Position numbers and translations under genes: made by a program
Shown here: positions 1-64,000 of the stretch, piece after piece
Layout: every line of letters begins with the position of its first letter
Numbering within the stretch: position 1 is the first letter of the stretch
Notes under the pieces: model-generated
Told to the model about the DNA's origin: nothing
What the model saw: the letters and a program-made list of their open reading frames with translations, nothing else
The model's database searches: none
Assembly: GCF_005771495.1 (NCBI RefSeq)
Contig: NZ_VAUW01000017.1
Span: forward strand, 1 to 64,000
Direction of reading: 5' to 3'
Length of the DNA stretch: 64,000 bases
Source of the DNA: Maribacter sp. ACAM166
GTDB lineage: Bacteria; Bacteroidota; Bacteroidia; Flavobacteriales; Flavobacteriaceae

Positions 1-323
1 ATATAAGTACAGATGCAAAAATAGTGACAGATAAATGGAGAGGATATTCACCACTAAAAAAGGACTATGATATCGAACAGAAATTCAGTAACAACGGTAA
101 AAATTTCAAAGAACTGCACATAGTGATTATGCACTTAAAATCTTGGTTAAGAGCAATACCAACTCACGTAAGTAAATGGCACGTACAAGCTTACTTTGAT
201 GAATTTTGTTTTAGGATCAACCGCTCTCAATTCAAGCAAAGTATTTTTCATAAAACTATAGAAAGAATGGTCTTAGCGAAACCTATTTATCATAAAAACA
301 TAAAACAGATACTAGGCGTATAA
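1..323 (+). CDS. IS1595-family (ISXO2-like) transposase, C-terminal part, cut by window edge
   Basis: The reading frame is open to the left window edge, so this is the tail of a longer gene. About 107 residues remain. They carry the TDKWRGY stretch and the late motif H-x-QAYFDEFCFRINR-S, which are typical of the catalytic (DDE-type) domain of IS1595/ISXO2-like transposases. The first residues of the domain and the upstream zinc-ribbon region would lie outside the window. The terminal inverted repeats could not be recognised in the 130 bases that follow. Such IS copies are common at the edges of polysaccharide loci. Whether the element is intact cannot be judged here. Confidence 0.75.
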   Translation, partial: ISTDAKIVTDKWRGYSPLKKDYDIEQKFSNNGKNFKELHIVIMHLKSWLRAIPTHVSKWHVQAYFDEFCFRINRSQFKQSIFHKTIERMVLAKPIYHKNIKQILGV

Positions 324-453
324 CTCAAAATTTAAATATTACTATAGTATATTTTGTTAGAATTTAGTTCTGTAACTTCTTTGATTGTCTAATTTGATTA
401 GATACATACAGATTATTTCATGCAATAATATAAATAAACAATAGCTTATAAAA

Positions 454-1734
454 TTATAATCTCCCGTCCACATCTTTTTTGAGAATGCCCTTTACATCAT
501 AAATAATGCCATTTGGTTTAAGCATTTTTTTAAGCTCCATTTCTAAAAATTCGTTGTGAGCTACCGTCAGAATAATAGCATCAAATTTTTCAGTAGGGAC
601 ATCTTTTATGACTTTCATATTATATTCATGCTCGACTTGTTTCGCTGAAGCCCAAGGGTCATAAATAGTCACATTAGTTCCATAGGTCTTTAAGTTGTTA
701 ATAACATCTACTGCTTTTGTATTACGAACATCTGGGCAGTTCTCTTTAAAGGTAATGCCCAAAACTAAAATTGAGCTCCCTTTAATTTTAATATCACGCT
801 GCACCATTATCTTAATGACTTCAGATGAAACATATTTGCCCATGGTATCATTCATACGACGCCCTGCTAAAATAATTTCTGGGTGGTACCCATATTCTTG
901 TGCTTTTTGCGCCAAATAATAAGGATCTACCCCAATACAATGGCCCCCAACCAAACCTGGCTTAAAAGGAAGAAAATTCCATTTGGTTCCTGCAGCCTCT
1001 AAAACATCGTGGGTATCAATACCCATTAAGTTGAAAATTTTGGCCAATTCATTAACAAAAGCAATATTAATATCTCGTTGCGAGTTTTCAATAACCTTAG
1101 CAGCTTCAGCTACCCTAATATTAGGGGCTAAATGCGTACCTGCTGTAATAACAGAAGCATACAAAGCGTCTACTTTTTCGCCTACTTCGGGTGTGGATCC
1201 TGAAGTCACTTTTAATATTTTTTCTACCGTATGCTCCTTATCACCTGGATTGATACGCTCCGGTGAATACCCCGCAAAGAAATCGGTATTGTAACTCAAT
1301 CCACTAGCTTTTTCCAATACAGGAATACACTCATCTTCGGTTACACCAGGGTATACGGTAGATTCGTAAATAACCGTATCTCCTTTCTTTAATACTTGGC
1401 CAACTGTTTCACTGGCTTTATATAAAGGAGTTAAAATAGGACGATTAGTACTATCTACTGGTGTTGGTACGGTAACGATGTAGTATGTACAGTCAGCGAT
1501 ATCAGCTAATTGGTTACTACAGTACAGGCCAATGTCCATTTTAGGTGAGTCTTTTAAAACGCTCTGCAATACATCATCTTCCAGTTCTAAAGTACTGTCA
1601 TGTCCTTTGTGTAATTCGTTAATGCGATTAATGTTTATATCAAACCCTACAACAGGATATTTGGTAGCAAATAACCGTGCAAGTGGCAAGCCTACATATC
1701 CCAATCCTATAATGGCAATTTTAATGTTGTTCAT
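454..1734 (-). CDS. tviB: Nucleotide-sugar dehydrogenase, TviB/WbpA-like (UDP-N-acetylhexosaminuronate forming)
   Basis: A 426-residue UDP-glucose/GDP-mannose dehydrogenase family enzyme. The N-terminal NAD-binding motif [10 protein letters not shown] (residues 10-19) and the catalytic-cysteine motif [12 protein letters not shown] with C266 are intact. The sequence style ([31 protein letters not shown]) matches TviB/VipA and WbpA-type enzymes, which oxidise C6 of UDP-GlcNAc or UDP-GalNAc, rather than UDP-glucose dehydrogenases. It is the last gene of a four-gene minus-strand cluster and is separated from the TviC-like epimerase gene by a 388-bp repeat-rich spacer. The pair probably supplies an N-acetylhexosaminuronic acid for the polysaccharide. 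Exact substrate is inferred, not proven. Confidence 0.88.
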
Positions 1735-1959
1735 GTGTTTATAAATCGTTGTTCGTTGTTCGTTTTCGGGTGATTACTTTTACTTTTGAAATTGATAATT
1801 GTTCATTGATAATTGTTTACTGCTAACTGACTCATTTCATACTCTTACTGTTAACTTCTATAGGCAACTGATTCCTTAATTTCGTCAGTAAAGGCCCCAT
1901 TCAAAAAATTGAAAAGGAAGAGGCTGGCGTTTCGTTCAAATGACCTTTCAAGCGGGTTT

Positions 1960-2061
1960 TGCGACCCTTTCTGGAGCAAAGGTTGTATCGAGAAGCTTTT
2001 AGTTAATAAAGGTTCTCTATAGAAAACCACTTTCAGGGTTTCACTCGAACTGACAGTTCTT
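1960..2061. repeat. Degenerate dispersed repeat in the spacer between tviB- and tviC-like genes
   Basis: The 388-bp gap 1735-2122 has no convincing reading frame. It contains an imperfect inverted repeat, TATCGAGAA (1986-1994) against TTCTCTATA (2013-2021), 8 of 9 bases pairing, and the stretch CTCGAACTGACAG near 2045. From memory, blocks of the form GTCAGTTCGAGTG ... TATCGAGAA recur as intergenic repeats in many flavobacterial genomes; this looks like one partly decayed copy. Upstream, ATTGATAATTGTT is tandemly repeated (1791-1803 and 1805-1817), another low-complexity spacer type. Copy number cannot be tested inside this window. Confidence 0.4.
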
Positions 2062-2122
2062 TTTACTTTAATACTCCACTACTCAATATCAACACTGCAA
2101 TTAATTTTTTACTGGGTACTTG

Positions 2123-3118
2123 CTACTGCCTAAGATTCTCCCAATACCATTTCACGGCTTCTTTAAGTCCGGTTTTGATATCAAATTGTGGATCATAGCC
2201 TAAAAGTTCTTTTGCTTTATCTATGGAGGCTAAAGAATGTGGCACGTCTCCTGCACGCGTAGGACCATAGGTGTTTTCTATACCAGTAATCTTAGGGTCG
2301 TAGGCACCAAGATACTCTTTCAGCAATTGGGTGAGTTCATTTAAATCGGTTCGTTCGCCGTAAGCTGTATTATATACGGTGTTTAAGGCCTTTTGGTTTT
2401 TGGTCACTAGTGCCCGCACATTCATTTGAACGACATTATCGATATAGGTAAAGTCTCTTGAAAAAGAACCATCCCCATTTATAACAGGAGATTCATGGTC
2501 CATCAATTGCATCACAAATTTTGGAATTACCGCTGCATAAGCTCCGTTCGGATCTTGTTTTCTTCCAAATACATTAAAATAGCGCAAACCAATGGTTTCT
2601 ATACCATACGTTTTACTGAATACATCCGCGTATAATTCATTAACATATTTGGTGATGGCATAGGGGGAAAGAGGTTTACCGATAATATCCTCTACTTTAG
2701 GCATGCTTTTAGAATCCCCATAGGTTGACGAACTCGCTGCATAAATGAAACGTTTCACTTTAGCATCTCGGGCAGCCACTAACATATTTAAGAACCCAGA
2801 GACATTGACGTCATTACTGGTTATTGGGTCATTGATGGAGCGGGGTACCGATCCCAAGGCCGCCTGGTGTAATATGTAATCCACTCCATTGCAAGCGTTT
2901 TGGCAATCTTCTAAATTACGAATATCACCCTCAATCAAATTGAATTTGGGATGATTCATCAAAGGAACTAAATTTTCACGTTTTCCTGTAGCAAAATTAT
3001 CTAGGCAGGTCACTTGGTTTCCGTTTTGTACTAAAGCGTTGCAAAGATTGGAACCAATAAAGCCTGCGCCACCGGTAACTAAGATGTGGAATTTTGAATC
3101 GAGATTATATAAATTCAT
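2123..3118 (-). CDS. tviC: UDP-N-acetylglucosamine C4-epimerase, TviC/WbpP-like
   Basis: An extended short-chain dehydrogenase of 331 residues. It has the NAD motif TGGAGFIGSNL near residue 15 and the active-site Y153-x-x-x-K157 (SPYAITK). The blocks NVFGRKQDPNGAYAAVIP and GDGSFSRDFTYIDNVV are characteristic of WbpP/TviC-type 4-epimerases acting on UDP-GlcNAc or UDP-GlcNAcA. The frame is open up to 3250, but the upstream 44 residues are not homologous in character and overlap the 3' end of the preceding gene, so ATG at 3118 is chosen. With the TviB-like dehydrogenase downstream it should yield UDP-GalNAcA. It follows the UDP-glucuronate epimerase gene after 131 bp. Confidence 0.85.
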   Translation of the reverse strand: MNLYNLDSKFHILVTGGAGFIGSNLCNALVQNGNQVTCLDNFATGKRENLVPLMNHPKFNLIEGDIRNLEDCQNACNGVDYILHQAALGSVPRSINDPITSNDVNVSGFLNMLVAARDAKVKRFIYAASSSTYGDSKSMPKVEDIIGKPLSPYAITKYVNELYADVFSKTYGIETIGLRYFNVFGRKQDPNGAYAAVIPKFVMQLMDHESPVINGDGSFSRDFTYIDNVVQMNVRALVTKNQKALNTVYNTAYGERTDLNELTQLLKEYLGAYDPKITGIENTYGPTRAGDVPHSLASIDKAKELLGYDPQFDIKTGLKEAVKWYWENLRQ

Positions 3119-3249
3119 GTATGTATTTTGAGATTGTAAAAACGTAACGTAACTTGATTTTCGATTTAGGATATAATTTATTTTTAATGAGCATATAAAC
3201 CAACTATGCGGTACACTTAATCTATTAGTATCACCTGCACATAAAATCA

Positions 3250-4290
3250 TTATTGCGTTAATGGGCCATAATATTCTTTGTACCAGTCCACAAAATACTG
3301 TACCCCAATTTTTATTGAGGTATTGGGGCTGTAATCATAATCTTGAATTAAATCATCTACATTGGCCCAGGTTTTTTCTACATCGCCCGGTTGCATGGGC
3401 AGCATTTCTTTTTTTGCAGTTTTTCCTAGGCTCTCTTCAATAGCGGTAATAAAATCCATCAATTTGACAGATTTACTATTGCCGATATTATATATTTTAT
3501 AGGGCTCTTTTTGTCCAGCCTTACGGTCTTCATTCATTGGTGTTTCCATAACACGAACAACCCCTTCGGTGATATCATCGATATACGTAAAATCACGTTC
3601 CAACTGTCCATTATTAAAAACTTTAATCGGCCTACTGTTAATAATGGCATCGGTAAAGAGAAACATGGCCATATCGGGTCTTCCCCATGGGCCATAGACT
3701 GTAAAAAAGCGCAGGCCAGTCGTCTTAAAGCCGTAAAGGTGACCGTACGAATGAGCCATTAACTCATTACTTTTTTTGGTTGCTGCGTAGAGACTTATGG
3801 GGTGGTCTACAGTGTCAGTCGTTTCAAAAGGTATTTTTTCGTTTAGCCCATAAACGCTTGAACTACTCGCATAGACCAAATGCTTGACTTTATAATTGCG
3901 GCAACACTCCAAAATATTCAAGAAACCCACTAAATTGCTATCTACGTAAGCCTCAGGATTTTCAAGACTATAACGAACACCAGCTTGGGCCGCTAGGTTA
4001 CAGACTTTATCGAATGCTTGTGCCTCGAATACTAGTGGGATATTCTTACGATCCTCCAAAGCCAAGCGAATAAAAGAAAAATGGGCATGGTTTTCACTAC
4101 TGGCCAAACTATTGAATTGCTCAGCATCGGTCTTGGCGATGCCTAATTTCTTTAAGCGTGCATACTTTAAATTGATATCGTAATAATCATTGATATTATC
4201 CAAACCTACTACCGTATGTCCTTTTTCCAGAAGTGATTTGGCTACGAAAAACCCAATGAACCCTGCTGCTCCGGTCACTAATATTTTCAT
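3250..4290 (-). CDS. UDP-glucuronate 4-epimerase (LpsL/Gla-type)
   Basis: A 346-residue extended SDR. It shows the cofactor motif [12 protein letters not shown] at the N terminus, the insert [20 protein letters not shown] that is diagnostic for LpsL/Cap1J-type UDP-glucuronate epimerases, and the catalytic Y168-x-x-x-K172 (SLYAATKK). The block [14 protein letters not shown] is also typical. The product is UDP-galacturonate, made from the UDP-glucuronate supplied by the preceding gene. Its ATG overlaps the stop of that dehydrogenase gene (ATGA-type 4-base overlap at 4287-4290), indicating translational coupling. The annotation is firm at family level; substrate preference follows from family and gene order. 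Confidence 0.87.
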
Positions 4291-5684
4291 GACTGCCCTA
4301 TTTTGTAATAATTAAACCCTAAGGAATTCATTTTATGGCTGTCTAACAGGCGTCTGCCGTCAAACACAAAGGCCGGTTTCAACATATGATTATAAATTGT
4401 TTCCCAATCATAGGTCTTAAACTCGTCCCATTCGGTTAAGATGGCGATAGCATGAGCTTCTGCCGTTGCTTCGATAGGATTATGAGTCACTTTCAACAAC
4501 TTCCTATTTTCTTCTGGAGAGCGGGTGTTCAGGTAATCAAGATCTGCATAAATACGTTCAGCGGAAACCTTAGGGTCATAAACCAATATTTCTGCCTGCT
4601 CCGCCAGTAAGGCATCGGCTACGGTTATTGCCGGAGATTCCCTTGTATCGTTGGTGTCCTTTTTAAAGGCCCAACCATAAAGCACAATTTTTTTACCGGA
4701 AATAGTATTGTAAAGAGATGAAATAATATGCTCTGCAAAACGACTTTTCTGATAATCATTTGCAATGATGACCTGCTCCCAATAATCGGCTACCTCAGCA
4801 AGACCATAGGAACGTGCGATATATACTAAATTGAGAATATCTTTTTGAAAACAAGACCCGCCAAAACCTACCGAGGCATTTAGAAATTTTGGACCTATGC
4901 GGCTGTCATAACCAATAGCCTTAGAAATCTCTTGGATATTGGCATCGGTTTTCTCGCATAATGCAGAAATCGTATTTATGGAAGAAACGCGTTGTGCCAA
5001 AAAGGCATTGGCCACTAATTTGGATAGTTCAGATGACCACACATTAGTTTGTAAAATACGTTCTTTAGGCAACCAATGCGCATAAATAGCACTTAAGGTG
5101 TCTTTCGCCTCTTGTCCAGAAGGCGTATCATCGCCACCAATTAAGACTCTATCTGCATTCAAAAGGTCTTCTATTGCCGTGCCCTCGGCCAAAAATTCAG
5201 GATTGGATAGTATTTCAAAATTAACCTTATTGCCTGTGTGTTGTAGTATACTTTTAATAGCGCTTGCAGTGCGTACCGGCAGGGTAGATTTTTCAACCAC
5301 AATTTTATCATCTTTAGCAACTTTGGCTATATTACGTGCACAAAGTTCAACATATTTTAGGTCCGCTGCTTGTCCTTTCCCCTTACCATAGGTTTTGGTC
5401 GGGGTATTTACAGAAATAAAAATAATTTGAGCCTCGTCTATGGCTTTATCTACCTCGGTAGAAAAAAATAAGTTTTTATTTCTTGCCTTATCAACTATCT
5501 CTTTTAGTCCTGGTTCATAAATAGGAAGATTGTCTAAATTAGTAGCGTTCCAGCTATTGATTCTGTCTTGATTGATATCAACGACAGTAACTTTAATATC
5601 TGGACATTGACTTGCAATAACGGACATGGTTGGGCCACCTACGTAACCCGCACCAATACAACATATGTTCGTAATTTTTTTCAT
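4287..5684 (-). CDS. ugd: UDP-glucose 6-dehydrogenase
   Basis: A 465-residue UDP-glucose/GDP-mannose dehydrogenase. The Rossmann motif [11 protein letters not shown] (residues 10-20), [21 protein letters not shown] and the catalytic [10 protein letters not shown] with C278 are all present. The style is that of the animal/bacterial UGDH group ([15 protein letters not shown]). It converts UDP-glucose to UDP-glucuronate in the cytoplasm, feeding the 4-epimerase downstream and the divergent decarboxylase. The frame could start 11 codons earlier, but that segment overlaps a good promoter -7 element (5715-5722), so the ATG at 5684 is preferred. It is the first gene of the minus-strand operon. Confidence 0.9.
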
Positions 5685-5714
5685 GTTTTTTATTTGAGTA
5701 CCGTGCAAAATTTG

Positions 5715-5722
5715 CAAAGATA
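5715..5722 (-). promoter_or_regulatory. Bacteroidota-type promoter -7 element for ugd
   Basis: On the minus strand the bases read TATCTTTG followed by C, a perfect match to the Bacteroidota -7 consensus TAnnTTTG. A TTTA-like sequence about 24 bases upstream could be a weak -33 element. Transcription would begin about 24 bases before the chosen ATG of ugd. This site argues against the longer reading of ugd. Confidence 0.5.
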
Positions 5723-5983
5723 AATTATTTAGTAGTATTTAGTCGTTAAAGGGTATATTTTAAGAGTTCTCATGTTTTTAACCATTTGATTGCTAAACAT
5801 ATTATATACGGGTCAAATACAGTAGTATATATTGTTTAAATAAAACCGTACTCTCTGTGAACTGCTATTTTGCCTGTTTAGTATGATTTCATCCAATTTT
5901 TTTGAAGTTTAAAGGATTTTAAGTGTTCCTTTTTCTTCGTTACTTGCATTGACCTATCTTCGTGAAACCTAAAATAATATATT

Positions 5984-6970
5984 TTGAAAAAAGTTTTAAT
6001 TACTGGTGGAGCTGGATTTTTGGGATCACATCTCTGCGATCGTTTTATTAAAGAAGGCTATCACGTGATAGCTATGGATAATCTAATTACAGGTGATATC
6101 AAGAATTTGGAGCATTTATTCCACCTAGAACAATTTGAATTTTTTCACCATGATGTTACCAAATTTGTTCATATCGCGGGCAAGCTTGATTATATTTTAC
6201 ATTTTGCCTCACCGGCAAGTCCCATAGATTATTTAAAAATTCCAATTCAGACACTAAAAGTGGGTGCAATGGGCACACATAACCTGTTGGGATTGGCTAA
6301 AGAGAAAAATGCTAGAATTTTAATTGCATCAACTTCAGAGATTTATGGTGACCCATTGGTGCACCCTCAAACCGAAGAGTACTATGGTAATGTGAATACC
6401 ATTGGGCCCCGGGGCGTATATGATGAAGCTAAACGTTTTATGGAATCAATCACCATGGCCTACCATCGTTTTCATGGAGTAGAGACAAGGATTGTTCGAA
6501 TTTTCAATACCTATGGCCCAAGAATGCGTTTGAATGATGGTCGCGTAATACCTGCTTTTATAGGTCAAGCATTAAGAGGGGAAGATTTGACCGTATTTGG
6601 TAAAGGAAATCAAACAAGGTCATTTTGTTATGTTGATGATGAAGTGGAAGGTATTTATAGATTATTATTAAGTGATTATAGTATGCCCATAAACATTGGA
6701 AACCCTCATGAAATTACAATTAAAGATTTTGCGGAAGAAATTGTGAAATTAACAGGTACTAAGCAGAAAATTATTTTTAAACCGCTACCCCAAGATGATC
6801 CTATGCAGCGCCAACCAGATATCACTAAGGCAAGAGAAATTTTAGATTGGGAGCCAAAAGTTTTGAGAGAAGAAGGTATGAAAAAAACATACGAGTATTT
6901 TAAATCCTTGCCTTCTGAAGAACTTTATAAAAGAGATCATAAAGATTTTAGTACCTATAATAAAGTATGA
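5984..6970 (+). CDS. UDP-glucuronate decarboxylase (UDP-xylose synthase)
   Basis: A 328-residue extended SDR starting at TTG. The cofactor motif [12 protein letters not shown] and the family block [14 protein letters not shown] ... [11 protein letters not shown] lead into the active-site pair Y146 and K150 (GVYDEAKR). This is the hallmark of UDP-xylose synthases, which oxidise, decarboxylate and re-reduce UDP-glucuronate to UDP-xylose. It is divergent from ugd, which makes its substrate. A near-consensus -7 element (TATCTTCG, one mismatch) lies about 20 bases upstream of the start. It implies xylose or a derivative in the exported glycan, an inference from the enzyme only. Confidence 0.9.
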
Positions 6971-7389
6971 GTTATTTTACTGTAAAAATGAGAACAATGG
7001 AGTGATGTGTAGGAGGTAGAAATACTCTTACTTGAGATAATTTTAATAGTTGCACTGTTTTATGTTTGTGTTTAGTTTAATCGATAAAATAATGCCGCGT
7101 ATGATGAATAGGCTGTTTGTAAATACGTTATTTGATTTGAGCGTTTGTAGGAAAAGACATTTACCTTCTTGCGTGCCTTTCTTTTCAGAGGAACTGTGCA
7201 GCCTCAGCTATTGATACAGTATATATTGTGACTGGGCGAAAAAAGGAGCTTAAAGTAGAGATAACATAGCTCAAACAAGTCTTTAAAAGTAGTTAAACGA
7301 TTTAATTTTAGCATTAATCGAATTATAGCATTACAATCTAGCTTTAGACTAAACTAGGCGTACATTTATTAAAATATTAAAATACAGAA
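6971..7389. other. Gene-free interval between UDP-xylose synthase and aminotransferase genes
   Basis: About 420 bases with stop codons in all frames and no hairpin or repeat that stands out. A short frame around 7102 reads MNRLFVNTLFDLSVC, which vaguely recalls the start of PglC-type sugar transferases, but homology does not continue. No feature is claimed. Confidence 0.3.
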
Positions 7390-8520
7390 GTGATAGACAC
7401 AAAGGAAAAAATATGGCTTTCCTCACCACACATGGGAGATACAGAGCAGCGTTATGTCAAAGAGGCCTTTGAAACCAATTGGATAGCTCCTTTGGGCCCT
7501 AATGTCAATGGCTTTGAGTATGCCATAAAAGAAAAACTTGGCAATTCCGTTCATGCAGCTGTTTTAAGTTCTGGAACAGCGGCTATTCATTTAGGTTTGC
7601 AACTTTTAGGAGTTCAACGAGGTGATGAGGTGCTGTGTCAAAGTTTTACGTTTTCAGCTTCAGCAAATCCTATTCTGTATCTAGGTGCTAAACCTGTCTT
7701 TATAGATAGCGAAAAGGATACCTGGAATATGTCTCCTTTACTTTTAAGACAGGCGATAGAAAATAGAATTGAGGAAAAAGGGGTTCCAAAAGCGATTATA
7801 GCAGTACATCTCTACGGTATGCCCTATAAAGTAGAAGCTATACAGCGTATTGCCAACGAATATAACATTCCAGTGTTGGAAGATAGCGCAGAAGCATTAG
7901 GAAGTACTTATAAGAATAAGGCTTGTGGTACCTTCGGTGATATCGGCGTGCTATCATTTAACGGAAATAAAATTATTACGACCTCTGGCGGTGGTGCTTT
8001 GGTGTCAAAAAACAAAGCATATACAGATAAGGCAATATTTTTGGCAACACAGGCTAGAGATGATGCGCCTCACTACCAACATTCACACATTGGTTATAAT
8101 TATCGAATGAGTAATGTTTTAGCAGGTATAGGTCGAGGACAAATGGAAGTATTGCAGGACCGAGTGGATTCTCGCAGGTCCAACTATGCATTTTATCAGA
8201 ATATGCTGGGTTCATTGAAGGGAATTGAATTTTTGAACGAAGCTGATGGCTATTATTCCAACCGATGGCTAAGTTGTATACTTACCCCTTCTTTTGAAAT
8301 ACGAGAGCGACTTCGATTAGCCTTGCTTGATGAAAATATCGAATCTAGACCGTTATGGAAGCCTTTGCATTTACAACCTATTTTTAATGAATGCAAGCAG
8401 TTTTCTGATGGAACTTCTGAGTCTTTATTTAATCGTGGTCTTTGTTTACCCAGTGGCAGTAACCTTTGCCGTGCCGATTTAGACCGAGTTACCGATTGCA
8501 TAAAAAAAACACTATTATGA
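7390..8520 (+). CDS. DegT/DnrJ/EryC1/StrS-family PLP-dependent sugar aminotransferase
   Basis: A 376-residue protein starting at GTG. It has the usual length and motifs of nucleotide-sugar aminotransferases: SSGTAAIHLGL near residue 60, EDSAEALGS near 164, and the PLP-binding lysine K194 in SFNGNKIITTSGGG. These enzymes transfer an amino group from glutamate to a 4-keto (or 3-keto) nucleotide sugar. The stop codon overlaps the ATG of the following 4,6-dehydratase gene (ATGA), so the two steps are very likely coupled: dehydration of UDP-GlcNAc to the 4-keto-6-deoxy form, then amination (PglF/PglE logic). PglC- and PglD-like partners, often adjacent in flavobacteria, are absent. Confidence 0.85.
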   Translation: MIDTKEKIWLSSPHMGDTEQRYVKEAFETNWIAPLGPNVNGFEYAIKEKLGNSVHAAVLSSGTAAIHLGLQLLGVQRGDEVLCQSFTFSASANPILYLGAKPVFIDSEKDTWNMSPLLLRQAIENRIEEKGVPKAIIAVHLYGMPYKVEAIQRIANEYNIPVLEDSAEALGSTYKNKACGTFGDIGVLSFNGNKIITTSGGGALVSKNKAYTDKAIFLATQARDDAPHYQHSHIGYNYRMSNVLAGIGRGQMEVLQDRVDSRRSNYAFYQNMLGSLKGIEFLNEADGYYSNRWLSCILTPSFEIRERLRLALLDENIESRPLWKPLHLQPIFNECKQFSDGTSESLFNRGLCLPSGSNLCRADLDRVTDCIKKTLL

Positions 8521-10454
8521 TACAGAAATATTTAATATATACTTCGCAACGCTATGCATCAAAATGGCTTGTTTTATGTATCGATCTCTTTACAATTGGT
8601 TTTTCTTTTATACTATCCTATCTAATTAGGTTTAATCTAACACTTAATTTTGAAGTTAAGAGCTTATTGGTTCAATTACCACTAGTAGTGTTGACCGCTT
8701 TATTATCCTTTCTTATTGTAGGTTCGTATAAAGGCGTCGTGCGTCACACCGGTGTTAGGGATGTATACAATATTTTTAATGCAGTATGTTTATCAAGCAT
8801 TCTCCTTATATTTTTTGTCATTGCCAATAGACAAGTAGTTCTTATTAATAGTTTTACCGTACCATTATCCATTATTATCATTAATAGTTTGATAACATTT
8901 GTTGGTCTTACCGCTTCAAGATTTGTGTTTAAATCGATGTACAGTAGAATGAACGGTAATATCAAAACAAATAAAAACGTTTTGATTTACGGTGCCGGGG
9001 AATCCGGCGTATTAACCCATGGTGCAATAACAAATCACTCTAAAAGTAGATATAAAGTAGTTGGTTACATTGACCGGGATGTTAAAAAAATAGGAAAAAA
9101 TATCAATGGAGTACCGGTATTTAGTAGAAAGGATTTGACTGAAAAGTTTATTGTTAAAAATGATATTTCCGAAATTATCTTCTCCATTCAAAATATTGAT
9201 TCAAGAAAATTACGCAAAACTGTAGAAGGATTAGTTGATTACCCTATTGTGGTGAAAATAGTTCCACCTATAGAAGATTGGATTAATGGAGAACTCAAAA
9301 TTTCACAAATTAAACAAGTACAAATAGAAGACTTATTAGATCGTGCCCCTATAAAAATCAGGAATAGTAAGATTGCCCTCGAGTTAATGAACAAAAACAT
9401 TATGGTTACGGGTGGAGCGGGTTCGATTGGGAGTGAAATTGTTCGTCAAATTAGCACCTATGGATATAAATCGTTGGTTATTATTGATTCTGCAGAATCT
9501 GCACTCTATGACTTGCAACAAGAACTAAAACAAAATGGATGTCATAATTTTATACCTATAGTAAGTGATGTCAGGGATAAAAATAGGATGAATTCACTTT
9601 TTGCGGAACACAAACCCGATGTCGTGTTCCATGCGGCAGCTTACAAGCATGTTCCCTTAATGGAGTACAATTCATATGAAGCTATTAAAATCAATATTGG
9701 TGGAACAAAGAACATTGCCGACCTGTCAGTTATACATGGTGTTGAAAAATTCGTTTTTGTTTCTACCGATAAAGCGGTGAACCCTACCAATGTAATGGGA
9801 GCGACCAAACGAATAGCAGAAATGTATATTAGCTGTATGCAACGCGAAAACAAGACCAAGTTTATCACTACTAGATTTGGTAATGTTTTAGGGTCTAATG
9901 GCTCAGTTATACCTTTATTTAGAAAACAAATAGAGAAAGGTGGTCCACTAACGTTGACCCATAAAGATATTACTCGTTATTTTATGACCATACCAGAGGC
10001 TTCTCAATTGGTTTTAGAGGCTGGGGCCATGGGTGAGGGCGGGGAAATTTTTATATTTGATATGGGTGAATCCGTTAAGATATATGACCTAGCTAAAAAC
10101 ATGATTAAGTTATCAGGGTTACGATATCCACAGGATATAGATATAAAGATTACCGGATTGAGACCTGGTGAAAAATTATACGAAGAGTTGTTGGCAAATG
10201 GGGAGAATACGCTACCCACGTATCATGAAAAAATAAAAATAAGTAAAGTACGCAACTTAGACTATATCTTTACAAGATCTAAAATTGATGAACTGTGTAT
10301 TACCAATATGTTTTTTAGCGGAAATACAGTGAAACTGATGAAAGAAATTGTGCCGGAATATGTGTCAAAAAATTCAGACTATTGTGATTTAGATACATCG
10401 AAAGCTGAAAGTATGCCACAATTAAAATCAAACTTAAAAATAGTTCAGCACTAA
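8517..10454 (+). CDS. Membrane-bound nucleoside-diphosphate-sugar 4,6-dehydratase, FlaA1/CapD (PglF/WbpM) type
   Basis: A 645-residue protein. Four membrane segments lie at about residues 17-37, 50-70, 88-103 and 112-132. A first nucleotide-binding fold (VLIYGAGESG, near 155) is followed by a catalytic SDR domain with VTGGAGSIGSEIVRQ (near 295) and the block STDKAVNPTNVMGATKR. This is the long form of UDP-GlcNAc 4,6-dehydratases. A longer frame exists from 8466, but the ATG at 8517 overlaps the upstream stop and begins a normal membrane N terminus, so it is chosen. It works with the preceding aminotransferase to make an amino-deoxy sugar for the initiating or repeating unit. Confidence 0.87.
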   Translation: MIQKYLIYTSQRYASKWLVLCIDLFTIGFSFILSYLIRFNLTLNFEVKSLLVQLPLVVLTALLSFLIVGSYKGVVRHTGVRDVYNIFNAVCLSSILLIFFVIANRQVVLINSFTVPLSIIIINSLITFVGLTASRFVFKSMYSRMNGNIKTNKNVLIYGAGESGVLTHGAITNHSKSRYKVVGYIDRDVKKIGKNINGVPVFSRKDLTEKFIVKNDISEIIFSIQNIDSRKLRKTVEGLVDYPIVVKIVPPIEDWINGELKISQIKQVQIEDLLDRAPIKIRNSKIALELMNKNIMVTGGAGSIGSEIVRQISTYGYKSLVIIDSAESALYDLQQELKQNGCHNFIPIVSDVRDKNRMNSLFAEHKPDVVFHAAAYKHVPLMEYNSYEAIKINIGGTKNIADLSVIHGVEKFVFVSTDKAVNPTNVMGATKRIAEMYISCMQRENKTKFITTRFGNVLGSNGSVIPLFRKQIEKGGPLTLTHKDITRYFMTIPEASQLVLEAGAMGEGGEIFIFDMGESVKIYDLAKNMIKLSGLRYPQDIDIKITGLRPGEKLYEELLANGENTLPTYHEKIKISKVRNLDYIFTRSKIDELCITNMFFSGNTVKLMKEIVPEYVSKNSDYCDLDTSKAESMPQLKSNLKIVQH

Positions 10455-10496
10455 ATTCATAGAATGTTCTCTTTACAAAACACTTAAAAAATAATT

Positions 10497-11264
10497 ATGA
10501 AAAAAGTTTATTACGCTATCCCTTTATTTATTGTTTTGTTAGGGTTACTTATTAGTTCTTGTGGTTCTAAAAAAGATGTAGTTTATTTTCAAGATGCGCA
10601 AGATTACGAAACAATAGTTAGTAATAATACCCTCAATAATACTTTTAAGGTGGATGACCTTATAGGGATTAATGTATCTACACTGGATCCTACAGTGAGT
10701 ATACCTTTTAATTTAGTCATGGGAAGACAAGAAGGGGGGTTCAATCAACCGCAACAATTAGATTATATAGTGGATAAAAATGGAGAAATTGATTTTCCGG
10801 TTTTAGGAACTATTAAGATTTTGGGGTATACTCCTGAGGAGACTAAGATACTTTTAAAGGAAAAATTAAAGCCCTATTTAAAGGATCCGATTATTAATAT
10901 TCGTTTACGAAATTTCACCGTTACCGTTTTAGGCGAAGTAAACCGTCCTGGGACCTATCCGGTCAATGGGGAACAAATCACGGTTCTTGAAGCTATAGGG
11001 CTTGCGAATGATTTAGGGATCAAAGGAAAACGTGATAATGTACTGGTGATTCGAGATTTTAATGGTACTAAAGTGTACACCCGAATAGATTTGACCAGTA
11101 AAGATGTTTTAAACTCCCCGGTCTATTATCTGACACAGAATGATGTTGTATATGTGGAGCCAAATAATTCTGCAATAACTTCTTCTGCATTAGATAATAG
11201 GGCAGGAATATCTATTTCAATTGCTTCGCTTTTAATTACAACGACACTTATACTTATTAGATAA
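10497..11264 (+). CDS. wza: Polysaccharide export outer-membrane lipoprotein (Wza/OPX family)
   Basis: A 255-residue lipoprotein. The signal sequence ends in the lipobox LISSC with the acylated cysteine at C22. A poly-export domain follows (about 50-140, with KVDDLIGINVSTLDP), then a soluble ligand-binding beta-grasp domain (about 140-220, with VTVLGEVNRPGTYPVNG). A short hydrophobic C-terminal segment (ISIASLLITTTLILI) probably crosses the outer membrane, as in Bacteroidota OPX proteins. It forms the outer-membrane exit for the glycan. It lies 42 bp after the dehydratase gene and 37 bp before the wzc-like gene, the standard order. Confidence 0.9.
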   Translation: MKKVYYAIPLFIVLLGLLISSCGSKKDVVYFQDAQDYETIVSNNTLNNTFKVDDLIGINVSTLDPTVSIPFNLVMGRQEGGFNQPQQLDYIVDKNGEIDFPVLGTIKILGYTPEETKILLKEKLKPYLKDPIINIRLRNFTVTVLGEVNRPGTYPVNGEQITVLEAIGLANDLGIKGKRDNVLVIRDFNGTKVYTRIDLTSKDVLNSPVYYLTQNDVVYVEPNNSAITSSALDNRAGISISIASLLITTTLILIR

Positions 11265-11301
11265 TTAGAGAGTTTTTACTTACCCAATTTAATAGTATGC
11301 T

Positions 11302-13674
11302 ATGAGTTTTTCAGAAAAAAAAGAGGATATAAAAAATATCATTAACACTTATTCCAAACATTGGAAATGGTTTGTGCTCTGTGGCCTATTGGCCTTAATC
11401 TTTGCCTATAGTAGTATACGGTATACGACTCCTGAATATGCAGTTCAATCGCAAATACAGATTGTACAAGAAAAAAATTCAGGAAATGAAATGAGTGCCT
11501 TTCAAGATCTTAATATTTTGGGGGGTTCGTCCAAACAGGTGGAAGATGAAATTGAAATCTTGAGGTCTAGATCTAATTTTATCGAAGTCGTAAAGGAATT
11601 GGGTGCCAACGTTCAAATTATGGCCATAGGAAATATCATAAATTCGGAGGTATATAATAATCCCCCTTTAAAAATTAATTTTATTGCTGCAGATTCTATC
11701 ATTAGCAGTGCTCGGTATGAATTTTTTATTGAGTTTTCTTCAGGGACTACTTTCGGGTTTACTGAAAATGAAGATGTACCCTCGAAAGTCTATTCTTTTG
11801 GGAATGGGATTTCAACCCCCATTGGGGATATGGTCATTACCCCAAATGTGAAGGATATTAAAAGTTTGACCGGCAAGAAATTTAAGGTATCTATACGACC
11901 CGTAGAGGATGTGGCACGCGCCTTAAAGCTGGCAGTTCGAATTTCCGCAACCGTTGAATATTCGAATATTGTAGATATATCGATGACTAGTGCCTTACCC
12001 GAAAAGGCCAAGGATATTATCGACGAATTAATAGAAGTTTATAATAAAAATGCAACTGAAGAAAAACGACGGATTGCAGACACGACTTCTGAGTTTATTA
12101 ATAACCGAATTCAATTAATTTCTGGAACCCTGAGTTCTGTGGATAAAGATGCACAAGAATTGTTAACCGAAAAGGGAATGACAGGATCTGGACTTGAAGT
12201 AGGTGCAGCAGTACAAGTGAGTGCAGGTAGTCGGCAAAATTTAGAAAATGCCAAGGTACAATTACAAATGGTTAGTGGATTAAAAGATTATGTTAATGGT
12301 GAAACCGGATATGATGAAATGCCTGTTGTAGATGTTGGTAGTGGTGCATTAAGTCAGGCTACCATACAATATAATACCCTCGTGGCTGAGCGGAAACGGT
12401 TGTTAAAGAGTTCTAATGAACAAAACCCGATGATTGTTAATCTTGACGAACAATTGGATGGCATTAAAAACACCATGCAATCAAGTTTAAATTCGCTGGA
12501 ACAAAATGTTGGGCTGAGCGTAAATACCCTTCAAAACCAATTAGGACGAATTCAAGGAACTATTTATTCTGCACCCGAAAACCAGCGAGAATTGCGTAAT
12601 ATTACCCGTAAGCAGGAAACAACAGAATCCCTATACTTGTATCTTTTGCAAAAAAGGGAGGAATCACAGATTGCATTTGCTTCGGCTTCTCCTAAATCCA
12701 ATATTATAGACAGGGCTTTTATAGCGAGTCCCATTCCGGTAAAACCGAAAAAACAAATTACCTACTTAGCGGCTTTGATACTAGGTTTATTACTTCCCTT
12801 CGGTGTAATTTATGCGAAAGATCAGTTAGATACTAAAATTCATAATAAGCATAGTCTAGAGGCACTGACTAATGATGTACCGGTATTAGGGGAATTACCT
12901 AGGTTATCTAAAAAGGACAGTAAAATCATCATCAATGACGACCGTTCCGTTTTAGCGGAAGCTTTACGTATAATAAGGACCAACCTAGACTTCTTAATAA
13001 AAACCAAGCGGGCAACCGATAAGAATAAAAATAATGTGATTTTTGTTACGTCTAGTACTCCCGGTGAAGGAAAAACCTTTGTTTCTACGAATCTTTCTAT
13101 GATTTTAGCAAGTACGGATAAGAAGGTGCTATTGGTGGGTGCGGATATTCGAAACCCAAAATTATATTCATTTTTTAGTGGTGCTTTCGTAGATAAACTA
13201 AAAGCGCCAACACGGAGCAAGGATGCTGGATTTACGGAATATTTGCTAGACGAATCTATTACAGTTCAAGATATTATTCGACCTATGCTTGTATATAATA
13301 ATACCGTTGATGTGATTTATTCAGGTAAAATTCCACCGAATCCGTCTGAATTGTTAATGAACCATAGGGTCGAGACATTACTGCAAGAAGTTTCGGAACT
13401 GTATGATTATGTAATTGTTGATACCGCACCAATAATGGTAGTGAGTGATACCTTATTAATAACGCCCTTCGCCAATCATATCATCTACGTGACCAGAGCA
13501 GGCGTAACTGATGAAACCGCCGTAAAATTCCCACTAAATCTACGGGGTCAAGGAAAATTGAAAGGGGTTTCATTTGTAGTAAACGATGTGAGCTTAGATA
13601 ACTTGGGGTATGGGGGTAAATATGGCTATGGGTATGGAAAAAACACAACAAAATGGTGGGATATTTTTTCTTAG
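11302..13674 (+). CDS. wzc: Polysaccharide co-polymerase / tyrosine autokinase (Wzc type)
   Basis: A 790-residue inner-membrane protein. A Wzz domain with a first membrane segment at about residues 20-36 is followed by a long periplasmic region, then a second membrane segment near 488-507 (YLAALILGLLLPFGVIY). The cytoplasmic BY-kinase has Walker A (SSTPGEGKTF, near 583-592), Walker A' (VGADIRNP) and Walker B (YVIVDTAP). The C terminus carries the autophosphorylated tyrosine cluster YGGKYGYGYGKN. It controls chain length and export with Wza. Its phosphatase would be the CpsB-like protein encoded at 23301-24041. A truncated second copy of its 3' end lies at 22925-23293. Confidence 0.92.
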   Translation: MSFSEKKEDIKNIINTYSKHWKWFVLCGLLALIFAYSSIRYTTPEYAVQSQIQIVQEKNSGNEMSAFQDLNILGGSSKQVEDEIEILRSRSNFIEVVKELGANVQIMAIGNIINSEVYNNPPLKINFIAADSIISSARYEFFIEFSSGTTFGFTENEDVPSKVYSFGNGISTPIGDMVITPNVKDIKSLTGKKFKVSIRPVEDVARALKLAVRISATVEYSNIVDISMTSALPEKAKDIIDELIEVYNKNATEEKRRIADTTSEFINNRIQLISGTLSSVDKDAQELLTEKGMTGSGLEVGAAVQVSAGSRQNLENAKVQLQMVSGLKDYVNGETGYDEMPVVDVGSGALSQATIQYNTLVAERKRLLKSSNEQNPMIVNLDEQLDGIKNTMQSSLNSLEQNVGLSVNTLQNQLGRIQGTIYSAPENQRELRNITRKQETTESLYLYLLQKREESQIAFASASPKSNIIDRAFIASPIPVKPKKQITYLAALILGLLLPFGVIYAKDQLDTKIHNKHSLEALTNDVPVLGELPRLSKKDSKIIINDDRSVLAEALRIIRTNLDFLIKTKRATDKNKNNVIFVTSSTPGEGKTFVSTNLSMILASTDKKVLLVGADIRNPKLYSFFSGAFVDKLKAPTRSKDAGFTEYLLDESITVQDIIRPMLVYNNTVDVIYSGKIPPNPSELLMNHRVETLLQEVSELYDYVIVDTAPIMVVSDTLLITPFANHIIYVTRAGVTDETAVKFPLNLRGQGKLKGVSFVVNDVSLDNLGYGGKYGYGYGKNTTKWWDIFS

Positions 13675-13896
13675 AATATACGTTTCTTCAAGTCCCACAC
13701 CATTCGTAGTAGAATATTCAGATAGTAATACCTAATTAGAATCTTCGCACTAAGTCAAAAATATTTAAATATAATTTTAGTAATTTTTAATGCGTTTAAT
13801 CGAGTAATCTAGCTAATAAGCGAATATGATTCCTGAAAAAAGGATTGAAAGACCACATTTAGTAAATTTATACTTTAATAAATACCTGAATTTGCC

Positions 13897-16800
13897 ATGT
13901 TTAGAAATTATTTTAAAACTAAAAAGAGTTCATTTTTACTTCTAACATTAGTAATTGGATTATTTATAAATATTGATTCGTCCTTTGGGCAGATTAATTT
14001 TTCACAGTCCGCTCTTACTTTTGAAAATGGTGATGTGGGTGATGGAGTTACTTCATTGATGTACGGTCCTGATAGCCGCTTGTATGTTGCGGAGTATACT
14101 GGAGCCGTAAAGATTTTAACGATTCAGCGAAACGGACCTACAAATTATGTAGTTACGCAAATAGAGGAGCTGGATGGTATCCAAACGATGGCAGATCATA
14201 ATGATGATGGGAGTGAATTTTTAAGCACGACCCGAGAAACAATTGGCCTTACGGTAGGAGGAACTGCTATAAGCCCTGTTATTTATGTTTCCTCTAGTGA
14301 TATTCGTATTGGAGCTGGAACAGGAGGAGGTAATGGTGATGTTGGATTGGACACTAATTCAGGAGTTATTACTCGTTTTAGTTGGAATGGAAGTTCTTGG
14401 GATGTGGTAGACCTTGTTAGGGGGCTGCCTAGGTCAGAAGAAAACCATGCGACCAATGGTTTAGAGTTGGTCACTATTCAGGGTGTAGCGTACTTGGTCG
14501 TTGCACAAGGCGGGCATACCAATGGAGGCAGTCCTTCGACGAATTTTGTAAATACATGTGAATATGCGCTATCTGGCGCCATACTTTCAATGAATTTAGA
14601 TATGTTGAATAGCATGCCAATTATTGATGATAATGGTCGCAGTTATGTTTATGATTTACCTACACTGGATGATCCAACACGTGATAATGTAAATGGTATT
14701 ACTGATTCGGATAATGCTAGTTATACAGGATTAGATATTAACGATCCCTTTGGAGGTAACGATGGTCTGAATATGGCCATTGTGGACCCTAGCGGACCGG
14801 TACAAATTTTGTCTCCAGGTTACCGTAATGCTTATGACCTTGTGGTGACGCAAAGTGGTGCCCTATATGTCACGGACAACGGCGCCAATCTTGGTTGGGG
14901 AGGACTTCCCTTTAATGAAGGAGGGGGTTCGGTAACCAACGCCTATGATCCTAACGAGCCAGGGAGTACTAATAATCTTTTATATGGTGAACAAGTAAAC
15001 AATAAAGATCATTTACAATTGGTCACTACAGATTTGCAGAACTATACGTTTGGTAGTTATTATGGGGGGCATCCGAATCCTGTTCGCGCAAACCCTTTTG
15101 GTGCAGGTCTTTATACAGATAATATCAGTGACCTTGGCACAACAGGAAACCCTGTTTGGCGCGACAAGTTGTATGACCCCGATGGTACGACACCAAACTC
15201 TACAACAGATCCCAATAGTGGACTTCCTGCGAACTGGCCTCCAGTTCAAACGGCTAATACTATAGAAGGAGATTGGCGCGGTCCAGGAATCGGTAACCCC
15301 GATGGTCCCGATGACGACCCTGTGGTTGTTTGGGGAACCAATACGAACGGTATAGATGAATATACGGCCAGTAACTTTGGGGGCGCCATGAAGGGTAACC
15401 TTTTAGCAGGCACCAATGGTGGCGTGATACGTAGGGTAGAACTCAATGATGCCGGTGGATCAGCCAATTTCACCGCGTCCTTTCTTTCAGGTATAGGGGG
15501 CAACGCATTAGGCATTACGTCGAACGGTGATGATGAAGTATATCCAGGTACGATATGGGCTGGTACTCTTGACGGAAAAATAGTGGTCTTTGAACCACAG
15601 GAAATAGTTAACTGTATAGCTCCTACGGATCCTTTATATGATGCTTTAGCAGATTACGATGACGATGGTTATACCAATCAGGACGAGGAAGACAATGGTA
15701 CGGACCCTTGTAACGGGGGTTCTCAGCCTGCTGATTTTGATAAGACACAAGGTGCGCCTTTGGTTTCTGATCTGAACGATACGGACGATGATTTTGATGG
15801 TATTTCAGACGCATTGGACCCTTTTCAACTCGGAAATTCCGAGCAAATTGGGAGTGATGCATTTTTGCTACCGTTAAACAATGCGCTGTTCAATGACCAA
15901 CAGGGCCTAGGCGGCATTTTCGGTCTGGGTATGACGGGATTGATGAACAATGGGGACACTGGTGCAAACTGGTTGGATTGGATTGATCGTAGGGACGACC
16001 CCAACGACCCCAACCCGAATGATGTCCTTGGAGGAGCTCCCGGTATTATGACCTCGCACATGACCTCAGGTACGGCCCTTGGGTTGACCAACTCCCAGGA
16101 GAAGGGGTATCAATATGGGATACAGACCGATATAAATACCGGTGTTTTTACAGTAGTAGGAGGTATGAACGGTTTTACGGGACCATTACGCCTGTATGGC
16201 AATACTGCCGCAGTGGGAGGTGAATTGGGTTTTTTCATAGGTGACGGAACACAGTCCAACTATATTAAGTTTGTGGTAACTGTTGATGGATTCATTGTAC
16301 TTCAAGAAACCGATGATATTCCAAAAAGCCCTCTTAACATGCCTTTGCCTATTGGCGATAGGCCAAGTGGTGACCTGTTTTTCTATTTTGTGATAAACCC
16401 TTTAACGGGCGATATAACCATGCAATACGCTATTGATGGAGGTGCTAGAACTAGCGTAGGTACCATTACCGCCCAAGGGTCTATATTGGATGCGATACAG
16501 CAGTCAAATTCTGATCTTGCTGTAGGGTTCATCGGCACCTCTGGAACTGATGGAGTTGAGTTAGAAGGAAGTTGGGATTTTTTGAACGTGCTTGATGAAA
16601 AACCAATTGTAGTCGAGAATATATCAGATATAAGGAGATTATTGAATTCTGCGGATGATGTTTTAGATCTTAATATTTATTTTGAAGATGATAATGGTGA
16701 TGGTAATCTATCGTATGCCGCAAGTAGTAGCAATCCACTCATCGGAGCAGTTGTCAATTTAAATGAGCTGACAGTGTCCTATCCATCAACTGCAGAAACG

Positions 16801-19800
16801 AGTGTAATAACGGTTACTGCAATAGATTCAGATGATAATTCTGTTGAGCAGTCATTTTTGGTGGAAGTTACAGGCTCCCCTATAGTATTATATAGAGTGA
16901 ATACAGGTGGGCCTAAGTTAACGAGTGTTGACGGAGGATTGGACTGGGAAGAGGATACAGTTGCCAATAATTCGCAATATCTTATTGAACCGGCAGGTAA
17001 TAAATTTTTTGCTTCTACTATTTCTAGTTATACCCCAGCTGTAAATTCGTATACGACCCCTTCACAAATTTTTGAGTCTGAACGCTATGATAATCAGGCT
17101 GGTATTCCCAATATGACCTACTCGTTTCCAGTAGCGGTATCTGGTAATTATGAGGTTAGAGTATACATGGGGAATAGTTTTGCCGAAACTTCAAACCTTG
17201 GAGAACGTATTTTTGATGTAGAACTAGAAGGTAATTCTTATCCGGAGTTGAGTTCAATAGATTTATCAGGTACCTATGGCCAAGAGGTGGGGACTATGAT
17301 TACTTATATTCTTCCAGTATTGGATGGAATTATTGATATAAGTTTTATACATGGAGCTATTGAAAACCCATTAGTAAATGGGATTGAGATATTGGATGTT
17401 TCGGACAATCAAACACCCATATATGTTCATGGCATAGAAAATCAAATTAGTAATGCAGGGCAGCAACTTAATGGTAGTTTTGGGGTACAGGCTCTTGGAG
17501 GAGATGGTAATTTAACGTTTTCGGCAACAGGATTACCTTCTGGGGTTACTATAGAACCAACCAATGGTCAAATAGGAGGCACCATAGATGAAACTGCTAT
17601 TTTTGGAAGCCCGTATAGCGTAACCATAACAGTTGATGATAGTGATGCTGATGCAGATGATCAGAAAACTCTTGCGTTTACATGGACTATATTTGATGCA
17701 TTCTCCTTTAGAATTAATGCCGGAGGACCTTCAATTTCTGTCACAGATATAGGGTCTTCATGGGAGGATAATTCAGTTAATGGCCCACAAAATGGGGGTA
17801 ATTATGCTGTAAATACGGGAACTAATACAACAGCAGGGTTAGACTTCAAAAGGAAAGACGCTTCAATTCCCGCTTACATTAATCTAGCTATTTTCGATGC
17901 AATGTATGGCAATGAAAGATATGATGTTGCTGCGGTACCTGAAATGGAATATGCGCTACCTCTAGACAATGGAGATTATTTAGTTAATATATATCTAAGT
18001 AATAGTTTTGCTGGAACAGATCAAATAGGAGAGCGTGTTTTTGATATTTTGATAGAAGGTGTTATTGAAGAAGATGATTTAGATCTAATAGCTAAGTTTG
18101 GTCATCAAGTGGCTGGAATGGTATCTTATCCTATATCTGTTTCTGATGGGGAATTGAATATTAGTTTTGCCCATGAAATAGAAAATCCGGTAATCAATGC
18201 TATAGAAGTTTTTAAAGTAGATAATTCGAATCCTATATTAAGTTTGGATACTATTTCAGATCAATCCAATGATACCTTTGATACAGTATCCATTGCAACA
18301 AGTGCTGTTGGTGGTGACCCTAACGAAATAATTAGGTATTATATGACAGGGCAGCCAGATGGCCTTGTGATTGACGAATTAACGGGTGAAATAAGCGGTA
18401 GTATTACATCAAATGCCTTGACTGGGGGGGCTAATGGAAATGGTGTCCACAGTGTCACCGTTACGGTTTTAAAACGGGGCTCCTCTCCGAGCAGTGTAGT
18501 ATTTACATGGACCGTTATTGGTGATGGTCTTTTTTGGACAGACCTTGATGAGAACGAAAACTATACTGCCAGGCACGAAAATTCGTTTGTGCAAGCAGGA
18601 AATAAGTTCTATTTGATGGGGGGCAGGGAAAATGCCAAGACCATAGATGTGTATGATTATACAAGTAATACCTGGGCCTCCTTGGTTGATTCATCACCCT
18701 TTGAGTTTAATCACTTTCAAGCTACGGAATATAAAGGACTGATATGGGTAATAGGAGCCTTTCAGAACAATGTGTTCCCTTCCGAAGTACCTGCGGACCA
18801 TATTTGGGCCTTCGATACTTCTACCAGTGAATGGATACAAGGGCCCGAAATACCAATGGGTAGAAGACGTGGATCTTCCGGGCTTGTGATTCACAATGAT
18901 AAGTTCTACATTGTTGGGGGTAATACCATCGGCCACGACGGGGGATATGTCAACTGGTTTGATGAGTACGACCCAGCAACAGGTATTTGGACACCTCTAG
19001 TAGACGCGCCGAATGCAAGGGATCATTTCTCGGCTGCTGTCATTGATAATAACCTATACGCTACAGGGGGAAGACTTTCCGGAGGTACCGGAGGGGTTTA
19101 TAAGCCTACTGTTCCAGAGGTAGATGTTTTTGATTTTACGACAGCGACATGGAGCACATTACCGGCAGGCCAGAATATACCGACACCAAGGGGAGCTGCT
19201 TCAACCGTAAACTTTGACAATAAGTTGGTGGTTATTGGGGGTGAGGTACTAAATGAACTAGTGTACGGTGTGAACACTGATGATGCATTGAAGATTACCG
19301 AGCAATATGATCCAAGCACGGGTACATGGAGCCGTTTGCCGGACATGAATTTTGAGCGTCATGGTTCACAAGCCATAGTATCTGGACAAGGTATCTTTAC
19401 TTTGGCGGGTTCTCCCAAACGAGGCGGGGGTAATCAAAAGAATATGGAGGTCTTTGGCATTAATTCTCCTCAGGGTTCAGCCGTTGTGGCCAGTGATTTG
19501 AACGCTCCAAGTTCAATATTGATTGCAAGTGGCACAACCGAGACCATAACACTGGACGTAGTTGGCGGCAATGTGGCTAAGATGATCCGTTCCATACAGT
19601 TGGGTGGCCCCGACGCAGCAGATTTCAGTATCGTAGCCGGATCGCTCTCCAATGCGTTGCTCAATGCGAACACTAGTTATGATATTGTGGTACAGCTAAA
19701 CAACGACATAGGGAATAAGAGTGCTATCCTTACTGTAAATTACGGGGCCACCTCGACCTTGAACATTGCACTGTCCAATACAGAGGACACAGGTCTTTCG

Positions 19801-22743
19801 GTGGCCAATCCTGGGACGCAGAACAATAACGAGCAAGATGTGGTATCTCTTCAAATAAATACTACTGGGGGTACGGGTCTTACCTATGGTGCTACAGGAC
19901 TTCCTCCAACGCTGAGTATTGATTCAAGTACGGGTTTAATATCCGGAACGGTATCCGATGGTGGAGCAGGCGATGGTTCCTTTATGGAAGAAAACGGACT
20001 GGTGGTTGTAGAGGCCGAATCTGGCAATTCGGCTGGCTGGGGCACTACCGCATTGGACGGTGCAACCGGCATCATAGCCAACACGAATAGTTTCACTAAT
20101 CAGAATGGTAGTACCATACCTTATCAAATTACCATTGGTACTCCAGGGGTCTACAGATTTAACTGGAGAAGTTTATTTAGTGGGACTGATCCCACGGAGG
20201 AGAACGACAACTGGCTTAGTTTCCCAAACAATGATGATGTATGGTTCTTTGGGTTAAAGGGAACCCCGACCAATGAGGCAGCGATTATTAATAATTTACA
20301 AGGGGCACAGACGAATATTGTTTTTCCGGGAGGGACGACTAGACAAACTGCAGCAACGACACCCGAAGGATCTAGTTCCAACGAATATTTTAAGATATAT
20401 AGGTCCGATGGCACCTCTGAGAGTTACAATTGGCAAGCGCGGACCAGTGACAATGATAATCATGAAATATATGTATGGTTTGTCAATCCAGGTACTTACA
20501 CCATGGATATCTCAGAAAGGTCATCAGGCCATGCTATAGACAAGTTTGCATTGTATAAGGTGGATACTTTTGGAGCTACTTATGATGCTAATTTATTGAC
20601 AAATACACCTCAGTCTCCCCTTGGAGGTGGGGGAGCAGGGGCTGCGGATAACGGTCCCTATAACGTAGAGGTTACGGTCGTTACTGGAGAAAATCCTCCG
20701 ACCACCGAAACCATAGAGTTTATCTGGAATATCGGACAAGTAGGAGATCAAGCTCCGGTTGCCGTTGCTAGCGCAACTCCCTTAACCGGAAATGCTCCTT
20801 TACAAGTACAATTTACCGGTAGTAATTCTACGGATGCTGTGGGAGTTACCTCATATTCCTGGAATTTTGATGGTGGTACACCAGATGTTTCATCTGCAAA
20901 TCCTTCACATACGTTTATGGCTCCTGGTGTTTATAACGTTCAGTTAACTGTTGGAAATGCTGCGGGATTGACAAATTCTACCCTCACAACTATTACAGTG
21001 GAAAGTGGAGTAGTAAACCAGGCCCCAGTGGTCACGAATCCAGCGGAGCAGAATGGAGTAGAGGGTGATGTTGTTTCGCTACAGGTTGTGGCTAATGATC
21101 CAGAGGGCGATGGGTTGACCTATTCGGCTACTAACCTTCCTACCGGACTTTCGATAGATACGGCATCGGGATTAATAAGTGGAACCATTACTATGGGTGC
21201 TGCTACCAATAGTCCTTATGCAGTTGATATAACGGTAACGGACGACGGTACTCCTTCGGAGCTTACCACGGTGTCCTTTACCTGGAATGTAACGGATGTT
21301 CCTGTGAACTTGGCCCCAGTGGTCACGAATCCAGGGGAGCAGAACGGAGTAGAGGACAATGTTGTTTCGTTACAGGTTACTGCAACGGATCCGGAGGACG
21401 ATGATATGACCTATTCGGCTACCAATCTTCCTACCGGACTTTCGATAGATATGGCAACGGGATTAATAAGTGGAACTATTACTATGGGTGCTGCTACCAA
21501 TAGTCCTTATGCAGTTGATATAACGGTAACGGACGACGGTACTCCTTCGGAGCCTACCACGGTGTCCTTTACCTGGAATGTAACGGATGTTCGGGTGAAC
21601 TTGGCCCCAGTGGTCACGAATCCAGGAGGTCAGAACGGAGTAGAGGGTGATGTTGTTTCATTACAGGTTACTGCAACGGATCCGGAGGACGATGGTATGA
21701 CCTATTCGGCTACCAATCTTCCTACCGGACTTTCGATAGATATGGCAACGGGATTAATAAGTGGAACCATTACTAGGGGTGCTGCTGCCAATAGTCCTTA
21801 CGCAGTTGATATAATGGTAACGGACGACGGTACTCCTTCGGAGCCTACCACGGTGTCCTTTACCTGGAATGTAACGGATGTTCCTGTGAACTTTGCCCCA
21901 GTGGTCACGAATCCAGGGGAGCAGAACGGAGTAGAGGACAATGTTGTTTCGTTACAGGTTACTGCAACGGATTCGGAGGACGATGATATGACCTATTCGG
22001 CTACCAATCTTCCTACCGGACTTTCGATAGATATGGCAACGGGATTAATAAGTGGAACCATTACTAGGGGTGCTGCTGCCAATAGTCCTTACGCAGTTGA
22101 TATAATGGTAACGGACGACGGTACTCCTTCGGAGTCTACCACGGTATCCTTTACATGGACCATAACGGATGTTCCTAGTAATCCAGCTCCGGTTGCCATT
22201 GTTACTTCTAGTGTAGTTTCAGGAACATCACCATTGACTGTAACCTTTACGGGAAGTAATTCTACTGATGATAAGGAAATCATTTCCTATATGTGGGATT
22301 TTGGAACAGGGGATACTTCATCAATTCCTAATCCGGAGTATACTTTTGAATTTGCAGGTATATTTGAAGTTAACTTAACCGTAAGTGATGAAGAAGGGTT
22401 GACTGATATAACCACTTTAATCATACAAGTTGAAGAGAATGAAACATTTGATGCCACAATGGACAATATGGTAATTTCCCCTAATCCTGCAAGTGAATTT
22501 ACTAAAGTGTATATTAATTTAGAAGTTCCTGCACCACTTTTGGGCATTTATGTATATGATTCTAGTGGACGATTGGTCAAACAATATGATTATTTTGAAT
22601 CTTATAATGTAAATGTAAATGCAAATGCAAATGGAAATTATGATATATTTGTTGGTGATTTGAGAAATGGAATTTATACTGTCTATGCTTACATCACTGA
22701 TACATCAGAGCCCTTGGTGAAGAAAATGATTGTATTAAATTAG
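13897..22743 (+). CDS. Giant secreted multidomain protein with type IX secretion signal (beta-propeller, malectin, Kelch, Ig/PKD repeats)
   Basis: A 2948-residue exported protein. In order: signal peptide (1-31); a sorbosone-dehydrogenase-like beta-propeller (about 35-565); acidic calcium-binding repeats (DYDDDGYTNQDE near 586, DTDDDFDGISD near 628); a jelly-roll-like region (650-900); an Ig-like segment; malectin domain 1 (998-1168); a putative-Ig (He_PIG) domain; malectin 2 (1268-1445); He_PIG; a Kelch propeller (1545-1858); a Hydin-like segment (1860-1965); a third He_PIG apparently split by a carbohydrate-binding-like insert (2029-2240); PKD (2285-2370); four He_PIG repeats (2376-2763); PKD; and a type A T9SS sorting domain (2855-2948). 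It is presumably cell-surface bound and may bind the exported glycan. That role is inferred from its place between wzc and the phosphatase gene. Enzymatic activity of the propeller is unproven. Confidence 0.85.
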   Translation: MFRNYFKTKKSSFLLLTLVIGLFINIDSSFGQINFSQSALTFENGDVGDGVTSLMYGPDSRLYVAEYTGAVKILTIQRNGPTNYVVTQIEELDGIQTMADHNDDGSEFLSTTRETIGLTVGGTAISPVIYVSSSDIRIGAGTGGGNGDVGLDTNSGVITRFSWNGSSWDVVDLVRGLPRSEENHATNGLELVTIQGVAYLVVAQGGHTNGGSPSTNFVNTCEYALSGAILSMNLDMLNSMPIIDDNGRSYVYDLPTLDDPTRDNVNGITDSDNASYTGLDINDPFGGNDGLNMAIVDPSGPVQILSPGYRNAYDLVVTQSGALYVTDNGANLGWGGLPFNEGGGSVTNAYDPNEPGSTNNLLYGEQVNNKDHLQLVTTDLQNYTFGSYYGGHPNPVRANPFGAGLYTDNISDLGTTGNPVWRDKLYDPDGTTPNSTTDPNSGLPANWPPVQTANTIEGDWRGPGIGNPDGPDDDPVVVWGTNTNGIDEYTASNFGGAMKGNLLAGTNGGVIRRVELNDAGGSANFTASFLSGIGGNALGITSNGDDEVYPGTIWAGTLDGKIVVFEPQEIVNCIAPTDPLYDALADYDDDGYTNQDEEDNGTDPCNGGSQPADFDKTQGAPLVSDLNDTDDDFDGISDALDPFQLGNSEQIGSDAFLLPLNNALFNDQQGLGGIFGLGMTGLMNNGDTGANWLDWIDRRDDPNDPNPNDVLGGAPGIMTSHMTSGTALGLTNSQEKGYQYGIQTDINTGVFTVVGGMNGFTGPLRLYGNTAAVGGELGFFIGDGTQSNYIKFVVTVDGFIVLQETDDIPKSPLNMPLPIGDRPSGDLFFYFVINPLTGDITMQYAIDGGARTSVGTITAQGSILDAIQQSNSDLAVGFIGTSGTDGVELEGSWDFLNVLDEKPIVVENISDIRRLLNSADDVLDLNIYFEDDNGDGNLSYAASSSNPLIGAVVNLNELTVSYPSTAETSVITVTAIDSDDNSVEQSFLVEVTGSPIVLYRVNTGGPKLTSVDGGLDWEEDTVANNSQYLIEPAGNKFFASTISSYTPAVNSYTTPSQIFESERYDNQAGIPNMTYSFPVAVSGNYEVRVYMGNSFAETSNLGERIFDVELEGNSYPELSSIDLSGTYGQEVGTMITYILPVLDGIIDISFIHGAIENPLVNGIEILDVSDNQTPIYVHGIENQISNAGQQLNGSFGVQALGGDGNLTFSATGLPSGVTIEPTNGQIGGTIDETAIFGSPYSVTITVDDSDADADDQKTLAFTWTIFDAFSFRINAGGPSISVTDIGSSWEDNSVNGPQNGGNYAVNTGTNTTAGLDFKRKDASIPAYINLAIFDAMYGNERYDVAAVPEMEYALPLDNGDYLVNIYLSNSFAGTDQIGERVFDILIEGVIEEDDLDLIAKFGHQVAGMVSYPISVSDGELNISFAHEIENPVINAIEVFKVDNSNPILSLDTISDQSNDTFDTVSIATSAVGGDPNEIIRYYMTGQPDGLVIDELTGEISGSITSNALTGGANGNGVHSVTVTVLKRGSSPSSVVFTWTVIGDGLFWTDLDENENYTARHENSFVQAGNKFYLMGGRENAKTIDVYDYTSNTWASLVDSSPFEFNHFQATEYKGLIWVIGAFQNNVFPSEVPADHIWAFDTSTSEWIQGPEIPMGRRRGSSGLVIHNDKFYIVGGNTIGHDGGYVNWFDEYDPATGIWTPLVDAPNARDHFSAAVIDNNLYATGGRLSGGTGGVYKPTVPEVDVFDFTTATWSTLPAGQNIPTPRGAASTVNFDNKLVVIGGEVLNELVYGVNTDDALKITEQYDPSTGTWSRLPDMNFERHGSQAIVSGQGIFTLAGSPKRGGGNQKNMEVFGINSPQGSAVVASDLNAPSSILIASGTTETITLDVVGGNVAKMIRSIQLGGPDAADFSIVAGSLSNALLNANTSYDIVVQLNNDIGNKSAILTVNYGATSTLNIALSNTEDTGLSVANPGTQNNNEQDVVSLQINTTGGTGLTYGATGLPPTLSIDSSTGLISGTVSDGGAGDGSFMEENGLVVVEAESGNSAGWGTTALDGATGIIANTNSFTNQNGSTIPYQITIGTPGVYRFNWRSLFSGTDPTEENDNWLSFPNNDDVWFFGLKGTPTNEAAIINNLQGAQTNIVFPGGTTRQTAATTPEGSSSNEYFKIYRSDGTSESYNWQARTSDNDNHEIYVWFVNPGTYTMDISERSSGHAIDKFALYKVDTFGATYDANLLTNTPQSPLGGGGAGAADNGPYNVEVTVVTGENPPTTETIEFIWNIGQVGDQAPVAVASATPLTGNAPLQVQFTGSNSTDAVGVTSYSWNFDGGTPDVSSANPSHTFMAPGVYNVQLTVGNAAGLTNSTLTTITVESGVVNQAPVVTNPAEQNGVEGDVVSLQVVANDPEGDGLTYSATNLPTGLSIDTASGLISGTITMGAATNSPYAVDITVTDDGTPSELTTVSFTWNVTDVPVNLAPVVTNPGEQNGVEDNVVSLQVTATDPEDDDMTYSATNLPTGLSIDMATGLISGTITMGAATNSPYAVDITVTDDGTPSEPTTVSFTWNVTDVRVNLAPVVTNPGGQNGVEGDVVSLQVTATDPEDDGMTYSATNLPTGLSIDMATGLISGTITRGAAANSPYAVDIMVTDDGTPSEPTTVSFTWNVTDVPVNFAPVVTNPGEQNGVEDNVVSLQVTATDSEDDDMTYSATNLPTGLSIDMATGLISGTITRGAAANSPYAVDIMVTDDGTPSESTTVSFTWTITDVPSNPAPVAIVTSSVVSGTSPLTVTFTGSNSTDDKEIISYMWDFGTGDTSSIPNPEYTFEFAGIFEVNLTVSDEEGLTDITTLIIQVEENETFDATMDNMVISPNPASEFTKVYINLEVPAPLLGIYVYDSSGRLVKQYDYFESYNVNVNANANGNYDIFVGDLRNGIYTVYAYITDTSEPLVKKMIVLN
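21022..22185 (+). repeat. Four tandem 291-bp repeats inside the giant gene
   Basis: Units begin at 21022, 21313, 21604 and 21895, exactly 291 bp (97 codons) apart, each opening with GCCCCAGTGGTCACGAAT or a one-base variant. Each encodes one He_PIG-like Ig domain. Units 2 and 4 share the variant ending in VEDNVVSLQ; units 3 and 4 share TRGAAANSPYAVDIMV, which suggests recent duplication and gene conversion. The count of units is likely to vary between strains, and short-read assemblies may collapse it. Confidence 0.95.
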
Positions 22744-22844
22744 TTATAATAGGATTTTGCATATGTAGAGTTGCACGGGAGACATTCTAAGATTGGCAGT
22801 TTTATTCATATATGTTTATCCTGAAGTACGATAATGTTTTTTAA

Positions 22845-22876
22845 AAGCGGGATTTCCTATTCAGGATTTCCCGCTT
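22845..22876 (+). terminator. Terminator after the giant gene
   Basis: AAGCGGGA pairs with TCCCGCTT (8 bp) with an inner TCC/GGA pairing around a short loop, and is followed by an AT-rich tract. It lies about 100 bp after the stop of the giant gene and before the wzc remnant, so the remnant probably lacks read-through transcription. Confidence 0.65.
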
Positions 22877-22924
22877 ATTTTATATTTTGGTTTTAAAAAA
22901 AAGTCACGAATATGGTATTTTTGC

Positions 22925-23293
22925 AATACTATTGATGTTGTTTATTCTGGTAAAATACCGCCAAACCCAGCTGAATTATTGATGAGTAAACGTGTAGAGG
23001 AGTTATTAACTGAGGTATCCGGACTTTATGATTATGTCATTGTAGATACGGCACTATTGATGGTCGTTAGTGATACCTTATTGCTTACGCCATTTGCCAA
23101 TCACATAATTTATGTTACTAGAGCAGGGATTACCGATGAAATTGCTATTAAGTTTCCACTTGATTTGCGGGATTCGGGTAAATTAAAGGGCGTTTCTTTT
23201 GTCGTAAATGATGTGAGTATAGATGATTTGGGCTATGGAGGAAAGTATGGTTACGGGTATGGTAAAACAAGTAAAAAGTGGTGGAAGTTTTAA
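22925..23293 (+). pseudogene. 3' remnant of a second wzc-like tyrosine kinase gene
   Basis: From codon 22925 the frame reads NTIDVVYSGKIPPNP and continues to a C-terminal YGGKYGYGYGK cluster. About four of five residues match the last 122 residues of the wzc product at 11302-13674. Walker A, Walker A', the membrane segments and the periplasmic part are all missing. The Walker B region reads VDTALLM where the intact copy has VDTAPIM. The only ATG in frame near the start is at 22982. The copy is therefore a decayed or truncated duplicate, not a working kinase. It lies 7 bp from the convergent phosphatase gene, where a full wzc would normally be expected. Confidence 0.85.
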
Positions 23294-23300
23294 CCCAAAT

Positions 23301-24041
23301 TTATTTAAAATTATACGTCGTTTTTTGTAGTATAGGTTTTAGATAGTGTAGTGTTTTAGTGTCAATGCGTAGCTTTTTTAAGCTTTCTAATTGGGATACC
23401 TTATGAACGTCACTGGCAGCAAAGTCTATTAGATTATTTTTTAATAGCGTTTTTGCTACCTTTTGAACTTCGGTTCCATAATAGTCTCCTAACGACAATA
23501 AATTCAATTGAAACAACAATCCTTTTTTCTTAAGACTTTTGTATTCGCCAAGCCGGTTGTGTAAATAGGCATACCGTTCTGGATGCGCAAAAATGGGAAA
23601 AAGACCTTTATTGGTTATTTTAGTAACCGCTATATCAAAATTTAGAGACGGTTGTAAATAGGACATTTCAATTAATAGATAGCTTTTAGACAGCGGCAGT
23701 ATATTTTTCTCATCTAAAAGTTTTTCAAACCCCGAATCAATCATATGCTCAGCAGCAGCATTCACATTTATATAATCCAAATTATTCATTTTTAAACCAT
23801 TTTTAAGAAGCGATAATGATTTGTTTATTGTGGTTGGATTATTGGGATAATAGTTTTCCATAATATGTGGAGTGCAAATAAAATCTGTAACTCCAAATTC
23901 AGCAAATCCTTTTATCAGTTCAATAGATTCGTCAACAGTCTTAGCACCATCATCTATTCCTGGCAAAATATGATTATGAATATCAATGAAGCCTTCTAGA
24001 TGATCTATTAAAAAATGTTTTTTAGTAAAAAAGCTAAACAT
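23301..24041 (-). CDS. Tyrosine-protein phosphatase, CpsB/YwqE (PHP) family
   Basis: A 246-residue PHP-domain protein. The metal-binding start DIHNHILPGIDDG (residues 19-31) and later CTPHI, AEHMID, FAHPERY and ASDVHK motifs are the conserved metal-binding set of CpsB/CapC/YwqE phosphatases. These manganese-dependent enzymes dephosphorylate the tyrosine cluster of Wzc-type kinases and so set polymer production. The ATG is only 18 bp from the left end of the integrated element at 24060. Before that insertion the gene would have followed mnmE directly on the same strand, so its transcription may have been altered by the insertion. Confidence 0.9.
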   Translation of the reverse strand: MFSFFTKKHFLIDHLEGFIDIHNHILPGIDDGAKTVDESIELIKGFAEFGVTDFICTPHIMENYYPNNPTTINKSLSLLKNGLKMNNLDYINVNAAAEHMIDSGFEKLLDEKNILPLSKSYLLIEMSYLQPSLNFDIAVTKITNKGLFPIFAHPERYAYLHNRLGEYKSLKKKGLLFQLNLLSLGDYYGTEVQKVAKTLLKNNLIDFAASDVHKVSQLESLKKLRIDTKTLHYLKPILQKTTYNFK

Positions 24042-24059
24042 ACGTCGTAAGTAATTTTG

Positions 24060-24075
24060 TTATTTGCCGATACAG
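24060..24075. other. Left attachment site (attL) of the mobilizable element
   Basis: TTATTTGCCGATACAG, identical over 16 bases to the end of mnmE at 33652-33667. The identity stops sharply on both sides. It is the duplicate copy left by site-specific recombination. Confidence 0.88.
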
Positions 24076-24178
24076 TATCTTCTTATCCCTGTAAACATTG
24101 GGGTAGGGGCGTTCGAGGTGGAAAATAGGTGAAAACTTTTAGTTTCTTTTGATAAGATGATGCTTTCCTTATAGATTG

Positions 24179-24541
24179 TTATTGCAAAATTATATCACTA
24201 TCGATGTTCAATTTTTGATGCAATGCTTTGGCAACATTCAAAGTAATCTCTCTTTTACCGTTCAAATAATCGCTTATTCTTGAGGCACTGGTATTTAAGA
24301 GAGCAGCCAGATCTTTTCGCTTTAGACCCATTTCGAACATACGTAATTCAATCATCTCCTGTAAGGTAGGCAAACCTATTGGAAAATGAATCTCTTCGTA
24401 TTTTTCGATGATATCGCTAATCTTTATAAACTCTTGAGCTAAAGGGTCCTCCGTTGGTGTATTGTCATTTACAACATCTATCAATTCTTCCAAGCGAAGA
24501 TTTGCTTTGACATATTCCTCGTGTGTTATTGTTTTTTCCAT
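24179..24541 (-). CDS. higA: HigA-type antitoxin, XRE helix-turn-helix
   Basis: A 120-residue protein. The C-terminal half is a helix-turn-helix of the XRE/COG5499 type (KRKDLAALLNTSASRISDYLNGKREITLNVAKALHQKL, about residues 74-110). The N-terminal half is the helical region seen in HigA proteins of this group. It lies 4 bp downstream of the toxin gene, in the toxin-first order typical of higBA. It would neutralise HigB and repress the operon. It is the leftmost gene of the mobilizable element, where an addiction module would select for retention. Confidence 0.85.
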   Translation of the reverse strand: MEKTITHEEYVKANLRLEELIDVVNDNTPTEDPLAQEFIKISDIIEKYEEIHFPIGLPTLQEMIELRMFEMGLKRKDLAALLNTSASRISDYLNGKREITLNVAKALHQKLNIDSDIILQ

Positions 24542-24545
24542 AATC

Positions 24546-24842
24546 CTATAACTTATCTATATTCTTTATTTTGTCATAATCTCGGTGATTTCCAACCCAC
24601 CTAATCAGGACTTTCTTAAACTTAAAGCGAACTATAGCTACAACTCGGTAATGGTTTCCCTTGACATTAAAAACAAATCGACCATTGCCGACACTATCTG
24701 CTGTATTGAAGGTGTTCTTTAAATCGGCAAAACTATCCCATTCTGCCTTGTTTGCTTTTTTATACCAATCTTGCAAGGCCACTTTAGCATTGGTTTCTTT
24801 CGAAAAATACTCCCTTAGCTTTTTAAATGAAATGACATGCAC
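24546..24842 (-). CDS. higB: HigB-type toxin (mRNA interferase family)
   Basis: A 98-residue basic protein. The pattern MHVISFKKLREYF ... W-K-AEW-SFADLKNTFNTADSVGNGRFVFNVKGNHYRVVAIVRFKFKKVLIRWVGNHRDYDKI matches the HigB_toxin family (PF09907), ribosome-dependent mRNA endonucleases. Full family length, with the C-terminal HRDYDKI block intact. Translationally close to higA (4 bp). Its own promoter should lie in the 180 bp up to 25024. Confidence 0.88.
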   Translation of the reverse strand: MHVISFKKLREYFSKETNAKVALQDWYKKANKAEWDSFADLKNTFNTADSVGNGRFVFNVKGNHYRVVAIVRFKFKKVLIRWVGNHRDYDKIKNIDKL

Positions 24843-24965
24843 TAGCTCTGCTGATTAATTAAAACGTAAAGATAAGATGAAAATTACATATATGGTTATT
24901 TATTTTCAAAAATTGTAATATTTTGCCCCAAATCTTACCAAAAACTTACCTGCGCGTGGATCCTG

Positions 24966-25013
24966 TCCGGTTTTTGTAGTGTTCCGGCAGATAAGCGTCA
25001 AGCAAAAACCGGA
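24966..25013. repeat. Inverted repeat at the end of the mobilization operon
   Basis: TCCGGTTTTTG (24966-24976) and CAAAAACCGGA (25003-25013) are perfect 11-bp inverted arms around 26 bases. On the minus strand it follows the stop of the last mobilization gene by 12 bp, and could be a terminator with a large loop or a protein-binding site. There is no clear U tract. Confidence 0.5.
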
Positions 25014-25024
25014 TAGGGCGCAAT

Positions 25025-25480
25025 CTACTTTTTGCTTTTGGGTTCTCGCCATTCTTCATAGCGTGCGCTTGCCTCTGGGCTGGCCTCGAAAAATGCCCTG
25101 AAATGCCCGACCGCTTTTTCTTCTCCCTGCCCATAAGCTTTTTGCTTTAGTTCAGAAATTCGGGAAACCTTATAAATGGAGAAACCCAGCACCAAAATTA
25201 TGCTGACGAATAGTCCACAAAATAGCTTTATCGCCCATTTCGGAATCGTCATGGACTTTTTAATGTAGAAGACCACGTTTGCCATCAGTTTGTGTTGGTC
25301 GTTAATGGCCTTTAGCTGATCGTCATTATACCGCTTTAGAATAAAATCGATGTCCGCGGTGTCGGGCTTGATTTTGTAGTTCATCAAAAAAGCCTGAAGC
25401 TCTTCCATGCGACTGACCGAGTTTTCAAACTCTTTAATTTCCTCCGTTAGTAATTCCGCTATTTCTTCTAGTTTTGCCAT
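25025..25480 (-). CDS. Small membrane protein of the mobilization operon, unknown function
   Basis: A 151-residue protein with a charged, probably helical N-terminal half (residues 1-75), one membrane segment (WAIKLFCGLFVSIILVLGFSIY, about 78-100) and a basic, glutamine- and lysine-rich C-terminal tail. The family is not recognised. It starts 4 bp after the relaxase stop, so it is co-transcribed with the relaxase and MobC-like genes. Position and single membrane anchor would fit a protein linking the relaxosome to a conjugation channel supplied by another element. That is an inference from context only. Confidence 0.6.
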   Translation of the reverse strand: MAKLEEIAELLTEEIKEFENSVSRMEELQAFLMNYKIKPDTADIDFILKRYNDDQLKAINDQHKLMANVVFYIKKSMTIPKWAIKLFCGLFVSIILVLGFSIYKVSRISELKQKAYGQGEEKAVGHFRAFFEASPEASARYEEWREPKSKK

Positions 25481-25484
25481 AATT

Positions 25485-26354
25485 TCATATTTCCATTCCT
25501 AATCCAATTGTTTTTTTGATGGCCAATTTAATCGCCTTTTGCGCAATGTTCGCTGCCAAGGTGGGAGATACCCCTATCGTTTTGCCTAATAGTAGCATGG
25601 TGTTTTCTTTACCAATTTTTTGAGCGATATTTTTATAAAAACCCATTCGCTCTGCTATTCGTCCTATTGACATGGAACGATGAACTTCACTTCCCTTTAG
25701 GTTTTGGCCTTTGTATGCAAAGCGAAAACCCCGCAGCTGATTTGATTTGTTAATGCTAGGAATGAGTTCAACACTCCTCTGTTTCATGAATTTTATATAT
25801 TGGTCAAAATCCTTGGGTTTAAGTTCCGTAATAACCTTTTCATGGATTTGCTGTATTTCCTGTCTTACATTTTTTATTTCGTTCAATTTCTCTTGTTGTA
25901 CTTCCCGTACCGTGGTCAAACCCATTTGCTTTGCCACCTTTTCAGCTGCCTGTTGGCTTCGTTTTCCCACATAGTTATCCTTGTAAGCTCTGCCATCAAA
26001 ACCAATACGGTTTACATACAAATGAATATGTATATGGCTTTTATCTTGGTGTACAAAAGCAATCGCCTGTCGTTCTTGTAATTTCATTTCTTTGATGAAC
26101 CTTTCCGTAATTTCCTTTAGTTCTTTTTCTTTCAATTCTTGTCCATCTTCAATGGTTGGGCTAAGCACAAAACTCAAGGTGTTTTTTTCACATCTATGGT
26201 TTTGCGATTGTATGATCTTGAATTCCTGAGTAATCTCTTTGGGATTGTCCCCTGCCAAATGTTCGCGGTAGACCACTTTAGCATCTTTCTCTTCGTTCCA
26301 GCCATATCCCATAGAGGCTCCTGTATGCGATATGGATTTTCCCATGCCTATCAT
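25485..26354 (-). CDS. Relaxase / mobilization nuclease (MobB-like, Bacteroidota type)
   Basis: A 289-residue relaxase. The three-histidine metal site H107-I-H109-I-H111 follows the segment QAIAFVHQDKS, and the N-terminal block SISHTGASMGYGWNEEKDAKVVYRE is typical of short relaxases on Bacteroidota mobilizable elements. The enzyme nicks oriT and stays bound to the DNA 5' end during transfer. The ATG overlaps the stop of the MobC-like gene (4-base overlap). No coupling protein or mating-pore gene is nearby, so transfer would need a helper element. The fold is complete through the catalytic region; the C terminus is short and basic. Confidence 0.85.
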   Translation of the reverse strand: MIGMGKSISHTGASMGYGWNEEKDAKVVYREHLAGDNPKEITQEFKIIQSQNHRCEKNTLSFVLSPTIEDGQELKEKELKEITERFIKEMKLQERQAIAFVHQDKSHIHIHLYVNRIGFDGRAYKDNYVGKRSQQAAEKVAKQMGLTTVREVQQEKLNEIKNVRQEIQQIHEKVITELKPKDFDQYIKFMKQRSVELIPSINKSNQLRGFRFAYKGQNLKGSEVHRSMSIGRIAERMGFYKNIAQKIGKENTMLLLGKTIGVSPTLAANIAQKAIKLAIKKTIGLGMEI

Positions 26355-26647
26355 TTTTTGAAATTGTAAAGATGTTTCCGTATTTCGTTGGCCAACTGGA
26401 TCACTTCATTAGCTAGTTTCGGATTTCGTTTTCGGTACATATTGCCGATTCGCTTAAAGTTGATTTGATACTGAACCAGTAACTTATACACATCAATTTG
26501 TTCATCGGAAAACCGTTCGACAATTCTAATATCAAAAGCGGCACGGCGACAATATTCACTTATGGAAAGTCCGCTCTTTTTGGCTTTGATTTTGAGCAGC
26601 TTCTTCTCATAAATAGAACACCGAAATTGTACAAACTCCTTTTTCAC
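26351..26647 (-). CDS. MobC-like relaxosome accessory protein
   Basis: A 98-residue protein. The start KEFVQFRCSIYEKKLLKIKAKKSGLSISEYCRRAAFD is a ribbon-helix-helix-like DNA-binding segment found in mobilization accessory proteins of Bacteroidota elements. The rest is helical (QINFKRIGNMYRKRNPKLANEVIQLANEIRKHL), matching the MobC type. It is the first gene of the mobilization operon and overlaps the relaxase gene by 4 bases. It likely binds oriT and helps the relaxase. The oriT should lie just upstream (26648-26775), where a strong hairpin is found. Confidence 0.78.
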   Translation of the reverse strand: MKKEFVQFRCSIYEKKLLKIKAKKSGLSISEYCRRAAFDIRIVERFSDEQIDVYKLLVQYQINFKRIGNMYRKRNPKLANEVIQLANEIRKHLYNFKK

Positions 26648-26740
26648 TTTAGTTATTTTAATTGTAGTATTATCTGTTAATTCCTTTATCGGAAACTCGG
26701 TTACTAGTTCCTATTCTTTTGCGACCAACGGGAGAAAAAG

Positions 26741-26770
26741 CAAGATTTGTCATGACAATGACACATCTTG
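26741..26770 (-). terminator. Hairpin downstream of the primase gene: terminator, or part of oriT
   Basis: CAAGAT-T-TGTCAT and ATGACA-C-ATCTTG form 13-base arms with one mismatch around a 4-base loop. On the minus strand the hairpin follows the primase stop by 5 bases and is followed by CTTTTT, as a rho-independent terminator would be. It also sits in the gap ahead of the MobC-like gene, the usual place of oriT. Both readings remain open. Confidence 0.6.
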
Positions 26771-26775
26771 AATTC

Positions 26776-27654
26776 TTACTCAGATGGGTTTTCATCGCTA
26801 TATTTGGTTTTATCTTTTCTTGCGATATACATCTCATTTATATCTTTGAAATCTTTATATAAATAGGATTTGTCTTTGCAGTATTTATGATTTTGCATTA
26901 ACCAATTGGTAGCATCTTTGCCTGCTGTATCATTATCCAGATACAGTTCAACGTCCTTGAAAAATTCTATAAACGGCATAGCTTTTTTAATAAAGGATAG
27001 GGAGTTTAGAATGAGGAAAGACTTGTTATCATGACAAAAATTTGTGACCGTTAAAAAATCAAACATTCCTTCCGTCACTACCAATTGACTACATCCGTTG
27101 GACAGAAATGTACTATCCTTTGGGGATGATGAACTCTTAAAATATTGATTACGAAGTTCCCAACCACCGGAATCGTTCTGCAGTCCAATACCGAAATAAT
27201 GGTTCCCTTTACAGGAATAATGAACTTCCTTGCAATACTTTTTAGCGGTTTCCAGTTTTACGTTCCGTTCGTTCAGATACGTCTTAAGACCATAATGCCA
27301 AATGGAATTAACACTTTTGACAATCAAGCTAGTATTCTCGGGAGGCACAAAATGTTGCGGGTGAAAAGAAAAAGAGGACGGTATATCCGACAGGAAGTGT
27401 AGTGCATCAAGAATGCGGCAGTCGTAAAACCGGACGACCAAATCTAGTACATTTCCTCCAAAGCCTGCCCCGTGGTCGAACCATAGATTTTTGACTTTCG
27501 ACACCTTAAAAGAGGCATGGGTTTCCGGCCGGAACGGACTTCGAAACCAAGCTTCTTTAGTGTTTTCCTTACATGGAAAATGTCCTGCTTTAGCCATTGT
27601 TTTAACGATACAAACTGCACGGACTCTTTTCCAGTCAATTTTTTCCCGATTCAT
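26776..27654 (-). CDS. Primase-like protein: degenerate CHC2 domain plus Toprim domain
   Basis: A 292-residue protein. Residues 15-90 follow the CHC2-type layout of Bacteroidota mobile-element primases (EAWFRSPFRPETHASFKVSKVKNLWFDHGAGFGGNVLDLV), but the zinc-ligand cysteine and histidine set is not present. A Toprim domain follows, with VVTEGMFDFLT (catalytic glutamate, about residue 195) and LYLDNDTAGKDA (acidic pair, about 240). It probably primes replication of the element. Its ATG overlaps the stop of the excisionase-like gene by 4 bases, forming a two-gene operon. Confidence 0.8.
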   Translation of the reverse strand: MNREKIDWKRVRAVCIVKTMAKAGHFPCKENTKEAWFRSPFRPETHASFKVSKVKNLWFDHGAGFGGNVLDLVVRFYDCRILDALHFLSDIPSSFSFHPQHFVPPENTSLIVKSVNSIWHYGLKTYLNERNVKLETAKKYCKEVHYSCKGNHYFGIGLQNDSGGWELRNQYFKSSSSPKDSTFLSNGCSQLVVTEGMFDFLTVTNFCHDNKSFLILNSLSFIKKAMPFIEFFKDVELYLDNDTAGKDATNWLMQNHKYCKDKSYLYKDFKDINEMYIARKDKTKYSDENPSE

Positions 27655-27938
27655 CTATGCCTGTTTTTAAAGGTGTAGTTCAGCGCTTCGGTCTCGATTT
27701 CCGACCTTGACTTTCTTTCATTCTGTAAAAGCCATGTATTGAGTTTGACCTTTTCAAAGAACAGCATTTTGCCGTTGGGTTTTGAGTGCGGGATATTTCC
27801 TGAGGCCGTCAGTTTGTATAGATAGCTTCTCGATATTCCGGTATAGTCACTGGTTTCCTCAAAGGTGAGTACTTCCTTATTGGCTATTAAAAGCCGTTCT
27901 AAACGATCAAGTCGTTCTAGGATTAAAAAATTGTCCAT
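27651..27938 (-). CDS. Excisionase-like helix-turn-helix protein
   Basis: A 95-residue protein. An N-terminal helical stretch (LERLDRLERLLIANKEVL) precedes a winged helix-turn-helix (LTFEETSDYTGISRSYLYKLTASGNIPHSKPNGKMLFFEKVKLNTWLL, about residues 24-72) of the HTH_17/excisionase type. Such proteins bend DNA at attachment sites or regulate mobile-element operons. It is first in an operon with the primase gene. An 18-bp perfect palindrome lies 27 bp upstream, and the iteron-like region a little further away. Confidence 0.8.
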   Translation of the reverse strand: MDNFLILERLDRLERLLIANKEVLTFEETSDYTGISRSYLYKLTASGNIPHSKPNGKMLFFEKVKLNTWLLQNERKSRSEIETEALNYTFKNRHR

Positions 27939-27964
27939 TTGTTTCTTTTTAGGGTTTCGAAATG

Positions 27965-27982
27965 AACAAAAGCGCTTTTGTT
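27965..27982. promoter_or_regulatory. 18-bp perfect palindrome upstream of the excisionase-primase operon
   Basis: AACAAAAGCGCTTTTGTT is a perfect palindrome 27 bp before the ATG at 27938. Its size and place fit an operator for a dimeric regulator, perhaps the excisionase-like protein itself. Confidence 0.55.
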
Positions 27983-28051
27983 TTCTTTTGAAGAATTCTT
28001 AAGATAAAGGTAAAGTAAAGGAAGGGTGGAAGCTTAGTTTTTCAGTTTTAT

Positions 28052-28201
28052 TTATCCACAATAATCTGATATACAATTACTTATATTAAATGAATTTAAA
28101 TGAATTCAAATGTGATGTGCTAATTTTGATTTGGTTTCAAATGGCTTTAAATGGGATCACTTGATTTTTGTCAAATATGAAAGAATTTTGAGTTATCAAC
28201 A
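28052..28201. other. Candidate replication origin: DnaA boxes and iteron-like repeats
   Basis: The 660-bp gap 27939-28599 has no gene. It holds TTATCCACA (28052-28060), a perfect match to the strong DnaA box, and TTATCAACA (28193-28201), one mismatch away. Between them are five copies of a short repeat, TTYAAATG or ATTAAATG, starting at 28085, 28095, 28105, 28136 and 28146, i.e. mostly 10 bp (one helical turn) apart. The region is strongly AT-rich and lies next to the primase operon. This layout is that of an iteron origin; arm-type integrase or excisionase sites are the alternative. The rest of the gap (28205-28599) shows nothing clear. Confidence 0.55.
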
Positions 28202-28599
28202 ATTTCAAATCGTTAATTACGAAAATGTTAGTTAAAAAAAGGTCAATTTTAATGTTTTTAAGAGCAGTCCAGTACATAAAAATTGCTTGAATCAACTTTT
28301 CACTCTGATAATGAATAAGATACTATAGATTTTTCCTTTTACCGAACTTTAGGAGTTCACTTGCCAATAATATGAACACGTCCCGTAACCAACTAATTTA
28401 GTTTTTTTCTATATTCCTTTATCTTCATTTCTCTAAACTTAAGTTATGGTTGTTTTCAATTTAAACATCAAGTTAATTCATAGATATATCGGTTCAAAAG
28501 TGACACCATATCGTACCTCTCAAAATAAGTAATAAGATTTTAGTTTAAAGTCTCCGTTATCATTACGTTTAAAGCTAAAATTAATTTAGTATATTCTCC

Positions 28600-29793
28600 A
28601 TGATAATTATTTTGAAATGCTTAAACGGAATGATAAAAACTTGTGTAGAAAATTCTGGTTTAATACGTCTGAGTCTATTTCTCTGTATTATGCAATTAGG
28701 TTGCATAGACCCCGTCGCCCCCGAATTTCAATTTGAAGACGATTTGACTATAATCGAAGGTCAAGCAAGTTCAACCGTTGGCTCTTCGTTTATCAATATT
28801 CAGAGGACCAGTAATGAATTCGGCATATACAGAAACATATTTCAAGAAGGGGCCATAGTCACTTTTGACAATCTCGACTCGGGGGAATCGGTGACTTTGC
28901 GAGAACAAATAGATACTTATGTTACGCCAGACGACTTTGCTGTCGCCACTGGTGAAACTTGGGAACTGAACGTCACTTTAACCGACGGTAGCACCTACAA
29001 GTCCTTGCCGGAAACGGTAATCGCCCCAGTACCCTTTGACGATATATCCGCTACATTTGAAAAAGAGCTCTTTTTCAGGGAGGATTCAGGAAAATTCGTG
29101 CCAGGGCACAGCATAGCAGTAAGTTTCAATGAACCTGTAGCAGACAAAAATTACTACCTCTGGCGATTTCGTTCTTTTGAGAAACTAATTTTATGTAAGG
29201 TTTGTGATAATTCCATTTTTAGAAATGGGGATTGTGAAAGGAATCCGCCACCACCAGCGGTTCTTCCTGTGGGCGTTCCTCGCAGAGCGCCATATTATAC
29301 GTACGGTTGCGAAACACCGTGCTGGACCATTCGCTATAATGAGTCTATTGAAATTCTAGACGATAAATTTACGAACGGCACATTCGTCGAGGAGTATCCT
29401 GCGGCAAATATCCCATTATACACGAATGAAAATATTGTCGTTTCGTTAGAACAAATATCTCTGTCTTTTGATGCCTACCAGTACTACCGTAGATTACAGG
29501 ATATTATCGATAATAACGGAAATTTCGATGCGCCACCACCTGCCGCTGTAATAGGAAACGTATTCAATGTAAATGACGATAAAGAGATGGTGTTGGGCCG
29601 ATTCACGGCGGCTTCCAATACTGTCAAGTCAATTTTTATTGAACGGACGGATATATTGGATGACGAAGTTGACCCGCCACCGATATTTAGTTTTGAAACC
29701 GATCCTCCTATTGGAAATCCAATCAGTTTTGCCCCCTGTATAGAAAGTCGATTTAGAACCGGTACTGAACCTGAAGGATGGATTGGAAATTGA
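28600..29793 (+). CDS. DUF4249 family outer-membrane-associated lipoprotein (cargo)
   Basis: A 397-residue protein. The signal sequence ends in a lipobox-like IMQLGC with the acylated cysteine at residue 35 (or 25 if the ATG at 28630 is used, which gives a more usual signal length). The body has the DUF4249 features: IIEGQASS near the start of the mature protein, alternating beta-strand pattern, and cysteine pairs CKVCDNSIFRNGDC and YGCETPCW. DUF4249 proteins are regularly encoded beside a TonB-dependent receptor, as here (31 bp gap). The transported substrate is unknown. It is cargo of the mobilizable element and richer in G+C than the mobilization genes. Confidence 0.82.
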   Translation: MIIILKCLNGMIKTCVENSGLIRLSLFLCIMQLGCIDPVAPEFQFEDDLTIIEGQASSTVGSSFINIQRTSNEFGIYRNIFQEGAIVTFDNLDSGESVTLREQIDTYVTPDDFAVATGETWELNVTLTDGSTYKSLPETVIAPVPFDDISATFEKELFFREDSGKFVPGHSIAVSFNEPVADKNYYLWRFRSFEKLILCKVCDNSIFRNGDCERNPPPPAVLPVGVPRRAPYYTYGCETPCWTIRYNESIEILDDKFTNGTFVEEYPAANIPLYTNENIVVSLEQISLSFDAYQYYRRLQDIIDNNGNFDAPPPAAVIGNVFNVNDDKEMVLGRFTAASNTVKSIFIERTDILDDEVDPPPIFSFETDPPIGNPISFAPCIESRFRTGTEPEGWIGN

Positions 29794-29824
29794 AAGGATA
29801 ATCGATTACATAAATAGTTTATAA

Positions 29825-32227
29825 ATGAATAGAAACTTCCGTAATATAGCAATATTGATTCTGTTTTACGGATATGTCTGCCAATCCCAAAGCTATGATC
29901 TTTCTCTTGAAACAACAGCGATGGGCAGACCATTGGCCAATACCCAGATTGCTATAGACCCATGTTCCTGTGGCGGACTTACCGACAATGAAGGCCTGTT
30001 TGCAATTTCCCTGCCAGCCAACAACTATAGCGTTACCATTACCTATATCGGTTTTGCAACCGAAGTTCGGGAAATTGAACTTAACAGTAATATATTTTTA
30101 GAAATTGAGCTCAAAGAGCAACAAGAAATGCTTTCAGAGGTCATCGTTAAGGCCAAGACACAGAACGAAAACCTTACCGTACCGCAAATGGGTGTTGTAA
30201 GGCTAACATCCAAAGAGCTAAAAAAGATTCCTTCGGCAGTAGGCGAATTTGATGTGCTTAGAGCAATGACCCTCCTCCCTGGGGTGAACAATGCCGGAGA
30301 AATCAGTAATGGTCTTACCGTACGTGGAGGTTCCCTAGATCAGAATCTCATTCTTTATGACTATGCCCCTGTTTTTAATCCCACCCATCTGTTCGGACTT
30401 TTTTCCGTGTTCACTCCCGATGTCATCTCATCATCCGATCTCTACAGAGCCAACATTCCATCCCGGTACGGGGGAAGGGCGACCTCCGTGTTAGATGTCA
30501 AGGTCAAGAATCCCTACGTGGATAAGTTGAAGCTTAGCGGAGGTATTGGATTGGTTTCCAGTCGATTAAATATCGAAACACCTGTTATTAAGGATAAATT
30601 AATGCTGCTGGCCGGAGTAAGGGCCGGCGTGACCGATTTTTTATTACCCATCTTTTCAGAGCGTTTAAACAATACCAAGGCCAAGTTCTATGATAGCACC
30701 GTGAAGCTACTTTACCTTCCTACAGAGAATGATCAAGTGACTTTTACCGGATTCTTTTCCAAAGACTTTTACCAGTTGGATTTGGTGACACCTGTACAGA
30801 ACATAAATGCCGAGAGCAACCAATACGATTTCATGACCCTTAACGGAACCCTTAACTGGTCCCATAGTTTTGAGAATAATTCTAATTTAAGGACTATAGT
30901 GGTAGCTAGTGACTACAGTCCCAAAATTATATTTCCTGAGCGTGATAGCGATAACGAGGTCGAGTATAGCTCAAAAATCAACTATCTAAGTCTCATTTCG
31001 GAATTTTCAAAGAAACAGAGTCCTAATATGGAGTATTATCTTGGAGGGCAGGTCAACCGTTACAATATTGGCCCGGGTGCGCTTGACCCTGGATCAGCGG
31101 AAAACGTACTCCCGATTTCCTTGGAAAATGAAATTAGCTATGAATTCGCCGGCTATGGTAATGCCAATTGGACACCGATTAAAGCACTTTCCATTTCCGC
31201 GGGACTTCGTTTTAACCATTTTGTTCTTGTAGGGCCCTATACACAAAATACGTTCGACAATTTCAGTGGGGAGTTGTTGGGTACCACGCAATTTGAAAAA
31301 GGCGCGGGAGTAAAAACCTACAATGGTCTGGAACCACGACTGGGACTGAACTTGGAACTGGACGAAACTACATCGTTGAAGGCAAGCTACGCCAGACTGA
31401 ACCAATACTTACAGAATATTTATAACAATACCACGCCCGTACCCACTTCTCGATGGAAGACCTCCGACCCTACAGTACTGCCACAGGTAAGTGATAGCTA
31501 TGGCTTTGGAATATATAAGAATTTAAACAACAATGCAATACAACTTGGTCTAGAAGGATATTATAGAGAGGTGGATAATATTTTGACCTATAAGCCCGGG
31601 GCGGACTTCTTTTTGAGTGAAACCATAAACCGGGATCTGGTCCAAGGTGAAGGACAAGCATACGGTGCCGAATTCAGTTTAAGAAAACCTGAGGGTACTA
31701 TCAATGGCTGGATGAACTACACATGGTCTAGAAGTCGTTTACGCTCCCAAATAGAGAAGCCCGGGGATAGAATCAATAACAATGAATGGTATGCCTCTGA
31801 TTTTGACAGGACACATGTGTTCAACGCTACGATGAATATAGAGTCCAATCCTTACAATACCCTAAGCTTTAATTTTACCGCTCAGACCGGTAGACCTTAT
31901 ACCGCTCCCAATGGCGTTGTGGAAATCGAAGGTATAGATACACCGCTTTTTTTGGAGAGGAACAACGCGAGGTTACCTACATATCATCGACTTGATTTTT
32001 CATGGAATATCAGGGGTGTTAAAAGTGAAAGCAAAAGATGGTCCGGTGATTGGACCTTTACCGTTTATAATCTATATGCAAGAAGAAACCCTTACAGTAT
32101 TTACTATACACAAAGGAACGGTGGGGAGAACGGTGAAATTTTTGGGGACAGTCCTCTTGGTGCTTTCGAGCTTTCCATACTGAACAGCCCTCTTGTCTCA
32201 TTGACCTATAACTTTGTTTTTGATTGA
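29825..32227 (+). CDS. TonB-dependent receptor with N-terminal carboxypeptidase-like regulatory domain (cargo)
   Basis: An 800-residue outer-membrane receptor. A signal peptide (1-21, ending CQSQS) is followed by a CarboxypepD_reg-like domain (about 25-100, GRPLANTQIAIDPCSCGGLTDNEGLF), a plug domain (about 115-225; VLRAMTLLPGVNNAGEISNGLTVRGGSLDQNLILYD) and a 22-strand-type barrel to the C terminus (LVSLTYNFVF). It is shorter than SusC proteins and is partnered by DUF4249, not SusD. The Cys-Ser-Cys in the regulatory domain is unusual. Substrate cannot be told. Transcription ends at the strong bidirectional terminator at 32276-32314. Confidence 0.88.
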   Translation: MNRNFRNIAILILFYGYVCQSQSYDLSLETTAMGRPLANTQIAIDPCSCGGLTDNEGLFAISLPANNYSVTITYIGFATEVREIELNSNIFLEIELKEQQEMLSEVIVKAKTQNENLTVPQMGVVRLTSKELKKIPSAVGEFDVLRAMTLLPGVNNAGEISNGLTVRGGSLDQNLILYDYAPVFNPTHLFGLFSVFTPDVISSSDLYRANIPSRYGGRATSVLDVKVKNPYVDKLKLSGGIGLVSSRLNIETPVIKDKLMLLAGVRAGVTDFLLPIFSERLNNTKAKFYDSTVKLLYLPTENDQVTFTGFFSKDFYQLDLVTPVQNINAESNQYDFMTLNGTLNWSHSFENNSNLRTIVVASDYSPKIIFPERDSDNEVEYSSKINYLSLISEFSKKQSPNMEYYLGGQVNRYNIGPGALDPGSAENVLPISLENEISYEFAGYGNANWTPIKALSISAGLRFNHFVLVGPYTQNTFDNFSGELLGTTQFEKGAGVKTYNGLEPRLGLNLELDETTSLKASYARLNQYLQNIYNNTTPVPTSRWKTSDPTVLPQVSDSYGFGIYKNLNNNAIQLGLEGYYREVDNILTYKPGADFFLSETINRDLVQGEGQAYGAEFSLRKPEGTINGWMNYTWSRSRLRSQIEKPGDRINNNEWYASDFDRTHVFNATMNIESNPYNTLSFNFTAQTGRPYTAPNGVVEIEGIDTPLFLERNNARLPTYHRLDFSWNIRGVKSESKRWSGDWTFTVYNLYARRNPYSIYYTQRNGGENGEIFGDSPLGAFELSILNSPLVSLTYNFVFD

Positions 32228-32275
32228 ACTAACTGATCATATTGATCAAAGGATACTTTCTTCTTAAAAGAATTA

Positions 32276-32314
32276 GGCTGTAGTTTAATATCAACGCAAT
32301 ATTAAACTACAGCC
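32276..32314. terminator. Bidirectional terminator between receptor and integrase genes
   Basis: Perfect 16-bp arms (GGCTGTAGTTTAATAT at 32276-32291; complement at 32299-32314) with a 7-base loop. It separates the convergent receptor and integrase genes, 48 bp from one stop and 17 bp from the other. Confidence 0.85.
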
Positions 32315-32331
32315 AACATTTTAAAACGGCT

Positions 32332-33468
32332 TTAGCTAATATCCAGATTCAACTCAGGAATCAGATTAGCCGCTTCCTTCATTTTTTCATCAATGATTTT
32401 GGTGTAAATTTCTGTAGTTCGGATTTCTTTGTGCCCTAAACGTTTAGACACGGTATAGATATCTGCACCATTTTCGAGCAGGAGTACTGCATTTGTATGG
32501 CGTGCACTATGGAAAGTGATATGCTTGGTAATGCCTGCTTTCATGCACCACCTTAGAATTTCGGTGTTGTAAACCGCACCATATTTCAAGCCTTTGAAAA
32601 CCCGATCACTTTCGTTGGCTCGTTCTCCCAGTAGTTTTCTTGATTGCTCTGAAACATAAAGGTATTCGAGTCCGTCGGTCTTCTTTTGTCTAAATATAAT
32701 TCGCGTACCCGTATCTTCGTCGCGGACTTCTGACCATTTCATTTTATCAATATCGCTCCATCGTAAGCCTGTAAGGCAACTAAAAATAAAAGCACTCTTT
32801 AATATAGGGTACTTACATTCGGCTTGTGTCATAGCCTGTAATTCCGAATAAGTTAAGTATTCTCTAGTGGATTCACCCTGTTCAAAACCCTTAACCGATC
32901 GCAACACATTTTCTTCCAAATAATTTTCGGTATAAGCTTCCCGTAAGGCTGCTTTGAATTTATTAAAATAAGAGTATTTAGAATTTTGTGATAGGGGAGT
33001 ACCACTCTTGGTTTTAGCCTTGGTATTTAAATAGCGCTTGAACCCTTTTACAAATTCTGTATTAATATCCTTTAGCTGCTTCTGGGGCGGACAATATCTC
33101 TCGATGTGTTTTTGAGCGGCATCCCAATTCCCATAGTTGGCTTTCGTCTCAAAACGATCTTCCTTAAGCTGTGTATAATAATCCATAAAGGTTACTTGTC
33201 CTTTTTTATCATTCTTTAATTTGAATTTCCCCTGATAGAATTCAGCTTTACGAATGGAAAGAATCTTTTCGGCAAGTTCATAGATTTCTTTATTATTTCT
33301 CTTTTCATCGGCAGTATTAGGATTTTCTAGCGGGTAAAGCTTTAAATACTCGAAATCACGATCGTATTTATTTACACCGTTTTTATCAATATAATGGCCT
33401 TTGTAAAATTCAATAAAGAGACTGAATTTTCCGTTTTTAATCTTTTTGGTTCTTAGACTTATTTTCAT
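32332..33468 (-). CDS. Tyrosine recombinase / integrase of the mobilizable element
   Basis: A 378-residue site-specific recombinase of the Bacteroidota type. It has an N-terminal arm-binding region, a SAM-like core-binding domain (about 95-200, TFMDYYTQLKEDRF) and a catalytic domain. The active residues are all visible: R236 (TGLRWSD), K262/K263 (RQKKTDG), H320 and R323 (HSARH), H346 (LGHKEI) and nucleophile Y355 (TTEIYTKI). It lies 184 bp from the right attachment site, the normal place for an integrase using the 3' end of a gene as target. It catalyses integration and, with the excisionase-like protein, excision. Confidence 0.93.
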   Translation of the reverse strand: MKISLRTKKIKNGKFSLFIEFYKGHYIDKNGVNKYDRDFEYLKLYPLENPNTADEKRNNKEIYELAEKILSIRKAEFYQGKFKLKNDKKGQVTFMDYYTQLKEDRFETKANYGNWDAAQKHIERYCPPQKQLKDINTEFVKGFKRYLNTKAKTKSGTPLSQNSKYSYFNKFKAALREAYTENYLEENVLRSVKGFEQGESTREYLTYSELQAMTQAECKYPILKSAFIFSCLTGLRWSDIDKMKWSEVRDEDTGTRIIFRQKKTDGLEYLYVSEQSRKLLGERANESDRVFKGLKYGAVYNTEILRWCMKAGITKHITFHSARHTNAVLLLENGADIYTVSKRLGHKEIRTTEIYTKIIDEKMKEAANLIPELNLDIS

Positions 33469-33608
33469 GGTCGAGGTGAAATTATTTCATCTTGACTACT
33501 AAAAATTACGCCGAGATGAAAATTAGATGAAATAAATATATGAAAATAGGAGATTAAGAGAAAGAGAGAATAAAAATACTTTTTAACAACTTATTGATTT
33601 ACAGGTAT

Positions 33609-33638
33609 ATGAAACCAAATAGAACCATATGAAACCAT
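33609..33638. repeat. Three 10-bp-phased repeats beside the right attachment site
   Basis: ATGAAACCAA, ATAGAACCAT and ATGAAACCAT begin at 33609, 33619 and 33629, exactly 10 bp apart, 14 bp from the 16-bp att core. They fit arm-type binding sites for the integrase. Confidence 0.6.
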
Positions 33639-33651
33639 ATTAAATACTTAT

Positions 33652-33667
33652 TTATTTGCCGATACAG
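33652..33667. other. Right attachment site (attR) overlapping the mnmE stop codon
   Basis: TTATTTGCCGATACAG. Read on the minus strand it encodes the end of MnmE (Cys-Ile-Gly-Lys-stop), so insertion restores the gene exactly. The identical copy is at 24060-24075. Confidence 0.9.
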
Positions 33668-35049
33668 AAATTGGCAAAAATATTTCCTAAAAGCTCATCA
33701 TTGGTTATTTCTCCTGTTATTTCACCAAAATAAAATAAAGCGGCTTTGATATCTAAGGATAGTAAATCCCCACTGAGTTCATTGTCTAATCCTTGTTGTA
33801 CTTTCTTTATTTCAGTCAAAGCATTTAAAAGGGAATCGTAGTGTCTACTATTGGTAACTATGGTTTCGTTATTTCGTAGTTTGCCTGTTTCTACAAAACT
33901 TAATAGTTTATTTTCAAGCTGGTCTACTCCAATTTTTTCTCTTGCTGATAAGTGAATTGAATTTGGGAAATGACTATTCAATTCTTCGGTAAATTCTTTA
34001 GTGATTCTATCAACTTTATTAATGACTGTAATGACTGATTTTTCTTTAAATCTTTCTGTGATTTTATTTAGTGCTGTTTTAGCCTCAACCACTTTATTGG
34101 TATTTAAGAATAGTTCATCACCACTAACTAGATATAGAATGACTTGGGCCTTCTCTGTTTTTTCATACGTGCGTTGAATTCCCATCCCTTCAATAACATC
34201 AGTTGTTTCACGGATGCCTGCAGTATCAATAAATCGGAAACTAATTCCGCCGATTACTATTTCATCTTCAATAGTATCCCTAGTAGTCCCAGCAATGTCT
34301 GAAACTAAAGCTCTTTCTTCGTTTAACAAAACATTTAATAGCGTCGATTTACCAACATTAGGTTCTCCTATAATAGCCACAGGAACACCTGTTTTTATTA
34401 CATTACCCAAAGCGAAAGAATCGATGAGTTTTTTAAGAACCTCCTCCAGCTCGTTTAAAAGCTTTCTAAATTCATCTCTATTTGCAAATTCTACGTCTTC
34501 TTCAGAAAAATCCAATTCCAGTTCTATGAGGGAAGCGAAATTCAAAAGTTGTTGTCGTAGTTCTTTTATTTTATTACTAAAACCCCCACGCATCTGTTGA
34601 ATTGCAACCTGATGGTTAGAGGCATTGTCACTGGCAATTAAATCAGCGACTGCTTCTGCTTGACTTAAATCCATTTTTCCGTTCAAAAAAGAACGCATGG
34701 TAAATTCCCCAGGAGTTGCCATTCTAATTCCATTTCTTAGAAACAGTTGAATAATTTCTTGCTGAATGAATAAAGACCCATGGCATGAAATTTCAATAAC
34801 ATCCTCACCAGTATATGAATTAGGGTTTTTAAATATGGATATTAAGACTTGGTCTAAAACATTTTTTCCATCCTTAATAAAACCTAAATGTAGCGTGTGA
34901 GTTTTTTGTTTTTCTAACTTTTTGCCGGATACGGATTCAAAATGTTGAGATACTATAGAAATTGCATTTACTCCAGAAAGTCTGATAATGGCAATAGCTC
35001 CAGAACCGGATGGAGTTGCTAATGCTATTATGGTATCTGTATGAATCAT
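33652..35049 (-). CDS. mnmE: tRNA uridine-5-carboxymethylaminomethyl(34) synthesis GTPase MnmE
   Basis: A 465-residue protein of normal length. The N-terminal tetrahydrofolate-binding domain (DTIIALATPSGSGAIAIIRLSG) is followed by a helical domain with the inserted G domain: GEPNVGKSTLLN (about 226-237), DIAGTTRDT, DTAG and INKVD. The C terminus ends in the invariant C-I-G-K. With MnmG it modifies the wobble uridine of several tRNAs. The last codons, including the stop, are the integration target of the mobilizable element, and remain intact. A TATTTTTGC element lies immediately upstream of the start on the minus strand. Confidence 0.95.
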   Translation of the reverse strand: MIHTDTIIALATPSGSGAIAIIRLSGVNAISIVSQHFESVSGKKLEKQKTHTLHLGFIKDGKNVLDQVLISIFKNPNSYTGEDVIEISCHGSLFIQQEIIQLFLRNGIRMATPGEFTMRSFLNGKMDLSQAEAVADLIASDNASNHQVAIQQMRGGFSNKIKELRQQLLNFASLIELELDFSEEDVEFANRDEFRKLLNELEEVLKKLIDSFALGNVIKTGVPVAIIGEPNVGKSTLLNVLLNEERALVSDIAGTTRDTIEDEIVIGGISFRFIDTAGIRETTDVIEGMGIQRTYEKTEKAQVILYLVSGDELFLNTNKVVEAKTALNKITERFKEKSVITVINKVDRITKEFTEELNSHFPNSIHLSAREKIGVDQLENKLLSFVETGKLRNNETIVTNSRHYDSLLNALTEIKKVQQGLDNELSGDLLSLDIKAALFYFGEITGEITNDELLGNIFANFCIGK

Positions 35050-35160
35050 AGGGCAAAAATAATCAATTAATAACTGTTGTTGTTGTCTAATTTTGAGCGC
35101 ATATTGATACCGGTATGTAATAAAATACTAATTTTATATTCAAAAAATTTATATACTAAA

Positions 35161-35568
35161 ATGAAGAAACTTATTGTATTAATGCTGGTTGTATTGACTT
35201 ATTCTATTGGGTATGCTCAAAGTGATTCTCTGGAATTAACAAATGAAACTACCGTAGAGCGCCAGAAGGAGTTTAAGCTGGTTAAAAAGAAAGTAGAGAA
35301 ATCTGAAGCAGCAGCTAAAAAGGCAAAAAAAGAGGTGGCGGATTTAAAAAAGAAGGAGAAATTTAAAAAGCGATATAATGTCAAAGAGAAATCTATAATC
35401 AAACAAGAAAAACAGATATATAAGCTTAAAAATCAACTTGAAAAAGGAAAATTAAAAGGTACTCTTGCGCCTGTTGATATTCAAAAAATGAGCGATAAAA
35501 TTGTAAAGATAAAATTGAAGGTAATGAATGAAGAAGAAAAGCTGAAAAAGGTAAAACACAAAATGTAA
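35161..35568 (+). CDS. Small exported lysine-rich coiled-coil protein
   Basis: A 135-residue protein from the ATG at 35161; the frame is open to 35077, but only the later start gives a clean signal peptide (MKKLIVLMLVVLTYSIGYAQ). The mature part is almost entirely helical and very rich in lysine and glutamate, with heptad-like spacing (KKVEKSEAAAKKAKKEVADLKKKEKF). No family is recognised. It is probably periplasmic. A -7-like element, TAATTTTG, lies at 35088-35095, giving a leader of about 60 bases. It is a lone gene between mnmE and the DUF4870 gene. Confidence 0.65.
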   Translation: MKKLIVLMLVVLTYSIGYAQSDSLELTNETTVERQKEFKLVKKKVEKSEAAAKKAKKEVADLKKKEKFKKRYNVKEKSIIKQEKQIYKLKNQLEKGKLKGTLAPVDIQKMSDKIVKIKLKVMNEEEKLKKVKHKM

Positions 35569-35647
35569 AATATAAAAGTTGAACTTGTGTAACAAAATGT
35601 ATTATTAGTCGTCTTATTTCTAGTATTCATCTTAAATCAATCAAAAA

Positions 35648-36013
35648 ATGGAACTAGTAAATAATGGTATAACGCTACGTGAAGATCGTAATCTTTTGGT
35701 CATTACACATCTGTCTCAATATTTAGATTTCATAACCGGTTTTGGAGGGCTACTTGTACCCTTAGGTATCTGGTTGACAACTAAAGATGCTGTTGTCGGG
35801 ATGGAAGAGCATGGAAAATCAGTTATCAACTTTCAATTAACGTTACTTATATATGTAGTTATTGGTATTCCCGGAATTTTACTCTTTGGACTAGGAATAG
35901 TTTTATTGGTTTTTGCAGGGGTATTATCGATTGTAATGCCTGTACTAAATGCAATAAGAGCTAATAATGATGAATCACCAAGCTATTTTGGTACTATCCG
36001 ATTTATATCATAG
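35648..36013 (+). CDS. DUF4870 domain-containing membrane protein
   Basis: A 121-residue protein. It matches the DUF4870 (Tic20-like) layout: LVITHLSQYLDFITGFGGLLVPLGIWLT, then a polar loop with HGKSVINFQLTLLIY and a long hydrophobic pair of segments to about residue 105. Three membrane segments are predicted. Function is unknown in bacteria. It is followed by a strong bidirectional terminator shared with the convergent dnaN gene. Confidence 0.8.
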   Translation: MELVNNGITLREDRNLLVITHLSQYLDFITGFGGLLVPLGIWLTTKDAVVGMEEHGKSVINFQLTLLIYVVIGIPGILLFGLGIVLLVFAGVLSIVMPVLNAIRANNDESPSYFGTIRFIS

Positions 36014-36035
36014 TAGGGTTGAAAAATTCATCAAT

Positions 36036-36071
36036 AAAAAAGGGTCAGTTGATATCAACTGACCCTTTTTT
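36036..36071. terminator. Bidirectional terminator between DUF4870 gene and dnaN
   Basis: A perfect 36-base palindrome: GGGTCAGTTGAT and its complement meet at 36053/36054, flanked by six A on the left and six T on the right, so it can terminate transcription from either side. Confidence 0.9.
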
Positions 36072-36088
36072 ATTTTACTTTATACCAA

Positions 36089-37207
36089 CTAGCTATTCAG
36101 CATAACTGGCATTACCAACATTGTCACATATTCACCTTCATCCAAACCATCGGTTGGTGTCAGTATTCCGGCACGATTTGGTAAGCTCATTTCTAAAGAA
36201 ACCTCATCTGAATTTAAATTGTTCAGCATCTCAGTTAAAAACCTTGAGTTAAAACCTATTTGCATATCATCGCCTAGATACGAACAGGTTAATCTTTCCT
36301 CAGCTTTGTTGGAGTAATCAATATCCTCTGCGGAGATGTTTAATTCTGCACCAGCTATTTTTAATCGAATTTGATGCGTGGTCTTATTTGAGAAAATAGA
36401 AACCCTCTTTACGGAATTTAAAAACTGATTTCTAGCGATAGTAAGTTTATTCGGATTTTCTTTCGGTATTACCGCTTCGTAATTTGGATATTTACCATCA
36501 ATTAATCTACAGATTAATTCCGTTTCTTCGAAGCTGAATTTGGCGTTACTATCATTGTATTCAATTAAAACATCAGATTCACTACCTGCCAAAATTCCCT
36601 TTAAAAGAGTTAAAGGTTTTTTAGGCATTATAAATTCTGCTACCTGAGTTGCAGTTACATCCGTTCGTTGATATTTAACCAGTTTATGTGCATCTGTAGC
36701 AACAAAAGTTAAATTTTCAGGAGAAAACTGAAAAAACACACCGCTCATCACAGGTCTCAGGTCATCATTACCGGCTGCAAAAATAGTTTTGTTAATTGCC
36801 GTTGCTAAAATATCTCCTAGTAGCGTTGTGGAACTAGGACTAGTTAATTCTACCGCTTTTGGAAATTCAGCCCCATCGGCATATGCTAAGGCATACTTAC
36901 CATGATTAGAACTAATTTCAACTGTATTATTATCTTCTACTACAAAAGTTAACGGTTGTTCTGGAAATGTTTTCAATGTTTCGAGAAGTAACCTTGCTGG
37001 TACCGCTATAGTGCCTTCATTGTCTGAATCGACCTTAATGACCGAACTCATAGTGGTTTCTAGGTCAGAAGCAGAAACGGTTAGTTTGTCCTTTTGCAAA
37101 TCAAACAGAAAATTATCCAAAATTGGTAACGTATTACTGTTATTGATTACACCTCCTAGTATTTGAAGTTGCTTTAGCAAATAGGTACTTGAAACTATAA
37201 ATTTCAT
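36089..37207 (-). CDS. dnaN: DNA polymerase III subunit beta (sliding clamp)
   Basis: A 372-residue protein of standard length with the three-fold repeated clamp domain. It begins MKFIVSSTYLLKQLQILGG and ends with YVTMLVMPVMLNS, the C-terminal form (M-P-M) expected of DnaN. Typical blocks are ETTMSSVI, FVATDAHKLVKY and LICRLIDGKYPNYEAVIP. The clamp tethers polymerase to DNA. As in other Bacteroidota, dnaN is not beside dnaA here. A candidate promoter lies at 37292-37327. Confidence 0.96.
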   Translation of the reverse strand: MKFIVSSTYLLKQLQILGGVINNSNTLPILDNFLFDLQKDKLTVSASDLETTMSSVIKVDSDNEGTIAVPARLLLETLKTFPEQPLTFVVEDNNTVEISSNHGKYALAYADGAEFPKAVELTSPSSTTLLGDILATAINKTIFAAGNDDLRPVMSGVFFQFSPENLTFVATDAHKLVKYQRTDVTATQVAEFIMPKKPLTLLKGILAGSESDVLIEYNDSNAKFSFEETELICRLIDGKYPNYEAVIPKENPNKLTIARNQFLNSVKRVSIFSNKTTHQIRLKIAGAELNISAEDIDYSNKAEERLTCSYLGDDMQIGFNSRFLTEMLNNLNSDEVSLEMSLPNRAGILTPTDGLDEGEYVTMLVMPVMLNS

Positions 37208-37291
37208 TCTTTAATTTTTATGGGTAAAATTCTTAAAATCAATTAAAAATAATAGGTTTAACTCCTTACTATTGGCAGTTTTCATTACCAA

Positions 37292-37327
37292 CAAAGATAT
37301 TTTAAATGGGCTTTTTAAGGAAACAAA
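37292..37327 (-). promoter_or_regulatory. Candidate promoter of dnaN
   Basis: On the minus strand a TTTG (37327-37324) is followed 24 bases later by TATCTTTG (37299-37292), a perfect TAnnTTTG element. The spacing is slightly longer than usual. Transcription would start about 78 bases before the ATG. Confidence 0.4.
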
Positions 37328-37450
37328 CTTATTAACAGTTTTATTAGTCTACAGGTGAAGTAAATCTCTAGGTATTGCTACAGAAAGCGTATTAATACGA
37401 GATTCGTAAAATAGTTATTAACTTTTCATTTTTTTTAATTAATTGATTAA

Positions 37451-37466
37451 AAGTCCTATTGGACTT
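37451..37466 (-). terminator. Weak terminator after the SAM hydroxide adenosyltransferase gene
   Basis: AAGTCC-TATT-GGACTT, a 6-bp hairpin followed on the minus strand by TTAATC, about 20 bp after the gene's stop. Confidence 0.35.
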
Positions 37467-37485
37467 AGTATTGCTACGATTATAT

Positions 37486-38316
37486 TTATTCGAAATCTAT
37501 AATTATTGTATCCCTGTAATCTAGGCCTAATAGGGTAGAGGCACCACCAACGGTTGTTAGATTACTTTTGAATATCGCTAGTTCAATGTAATCTGAAGAA
37601 TTAAATATAGCCAAAAGATCTCCTGCACCTTTACGCTGACTTTTTTCTTGGGTATAATCGATAAAATCATTATAAGCTTTATGAATTTGGCTTATTTTAT
37701 GATTTCTTACCAAAAGCTTGTATGCTCGACCATGCCGGTATGCCTCAAATAGGTTTTTACGAATATTAGTGATTACATTACCATAGTTATCAATATAAAT
37801 TACACTTCCAATAATTTTCTTGCCATCTTCAACAATTCTTGGCGAAAATTCTCTAAGATTGTTCAGTTCTGTGAAAGGGTTTCCAACGACTTCAAGTGTA
37901 CCACCTCGTGCAATATGACAGGCCACTTGTATAAATACGTTTAAAACTGGAAATGAATTAGCAATTGAATCTGGTAGATTTATTTCTACGACTTTTTCAG
38001 GGGACATCTCAGAGGTGATAAGACCTATAACGCCCGTATTTGCACCTATAAAATAATGACCATTGATCAAAGCAACCACATGCTTGTTTTCTGGAGTCTC
38101 TTCAGAATCCACACCAACTATATGTATGGTACCTTTAGGGAAACTTTTATATGAATTTGAGAGTATGTATGCACATTCTTGTATATTGAATGGCATGATG
38201 TCATGCGAAATGTCAACAATTTTAGCATCAGGTAATTCACTATATATAGAGCCTTTTAGTACGGCTACAAAGTGATCTTTAAGTCCGAAATCTGTGGTTA
38301 GGGTGATGATTGCCAT
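37486..38316 (-). CDS. S-adenosyl-L-methionine hydroxide adenosyltransferase (DUF62 family)
   Basis: A 276-residue protein of the SAM-dependent fluorinase/chlorinase superfamily. It has TLTTDFGLKDHFVAVLKG at the N terminus, VDISHDI, IHIVGVDSEE and IGANTGVIGL. The C-terminal beta-barrel domain ends the protein. Non-halogenating members hydrolyse SAM to adenosine and methionine, using water rather than halide. The insert that marks true fluorinases is not obvious, so the hydrolytic role is preferred. It is a monocistronic minus-strand gene with a good promoter divergent to phoH. Confidence 0.85.
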   Translation of the reverse strand: MAIITLTTDFGLKDHFVAVLKGSIYSELPDAKIVDISHDIMPFNIQECAYILSNSYKSFPKGTIHIVGVDSEETPENKHVVALINGHYFIGANTGVIGLITSEMSPEKVVEINLPDSIANSFPVLNVFIQVACHIARGGTLEVVGNPFTELNNLREFSPRIVEDGKKIIGSVIYIDNYGNVITNIRKNLFEAYRHGRAYKLLVRNHKISQIHKAYNDFIDYTQEKSQRKGAGDLLAIFNSSDYIELAIFKSNLTTVGGASTLLGLDYRDTIIIDFE

Positions 38317-38345
38317 ACAGCAATGTTGATATGTTTTTAATTATC

Positions 38346-38379
38346 CAAACTTAAAATTTGCTTAAATTTGATGAACAAA
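38346..38379 (-). promoter_or_regulatory. Promoter of the SAM hydroxide adenosyltransferase gene, overlapping a divergent phoH promoter
   Basis: On the minus strand TTTG (38379-38376) and TAAGTTTG (38353-38346) are 22 bases apart, a full match to the Bacteroidota promoter. On the plus strand TAAATTTG at 38363-38370 could be the -7 element of phoH, so the two promoters overlap face to face. Confidence 0.6.
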
Positions 38380-38445
38380 ACTAAACAAAAAACAGCGATT
38401 TGAAACTAATCTTCGCTATCTATAAATGTTAATAAAACGGACTCT

Positions 38446-39399
38446 TTGAACGAAATTATTTTAGAACTGACAGAAATAAGCCCAAGAGAGTTTTTTGGGC
38501 AGCAAAATGAACATATAGATTTGTTGAAAAAGTATTTTCCAAAGCTTAAGATTGTTGCTCGTGGCAATAAAATTAAGGTCTATGGAGATGAAGAACTTTT
38601 ACAGGAATTTGAACAACGGTTCGATTTGCTCACGCAGTATTTTATAAAATATAATAAATTAGATGAGAATAGTATAGAACACATTTTAACAAGTTCTGAC
38701 GCAGATGAACCTAAATCTTCAGCTTACAGTGGAGAGACATTGGTTCATGGTGTGAGTGGTCGTTTGATTAAAGCTCAAACAGCCAATCAAAGAAGATTGG
38801 TCGATGCTTCGAGAAAGAATGATATGGTTTTTGTTGTTGGCCCGGCCGGTACAGGTAAAACGTATACTGGGGTTGCCTTAGCGGTAAAGGCATTGAAAGA
38901 AAAACAGGTTAAGAAAATAATTTTGACAAGGCCTGCTGTAGAGGCTGGCGAGAACTTAGGGTTTTTACCAGGTGATTTAAAAGAAAAGCTCGATCCTTAT
39001 ATGCAACCACTTTATGATGCATTACGGGATATGATACCTGCAGAAAAATTAGCACATTATATTGAGAACGGAACCATACAGATTGCCCCTATGGCATTTA
39101 TGCGGGGTAGAACATTAGATAATGCTTTTGTAATTCTCGACGAAGCACAGAATACCACCCATGCACAAATGAAAATGTTTCTTACCAGAATGGGTAAGAA
39201 TGCTCGATTTTTAATTACGGGAGACCCTGGTCAAATCGATTTGCCACGTAGAACAATTTCAGGCTTAAAAGAAGCTTTATTAGTTTTACAGAATGTTGAA
39301 GGAATAGAAGTAATCTATCTGGATGAAAAGGATGTAATTCGTCACAAACTGGTTAAGGAAGTAATAGCTGCTTATAAAACTATTGAACATCACAATTAA
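38446..39399 (+). CDS. phoH: PhoH family ATPase
   Basis: A 317-residue protein starting at TTG. The N-terminal region (1-100) is the KH-like part of PhoH-L proteins. The helicase-like ATPase domain has Walker [12 protein letters not shown] (132-142), the block [25 protein letters not shown], and Walker [12 protein letters not shown] (about 230). These proteins are linked to RNA metabolism with YbeY in other bacteria. The stop is 8 bp from the start of purC, so the two are probably co-transcribed. Confidence 0.92.
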
Positions 39400-39407
39400 A
39401 AATTAAC

Positions 39408-40364
39408 ATGTCGAACACTACTATTTACGATACCAATTTCAATTTTCCAGGTCAAAAGAATGTATATAAAGGGAAGGTAAGAGCTGTCTATACCCTTGAG
39501 AACGATATGTTGCTAATGGTTGCAACAGATAGATTATCTGCCTTTGATGTGGTGATGCCAAAAGGGATTCCATATAAGGGTCAGATTTTAAATCAAATCG
39601 CAACAAAAATGATGGCTTCTACCGAAGATATTGTGCCAAATTGGTTAACGGCAACACCAGACCCTAATGTTGCAATGGGTGTTGCTTGCGTACCTTTTAA
39701 GGCAGAAATGGTTATACGTGGTTATATGTCTGGGCATGCTTCAAGAGAATATAAAGCTGGAAGAAGAATACTTTGCGGAGTTCCAATGCCCGAAGGGATG
39801 AAGGAAAATGATAAATTTCCGAACCCAATAATTACCCCTGCCACTAAAGCAGAAATGGGTGATCATGATGAGGATATTTCAAAGGAAGATATTATAAAAA
39901 AAGATATAGTTTCAGCAGAAGATTACGCAATTCTTGAGAAATATACCTATGCGCTTTTTGAAAGGGGTACAGAAATCGCTGATGAAAGAGGATTAATATT
40001 GGTAGATACGAAATACGAATTTGGGAAAACAAAGGCGGGAAAAATTGTTTTGATCGATGAAATTCACACGCCCGATTCTTCAAGATATTTTTATAGAGAA
40101 GGCTATCAGTTAAGACAAGATAACGATGAACCACAGAAACAACTTTCTAAAGAGTTTGTAAGGCAATGGTTGATTGCTAATGATTTTCAAGGATTGGAGG
40201 GTCAGACTGTTCCAGAAATGACTGATGCGTACATTGAATCAGTATCAGAACGGTATATAGAACTTTACGAGCATATTACCGGCGAGCCTTTCGTGAAGGC
40301 CGATACTACGCATATTCATGACCGAATTAATAGAAATGTCCTTAGCTATTTAGAAAGTCTTTAA
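39408..40364 (+). CDS. purC: Phosphoribosylaminoimidazole-succinocarboxamide synthase
   Basis: A 318-residue SAICAR synthetase of the longer type. It has the start [54 protein letters not shown], and [11 protein letters not shown] ... [13 protein letters not shown]. It joins aspartate to CAIR in purine synthesis, with ATP. It follows phoH after 8 bp. It converges with the exonuclease gene; the two stops are only 3 bp apart, with no terminator hairpin between them. Confidence 0.96.
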
Positions 40365-40367
40365 CGA

Positions 40368-41024
40368 TTACCTGGTCAACATTTTTAGTGAAAATATTTT
40401 CTTTTCTTTTAAGCGAGTTATAATTTTTAAAAAGGCGACTGCGGTAATGTATGCGTCGCCAAGTGCTGTATGTCTATCTTTTTTTGAGATTGAAAATTTT
40501 TCTGCCAGCTCATCAAGGGTGTAATTTGTTTTGGGTTGTACTAGGTATGATTTGATAAGTGTTTTTCTATACAAGATACCGGTATCCAACACTGTATTCT
40601 TAAGTTCAGGTAAGCTATTTCGTAATAATGCACTATTTAACATACCCATATCAAAACGTGCGTGGTGAGCTACTATTATTGAGTTTCCAACATAATTTAA
40701 AAACCGTTCCAATGCTAAAATCTCACTAATGCAAGCCCGTTGACCGTGCTTTAAAAGTCCGTGTACTGGCACACTTTCTTTATTAAATTTTTCTTGTTCA
40801 AGGTATATGTCAAAGACCTCTTGAACGGAAATGGTTTCTCGTTTTATTTTAACGGCTCCGATAGACAGTATGCGATCTTCCTCAAAACTAAAACCAGTAG
40901 TTTCAGTATCTAACACTACAAAAACTAGTTCGTCGAAATCTTTTGAAGTAGGCTCTTTGAATAAATTCTCATACGATTTCCAAAACACCGGAAGGTTGGT
41001 GGGTTTGCTTTTAAATAGTCTCAT
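40368..41024 (-). CDS. DnaQ-like 3'-5' exonuclease
   Basis: A 218-residue protein of the DEDDh exonuclease superfamily. Exo I contains D39 and E41 (FVVLDTETTGF), Exo II is HHARFDMGML, and Exo III is DRHTALGDAYITAVAFL with the catalytic histidine and aspartate. It is too short for a polymerase and resembles stand-alone epsilon-type enzymes. The ATG overlaps the stop of the DUF294/CBS gene by one base (TAATG). In other bacteria such exonucleases are repeatedly found beside DUF294/CBS proteins, which suggests a shared but poorly understood role. Confidence 0.85.
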   Translation of the reverse strand: MRLFKSKPTNLPVFWKSYENLFKEPTSKDFDELVFVVLDTETTGFSFEEDRILSIGAVKIKRETISVQEVFDIYLEQEKFNKESVPVHGLLKHGQRACISEILALERFLNYVGNSIIVAHHARFDMGMLNSALLRNSLPELKNTVLDTGILYRKTLIKSYLVQPKTNYTLDELAEKFSISKKDRHTALGDAYITAVAFLKIITRLKEKKIFSLKMLTR

Positions 41025-42943
41025 TACCTTAGAATATTAGCAACCTTAAAACGTAGGGTAATCAATTCCTGAATTTCTTTTATTGCTTTAAATGTGCGTT
41101 TCAGTTTCATTTTTTCTTGTTTGGTCAATTGCTCCAGTTCAATAAACCTGCCCGAGTCATGGTGCAACAGGCCATGTTTTGTTCTAAATTTTAATAGGGC
41201 TTTTGTGGCATAAGAACAGGCTAAGTAGAGCTCTTTGTTGTTGGGTTCTAATTCAGCCAATTTTTCATAACGCTCCCAAGTGTTGCTGATTCCTTTTATA
41301 GAATGTGATAAAATTAAAACTCGTGCCGCATCAATCAAGGGTCTCAAGGCTCTACTTTTAAGGTCGAAGAAGTCTTTATGTTGGCCATCTTGTTCAACTA
41401 AAAATTGTCTAAAAAAACCTGTTGGAGATGGACTTTGTAAAGCACCATTTGCTAAATGGACCAAAAATATCGGATATTTTTCAACTGTATTAAAAATATG
41501 AGCAGACATGTTATCCAACAAAGTGCGCTCACCATAGGCTAGGCTATAATCGAAAAAGATAGAAGACATAAGTACTTCGTTCGGGCCGGGATTACTAATC
41601 CAATAAGACAATTTATTTTTCCATTCTTGTAAACTTAAGCACCATTTTGGGTTGGAGGCCATCATGTCTGCTGGGCAGTATTCGTACCCTATAGTGTTCA
41701 ACCCCTTGGTTACTTTTTTAGAGAGATCAAGAAAATAGGATGTTGTCTTCGGTAAATTTTCTTCAGAAACGTCTTCAAATACCAAAGCATTGTCCTGATC
41801 TGTATGTAACAATTGTTCACTTCTACCTTGACTGCCCAATGCAAGCCAGGCAAATTTAACAGGCGGTGGATTCTTCATTTTTAATAACGAAATCTCAACG
41901 ACCTGTTTAATGCAAGTATCATTGAGTTCAGAGATTATTTTAGCAACCAATCCTAAGGGGATATTTTGTTCTAAATATCCATTTAAAAGCATCATTACGC
42001 TTTTTCTGAGTTGCTTTATTTTTTTTATCTTATGTGTACGCTTAATAGCTTTGACCAATACTGCCGGATTGTCTCCTAAAGAGACCATAACATCATGCTT
42101 GGATAAAATGCCTAAAGCTTTTGAATTGGGTGTGCCATCTTCCGTAATGACCAAGTGGCTAATGTTGCTTTTCATCATAGCCATTTGGGCCTGCGTAATG
42201 GTAAGTTTTTTAGGGTAGGTAATAACTGGCGAAGTCATAATAGATTTAACCGATGCAGTTATGGGCTGTTTACCAGATATCACTTTGCTACGTAAATCTT
42301 TATCGGTAATAATCCCTACGGCTAATCCTTTACTAACAGCGAGAATAGAGCCTATATGCTTTTCAGTCATTAATTCTGCTGCCTTCTGAATTGTAGTTCT
42401 TGGGGAGCAGGAAATCAGTTTTCTAGAATAACGTACAAGCTGAAGATCCTGGATTTTAATTTCTTTTTGAGAATTCTCATCTCCATCAAGTCCATAAAGT
42501 TGACCTTTTTGATTTTTTGAATAGGGATTACGAGTGTTTGATGCGAAACTTTCCATCAGAAAAACAGAAACTTCTTCATTCTGTTTGGCAATAGGCCTAA
42601 ATACATCTATCGGTATTCCATAAAGAATACATTCCTCATGTGCTCTAGCTTCGAGCTTATAATTTTCGTTGGCGAAAAGTGGTCGAAGTCCAAATACGTC
42701 ACCTTCGTCACAATAATCCATAATATTGTTGGAGGAAGGAGTGTGAAGTGATACGGCACCCTTATGAACTAAATAAAAGTGAGAATGCTGATTTTCGTCT
42801 ACGGCAAAAATGATACTATTCTTTTCTTTATAAACTATAAGTACCTGCTCAGCTAAGAGATATAGAGATTTGGAGTCAAGAACATTAAATGGAGGAAAGT
42901 TTTTAATAAAATCAGCAACTCTTTCAGAAATAAGATTTTTCAT
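41024..42943 (-). CDS. Signal-transduction protein: cNMP-binding, CBS pair, DUF294 nucleotidyltransferase
   Basis: A 639-residue cytoplasmic protein (COG2905 type). In order: cyclic-nucleotide-binding-like beta-roll (about 15-130, SAVDENQHSHFYLVHKGAVSLHTPS), two CBS domains (about 175-310; LISCSPRTTIQKAAELMTEKHIGSILAV and SIMTSPVITYPKKLTITQAQMAMMKSNISHLVI), a GlnD-like nucleotidyltransferase domain with GSQGRSEQLLHTDQDNALVF (about 365-385), and a DUF294 C-terminal helical domain. The nucleotidyltransferase acidic motif (T-D-Q-D-N) is intact. It is thought to sense nucleotides and modify an unknown partner. It is coupled to the exonuclease gene downstream. Confidence 0.87.
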   Translation of the reverse strand: MKNLISERVADFIKNFPPFNVLDSKSLYLLAEQVLIVYKEKNSIIFAVDENQHSHFYLVHKGAVSLHTPSSNNIMDYCDEGDVFGLRPLFANENYKLEARAHEECILYGIPIDVFRPIAKQNEEVSVFLMESFASNTRNPYSKNQKGQLYGLDGDENSQKEIKIQDLQLVRYSRKLISCSPRTTIQKAAELMTEKHIGSILAVSKGLAVGIITDKDLRSKVISGKQPITASVKSIMTSPVITYPKKLTITQAQMAMMKSNISHLVITEDGTPNSKALGILSKHDVMVSLGDNPAVLVKAIKRTHKIKKIKQLRKSVMMLLNGYLEQNIPLGLVAKIISELNDTCIKQVVEISLLKMKNPPPVKFAWLALGSQGRSEQLLHTDQDNALVFEDVSEENLPKTTSYFLDLSKKVTKGLNTIGYEYCPADMMASNPKWCLSLQEWKNKLSYWISNPGPNEVLMSSIFFDYSLAYGERTLLDNMSAHIFNTVEKYPIFLVHLANGALQSPSPTGFFRQFLVEQDGQHKDFFDLKSRALRPLIDAARVLILSHSIKGISNTWERYEKLAELEPNNKELYLACSYATKALLKFRTKHGLLHHDSGRFIELEQLTKQEKMKLKRTFKAIKEIQELITLRFKVANILR

Positions 42944-43019
42944 AAACTAAAATTAGCAGCATTTTTGATTCTATAAAAATGATAGTAAGCCATTAAAAGA
43001 AATAGATATTTTTCTATAC

Positions 43020-44480
43020 TTAACAATCACTTAGAAATACACCAACCGCCAATCCACCTTCAGAGGTCTCTTTATATTTAGAGCTCATATCTTGGGCAGT
43101 TTCCCACATGGTCTGTACCACTTTATCTAATGGTACTTTTGCTGCAGATGGGTCAGAGCTCAAAGCAAGTTCAGCTGCGTTAATAGCTTTGATTGCCCCC
43201 ATTGAATTTCGCTCTATACAGGGTATTTGTACTAAACCACCAATAGGATCACAAGTGAGTCCTAAATGATGTTCCATAGCGATTTCAGCAGCCATAAGCA
43301 CTTGTTCGGGAGTACCACCTAGTAATTCAGTAAGGGCTCCTGCAGCCATTGCCGATGAAACTCCAATTTCTGCTTGGCAACCGCCCATTGCGGCCGATAT
43401 GGTAGCACCCTTTTTGAAAATACTACCGATCTCACCCGCAACCAATAAGAATTGTTTTATATGCTCAAAATTACCTGCGTGGTTTTCTATGATTAGGTAA
43501 TACATTAATACTGAAGGTATAACACCTGCACTACCGTTAGTAGGTGCTGTGACAACACGACCAAGCGAGGCATTTACTTCATTAACACTAAGCGCAAAAC
43601 AACTTACCCATTTTAATATCTGTCTAAATTTAACTTCGGTTTGGCGTAAGGTTTGTAACCATTCTTCAGGGTTAGTGTAGGGGAGCTCGCTTTTAAGATT
43701 TTGATGCATCTCGAAAGCCCTTCTTTTTACATTTAGTCCGCCAGGTAATGTTCCTTCCGTATGACAACCTGTATACATGCATTCTAACATGGTATTCCAT
43801 ATTCTATGCATTTGATGGTCTATTTCCTCATCACTGCGCAACGAACGCTCGTTTTGTAAAATAATTTCAGAAATCTTTAACCCTTCGGTTTTGCAATAGT
43901 CAAGTAGTTCAGTTCCTTTTTGAACGGGAAAAGGAAACTTGTTGAACATGTCAACTTTACGTTTGGCATTTTTTCTCTCTTCAGTTATAACAAATCCTCC
44001 GCCTATTGAATAGTAGGTTTTTGATATTTTTTTCCCAGAAGTAAGTGTTGCTTGAAATTTTAAGCCGTTCGCATGAAAAGGCAGAAATTTTTTATTGAAA
44101 ACTATGTGCTGTTTAGCGTTAAATGAAATTTTGTGTTTTCCGTTCAATAACAAACTATTCGTCTTCTTTATTTTATCTATTAAAGGATCAATATCTTCAA
44201 TAGGCATGAATTCTGGGTCGGCCCCAAATAAACCCAGCATAATCGCATAGTCAGTGGCATGACCTTTACCAGTCAATGAAAGGGAGCCATATAGGTGTAC
44301 CTGAACTTCTTCAATATTAGGGAGCTCATTTATTGAATTGAGATGGATGAGCCACCGTTCGGAAGCTCGCCATGGGCCAAGAGTATGTGAACTAGAAGGG
44401 CCTACTCCAATTTTTAGCATATCAAAAACACTTATACTTTCTCTTTCCAAACCATATAATTTTGATAAGCTAAGGTACAA
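43020..44480 (-). CDS. sdaA: L-serine ammonia-lyase (iron-sulfur type)
   Basis: A 486-residue single-chain L-serine dehydratase with beta and alpha domains fused. The start region has [25 protein letters not shown], and the catalytic part has [18 protein letters not shown] and [18 protein letters not shown]. Cysteines in the C-terminal half (GCQAE, TCDPIGG, IPCIERN) would hold the [4Fe-4S] cluster. It turns serine into pyruvate and ammonia. The first 10-14 residues before ERESISVF are unusual for the family; a TTG at 44450 could be the true start. It stands alone between the DUF294 gene and divergent dnaK. Confidence 0.92.
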
Positions 44481-44541
44481 TGTTTCATAAATCTTTAGCC
44501 ATACTAAACTGGCATATTTCTTATTTAAGAATTCGTAATTA

Positions 44542-44581
44542 TGACATCATGTCAGTTTTTCTTGCTTGGCATATTGTTTGA
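44542..44581 (+). promoter_or_regulatory. Palindrome and sigma-54-like promoter upstream of dnaK
   Basis: TGACATCATGTCA (44542-44554) is a palindrome with 6-bp arms. Twelve bases later TTGGCATATTGTTTGA (44566-44581) matches the -24/-12 layout of sigma-54 promoters: TGGCA with GG at 44568, and TTG exactly 12 bases on, with A in place of the usual C. Transcription would start near 44592, about 40 bases before the ATG of dnaK. No TAnnTTTG element is found nearby. This suggests that dnaK is driven by RpoN with an activator bound at the palindrome. Confidence 0.5.
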
Positions 44582-44630
44582 CCTTTAGTTATCGATTGTG
44601 AAATTAAGCAGTTAATTTAAAACATATAAA

Positions 44631-46535
44631 ATGAGTAAGATTATAGGAATAGATTTGGGTACTACCAACTCCTGTGTTTCAGTAATGGAAGGTAATGAGC
44701 CAGTAGTAATTCCGAATGCAGAAGGAAAAAGGACTACACCATCTGTCATCGCTTTTGTTGACGGAGGCGAAATTAAAGTTGGTGATCCAGCAAAAAGACA
44801 GGCTGTAACCAATCCTAATAAAACCATTTATTCGATTAAAAGGTTTATGGGTAACAAGTATTCAGAGTCTAGTAATGAAGCTGGAAGAGTACCGTATAAA
44901 GTAGTAAAAGGTGACAACGATACGCCAAGAGTAGATATTGACGGTCGTTTATATTCACCACAAGAATTATCTGCTATGATTCTTCAGAAAATGAAGAAGA
45001 CAGCAGAGGATTACTTAGGTCAAGAAGTAACTCGTGCAGTAATTACTGTTCCTGCTTACTTTAATGATGCTCAAAGACAAGCGACAAAAGAAGCTGGTGA
45101 GATTGCAGGTTTAACTGTAGAGCGTATCATTAACGAGCCTACCGCTGCGTCTTTGGCGTATGGTATGGATAAAAAAGACATTGATCAGAAAATAGTTGTT
45201 TTTGACTTTGGTGGTGGTACACATGATGTTTCCATATTAGAATTAGGTGATGGTGTTTTTGAAGTATTAGCTACTGACGGTGACACTCACTTGGGAGGAG
45301 ATGATGTAGATCAAAAAATTATTGATTGGTTAGCGGAAGAGTTCAAGTCTGAAGAAGATATGGATCTTAGAAAAGATTCTATGGCGCTACAACGTTTACG
45401 TGAAGCAGCAGAAAAAGCTAAAATAGAATTATCATCTTCTACACAGACAGAGATTAATTTACCATATGTAACGGCAACAGCTTCTGGACCTAAGCACTTG
45501 GTAAGAACTTTAACGAAGTCGAAATTCGAGCAATTGATTGACGACTTGGTGAAAAGAACAATTAAACCTTGTGAAACTGCTATGAAAGCAGCAGGACTTT
45601 CTAAGAGTGATATTGATCAGATTATCTTAGTAGGTGGTTCAACTAGAATACCAGCTGTACAAGAAGCTGTTGAAAAATTCTTCGGTAAAAAACCATCGAA
45701 AGGAGTAAACCCTGATGAAGTAGTTGCAATTGGTGCCGCTATACAAGGTGGTGTTTTGACAGGTGATGTAAAAGATGTATTGTTATTAGATGTTACGCCA
45801 CTTTCTTTAGGTATTGAAACCATGGGTAGTGTAATGACTAAATTGATTGAGTCTAATACGACAATACCAACTAAAAAATCACAGGTATTTTCAACTGCGG
45901 CAGATAATCAACCATCGGTTGAGATTCATGTATTGCAAGGGGAAAGACCAATGGCAAACGATAACAAGTCGATAGGTAGATTCCATCTAGACGGTATACC
46001 ACCATCTAAAAGAGGAACGCCTCAAATCGAAGTTACTTTTGATATCGATGCGAATGGTATTATTAAAGTATCTGCAACAGATAAGGCTACTAATAAGACT
46101 CAGGACATTCGTATTGAAGCTTCTTCAGGTTTAACAGATGAGGAAATCAAAAAAATGAAGGCTGAAGCAGAAGCGAATGCAGAGTCTGACAAAAAGGCTA
46201 AGGAAACTGCCGATAAGCTAAATGAAGCAGACGGAATGATTTTCCAAACTGAATCGCAGTTAGAAGAATTTGGTGATAAATTATCTGATGATAAGAAGCA
46301 ACCAATTCAAGATGCTTTGACAGAATTGAAAGCTGCTTATGAAACTAAAGATATAGCAGTAATAGCTCCAGCTTTAGATAAAATCAATGAAGCTTGGAAA
46401 GTAGCATCTGAAGAAATGTACAAAGCACAAGCTGATGCACAGTCTGGTGGAGCGCCTCAAGGAGAGCCTACGGCAGATGGTGCAGCTACAGAAGGTGATA
46501 ATGTAGAAGACGTAGATTTCGAGGAAGTAAAGTAA
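44631..46535 (+). CDS. dnaK: Molecular chaperone DnaK (Hsp70)
   Basis: A 634-residue Hsp70. The nucleotide-binding domain starts [34 protein letters not shown] and [13 protein letters not shown] are intact. The substrate-binding domain follows ([20 protein letters not shown]), then the helical lid and a glycine- and alanine-rich tail ending [10 protein letters not shown]. It folds client proteins with DnaJ and GrpE, neither of which is adjacent. It is a single-gene unit: a candidate sigma-54-type promoter upstream and a strong terminator 22 bp downstream. Confidence 0.98.
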
Positions 46536-46556
46536 TATAACTTAAAATTGTTATAG

Positions 46557-46586
46557 AAAAGGGACGGTTAATACCGTCCCTTTTTT
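46557..46586 (+). terminator. Terminator of dnaK
   Basis: GGGACGGT-TAAT-ACCGTCCC, flanked by AAAA on the left and six T on the right, 22 bp after the dnaK stop. Confidence 0.9.
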
Positions 46587-46637
46587 CTTTTGTGCTATAA
46601 TTTCATGAGCTTAGTATTAATAAAGTAATTTTACCTT

Positions 46638-47564
46638 ATGAATCAAAAATACGTTCAAACACTTTATGTTATTTTCTTAGCTTTTGTAGGTAGCGTACAA
46701 GGGCAAGAAATTCAAATTTTCACCATCACCGATTTTGATTTGAGAGGCAACGTGAAATTTTGTCTGGTGAGTACCGATTATGGGAAAGAAGAATATGATT
46801 TCAATAAGCAGGGTTTTCTAACTAAATCAGTGACAAGATATAATGACATGGACTACGATGTGGTTTATTATAAGTACAGCGAAGGTGAATTGTCAGAGAA
46901 ACGATCAGAATCTTATAGAAATAATGCGTTTGATCCAAGTACCTCTATAGCCCACTTTTACCAAATTGATTCTACGGAAAATATAAAAATACAGGAACGA
47001 ATATTTTCTTATGATAAACAGTTCTTAGATGAATATGTGTATGAGTATGATCAAGCTGGTGATATTGTGAGTATTCGAAGAACGAATAATGATGGAACGG
47101 ATGTCACCCAAGTAGAGCATAAAAAAATTAATGGAGAATATACGGTAACCTATTTACTGAACGAGGTACCTTTAAAATCTATACGTACTTCTACATTAAA
47201 ACCAAAAAATAAACCTCCTCAAAAAACTGTCCTCACAAAAGAATTTTTAAAGGGTGATGCCAATCAGGCATCTGAAGAGGTATTTAGTATTGAGGGGGAA
47301 TTAATGGCACAACAAGATTTTAAGTATAACAATCAAGGTGAGAAGTTTGAACCAACGGCTAGAACTACCTATGTGTATGATGATAATAGTATGTTAATCT
47401 CCGAGACGACTATATCTGGGATGAAAACTATTAAAAAAGAATATATATACCAATACGATAGAGCTGATAATGGTAATTGGATCAAACAAATTGTCACCCC
47501 TGATAATACCTACAAAACTAGAAAAATAACGTATTACGTTTCCGAGCCAAAAGTAAAAGAATAA
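46638..47564 (+). CDS. Secreted protein with YD/RHS-like tyrosine repeats, unknown function
   Basis: A 308-residue protein with a signal peptide (about 1-22, ending VQGQ). The mature part has several short repeats of the form Y-x-Y-D or Y-D-x-x-G (YDFNKQGFLTKSVTRYND, YVYEYDQAGDIVSIRRTN, FKYNNQGEKF, YVYDDNSML, YIYQYDRADNGNW), which resemble the YD repeats of RHS-type beta-rich proteins. Several such proteins occur in Bacteroidota as lone secreted proteins. No enzyme motif is seen. It lies alone between dnaK and the convergent acetyltransferase gene, whose stop is 2 bp away. Confidence 0.65.
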   Translation: MNQKYVQTLYVIFLAFVGSVQGQEIQIFTITDFDLRGNVKFCLVSTDYGKEEYDFNKQGFLTKSVTRYNDMDYDVVYYKYSEGELSEKRSESYRNNAFDPSTSIAHFYQIDSTENIKIQERIFSYDKQFLDEYVYEYDQAGDIVSIRRTNNDGTDVTQVEHKKINGEYTVTYLLNEVPLKSIRTSTLKPKNKPPQKTVLTKEFLKGDANQASEEVFSIEGELMAQQDFKYNNQGEKFEPTARTTYVYDDNSMLISETTISGMKTIKKEYIYQYDRADNGNWIKQIVTPDNTYKTRKITYYVSEPKVKE

Positions 47565-47566
47565 AT

Positions 47567-48130
47567 TTAGGGTCTAGTGGTTACATTACGCCATTCTTCG
47601 CGTAATAACCCATAACAACAGGTGTTTCTTTTAAAACCATTAAGTAAGTACACATCTTTTCTTAGTATACCTTCTAAGGTACATCCTAATTTTTCAACTG
47701 CTTTTCTTGATTTACTGTTTCGTTCATCAATACGAAATTCTACTTTTTCAAAATCCATAGCCCCAAAAGCATAATCTAACATAAGAAGTTTCACTTGGTC
47801 ATTCAATCCTGTGCCATGAAATTCTCGGCCAATCCAAGTTGAACCAATATGTAAAACTTTATTTTTATGGTTCATGTTCATATATCTAGTACTTCCGGCA
47901 TAGGCTTTCTGTAACTTATCATAAATTATAAAAGAGATGCTGGTGCCATCATCTACTTGTTTTAAGGCTGTTTCAACATATTCCTTTAAAGTATTAGGCG
48001 TAGCAATATTTGAAGGAGAATATTGAACTAAATTATGTTGGGATGCAATAGAAATTAGTTCTTCGAAATTTTCAAGTGTTAGAGGTCTTAATACAACTCT
48101 CGCATTTTCTAAGATGAATAACGTGTTCAT
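47567..48130 (-). CDS. GNAT-family N-acetyltransferase (RimJ/RimL type)
   Basis: A 187-residue acetyltransferase of the RimJ/RimL branch (Acetyltransf_3 fold). It has VVLRPLTLENFEELISIASQ near the start, the segment GSTWIGREFHGTGLNDQVKLLMLDYAF for acetyl-CoA binding, and FRIDERNSKSRKAVEKLGCTLEGILRKD. It likely acetylates an amino group of a protein or small molecule; the substrate is unknown. Its ATG overlaps the stop of the upstream hydrolase gene by 4 bases. Confidence 0.85.
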   Translation of the reverse strand: MNTLFILENARVVLRPLTLENFEELISIASQHNLVQYSPSNIATPNTLKEYVETALKQVDDGTSISFIIYDKLQKAYAGSTRYMNMNHKNKVLHIGSTWIGREFHGTGLNDQVKLLMLDYAFGAMDFEKVEFRIDERNSKSRKAVEKLGCTLEGILRKDVYLLNGFKRNTCCYGLLREEWRNVTTRP

Positions 48131-48774
48131 TTCGCTAAGTTATTAATGATTTCTTTTTTCATTTCATGTCCGCCTTCAAAATCAATATGCTGAATCGTAT
48201 CGCTAAATAATAAATCTACTTTTTCTCTTTCTACAATTAAGCGTTCTGGAGTGAGGTATTCATCTTTATCTCCTATAATTGATAGTATGTCGGTATTGAA
48301 ATTTGATAAAAATTTAAAATCATCTTTTTTTAATTCATGCGGAATTCCACCGGCATAAAGTACCAATTTGTTGCAACGTAGTTGTGTGTGTACCAAATAG
48401 CGCAAAGCAATTGAAACTCCTTGAGAAAATCCTAATACTATGATATTACAGTAGGTAGGAATTTCTTCATTAGTTAATACAGCATCGATATAATTGAAGA
48501 GATTGTTTGTTTCTTGTTTTGTATCTTCCTTAGTCAACCAGCTGGCACCTACATGCTTGTATTTACTGTTTAAATAATATTTAGAAGGTGCTTGTGGTGC
48601 TATGATATAATTTTCATTCTTAGGGAGTTCATCAAAATACTTAAGAAAGTAACGGCTTAAAAAACCTATCCCGTGAAAAACTATCCAAACATTTTTGGTC
48701 TCATCAGACAAAGTATTTAAGGTTTCGTAGGTGTTAGACGAATTGTAAGTGACGTTGTTAATTTGGTTTTTCAT
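48127..48774 (-). CDS. Alpha/beta hydrolase, phospholipase/carboxylesterase family
   Basis: A 215-residue esterase. The nucleophile elbow is G-F-S-Q-G (VLGFSQGVSIALRYL, about residue 112), the acid is in GDKDEYLTPERL, and the histidine is in DFEGGHEMKK. The early block VWIVFHGIGFLSRYF would form the oxyanion hole. It resembles small cytoplasmic esterases of the YpfH/YtpA type. It is the first gene of a two-gene operon with the acetyltransferase and diverges from the menaquinone cluster. Confidence 0.8.
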   Translation of the reverse strand: MKNQINNVTYNSSNTYETLNTLSDETKNVWIVFHGIGFLSRYFLKYFDELPKNENYIIAPQAPSKYYLNSKYKHVGASWLTKEDTKQETNNLFNYIDAVLTNEEIPTYCNIIVLGFSQGVSIALRYLVHTQLRCNKLVLYAGGIPHELKKDDFKFLSNFNTDILSIIGDKDEYLTPERLIVEREKVDLLFSDTIQHIDFEGGHEMKKEIINNLAK

Positions 48775-48837
48775 AAGGCAGGCAATTCTCTTTAGCTTTT
48801 CAATTGATAATCTAATGCTTAATTTTACAAAAAAAAG

Positions 48838-49260
48838 ATGAACGACTACAAAGAAAAAATCCTAAAGATTTGTAACGAGACTTCTAAGAATACGTTAATG
48901 GAAACCTTAGAAATAGATTATATAGATGTTGGGGAGGATTTTTTGTTAGCTAAAATGCCAGTAACACCTAAAGTACATCAGCCAGATGGTGTTCTCCATG
49001 GTGGTGCAATGGTTGCTTTGGCCGAAAGTGTTGGTAGCGCAGCATCGTACATATTTTTAGATGCCAGCACGTATTTTGTGAGAGGTATTGAAATTTCTGC
49101 AAACCATGTTAAAAGCGTCAAAGAAGGTTATGTTTTTGCCAAGGCCATAATTCTTCATAAAGGAAGAACAACGCAGTTATGGGAAATAAAGATTACCAAT
49201 GAAGCGGGGGAGCTTGTTTCGCTTTGTAAATTAACAACAATTGCTTTACCAAAAGCCTAA
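48838..49260 (+). CDS. menI: Hotdog-fold thioesterase, probable 1,4-dihydroxy-2-naphthoyl-CoA hydrolase
   Basis: A 140-residue hotdog-fold thioesterase of the PaaI/MenI type. The active-site segment is HGGAMVALAESVGSAAS (about residues 56-72), and GIEISANHVKSVKEG follows. Being first in the cluster and 1 bp from menF, it probably removes CoA from 1,4-dihydroxy-2-naphthoyl-CoA in menaquinone synthesis. The function is inferred from context, since the fold alone serves many acyl-CoAs. Confidence 0.78.
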   Translation: MNDYKEKILKICNETSKNTLMETLEIDYIDVGEDFLLAKMPVTPKVHQPDGVLHGGAMVALAESVGSAASYIFLDASTYFVRGIEISANHVKSVKEGYVFAKAIILHKGRTTQLWEIKITNEAGELVSLCKLTTIALPKA

Positions 49261-49261
49261 G

Positions 49262-50374
49262 ATGGTACAAGAAATTTTTGACCGGGCCGCGTCTTGTTTA
49301 GATGAAGGATTGCCTTTCGTTATCTATAGAAAACCCAATGCCTCACAATTGACTGCCATTTTTCAAAACAATAATGATATTCATTTTGTTGATGATTTTT
49401 CGGAATCCGGATTTGTTTTTGCTCCCTTCAATGTAAACGCTGATGCAATTCTTTTACATTCAGATGACCTCTTAACTGCTCCGGTTGAATTAAACCATAC
49501 TTCACTAAAAGTTGATCAAGGTATTAGTTCTATTAATGAAACTGATAGGGAAGGTTACATGAAGCTAGTTACCAAGGCAATTGAGGAAATACGTAAAGGT
49601 GAATTTGATAAGGTAGTTCTATCTAGAAAAATTGTGATTGACTGTAATGTGTATCACTTTGAAATGTTTCAACGAATGTTGAATAAATATTCAAAGGCTT
49701 TTTGTTATCTATGGCATCATCCAAAAATTGGAACCTGGATGGGTGCAACACCAGAAATTCTGATTAATACTAGAGGAGCAGAATTTACGACCATATCATT
49801 GGCGGGTACGCAAAGTTCGAATGAGTTTGTAAAACCTCAATGGACCAATAAGGAATTGAACGAACAGCAAATGGTTACCGATTATATAATAAAAGCATTA
49901 AAGGATGAGGTTAGTTCAATAACAACATCGGAAGTTGAATCTATTCAAGCAGGCCAACTTTGGCATCTACGAACAAAGTTGAACGGTAGGTTTGCACCCA
50001 ATAAATTTGGTAATTTGCTTCGGGCTCTTCATCCTACACCCGCAGTTTGCGGTACGCCAATGGAAAAGGCGAGGAAATTCATTAGTGAAAATGAATTTTA
50101 TGATCGTGCCTATTATACTGGTTTTTTGGGGGAATTAAACTTTAAAAATGAATTGTCAAGAAATAGGAATAGGCGAAATCAAGAAAATAGTGCGTATAGA
50201 AGTGTGGTGAACAAATCAGAACTTTTTGTTAACCTAAGATGTATGCAAGTACATGCAGATAAAGTTTCAATTTATGTAGGTGGCGGAATTACAAGTGATT
50301 CAAATTATGAAAATGAATGGGATGAAACGGTTTTGAAAAGTAACACCATGTTTCGTGTGTTGAATGATAAATAG
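49262..50374 (+). CDS. menF: Isochorismate synthase
   Basis: A 370-residue member of the chorismate-binding family. It contains RKIVIDC after the lysine-rich GEFDKVVLS, then MGATPEILI, TISLAGTQ, and the metal-binding region HPTPAVCGTPMEKA ... YDRAYYTGFLGE. It isomerises chorismate to isochorismate for menaquinone. The ATG at 49262 lies 1 bp after the thioesterase stop and is favoured over an earlier in-frame start. The protein is shorter at the N terminus than E. coli MenF, as is usual in Bacteroidota. Confidence 0.9.
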   Translation: MVQEIFDRAASCLDEGLPFVIYRKPNASQLTAIFQNNNDIHFVDDFSESGFVFAPFNVNADAILLHSDDLLTAPVELNHTSLKVDQGISSINETDREGYMKLVTKAIEEIRKGEFDKVVLSRKIVIDCNVYHFEMFQRMLNKYSKAFCYLWHHPKIGTWMGATPEILINTRGAEFTTISLAGTQSSNEFVKPQWTNKELNEQQMVTDYIIKALKDEVSSITTSEVESIQAGQLWHLRTKLNGRFAPNKFGNLLRALHPTPAVCGTPMEKARKFISENEFYDRAYYTGFLGELNFKNELSRNRNRRNQENSAYRSVVNKSELFVNLRCMQVHADKVSIYVGGGITSDSNYENEWDETVLKSNTMFRVLNDK

Positions 50375-50423
50375 CATGAAGACTATTGGGTAATACCCTG
50401 CTTAGGTCGTATTTTTGAAGTAC

Positions 50424-52175
50424 ATGAATTACTCTCTTATCCCCACGGCTCAAGCCATCGTACAGCATTGTCAGGCAAAGAATATTTCCAATATTGTGAT
50501 TTCACCTGGTTCTAGAAATGCTCCGTTAATAATTGCGTTTACTGAGAATTCATTTTTTTCTTGTTATAGTATAGTTGATGAGCGTTGTGCGGCATTTTTT
50601 GCTTTGGGCATGGCGCAACAGTTACAAAAACCTGTTGTGGTACTATGTACTTCGGGTAGCGCACTATTAAATTATTATCCGGCTGTAGCCGAGGCGTATT
50701 ATAGTAATATTCCCTTGGTTGTGATTTCAGCCGATAGGCCATTATATAAAATAGGAATAGGGGATGGGCAGACAATAAATCAGAAAAATGTCTATGAAAA
50801 TCAAATAGGATATTCTGCTAATCTTAAGCAAGACGTAACCCATTCAACCGATAAAATTCTGCAATATCGTCAAGAATGGATAAATGATAGGAATATCGAT
50901 GAGGTTCAAAATGAAGTTCAAGAGTATAATGATTCCGAATTAAATAGGGCATTTAATTTAGCTTTAACAGCTCAATGCCCTGTGCATATTAATGTACCGT
51001 TTGAAGAACCTTTATATGAAACTATTTTAGAGCCTAGTATAGCCTCACATAGTAGTCCGGTTTCTACGCAAGAAGACGGTGATACTACTTTGCAGCTTCA
51101 AAAAGATATCTGGAGCCAAGCGACTAAGAAGATGGTATTAATAGGTGTAAATGCACCAAATAGCATTGATGAAATAACACTTAAAAATCTTGCGAATGAT
51201 CCAAGTGTGTTGGTGCTTACCGAAACAACGTCAAACTTATATCATTCTAATTTCTTCAATAGTATAGATTCGATTATTACTCCTATTGAAATGAGTGAAA
51301 ACCCTGAGATTCAGTTTAAAGCATTACAGCCTGAAGTTTTGGTGACTTTTGGCGGACTGATTGTGTCAAAAAAGATAAAAGCTTTTTTGCGTAATTTTTC
51401 ACCAGAGCATCATTGGCATATTGGCAGTCATGAAGCCAACGATACATTTTTTTGTTTAGAAGAACATATTAAAATACCCGTCGCGTATTTTTTTAGAGAA
51501 ATGTATGCGGATACAAAATCTATTAAAAGTAATTATTTTGATTATTGGAATCAGGTAAAGAGGAATTATACGTTAAAAAAGATAGCATATTTGGAGAAAA
51601 TTCCTTTTTCAGATTTTTTGGTTTTTAATGAAGTTTTAAAAGGGATACCGAATGATTATCTTTTGCAACTTGCCAATAGTTCTACGATTAGATACACCCA
51701 ATTATTCGAATTGAACCCGACATTAAAGGTGTTTTGTAATAGAGGAACGAGTGGTATAGATGGTAGTACATCGACAGCTATTGGAGCATCAATAATAAGT
51801 GAAACACCAACGTTGTTAATTACTGGTGACTTAAGCTTTTTCTATGACAGCAACGCTTTATGGAACAATTATATCAACACGAATTTTAGAATTATAGTTG
51901 TAAATAATAAAGGAGGAGGTATTTTTAGAATCCTTCCTGGTAAAGAGAATTCTGATGATTTTGAAACCTATTTTGAAACGCGTCACGAGTTAAATGCTGA
52001 ACACCTTTGTAGCATGTTTGGGTTTGACTATCATACTACAAATTCTTCAGATACACTTCAAGATCAATTGAATAGCTTTTTTGATGATTCGGGGCGACCT
52101 AAATTATTAGAAGTTTTTACACCGGCATTAATCAACGATAAAATTTTGATTGATTATTTTCGTTTTATATCTTAG
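50424..52175 (+). CDS. menD: 2-succinyl-5-enolpyruvyl-6-hydroxy-3-cyclohexene-1-carboxylate synthase
   Basis: A thiamine-diphosphate enzyme of about 583 residues. NIVISPGSRNAPL and CTSGSALLNYYPAVAEAYYS in the N-terminal domain and GDLSFFYDSNALWN ... NNKGGGIFRIL in the ThDP-binding domain are specific for MenD. It joins 2-oxoglutarate to isochorismate. A TTG three codons upstream (50415) is a possible start, but the ATG gives the N terminus usual in relatives. It follows menF after about 50 bp. menB, which often comes next in flavobacteria, is not here. Confidence 0.93.
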   Translation: MNYSLIPTAQAIVQHCQAKNISNIVISPGSRNAPLIIAFTENSFFSCYSIVDERCAAFFALGMAQQLQKPVVVLCTSGSALLNYYPAVAEAYYSNIPLVVISADRPLYKIGIGDGQTINQKNVYENQIGYSANLKQDVTHSTDKILQYRQEWINDRNIDEVQNEVQEYNDSELNRAFNLALTAQCPVHINVPFEEPLYETILEPSIASHSSPVSTQEDGDTTLQLQKDIWSQATKKMVLIGVNAPNSIDEITLKNLANDPSVLVLTETTSNLYHSNFFNSIDSIITPIEMSENPEIQFKALQPEVLVTFGGLIVSKKIKAFLRNFSPEHHWHIGSHEANDTFFCLEEHIKIPVAYFFREMYADTKSIKSNYFDYWNQVKRNYTLKKIAYLEKIPFSDFLVFNEVLKGIPNDYLLQLANSSTIRYTQLFELNPTLKVFCNRGTSGIDGSTSTAIGASIISETPTLLITGDLSFFYDSNALWNNYINTNFRIIVVNNKGGGIFRILPGKENSDDFETYFETRHELNAEHLCSMFGFDYHTTNSSDTLQDQLNSFFDDSGRPKLLEVFTPALINDKILIDYFRFIS

Positions 52176-52209
52176 AGGTATTATAACCATTAATTATAAC
52201 ACACTAAAC

Positions 52210-52551
52210 ATGAGTAAAAGAGACGATTTAATTGAAAAGTATGCTGCGGACATCAAAGATAAATTTGGTGAGAGTGCAGATATGGATTTACTTAAAAAAG
52301 TAACTGTAGGCTTAGGACCTTCAATTTACAATTTAGATGCTTCTAAGGTATCTGGTGGTGATCAAAAGGAATTGGATACTGTTAAGAATAACTATTTGAT
52401 TAAGAAATTAGGTCTTAATGATGGTTCTGAATTAGATGATGCAATTAAAGGTGTTATGGACAAGTATGGTTCCTCTAATAAAAATAAGCACAGAGCAGTT
52501 ATTTATTACATGCTTTGTAAGCATTTTAAAAAAGCATCTATTTATAAATAG
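52210..52551 (+). CDS. DUF2853 family protein
   Basis: A 113-residue acidic, helical cytoplasmic protein from ATG 52210 (the frame is open further, overlapping menD, but relatives start MSKRDDLIEKYAADIKDK). The block KVSGGDQKELDTVKNNYLIKKLGL and the C-terminal KHRAVIYYMLCKHFKKASIY are family features. Function is unknown. It regularly sits within or near menaquinone genes in flavobacteria. A terminator follows 22 bp downstream. Confidence 0.85.
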   Translation: MSKRDDLIEKYAADIKDKFGESADMDLLKKVTVGLGPSIYNLDASKVSGGDQKELDTVKNNYLIKKLGLNDGSELDDAIKGVMDKYGSSNKNKHRAVIYYMLCKHFKKASIYK

Positions 52552-52573
52552 CACAGCGCTGATTTGAAACTAT

Positions 52574-52608
52574 AGACCGTTACCATTTTGGTGACGGTCT
52601 TTTTTTTT
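52574..52608 (+). terminator. Terminator after the DUF2853 gene
   Basis: AGACCGTTACC pairs with GGTGACGGTCT (one T-G wobble) around a 5-base loop, followed by a run of eight or more T. Confidence 0.9.
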
Positions 52609-52647
52609 ACGGCTAGGTTTCTAGATTTTAAAATGTAATTTTGTAGT

Positions 52648-53484
52648 ATGATAGAATTAGGACGTATAAATAATCTAGAAATCTTAAGGGATACCAGTGT
52701 CGGACTATTTTTGGGCGACGAAGAAGGTAACGACGTTTTGTTGCCAAATAAATATGTTCCTACCAATTATGAAATTGGTGAGAACATAAAGGTATTCTGT
52801 TACTTGGATTATGATGAAAGACCAGTGGCTACAACATTAGAGCCAGATATAATGTTAGGGGAGTTCAGATTGCTTCAGGTTGCAGAAGTTAATGAGTTTG
52901 GTGCCTTTATGGAATGGGGTCTTGAAAAGCATCTTTTAGTTCCTTTTAGAGAGCAGCGCGTTAAAATGAAGGAAGGGCAATGGTATGTAGTTCATTGCTA
53001 TTTAGACGAACGGTCAAGTAGATTAGTGGCATCCAATAAGTTGGATAAATTTTTAAGTAATGATAGTGTCGACCTTAAAGTATGGGAGCAAGTAGATTTG
53101 GTGGTAACCAGACAGACCGATTTGGGCTGGGAAGTAATCGTTAACGAACGACATAAGGGCCTAGTGTATTTCAATGAAGTCTTTAAACCAATTAATATTG
53201 GTGATGTAATACCCGGTTGTATTAAAACAATTCGAAATGATAATAAATTAGATATTTCCCTTCAACCCTTAGGGACTAAGGTATTGGAGCCAGCTGCAGC
53301 AAAGATTTTTGAAGTTCTAAAAGAAAATGGTGGGTTTTTAGCGCTGCACGATAAATCTGCACCTGAAAAAATAAGGGATGTTTTTCAGATGAGTAAAAAA
53401 ACGTTCAAGAAAGGCTTAGGAACTTTGTATAAGGATAGAAAAATTAAGATGGAGTCGGACGGAATCACCTTAATTGAAGATTAG
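52648..53484 (+). CDS. S1 RNA-binding protein, CvfB/YitL family
   Basis: A 278-residue protein. It carries tandem S1-like domains (about 1-62, 66-130 and 140-215: IELGRINNLEILRDTSVGLFLG; LLQVAEVNEFGAFMEWGLEKHLLVPFREQ) and a C-terminal winged helix (DVFQMSKKTFKKGLGTLYKDRKIKM). This matches CvfB, a putative RNA-binding regulator of virulence genes in staphylococci; its targets here are unknown. A TAATTTTG element sits 4 bp before the ATG, so the transcript would be almost leaderless if that promoter is used. Confidence 0.88.
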   Translation: MIELGRINNLEILRDTSVGLFLGDEEGNDVLLPNKYVPTNYEIGENIKVFCYLDYDERPVATTLEPDIMLGEFRLLQVAEVNEFGAFMEWGLEKHLLVPFREQRVKMKEGQWYVVHCYLDERSSRLVASNKLDKFLSNDSVDLKVWEQVDLVVTRQTDLGWEVIVNERHKGLVYFNEVFKPINIGDVIPGCIKTIRNDNKLDISLQPLGTKVLEPAAAKIFEVLKENGGFLALHDKSAPEKIRDVFQMSKKTFKKGLGTLYKDRKIKMESDGITLIED

Positions 53485-53552
53485 TTTAAATTTGTCAGAA
53501 AAATATTAATTAATTGATTTGCAGATTTATATGCTAATTAAACCATAAGATT

Positions 53553-53584
53553 TTTGTGATACTAGTCATTATATTTTATTTTTG
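53553..53584 (+). promoter_or_regulatory. Bacteroidota promoter upstream of the SPOR-like gene and menA
   Basis: TTTG (53553-53556) and TATTTTTG (53577-53584) are 20 bases apart, a full match to the -33/-7 consensus. Transcription would start about 65 bases before the ATG at 53655. Confidence 0.65.
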
Positions 53585-53654
53585 AGGCAAATAAAAAGTT
53601 ATTAATAATTTTTAACTTACATTTAGATTTAAGTATCAAATTTACAGTTGTTAT

Positions 53655-54263
53655 ATGCCTTTTATAGAAGAGAGTGATTTATTAGAATTACATAAAGATG
53701 TGGATAAAGCCCAAATTATCAATGAACGTCTTCTAGACCAAATAAAATATAAGAATAGGGAATTAAAAAATAGTAAAATCCAGCGTAATATTTTTGCTGG
53801 GATTACAACTCTTTTTTTTATTGGTGGTTTAGCATTTACCTCTTTCACCGCAGGTTTGTCTAGTTCGGGTGGTTTTAATAGAAATACCTCAAATGATTTA
53901 GTTCTTACTTCTATTGATAGCGTAGATGCTATAAGAACGCGATTAGAAAGCTTAAAAGAGCAGAATGAAGAACTTAGCTTAGTAAAGGAATTTTATTTGG
54001 CCAAAGAGTTCTTGCAAAAAGAAAAGATATATTCAGTTCAAGTAAAATCATTCGTTGATAATAACGTTACCCTAGCCTCCGAGGCACTTACAAATACGCT
54101 TTTCGTTAAAACAAACCCATTTTACTCTTATTCTTTAGGAAATTTTGAAACCTTACAAGAGGCTCAGTCTTTTAGAAAACAGTTGGTTGATATAGGCTTC
54201 GGTGATGCCTTTGTAGCTTCATATCAAGATGGTAAACGAATACAGATAGAAGATCCTTTTTAG
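53655..54263 (+). CDS. Membrane protein with C-terminal SPOR-like domain
   Basis: A 202-residue protein. A cytoplasmic helical part (1-44) precedes one membrane segment (NIFAGITTLFFIGGLAFTSFTAG, about 47-69). A coiled coil follows (SVDAIRTRLESLKEQNEELSLVKEFYL). The C-terminal 70 residues (IYSVQVKSF ... YSYSLGNFETLQEAQSFRKQLVDIGFGDAFVASYQDGKRI) have the beta-alpha pattern of SPOR peptidoglycan-binding domains. It may bind septal peptidoglycan; this is inferred. Its stop overlaps the GTG start of menA by one base (TAGTG), so the two are co-translated. Confidence 0.72.
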   Translation: MPFIEESDLLELHKDVDKAQIINERLLDQIKYKNRELKNSKIQRNIFAGITTLFFIGGLAFTSFTAGLSSSGGFNRNTSNDLVLTSIDSVDAIRTRLESLKEQNEELSLVKEFYLAKEFLQKEKIYSVQVKSFVDNNVTLASEALTNTLFVKTNPFYSYSLGNFETLQEAQSFRKQLVDIGFGDAFVASYQDGKRIQIEDPF

Positions 54264-55171
54264 TGACTAAAGTTAATGCTTGGCTCAATGCGGCAAGACT
54301 TAGAACCCTTCCTTTATCTATTTCAGGTATACTTGTAGGTACTGCTATTGCAGCGTCTCAAGGATCAACAAATGTGGTAATTTTTGTTTTAGCGCTATGT
54401 ACGACTATAGGACTTCAAATAACCTCTAATTTTGCCAATGATTATGGTGATGGGGTTAAAGGAACCGATAATGAAGAAAGGGTAGGTCCTAAAAGGGCTT
54501 TGCAAAGCGGACTTTTAACAGCAAAACAACTTAAGAAAGGTATCTATATTAGCATTTTTATAAATAGTATACTAGTTGTTTTATTGGTGCTAACATCTTT
54601 TGGGTTAAGCCAAGTGTTATATCCCGCTTTGTTTTTGATATTAGGAGCTTTTGCAATTTGGGCCGCTATAAAATATACAGTTGGTGAATCAGCTTATGGT
54701 TACAATGGCCTTGGAGATATATTCGTTTTTATTTTCTTTGGCTTGGTAAGTGTTTTGGGGTCTATGTTTTTGAACCTCAAATCAATTTCCCTGATAGCAT
54801 TTTTACCTGCAATTTCTATTGGTCTTTTGAGTGTAGGTGTTCTTAATCTAAATAATATGAGAGATTTTAAATCTGACAAGGCTGTAGGGAAAAACACCTT
54901 GGTTGTTAAGTTGGGTTTAGAAAAAGCAAAGACATACCATTATGCGTTGTTGAGCATCTCATTTTTATCTTTGTTTTATTTTTTATTAACAACAAACGGC
55001 ACACTCTTGCGTTATGTATGTCTTATCGGATTTGTACCTGTGTTTATTCACATGATTAAAGTATCGTTAACGAGTAATCAGGCAGATTTAGATCCAGAAC
55101 TTAAAAAATTGGCCTTAAGTACCTTTTTCATTGCTCTGCTGTTTTTTATTAGTTATTTTTATTTTTTGTAA
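54263..55171 (+). CDS. menA: 1,4-dihydroxy-2-naphthoate polyprenyltransferase
   Basis: A 302-residue UbiA-family membrane prenyltransferase with about eight hydrophobic segments, starting at GTG. The first aspartate-rich motif is NFANDYGDGVKGTDN (about residues 54-68) and the second is NNMRDFKSDKAVGKNTL (about 193-210). It attaches the isoprenoid chain to dihydroxynaphthoate. Translationally coupled to the SPOR-like gene (one-base overlap). Confidence 0.94.
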   Translation: MTKVNAWLNAARLRTLPLSISGILVGTAIAASQGSTNVVIFVLALCTTIGLQITSNFANDYGDGVKGTDNEERVGPKRALQSGLLTAKQLKKGIYISIFINSILVVLLVLTSFGLSQVLYPALFLILGAFAIWAAIKYTVGESAYGYNGLGDIFVFIFFGLVSVLGSMFLNLKSISLIAFLPAISIGLLSVGVLNLNNMRDFKSDKAVGKNTLVVKLGLEKAKTYHYALLSISFLSLFYFLLTTNGTLLRYVCLIGFVPVFIHMIKVSLTSNQADLDPELKKLALSTFFIALLFFISYFYFL

Positions 55172-55198
55172 TTTTGAGTGTAACTTTCTAAACCATTT

Positions 55199-55966
55199 TT
55201 GACCTTGGAACAACCCATTAAAATTCTAATTGTTGAGGACAACGTGATTATCGCAGATGACATGCAGTCCATGTTAGAGGAGATAGGATATGAAATTGTA
55301 GACAACGTAATTGTATATGAACAGGCAGTTGAAGTATTAAAAACACAGCAAGTAGATTTAGTTCTTATCGATATAATTTTAGCTTCCGATAAAACCGGTA
55401 TAGATTTAGGAAAGCATATTCGAGAAAATTATGATATTCCATTCATTTTTGTAACGTCAAACTCTGACAGAGCAACTGTGGAGAACGCAAAGACAGTTAA
55501 GCCAAATGGATATTTGGTAAAACCATTTGAGCAACAAGACCTCTACACCTCTATTGAAATTGCTCTTTCCAATTTTATTTATGGCAAACAGAATGTAGCA
55601 AAGGGACTTTCTAGTGAAGTTGTCGAGAAAGATGTTCCTATGTCCAATTCTGTTTTAAAGGATTCAATATTTGTCAAGAAACAACATTTATATTATAGAA
55701 TACAATTTGGAGATATTCAGTTTATAAAGGCTGACAATGTGTATTTAGAAGTAAATACGGTTGATAAAAAGTTTTTGGTTCGTTCTCCTTTAAAGGACTA
55801 TTTAGAGAAGTTACCACAGAACAAATTTTATAGAGCTCATAAGTCTTACATCGTTAATGTGGATCATATCGATGCTATCAATTCTAAGGATATTATGATT
55901 AACAATACGTTAATACCAATCTCAAAAGATTTCAAAGAATTTATAATATCGGCAATGAATTCATAA
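55199..55966 (+). CDS. LytTR-family response regulator
   Basis: A 255-residue two-component regulator starting at TTG. The receiver domain (1-125) has acidic residues in IVEDNVIIADD, the phospho-acceptor D58 (VDLVLIDIIL) and the lysine in GYLVKPF. The LytTR DNA-binding domain (about 150-250) has VKKQHLYYRIQFGDIQFIKADNVYLEVNTVDKKFLVRSPLKDYLEKLP and FYRAHKSYIVNVDHIDAI. It is followed by a histidine kinase gene in the same direction, with an interval that contains direct repeats likely to be its own target. TAATTTTG at 55169-55176 gives it a possible separate promoter. Confidence 0.92.
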   Translation: MTLEQPIKILIVEDNVIIADDMQSMLEEIGYEIVDNVIVYEQAVEVLKTQQVDLVLIDIILASDKTGIDLGKHIRENYDIPFIFVTSNSDRATVENAKTVKPNGYLVKPFEQQDLYTSIEIALSNFIYGKQNVAKGLSSEVVEKDVPMSNSVLKDSIFVKKQHLYYRIQFGDIQFIKADNVYLEVNTVDKKFLVRSPLKDYLEKLPQNKFYRAHKSYIVNVDHIDAINSKDIMINNTLIPISKDFKEFIISAMNS

Positions 55967-55990
55967 AACAAACTGTTTATTTAACCCATA

Positions 55991-56018
55991 AAAGCACCTT
56001 TTCGAGGTGTTTTTTTTG
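55991..56018 (+). terminator. Terminator after the LytTR regulator gene
   Basis: AAAGCACCT and AGGTGTTTT pair (one G-T) around a short TTTCG loop, leading into a run of T, 24 bp after the stop. Confidence 0.8.
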
Positions 56019-56101
56019 TTTTTAATCAGATGAGCTGTTCGCATTTTCCGCTTAAGTGTTGGTTATTATCGGTGAATTACGCGCTTAAATCGGTAAAGGT
56101 A

Positions 56102-56137
56102 GTTTCACAACAAATATTAGGGGTTTCACAACAAATA
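56102..56137 (+). promoter_or_regulatory. Direct repeats, candidate LytTR operator
   Basis: GTTTCACAACAAATA occurs at 56102-56116 and again at 56123-56137, exactly 21 bp apart, so both lie on one face of the helix. LytTR-family regulators bind paired direct repeats of this geometry. A partial third copy (CTCACAACAAA) is near 56303. A perfect -7 element (TAATTTTG, 56162-56169) lies 24 bp downstream with no TTTG at -33, as expected for an activator-dependent promoter. Nothing else is seen in the rest of 56019-56372 except a hairpin formed by TTGAGACT (56176-56183) and AGTCTCAA (56208-56215) in the leader. Confidence 0.5.
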
Positions 56138-56372
56138 AAGATGAATAGCTCAGCTAAGCTATAATTTTGTACTCTTTGAGACTAGTAGAGATTCGGTACA
56201 AAATGGCAGTCTCAATTAAATTTTTTCAATTGTTTTGAATGAATGCTACAAGTTTATTTAAATGTACGTAGAACCCGCTTTTTGCACTTAACACAACTTA
56301 AGCTCACAACAAAAATTTAGTAGAATCAAGTATTAGTTATAAGTTTGATTTTACTTTTTCTTTTAAGGTAAT

Positions 56373-58343
56373 ATGAAAAAGAATCTTATTTCTAAATTGA
56401 TATGCTCATTGTTCTTAGGTGCACTTTCGTGCATGGTCTTTGCACAAGATGAACTTTCTACTCAGAATGATGATTATTTTAAGCAATTTCAGGATTTAGA
56501 GAACGGCGAGCTTCGTTCTTTTTTCTTTTTCAATACTTCCAACCGTTATAATCAAAATTCTCCATACGATTGGTTAGATACGGTTAATGTGTATTTAAAT
56601 AGTTCAGAAAAAACTAAGGATACTACCTCTATTAGATACTATCAACTCATACAAGCTAAGATTTACTATGATTTAGGTAATTATGAGAAGAGTTTAGCGA
56701 TTTCAAGATCTTTGTATGTTTATTTGGATACGTTGGATAAGGATGTAAAGAGTTCTATTTTAGAATTGATGGATGATAATTATGCAATGTTACAATTGTA
56801 TGATAAGCAGATTGAAATAAGGAGAGTTAAACGCGAATTAGGCTTAATAGAAAACGTTGCCTTCTATGATATTTATGCAAGCCTTGGTCAATATAGAAAG
56901 GCGATGCGTGATTATATGACGGAGGAAAAAAAGGAATTGAAAGATGATGATTACTATGGCCAAGCTGTTTATGACAACACTATTGGCAATTATCTTAGAT
57001 TGGACAAATCTACCCCTACGGCACTTAGTTATTTTAAAAAGGCAGAAGGCTTAGTTCAGGTTTTTTTAAGCGATGTTACCAATCAAAGGACTGATAAGGA
57101 AATTACTGATGGAAAATTTTTAAGTGGATTAATAATAGGTAATATAGGTAAATGTCATGTTCAATTAAAAGAATATGAAAAAGCTATTCCATTTTTAGAG
57201 GAGAGTAGGGAGATTATTAAGAAATATAGTAAAGGTAAGTTTTCTCCTGATTTGATAGAGAACACCTTGGCGTTAGCAGATTGTTATCTGAAATTGGATA
57301 ATTATGCTAAAGCAACTGATTATTTAAGTGATAATATAAATCCTATTAAGCCCGACAATATTCTTAAGCGAAATAGAATTTATGCAGATTACTATTATAA
57401 GACAGGTGATTTTAAAAACGCTACTGTTTATTTAAAACGAAATATTAAAATTAGAGATTCGATAGATGCGCAGGCATCTAATATAAAAAATCAACAATTG
57501 ACTTCTGTAGTTACCCAAGACCTCGAGAATTCTCGTAAAATGATGGAGCAACAAAAAGCTCAATTAGAAGAATCTAGAAAAGATATAAAGGCTAGAGATG
57601 ATAAAATTAGTTTAGTATTTGTATCCTTGATATTTACACTTATAGGTTTTGCAGGTCTGGTTTATGCATATTTGAAAAGTATCAAAAATCAGCGCCTAAT
57701 TGCAGAACAGAAATTTATCATCGAAAATGCACTGGTTGAAAAGGATTCATTGCTAAAAGAGATACACCATAGGGTAAAGAATAACTTGCAGATGGTTTCC
57801 AGTCTGTTAAGCCTTCAGACGAAAAACACAAAAAGCAAAGCAGCTATTGAAGCATTAGAAGAGGGTAAGAGTAGGGTGAAAGCAATGGCTTTAATCCATC
57901 AAAAATTATATCAAAACGATGACTTGTCTGTAATTGAGATGCAAGGGTATATCGAAAGTTTAATTAACAGCATACAATCTGTTTATAAGAAGGGCGGACA
58001 CAATATTAATATTACTATTGATGCTGAGGGTGTGGAATTAGATATAGACAGAGCCATACCATTTGGACTCATCTTAAATGAATTAGTTTCAAACTCCTTT
58101 AAATATGCATTTCCACAAGATGATAGTAATGGCAAAATTTATATTCATTTACGTAAAATAGTTGGTCAAGAAGGATTTTTCGAATATACAGATAATGGTA
58201 TTGGGTTACCTGAGGATTCTGATGAACGCGCTAATTCTTCTATGGGAATGCGTCTTATGAATAGATTAGCTAATCAACTACAGACTTCGCTAAATACAGA
58301 TAAAACTACCGAAGGGGTTCGTTTTTGGTTTAATTTTAAATAA
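56373..58343 (+). CDS. TPR-containing sensor histidine kinase (HisKA_2 type)
   Basis: A 656-residue membrane kinase. The order is: signal peptide (1-24, ending MVFAQ), a periplasmic region with tetratricopeptide-like helical repeats (about 60-370, e.g. YDLGNYEKSLAISRSLYVYL and GKCHVQLKEYEKAIPFLEESREII), a coiled coil, a membrane segment (about 413-435), the dimerisation and phosphoacceptor domain of the HisKA_2 type (EIHHRVKNNLQMVSSLLSLQ, H465/H466) and an ATPase domain (FGLILNELVSNSFKYAF ... DNGIGLP). It is the probable partner of the LytTR regulator upstream. The signal sensed is unknown. Confidence 0.9.
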   Translation: MKKNLISKLICSLFLGALSCMVFAQDELSTQNDDYFKQFQDLENGELRSFFFFNTSNRYNQNSPYDWLDTVNVYLNSSEKTKDTTSIRYYQLIQAKIYYDLGNYEKSLAISRSLYVYLDTLDKDVKSSILELMDDNYAMLQLYDKQIEIRRVKRELGLIENVAFYDIYASLGQYRKAMRDYMTEEKKELKDDDYYGQAVYDNTIGNYLRLDKSTPTALSYFKKAEGLVQVFLSDVTNQRTDKEITDGKFLSGLIIGNIGKCHVQLKEYEKAIPFLEESREIIKKYSKGKFSPDLIENTLALADCYLKLDNYAKATDYLSDNINPIKPDNILKRNRIYADYYYKTGDFKNATVYLKRNIKIRDSIDAQASNIKNQQLTSVVTQDLENSRKMMEQQKAQLEESRKDIKARDDKISLVFVSLIFTLIGFAGLVYAYLKSIKNQRLIAEQKFIIENALVEKDSLLKEIHHRVKNNLQMVSSLLSLQTKNTKSKAAIEALEEGKSRVKAMALIHQKLYQNDDLSVIEMQGYIESLINSIQSVYKKGGHNINITIDAEGVELDIDRAIPFGLILNELVSNSFKYAFPQDDSNGKIYIHLRKIVGQEGFFEYTDNGIGLPEDSDERANSSMGMRLMNRLANQLQTSLNTDKTTEGVRFWFNFK

Positions 58344-58355
58344 CCTAATTATAGG

Positions 58356-59150
58356 TTATCGAACGTTACTTTTCAATACTATTTTGTGTAGTAATTTTGG
58401 AAAGAACCTTTTAAGATAAATAGCATATTTTTCTTTTCCTCCAATATAGGTCTCGAACTTTTTCTTTTTAATAGCTGCAATAATTTTTTGTGCGCAGATT
58501 TTTACGGGCATACCATTCACTGTGGCATTATCTTCTTTTTGTAAAGCACTACCATCTCCTGTTAACGCATTTTTAGCCACATTGGTTTGAATAAATCCAG
58601 GGCAAATTAATGTTACATCAATATTATCCTTTTCATGTTCCATTCGTAATGCGTCAAAAAAACCGTGAAGTGCGTGTTTGGCACCACAATAACCAGAGCG
58701 ATATGGGGATGAAAATTTCCCCATCAAACTGGTAATAGTGACAAAATGACCGCTTTTTTTAGCTATAAAATAGGGAAGTAATTGTTTTGTTATATTTATA
58801 GTACCTAGGTAATTAACGTCAATCATTTGTTGGTATACTTCAAACTTAGTTTCAGAAATCAATGAGCGTTGGCTAAGTCCTCCGTTATTAATTAAAATGT
58901 CAATCTTGCCGTATATTTTAATTGCTTTTTTTGTGATAGCGTTTAACGATTTAAAATCAGTTAAGTCTAACGGTAAAATAATTGCCTTGTCAGGAAATTT
59001 GCAATTGTATTTAACGTCGGTCAAGGTATTTTCTCGTCTTGCCGAAAGTATTATTCTACAACCAAGGCTATTTAATTGGTAAACTAATGCTTCTCCAATT
59101 CCTGAAGACCCTCCTGTTATCCATATCACTCTATCATCTATACTTTCCAT
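58356..59150 (-). CDS. Short-chain dehydrogenase/reductase
   Basis: A 264-residue classical SDR. It has the cofactor motif TGGSSGIGEALV (residues 12-23), the structural NNGG, and the catalytic S-Y-K set (TITSLMGKFSSPYRSGYCGAKHAL). It resembles DHRS7-like SDRs common in flavobacteria. The substrate is unknown. It faces the kinase gene tail to tail and is divergent from menC. It interrupts the menaquinone order but is not a known step of that pathway. Confidence 0.88.
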   Translation of the reverse strand: MESIDDRVIWITGGSSGIGEALVYQLNSLGCRIILSARRENTLTDVKYNCKFPDKAIILPLDLTDFKSLNAITKKAIKIYGKIDILINNGGLSQRSLISETKFEVYQQMIDVNYLGTINITKQLLPYFIAKKSGHFVTITSLMGKFSSPYRSGYCGAKHALHGFFDALRMEHEKDNIDVTLICPGFIQTNVAKNALTGDGSALQKEDNATVNGMPVKICAQKIIAAIKKKKFETYIGGKEKYAIYLKRFFPKLLHKIVLKSNVR

Positions 59151-59195
59151 TTCAACCCTATTAAAGTGAAAATATAGCTAAATTTGAAGGATTAT

Positions 59196-60248
59196 ATGAG
59201 GGCAACATTTAAAAAATATCAGCTTCAATTTAAAAACCCTAGTGGTACCTCTAGAGGTATTTTACGAACGAAGGAAACTTGGTTTATTATCTTGGAACAT
59301 AATGGTGAGTTTGGAATTGGTGAATGCGGACTCTTTAGAGGTTTAAGTTTTGATGATGTTCCTGAATATGAGGATAAATGTTCATGGGTTTCAGCGCATA
59401 TTACATTAGGGGAATCTGCAGTATTGAAGGAGTTAACTAATTTTCCAAGTATACATTTTGGTGTGGAGCAAGCATTTTTATCGCTTCGCTCTCAATATCC
59501 ATTTGAGCTTTTTGAATCTTCGTTTTTAAAAAAGCAGCAACCTATTTCTATCAATGGACTTGTTTGGATGGGAGATACGAAGTTTATGCTTAGTCAAATT
59601 GAAGAGAAACTCAAAAATGGTTTTACATGTATTAAAATGAAAATTGGAGCTATCGATTTTAATGCAGAAATCGAACTTTTGAAATCTATTCGGAAATGTT
59701 ATTCTAAAGAAGAGGTGGAGTTGCGGGTAGATGCTAATGGAGCTTTCTCACCTGATGAAGCCCTAAATAAGTTAGAATTACTTTCAAAGTTAGATCTACA
59801 TTCCATAGAACAACCCATAAAGCCAGGTCAATGGGAATCTATGAGTCATCTCTGCAAAAATACGCCTCTATCAATAGCATTAGATGAAGAGTTAATTGGC
59901 ATATTCGATGTAACAAATAAAGAGGAACTCCTACAAACTATACAACCTCAATACATTATTTTAAAGCCAAGTTTGGTTGGCGGTTTTGTAGGATGTAAGG
60001 AGTGGATAGATTTAGCCGAAACGAAAGGTATTGGTTGGTGGATTACCAGCGCATTAGAAAGTAATGTAGGGTTGAATGCCATTGCGCAATGGACGGCAAC
60101 ATTAGATAATAAAATGCCCCAAGGTCTTGGAACAGGTTCTTTATTTTCTAATAATTTTGAAAGTCCCTTAGAGGTGGTTCAAGGAGGGTTGTTTTATAAT
60201 AATTCTAAAAAATGGAAAAATAATTTAATAAATGATTTATGTATATAG
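59196..60248 (+). CDS. menC: o-Succinylbenzoate synthase
   Basis: A protein of about 350 residues of the enolase superfamily. It contains the lysine motif KMKIG (FTCIKMKIGAIDF), the metal ligands in LRVDANGAFSPDEAL, HSIEQPIKPGQW and ALDEELIG, and the second lysine in YIILKPSLVGG. It dehydrates SHCHC to o-succinylbenzoate. A TTG four codons upstream is possible, but a TAAATTTG promoter element at 59179-59186 overlaps it, so ATG 59196 is favoured. It overlaps the following CPBP protease gene by 10 bases. Confidence 0.92.
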   Translation: MRATFKKYQLQFKNPSGTSRGILRTKETWFIILEHNGEFGIGECGLFRGLSFDDVPEYEDKCSWVSAHITLGESAVLKELTNFPSIHFGVEQAFLSLRSQYPFELFESSFLKKQQPISINGLVWMGDTKFMLSQIEEKLKNGFTCIKMKIGAIDFNAEIELLKSIRKCYSKEEVELRVDANGAFSPDEALNKLELLSKLDLHSIEQPIKPGQWESMSHLCKNTPLSIALDEELIGIFDVTNKEELLQTIQPQYIILKPSLVGGFVGCKEWIDLAETKGIGWWITSALESNVGLNAIAQWTATLDNKMPQGLGTGSLFSNNFESPLEVVQGGLFYNNSKKWKNNLINDLCI

Positions 60249-61198
60249 AACAAGCGTACAAAGGGCTTAGTGATAGTTGGCGCTACAGTATAGGGATATT
60301 TGGTATTTTGGTTGTTTGGCAAGTATTAGCTGCCATACCCTTACTAGCTGCATTAGCTTTAAAGGATGGAGGTATATCTGCTATGATGAGTGGCGATATT
60401 GGGGCGATGTCAACAGTTTTGGGCTCTAATACTTTTTTGTTTTATATGCTTCTTACGTTTGCAATTGCCTTACTCTCTATATTTGTATTTGCTAAATTTC
60501 TTCACAAGCAATCGATAACGTCCCTAACGACTTCAAGAAAGAAAATAGACTGGAAACGTATAATTTTTTCATTCTTGCTTTGGGCGTTGATTTCTGTAAT
60601 TTTTATTTTTCTGGATATTTATTTATCTCCAGAAGGTTATGAGTTTAATTTTAACCTAGTGCCATTTTTAACGCTTGCAGTTGTAGCTATTTTAATGATT
60701 CCTTTACAGACCAGTATGGAAGAATATTTTATGAGAGGTTATATGATGCAAGGCTTAGGGATCATCGCTAAGAATAGGTGGTTTCCATTAATCTTTACAT
60801 CATTGTTGTTTGGACTATTGCATATACTTAATCCTGAAGTAGAAAAATTAGGCTATGGTATATTAATATTTTACATAGGAACAGGATTCTTTTTAGGTAT
60901 CATAACGTTAATGGATGATGGTTTAGAATTGGCCTTAGGCTTTCACGCAGCTAACAATCTAACGGCTGCTCTATTGGTTACTGCAGATTGGACAGCTTTT
61001 CAAACAAACTCATTATATAGGGACATCTCAGACCCTGTTTTGGGTTGGGATGTCTTAGTTCCCGTTTTTATAGTTTTTCCTATTCTCTTATATTTATTTT
61101 CAAAAAAATATGGGTGGACAAATTGGAAGGAGAAGCTAACCGGTAAAGTTTTGACAGAAGAAGAATTTATGGAACAATACAAAGAAGAAGTTGTATAA
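60239..61198 (+). CDS. CPBP (Abi) family intramembrane metalloprotease
   Basis: A 319-residue membrane protein with about seven to eight hydrophobic segments. The active-site motifs are E-E-x-x-x-R (MEEYFMRGYMMQG, about residue 162), FGLLHILNP and GFHAANN. These are the glutamate, histidine and asparagine set of the CPBP/Rce1 family. It lies between menC and menE with overlapping ends (10 and 8 bases). The same order is seen in many flavobacteria. Its substrate is unknown. Confidence 0.87.
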   Translation: MYIEQAYKGLSDSWRYSIGIFGILVVWQVLAAIPLLAALALKDGGISAMMSGDIGAMSTVLGSNTFLFYMLLTFAIALLSIFVFAKFLHKQSITSLTTSRKKIDWKRIIFSFLLWALISVIFIFLDIYLSPEGYEFNFNLVPFLTLAVVAILMIPLQTSMEEYFMRGYMMQGLGIIAKNRWFPLIFTSLLFGLLHILNPEVEKLGYGILIFYIGTGFFLGIITLMDDGLELALGFHAANNLTAALLVTADWTAFQTNSLYRDISDPVLGWDVLVPVFIVFPILLYLFSKKYGWTNWKEKLTGKVLTEEEFMEQYKEEVV

Positions 61199-62276
61199 AG
61201 TTAACATACATCCAAGCTTTTGTATCGATGGGAAAGGATTTTCAGTAATTGATCTCATAGAATTGGGATACAGCTATATTAAAGAAGGAGCTGAATTTGA
61301 AAAAGATATCGGTCAGTTTGTTTTAGATTGGATAGATAGTTGCCCAACACTTAATGTACGGACTTCGGGATCGACTGGTGTTCCTAAATCCATCGTATTA
61401 AAAAAAGAGTACATGGTCAACAGTGCCCTAGCTACAGGTAGTTATTTTGCACTCTCACCAAGAGACTCAGCCCTTCTGTGTTTGCCAGCAACCTACATTG
61501 CAGGTAAAATGATGCTGGTAAGAGCCATGGTCTTAGGATTAGACCTTCATATAGGTCCGCCAACCTCAAATCCTTTAAAAACGATTACTAAATCATTTGA
61601 TTTTGGAGCAATGGTTCCTTTGCAGGTATTAAACTCAATACCGTATTTAACTCAAATAAGAACTTTACTCGTTGGTGGAGCTCCTATTTCAACAGATTTA
61701 AGGGTTAAAATTAAAATGCTGGATAATAAGTGTTATGAGACCTATGGTATGACCGAAACGATTACACATATTGCGGTTAGACCATTAAATCATATCAACG
61801 GTTTAGATAAAGAACTATCTTTTAAAACGCTACCAGCAGTTTATGTTTCAAAAGATGAACGAGATTGTTTAGTTATTCAGGCTCCAAAAGTTTCTAATGA
61901 AAAGGTGGTTACGAATGATGTCGTTGAGTTACTATCATCGTCAGAATTCAAATGGTTGGGACGATTGGATAATGTGATTAACTCTGGTGGCATCAAATTA
62001 AACCCTGAACAAATAGAATCTAAACTATCAAGCATAGTAGACCAAAGTTTTTTTATAAGTTCCGTACCAGACCCAAAACTCGGGGAGCGTTTGGTATTGG
62101 TCTTGGAGGGAGCTGTTGAAGAGGAAGATTTATCACATAGAATCACCTCAAGTGATATTTTGACGAAATACGAGATACCACGATTGATTAAAACAATTCC
62201 AGAATTTATACGAACAGATAGTGGTAAAATAAAAAGAAAAGAAACCATGTCCTTATTGAACTCGTCACTTCCCTAA
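61191..62276 (+). CDS. menE: o-Succinylbenzoate-CoA ligase (AMP-binding)
   Basis: A 361-residue ANL-superfamily ligase starting at TTG. It shows the P-loop TSGSTGVPKSIVLKK (about residues 57-71), YETYGMTETITHIAVR, and the C-terminal LGRLDNVINSGGIKLNPEQIE with the terminal catalytic lysine (SGKIKRKET). It is shorter than typical MenE, as is normal for Bacteroidota. It activates o-succinylbenzoate with CoA for ring closure by MenB, which is not found in this window. Confidence 0.9.
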   Translation: MYKVNIHPSFCIDGKGFSVIDLIELGYSYIKEGAEFEKDIGQFVLDWIDSCPTLNVRTSGSTGVPKSIVLKKEYMVNSALATGSYFALSPRDSALLCLPATYIAGKMMLVRAMVLGLDLHIGPPTSNPLKTITKSFDFGAMVPLQVLNSIPYLTQIRTLLVGGAPISTDLRVKIKMLDNKCYETYGMTETITHIAVRPLNHINGLDKELSFKTLPAVYVSKDERDCLVIQAPKVSNEKVVTNDVVELLSSSEFKWLGRLDNVINSGGIKLNPEQIESKLSSIVDQSFFISSVPDPKLGERLVLVLEGAVEEEDLSHRITSSDILTKYEIPRLIKTIPEFIRTDSGKIKRKETMSLLNSSLP

Positions 62277-62360
62277 CCATAAAGCAAGCTTCCCTCATTC
62301 ATTATTTTTTTAATGTTACTTCTTCTATAGGTTTATAACTCAATCTTTAAACCAGTAATT

Positions 62361-64000
62361 ATGAAAAATGTAGCATTTCTATTCTTTCTTTTTGGTAGTT
62401 TCTTAGTATCTGCTCAATAAATGGAGATAATTGGTTCTGTAAGTGATACCTATGGTCAGTCATTCTCAGGCGCAAATATCTTCGTGAAAGGTACTTCCAA
62501 TGGTACACAAACTGATTTTGATGGAAACTATTCTATAAACACCTATAAAGGGGCCGAATTAGTGTTTACATACATTGGTTTCAAGGCCAGGGTAATTGAA
62601 GTTCAAGACCTATCCATTATCCATGTTTCATTAGAAGAAGACTATCAAGCATTAGAAGAGGTTGTAACCATAGGTTATGGTGGTAGTTTAAATCGTAGTC
62701 AAGCGGTAGGTGTGATTTCCAAACCATATATAAGATAGGTTCAAAAAGAAGATTTTCAATACAGTATTAGCCAACAGTTACAGGGTAAAGTGAGCGGCGT
62801 CGCTATTGGTGCCGACGATAGAAAAAATGTACCTGCTAAAATTAAAAGCCCTCTTTATATCATTGATGGAGTTCCTATACAAAAGGAATATAATGCTATT
62901 GCCGATAAAAAAATCTTGAAGGCTTTTAGTGCTGAAAAATTATATGGAACCGAAGCACAACATGGTTGTATTATCATCAATACCGTAAATGGTAATTATA
63001 TACTTGAAGAAGAAGAAAGTTACGCTCGAATTACCGAAAATCAATTTCAAAAAGTTGAAATTAATCCATTATCTACTTTTTCCATTGATGTGGATAACGC
63101 CGCTTATAGCAACATTAGAAGATTTATAAATAATGGGAAAGAGATTCCTGCAGACGCAGTTAAAATTGAGGAAATGATAAACTACTTTGATTATGACTAT
63201 CCGCAACCAAAAGATGATTATCCTTTTTCTGTACATACGGAAGTTGCCAATACTCCATGGAATTTAGATACTAAATTGGTACGTATAGGTCTACAGGGCA
63301 AGGAATATTTAAATGAAGAATTGCCGGCATCTAACCTTACCTTTTTAATTGATGTTTCCGGATCAATGTCTGACAGCAATAAATTACCCTTATTAAAATC
63401 TGATTTCAAATTATTGGTAAATCAATTAAGGGATAAGGACAATGTAGCAATAGTCGTTTATGCTGGTGCTGCGGGTGTCGTGTTGGAGCCAACCTCAGGT
63501 AAAGGCAAAATAAAAATAATGAATGCGCTCAACAAGCTAGAGGCGGGTGATTCGACTGCGGGTGGCCAAGGTATTGAATTGGCCTATACGTTGGCGAAAA
63601 AATATTTTAAAAAGAACGGAAATAATCGAGTGATTCTTGCCCCAGATGGTGATTTTAATGTGGATCTATCCAGCGATAAGGATATGGAAAATCTTATAAC
63701 TGAAAAAAGGAAATCTAGTATTTTTCTTTCTGTATTAGGTTTTGGTATGGGTAATTATAAAGATTCGAAATTAGAAATTTTGGCGAATAAAGGGAATGGT
63801 AACCACGGCTATATAGACACGATGCAAGAAGCTCAAAAATTATTTGGTAAGGAGTTTGGTGGTACTCTATTTACTATAGCAAAAGAGGTGAAACTTCAAA
63901 TTGAATTTAATCCGAATAAAGTAAGGTCTTACAGATTAATTGGGTATGAAAATAGAATATTGGCAGATGAGGATTTTATAGATGATACTAAAGATGCAGA
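62361..64000 (+). pseudogene. vWFA (YfbK-like) domain protein with carboxypeptidase-like N terminus, interrupted by two in-frame stops, cut by window edge
   Basis: One reading frame (phase of 62361) carries, in order: signal peptide MKNVAFLFFLFGSFLVSAQ, a TAA stop (62418-62420), a carboxypeptidase-like regulatory domain starting MEIIGSVSD (62421), a TAG stop (62736-62738), a short plug-like region (QLQGKVSGVAIG ... PLYIIDGVPI), then NPLSTFSIDVDNAAYSNIRRF and a von Willebrand A domain. The MIDAS motif DVSGSMSD is intact, and the later DGDFN is present. Relatives are single-chain proteins, so two nonsense changes, without any frameshift, disrupt the gene. Base errors are an alternative. The C-terminal DUF3520-type region would lie outside. 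Confidence 0.8.

Follow-up and report, generated by a model that had tools for sequence, protein, structure and literature searches.

A mobilisable element docked at the mnmE 3′ end in Maribacter, with an integrase related to that of SGI1

Maribacter sp. ACAM166, a marine bacterium, very probably carries a 9.6-kb integrative and mobilisable element (IME) that enters the final codons of mnmE, a universal tRNA-modification gene, through site-specific tyrosine recombination. Its integrase would belong to a site-keyed lineage that is widespread in Bacteroidota and that either includes the SGI1 integrase or is sister to it. Our direct observations concern the boundaries of the element, the unoccupied site of congeners, use of the site across the lineage, retention of the catalytic residues, terminal codons supplied by the element, its spread among hosts, and kinship with SGI1-type integrases. 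One element becomes a rule, that of lineage-wide docking at mnmE, and islands in any Bacteroidota genome can now be sought at a single place. Features within the window, the whole 64-kb stretch of DNA that was analysed, are listed in Table 1.

Table 1. Coordinates of the element, its attachment sites and its chromosomal flanks in the window.
Feature	Position	Strand	Remarks
CpsB/CapC-type phosphatase, chromosomal, outside element	23301..24041	-	adjoins mnmE in empty-site congeners
Distal attachment site	24060..24075	-	18 bp from phosphatase gene start
HigA-like antitoxin	24179..24541	-	below HigA model cut-off
HigB-type toxin (toxin-antitoxin pair)	24546..24842	-	PF09907
DUF6730 protein	25025..25480	-	3′ of relaxase in several relatives too
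Relaxase, MobA/VirD2-like	25485..26354	-	PF03432; MbpB-related, below MbpB model cut-off
MbpA/NikA-like mobilisation accessory protein	26351..26647	-	NF041418, 120.7 bits (cut-off 90)
Primase-like protein	26776..27654	-	Toprim_2; DnaG-like
Helix-turn-helix protein, probable excisionase	27651..27938	-	TIGR01764 above cut-off
Cargo: DUF4249 protein	28600..29793	+	
Cargo: TonB-dependent receptor	29825..32227	+	
Inverted repeat, perfect 16-nt, 7-nt loop	32276..32314	.	between convergent stops of integrase and TonB-receptor genes
Tyrosine integrase	32332..33468	-	PF13102 and PF00589; 41% identical to SGI1-type integrase
mnmE-proximal attachment site	33652..33667	-	C-TGT-ATC-GGC-AAA-TAA: last Phe-codon base, Cys, Ile, Gly, Lys, mnmE stop
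mnmE (tRNA modification GTPase), intact target gene	33652..35049	-	PF12631, PF10396

The element is bounded by a perfect 16-bp repeat, TTATTTGCCGATACAG. Allowing up to two mismatches, exactly two copies occur in the 64-kb window, against a mean of 0.05 in 100 shuffles, none of which held two; with at most one mismatch, there are exactly two in the whole 4.92-Mb genome. The original prediction placed the perfect repeat at these same positions and took its right copy for the final codons and stop of mnmE, with the gene left intact, and the minus-strand reading bears this out. It also called for element-free loci in which mnmE is followed by the phosphatase gene with a single repeat. Such loci exist in four congeners (L130, L131, L133 and L134): the phosphatase match begins 19–91 bp past the mnmE stop, and the 3.5–4.4 kb read contains one site each, so that none of these element-free relatives has two copies. 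Across the mnmE loci of 29 relatives, read up to 1.5 kb downstream, four are empty sites with the phosphatase, four carry an integrase of the same lineage (L115, L119, L120 and L132), three a more distant integrase (L128, L137 and L141), one has the phosphatase 898 bp away (L121), and 17 have neither integrase nor phosphatase. In distal flanks, the phosphatase is the next gene in 4 of 20, at a distance of 50–85 bp.

A larger or composite element, of which the repeat would bound only a part, is very unlikely. Tandem arrays do occur at the mnmE site, and L107 has a third site; in L042 and L043, a homologous DUF4249/TonB pair is found beyond the distal site; and the cargo has a GC content of 42.3% versus 36.7% for the integrase. 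However, the genome holds only the two sites, and what lies past the distal one is the mnmE neighbour of the empty-site congeners.

Pfam and NCBIfam scans recover the gene set as originally described, but that description omitted the plus-strand cargo, a DUF4249 protein and a TonB-dependent receptor. Another scan took in 114 of 143 frames. Residues R236, K263, H320, R323, H346 and Y355 of the integrase are invariant among aligned mnmE-adjacent integrases (119–121 of the 121 rows have a letter there) and, by sequence alignment, correspond to the R-K-H-R-H-Y active site of tyrosine recombinases. The host genome contains 21 PF13102 matches, of which one alone adjoins mnmE. The inverted repeat between integrase and receptor genes is probably a two-way terminator. 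The mobilisation genes agree with the Bacteroidota MbpA/MbpB type in their MbpA protein but not in their relaxase, which scores 89.7 bits against the MbpB model NF041420 (cut-off 400) and is MbpB kin, not a member. Possession of an integrase with direct repeats at a specific site, and of its own relaxase without mating-pore genes (no mating-pore family was found in the ten element proteins scanned with Pfam and NCBIfam), gives the element the make-up of an IME. Two TraG homologues above cut-off in the host genome are possible conjugative helpers only. No oriT was identified in the element; a candidate hairpin 5′ of mbpA is only slightly better than shuffled sequences (z −1.70; 12 of 200 equally good) and was rejected.

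In the mechanism we propose, strand exchange would occur inside the Cys-Ile-Gly codons (TGYATHGG), and the incoming circle would bring its own Gly-Lys-stop to replace that of the host, so that MnmE would keep its FCIGK end. The small helix-turn-helix protein may direct excision. For transfer, relaxase and MbpA would nick an oriT while a resident conjugative element provided the pore, and HigBA could stabilise the element in its host.

Natural wobble variation charts the exchange region without experiment. Among 39 pairs of sites, mismatches number 4 at the Cys wobble (15.9 expected) and 5 at the Ile wobble (16.3 expected), while the Phe wobble, with 19 against 19.7, shows no suppression. The L106 pair, which differs at positions 1 and 16, stands outside these statistics, and the L038 and L048 pairs mismatch at the Ile wobble, inside the proposed exchange region, with the phosphatase next nonetheless. 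Wobble bases of the terminal Gly, Lys and stop codons track the integrase (0.69, 0.82 and 0.94) rather than the nearest hosts (0.40, 0.49 and 0.60), which indicates that elements overwrite the end of mnmE while FCIGK is kept. Indeed, 113 of 114 MnmE tails end in FCIGK, and this conservation makes a protein gene usable as a near-universal site, much like a tRNA gene.

The mnmE site is habitual for the integrase lineage and not peculiar to the Maribacter genome. A search for relatives of the integrase placed all 80 kept GTDB loci (of 140 found) at the mnmE 3′ end, 78 directly and two as the second in a tandem array. A family sample, from which 22 of 52 matches were left out and which shares at least one genome with the GTDB set, placed 28 of 29 loci (the window's excluded) at the mnmE 3′ end, the remaining one beginning at a contig end. 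In a phylum sample, 10 of 22 new loci lay away from mnmE in the stretch read, so that the site specificity of the lineage is not absolute; some relatives target dnaK or other places. Integrases of the window and L033 are 92% identical while their MnmE proteins are 63% identical, and the corresponding values for L080 and L103 are 93% and 49%; judged from these sequences, the element lineage has evidently spread between hosts. No relative was found in viral contigs. Database matches below 60% identity included 17 phage and 23 plasmid records. Four of the 17 phage-labelled records were read: three look chromosomal because each contains an mnmE 3′ end, and the fourth begins at the integrase. With all records below 60% identity and three of these four apparently chromosomal, a phage or plasmid origin was rejected.

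Fifty of the 80 loci were taken further and 48 of them obtained; the 32 genomes listed from these were tallied for a second site, and 31 have an exact site before the integrase (that of L062 has one mismatch). A second same-strand site lies 9–40 kb on, on the element side, in 24 of the 31, and on the opposite side in one, a tandem array. With the pattern used, a second site was absent in 7 of the 31 and, in another tally, in 8 of 20. Such absences would suit a fixed remnant, an element that has kept integrase and site but has ceased to excise or transfer. We regard this as improbable, given a perfect repeat, open backbone frames and retained catalytic residues, an integrase much more alike than host genes across relatives, and congeners that are empty or hold other integrases.

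SGI1 and its relatives insert at the last 18 bp of mnmE, also called trmE or thdF (PMC3285670, PMC9035990, PMC2297512), and the original prediction that the element uses the same terminal codons matches this published site. In SGI1, the terminal 9 bp at the proximal site come from the element (PMC9035990). The 7-bp overlap proposed for SGI1 takes in bases 5 and 9 of those 18 bp (PMC2297512), which is consistent with the exchange region proposed for the window element. An SGI1 exchange region shifted by one codon was rejected, base 9 falling inside the overlap (PMC2297512).

The integrase had been called apparently unrelated to that of SGI1, and the shared target convergent; neither view is borne out by comparison with L235, a Salmonella-derived, phage-labelled record identified as SGI1 by its gene order. 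Its integrase is 41% identical to the window's over residues 1–373 of 378 (99% of the length, 381 aligned columns, E 4e-99), has the same two Pfam domains, and groups with the window lineage in the tree. The excisionase-like protein beside it shares 36% identity, across 73 residues, with the window's helix-turn-helix protein. Independent arrival at mnmE by SGI1-type and Bacteroidota integrases is unlikely. It draws on at least six changes of the mnmE label in the rooted tree, three forced by starred branches; on relatives with dnaK or other targets; on the wholly different mobilisation, replication and transfer genes of SGI1; and on support of only 88/80 for the ingroup containing both types (L055_first, a long branch, was left out of this tree, and the L235 integrase was trimmed from 405 to 385 residues). 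Against it stand the full-length identity, the shared domains and codons, and similar spacing from mnmE to integrase (203 bp in L235, 163 bp in L238, 183 bp in the window), whereas fifteen other PF13102-type integrases of the window genome match at 21–41% over part of their length, with a best E of 4e-31. Shared descent of mnmE specificity is the simpler reading. The tree analysis favours a position of SGI1-type integrases within the Bacteroidota lineage but does not prove it (p-AU 0.23).

We tentatively propose, at slightly worse than even chances, that SGI1's integrase and excisionase module branched off from an mnmE-keyed lineage spanning the phylum Bacteroidota, moved to Gammaproteobacteria by interphylum transfer and was fused there to new mobilisation and replication genes. 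The Bacteroidota mnmE end would be a standing entry port for diverse cargo, including defence genes, with tandem stacking and overwriting of the last codons. In E. coli genomes that lack the normal mnmE-tnaC junction, three regions were read and differ by another gene, and a viral contig with gammaproteobacterial mnmE holds no SGI1-like integrase. Two fields are linked by the finding that a resistance island of clinical importance has a docking module with Bacteroidota relatives at the same codons, and mnmE-keyed integrases may suit site-specific integration in Flavobacteria.

Among known systems, SGI1 is likewise integrative and mobilisable, sits at the mnmE 3′ end, has a homologous integrase and excisionase-like protein, and forms tandem arrays. 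It differs in carrying MpsA/MpsB where the window element has a MobA/VirD2-type relaxase with MbpA and a Bacteroidota host, and its RepA_C, TraN, TraG and TraH are without counterparts. Since Pfam and NCBIfam detect no MpsA/MpsB, rep, traN, traG or sgaC in the ten window-element proteins, the element, with its mnmE insertion and its homologue of IntSGI1 (via L235), is SGI1 kin in its recombination module but no member of the SGI1 family. Published SGI1-related integrases are far closer to one another, the lowest value listed being 64.82% at the nucleotide level. The mnmE element of E. coli 1585m1 (L238) has an integrase that shares 39% identity with the window's and 68% with the SGI1 type, but a MobI-type mobilisation gene by annotation. 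No description of a Bacteroidota mnmE-site element was found among the open-licence PMC matches listed. NBU1, NBU2, Tn4555 and cLV25 of Bacteroides are also Bacteroidota IMEs, with MobP relaxases and conjugative helpers, but none is placed at mnmE among the table entries (PMC5704250); the R. anatipestifer 10K island occupies a tRNA-Arg site (PMC6764341) and ICECleSHZ29 tRNA gene sites (PMC12561888). Integrases targeting dusA likewise use a conserved protein gene and restore its frame, but at the 5′ end (PMC8409611). In the trmE region of plasticity of Photorhabdus and Xenorhabdus, various islands share a single trmE site, but in Gammaproteobacteria (PMC3091717).

As originally noted, the 16-bp repeat bounding the element of Maribacter sp. 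ACAM166 is perfect, with two copies in the window, spaced 9,592 bp apart, and two in the genome when up to one mismatch is allowed. The right copy is indeed the end of mnmE (minus strand), which is left intact, and a CpsB/CapC-type phosphatase gene begins 18 bp beyond the left copy. A family scan of the element's ten proteins found no mating-pore genes. Two TraG homologues over the cut-off are encoded elsewhere in the same genome, and a supply of conjugative helpers to the element is therefore plausible.

Coordinates of the element, its site copies and neighbouring features in the window, with one stretch in a relative
Feature	Position	Strand	Remark
Large reading frame	13897-22743		beside the element; single 2,948-residue frame with six He_PIG, malectin, Kelch and PKD domains
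Phosphatase gene	23301..24041	-	outside the element
Integrative mobilisable element (IME)	24060..33667		16-bp repeat at each end
Distal site	24060-24075		far end of the element
Genes for HTH_17 excisionase-like protein, primase-like protein, MbpA/NikA, relaxase, DUF6730, HigB, HigA		-	in this order inward
TonB-dependent receptor, then DUF4249 protein		convergent with integrase	next inward after integrase
Inverted repeat	32276-32314		perfect, 16 nt; separates two convergent genes; probable bidirectional terminator
Tyrosine integrase	32332..33468	-	first gene inward from mnmE
Proximal site	33652-33667	-	mnmE 3′ end
Hydrogenase maturation genes of a relative, locus L161 (genome G118)	12007-17439 of L161		HypB-like, HypF, HypD and AIR-synthase-like, between two mnmE-type sites

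Empty sites, in which mnmE is followed by the phosphatase with one repeat copy, had been proposed as something to look for, and are present among relatives. Among the mnmE loci of 29 relatives, mostly congeners, read for up to 1.5 kb downstream, four (L130, L131, L133, L134) have 19–91 bp between the mnmE stop and the phosphatase, and each holds a single copy of the site over the length read. Four others (L115, L119, L120, L132) carry an integrase of the window's lineage downstream of mnmE, three (L128, L137, L141) carry a more distant integrase, and in L121 the phosphatase lies 898 bp past mnmE; neither phosphatase nor integrase was found within at most 1.5 kb in the other 17 of the 29. The mnmE 3′ place is polymorphic within the genus.

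In a GTDB sample (80 loci kept out of 140 relatives found), the mnmE 3′ end lies 151–228 bp upstream of the integrase match, in the same orientation, at 78 of the 80 loci. The remaining two (L055, L062) stand second in tandem, behind a first element that itself begins at mnmE, and the site copy before their integrases is exact or carries one mismatch. Each array (L055 with L229 and L230; L062 with L233) comprises two elements with integrases far apart, the first integrases having 32% and 43% identity with that of the window, respectively. In the family sample, 28 of the 29 loci fetched besides the window's adjoin mnmE, and one begins at a contig end. The phylum sample yielded a match in 21 of 345 genomes, the window's own included, and 12 of its 22 new loci adjoin mnmE; L185, L188 and L191 do so though outside the class (integrases 42–44% identical). 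Two more (L202, L204; 38–39%) come after the end of a gene of Hsp70/dnaK type, called by Pfam for L202's gene and by eye for L204's, and may represent a sister lineage that targets the end of a different conserved protein gene. The other eight lie at other or unseen places, with up to ~1.5 kb read upstream. In four genomes of one family outside the class (L192–L195), integrases 42–44% identical stand behind a divergent non-mnmE gene. On a FastTree of 133 integrases, with L055 and L062 not scored as mnmE, the mnmE label changes 6 times versus 11.6 in shuffles, and 0 of 500 shuffles were as low. As a control, only one of the 21 PF13102 matches in the window's genome is on the mnmE contig.

Second copies of the site were sought with the pattern YTGYATHGGNAARTRR in 48 genomes and tallied over the 32 listed in full. 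The exact site stands directly before the integrase in 31 of these, and 24 of the 31 have a second same-strand copy on the element's side, 9.3–39.9 kb away (within 60 kb); one (L055, tandem) has a same-strand copy on the opposite side of the integrase, and one (L058) an opposite-strand copy. Of 20 genomes with up to 40 kb fetched (6.9 kb in one), 12 gave a second copy. The phosphatase is the next gene, 50–85 bp on, in 4 of 20 distal flanks, and excision of these elements of 24–40 kb would therefore restore the mnmE–phosphatase arrangement. Directly past the distal site of L042 and L043 (also L208), outside the element, lies a DUF4249/TonB-receptor pair 53–73% identical to the window's cargo pair.

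We compared 39 site pairs (24 from the 31-genome tally, 3 others and 12 from the 20-genome set) with the expectation from re-pairing. Wobble mismatches numbered 4 at Cys (15.9 expected), 5 at Ile (16.3), 19 at Phe (19.7), 18 at Gly (25.2), 16 at Lys (20.0) and 10 at the stop (12.8). The deficit at the Cys and Ile wobbles points to a probable strand-exchange region there. In L038 and L048 the pair is mismatched at the Ile wobble, yet the phosphatase lies past the distal site. FCIGK-stop is encoded by 113 of 114 mnmE tails, the exception (L091) having N in that codon. Among like integrases in unlike hosts (51 pairs), agreement at the Gly, Lys and stop wobbles and over the next 10 bp is 0.69, 0.82, 0.94 and 0.78; the corresponding values are 0.40, 0.49, 0.60 and 0.36 for like hosts with unlike integrases (75 pairs) and 0.47, 0.55, 0.80 and 0.45 for random pairs, the pairs not being independent of one another. 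The terminal wobbles thus track the integrase rather than the host: the last codons of mnmE are supplied by the element itself.

The integrases of the window and L033 are 92% identical and their MnmE proteins 63%; for L080 (Sphingobacterium) and L103 (Frigoriflavimonas) the values are 93% and 49%. In 271 of 6,555 pairs, integrase identity exceeds MnmE identity by 20 points or more, which points to transfer of the elements between hosts. The window's HigB and HigA recur at 93–94% and 92% identity in L040, L042 and L043. A cargo scan of 114 proteins from 13 bounded relatives (best 25 of 188 and 25 of 97 families) matched, among the families listed, restriction-modification types I–III, Argonaute, Fic, ABC transporters, two-component and hydrogenase-related families, each found in few of the 13. 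The cargo of genome G145 includes ABC transporters and Fic.

The integrase had been considered apparently unrelated to that of Salmonella genomic island 1 (SGI1), a resistance island docking at the same gene end, and this was not borne out. An enterobacterial mnmE end and SGI1-type genes occur in two sequences submitted as phage: OR845421 (L234) and OR850969 (L235), the latter from a Salmonella Kentucky preparation. Both are probably host bacterial DNA within phage preparations. In L235, a 405-residue SGI1-type integrase lies 203 bp past mnmE and shares 41% identity with the window's integrase across residues 1–373 (E 4e-99). Downstream follow an HTH_17 protein, in convergent orientation, and a RepA_C protein. 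A Salmonella record that shares 772 identical bp with L235 encodes, consecutively, RepA_C, TraN, an insertion-sequence transposase, TraG and TraH. The order in SGI1 is given as int, xis, rep (RepA_C domain), traN, traG, traH (PMC9035990, PMC7433901), and its proximal tail as GGGAAGTAA (PMC9035990), which the tail of L235 matches. From this SGI1-like order and shared tail, we infer that L235 is an end of SGI1. Escherichia coli 1585m1 has a related integrase 163 bp past mnmE, 68% identical to that of L235. Without an outgroup and with a midpoint root, the two gammaproteobacterial integrases fall among Bacteroidota mnmE integrases (starred branches 99/94 and 96/85). With an outgroup of 15 further integrases from the window's genome, they remain in the ingroup (88/80, unstarred), in one set with the window's clade (86/96); a topology test did not reject their placement outside all Bacteroidota rows (p-AU 0.232). 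The SGI1-type and window-lineage integrases are clearly homologous in sequence, and the former may be nested inside the Bacteroidota lineage, a nesting on which the direction of transfer depends. Non-mnmE integrases are interspersed among mnmE-keyed ones on the tree, a pattern under which mnmE specificity may have been lost and regained.

IMEs docking at mnmE are of an already known kind. The open-licence PMC listings searched for the mnmE site in Bacteroidota yielded no description of a Bacteroidota-wide lineage keyed to mnmE, nor, in searches not aimed at kinship, of its relation to the SGI1 integrase. In SGI1, the last 9 bp of the proximal site are reported to come from the element (PMC9035990); a proposed 7-bp overlap includes bases 5 and 9 of 18, and a difference is tolerated at base 9, the Ile wobble (PMC2297512). 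SGI1 thus resembles the present lineage in having element-derived last codons at its proximal site.
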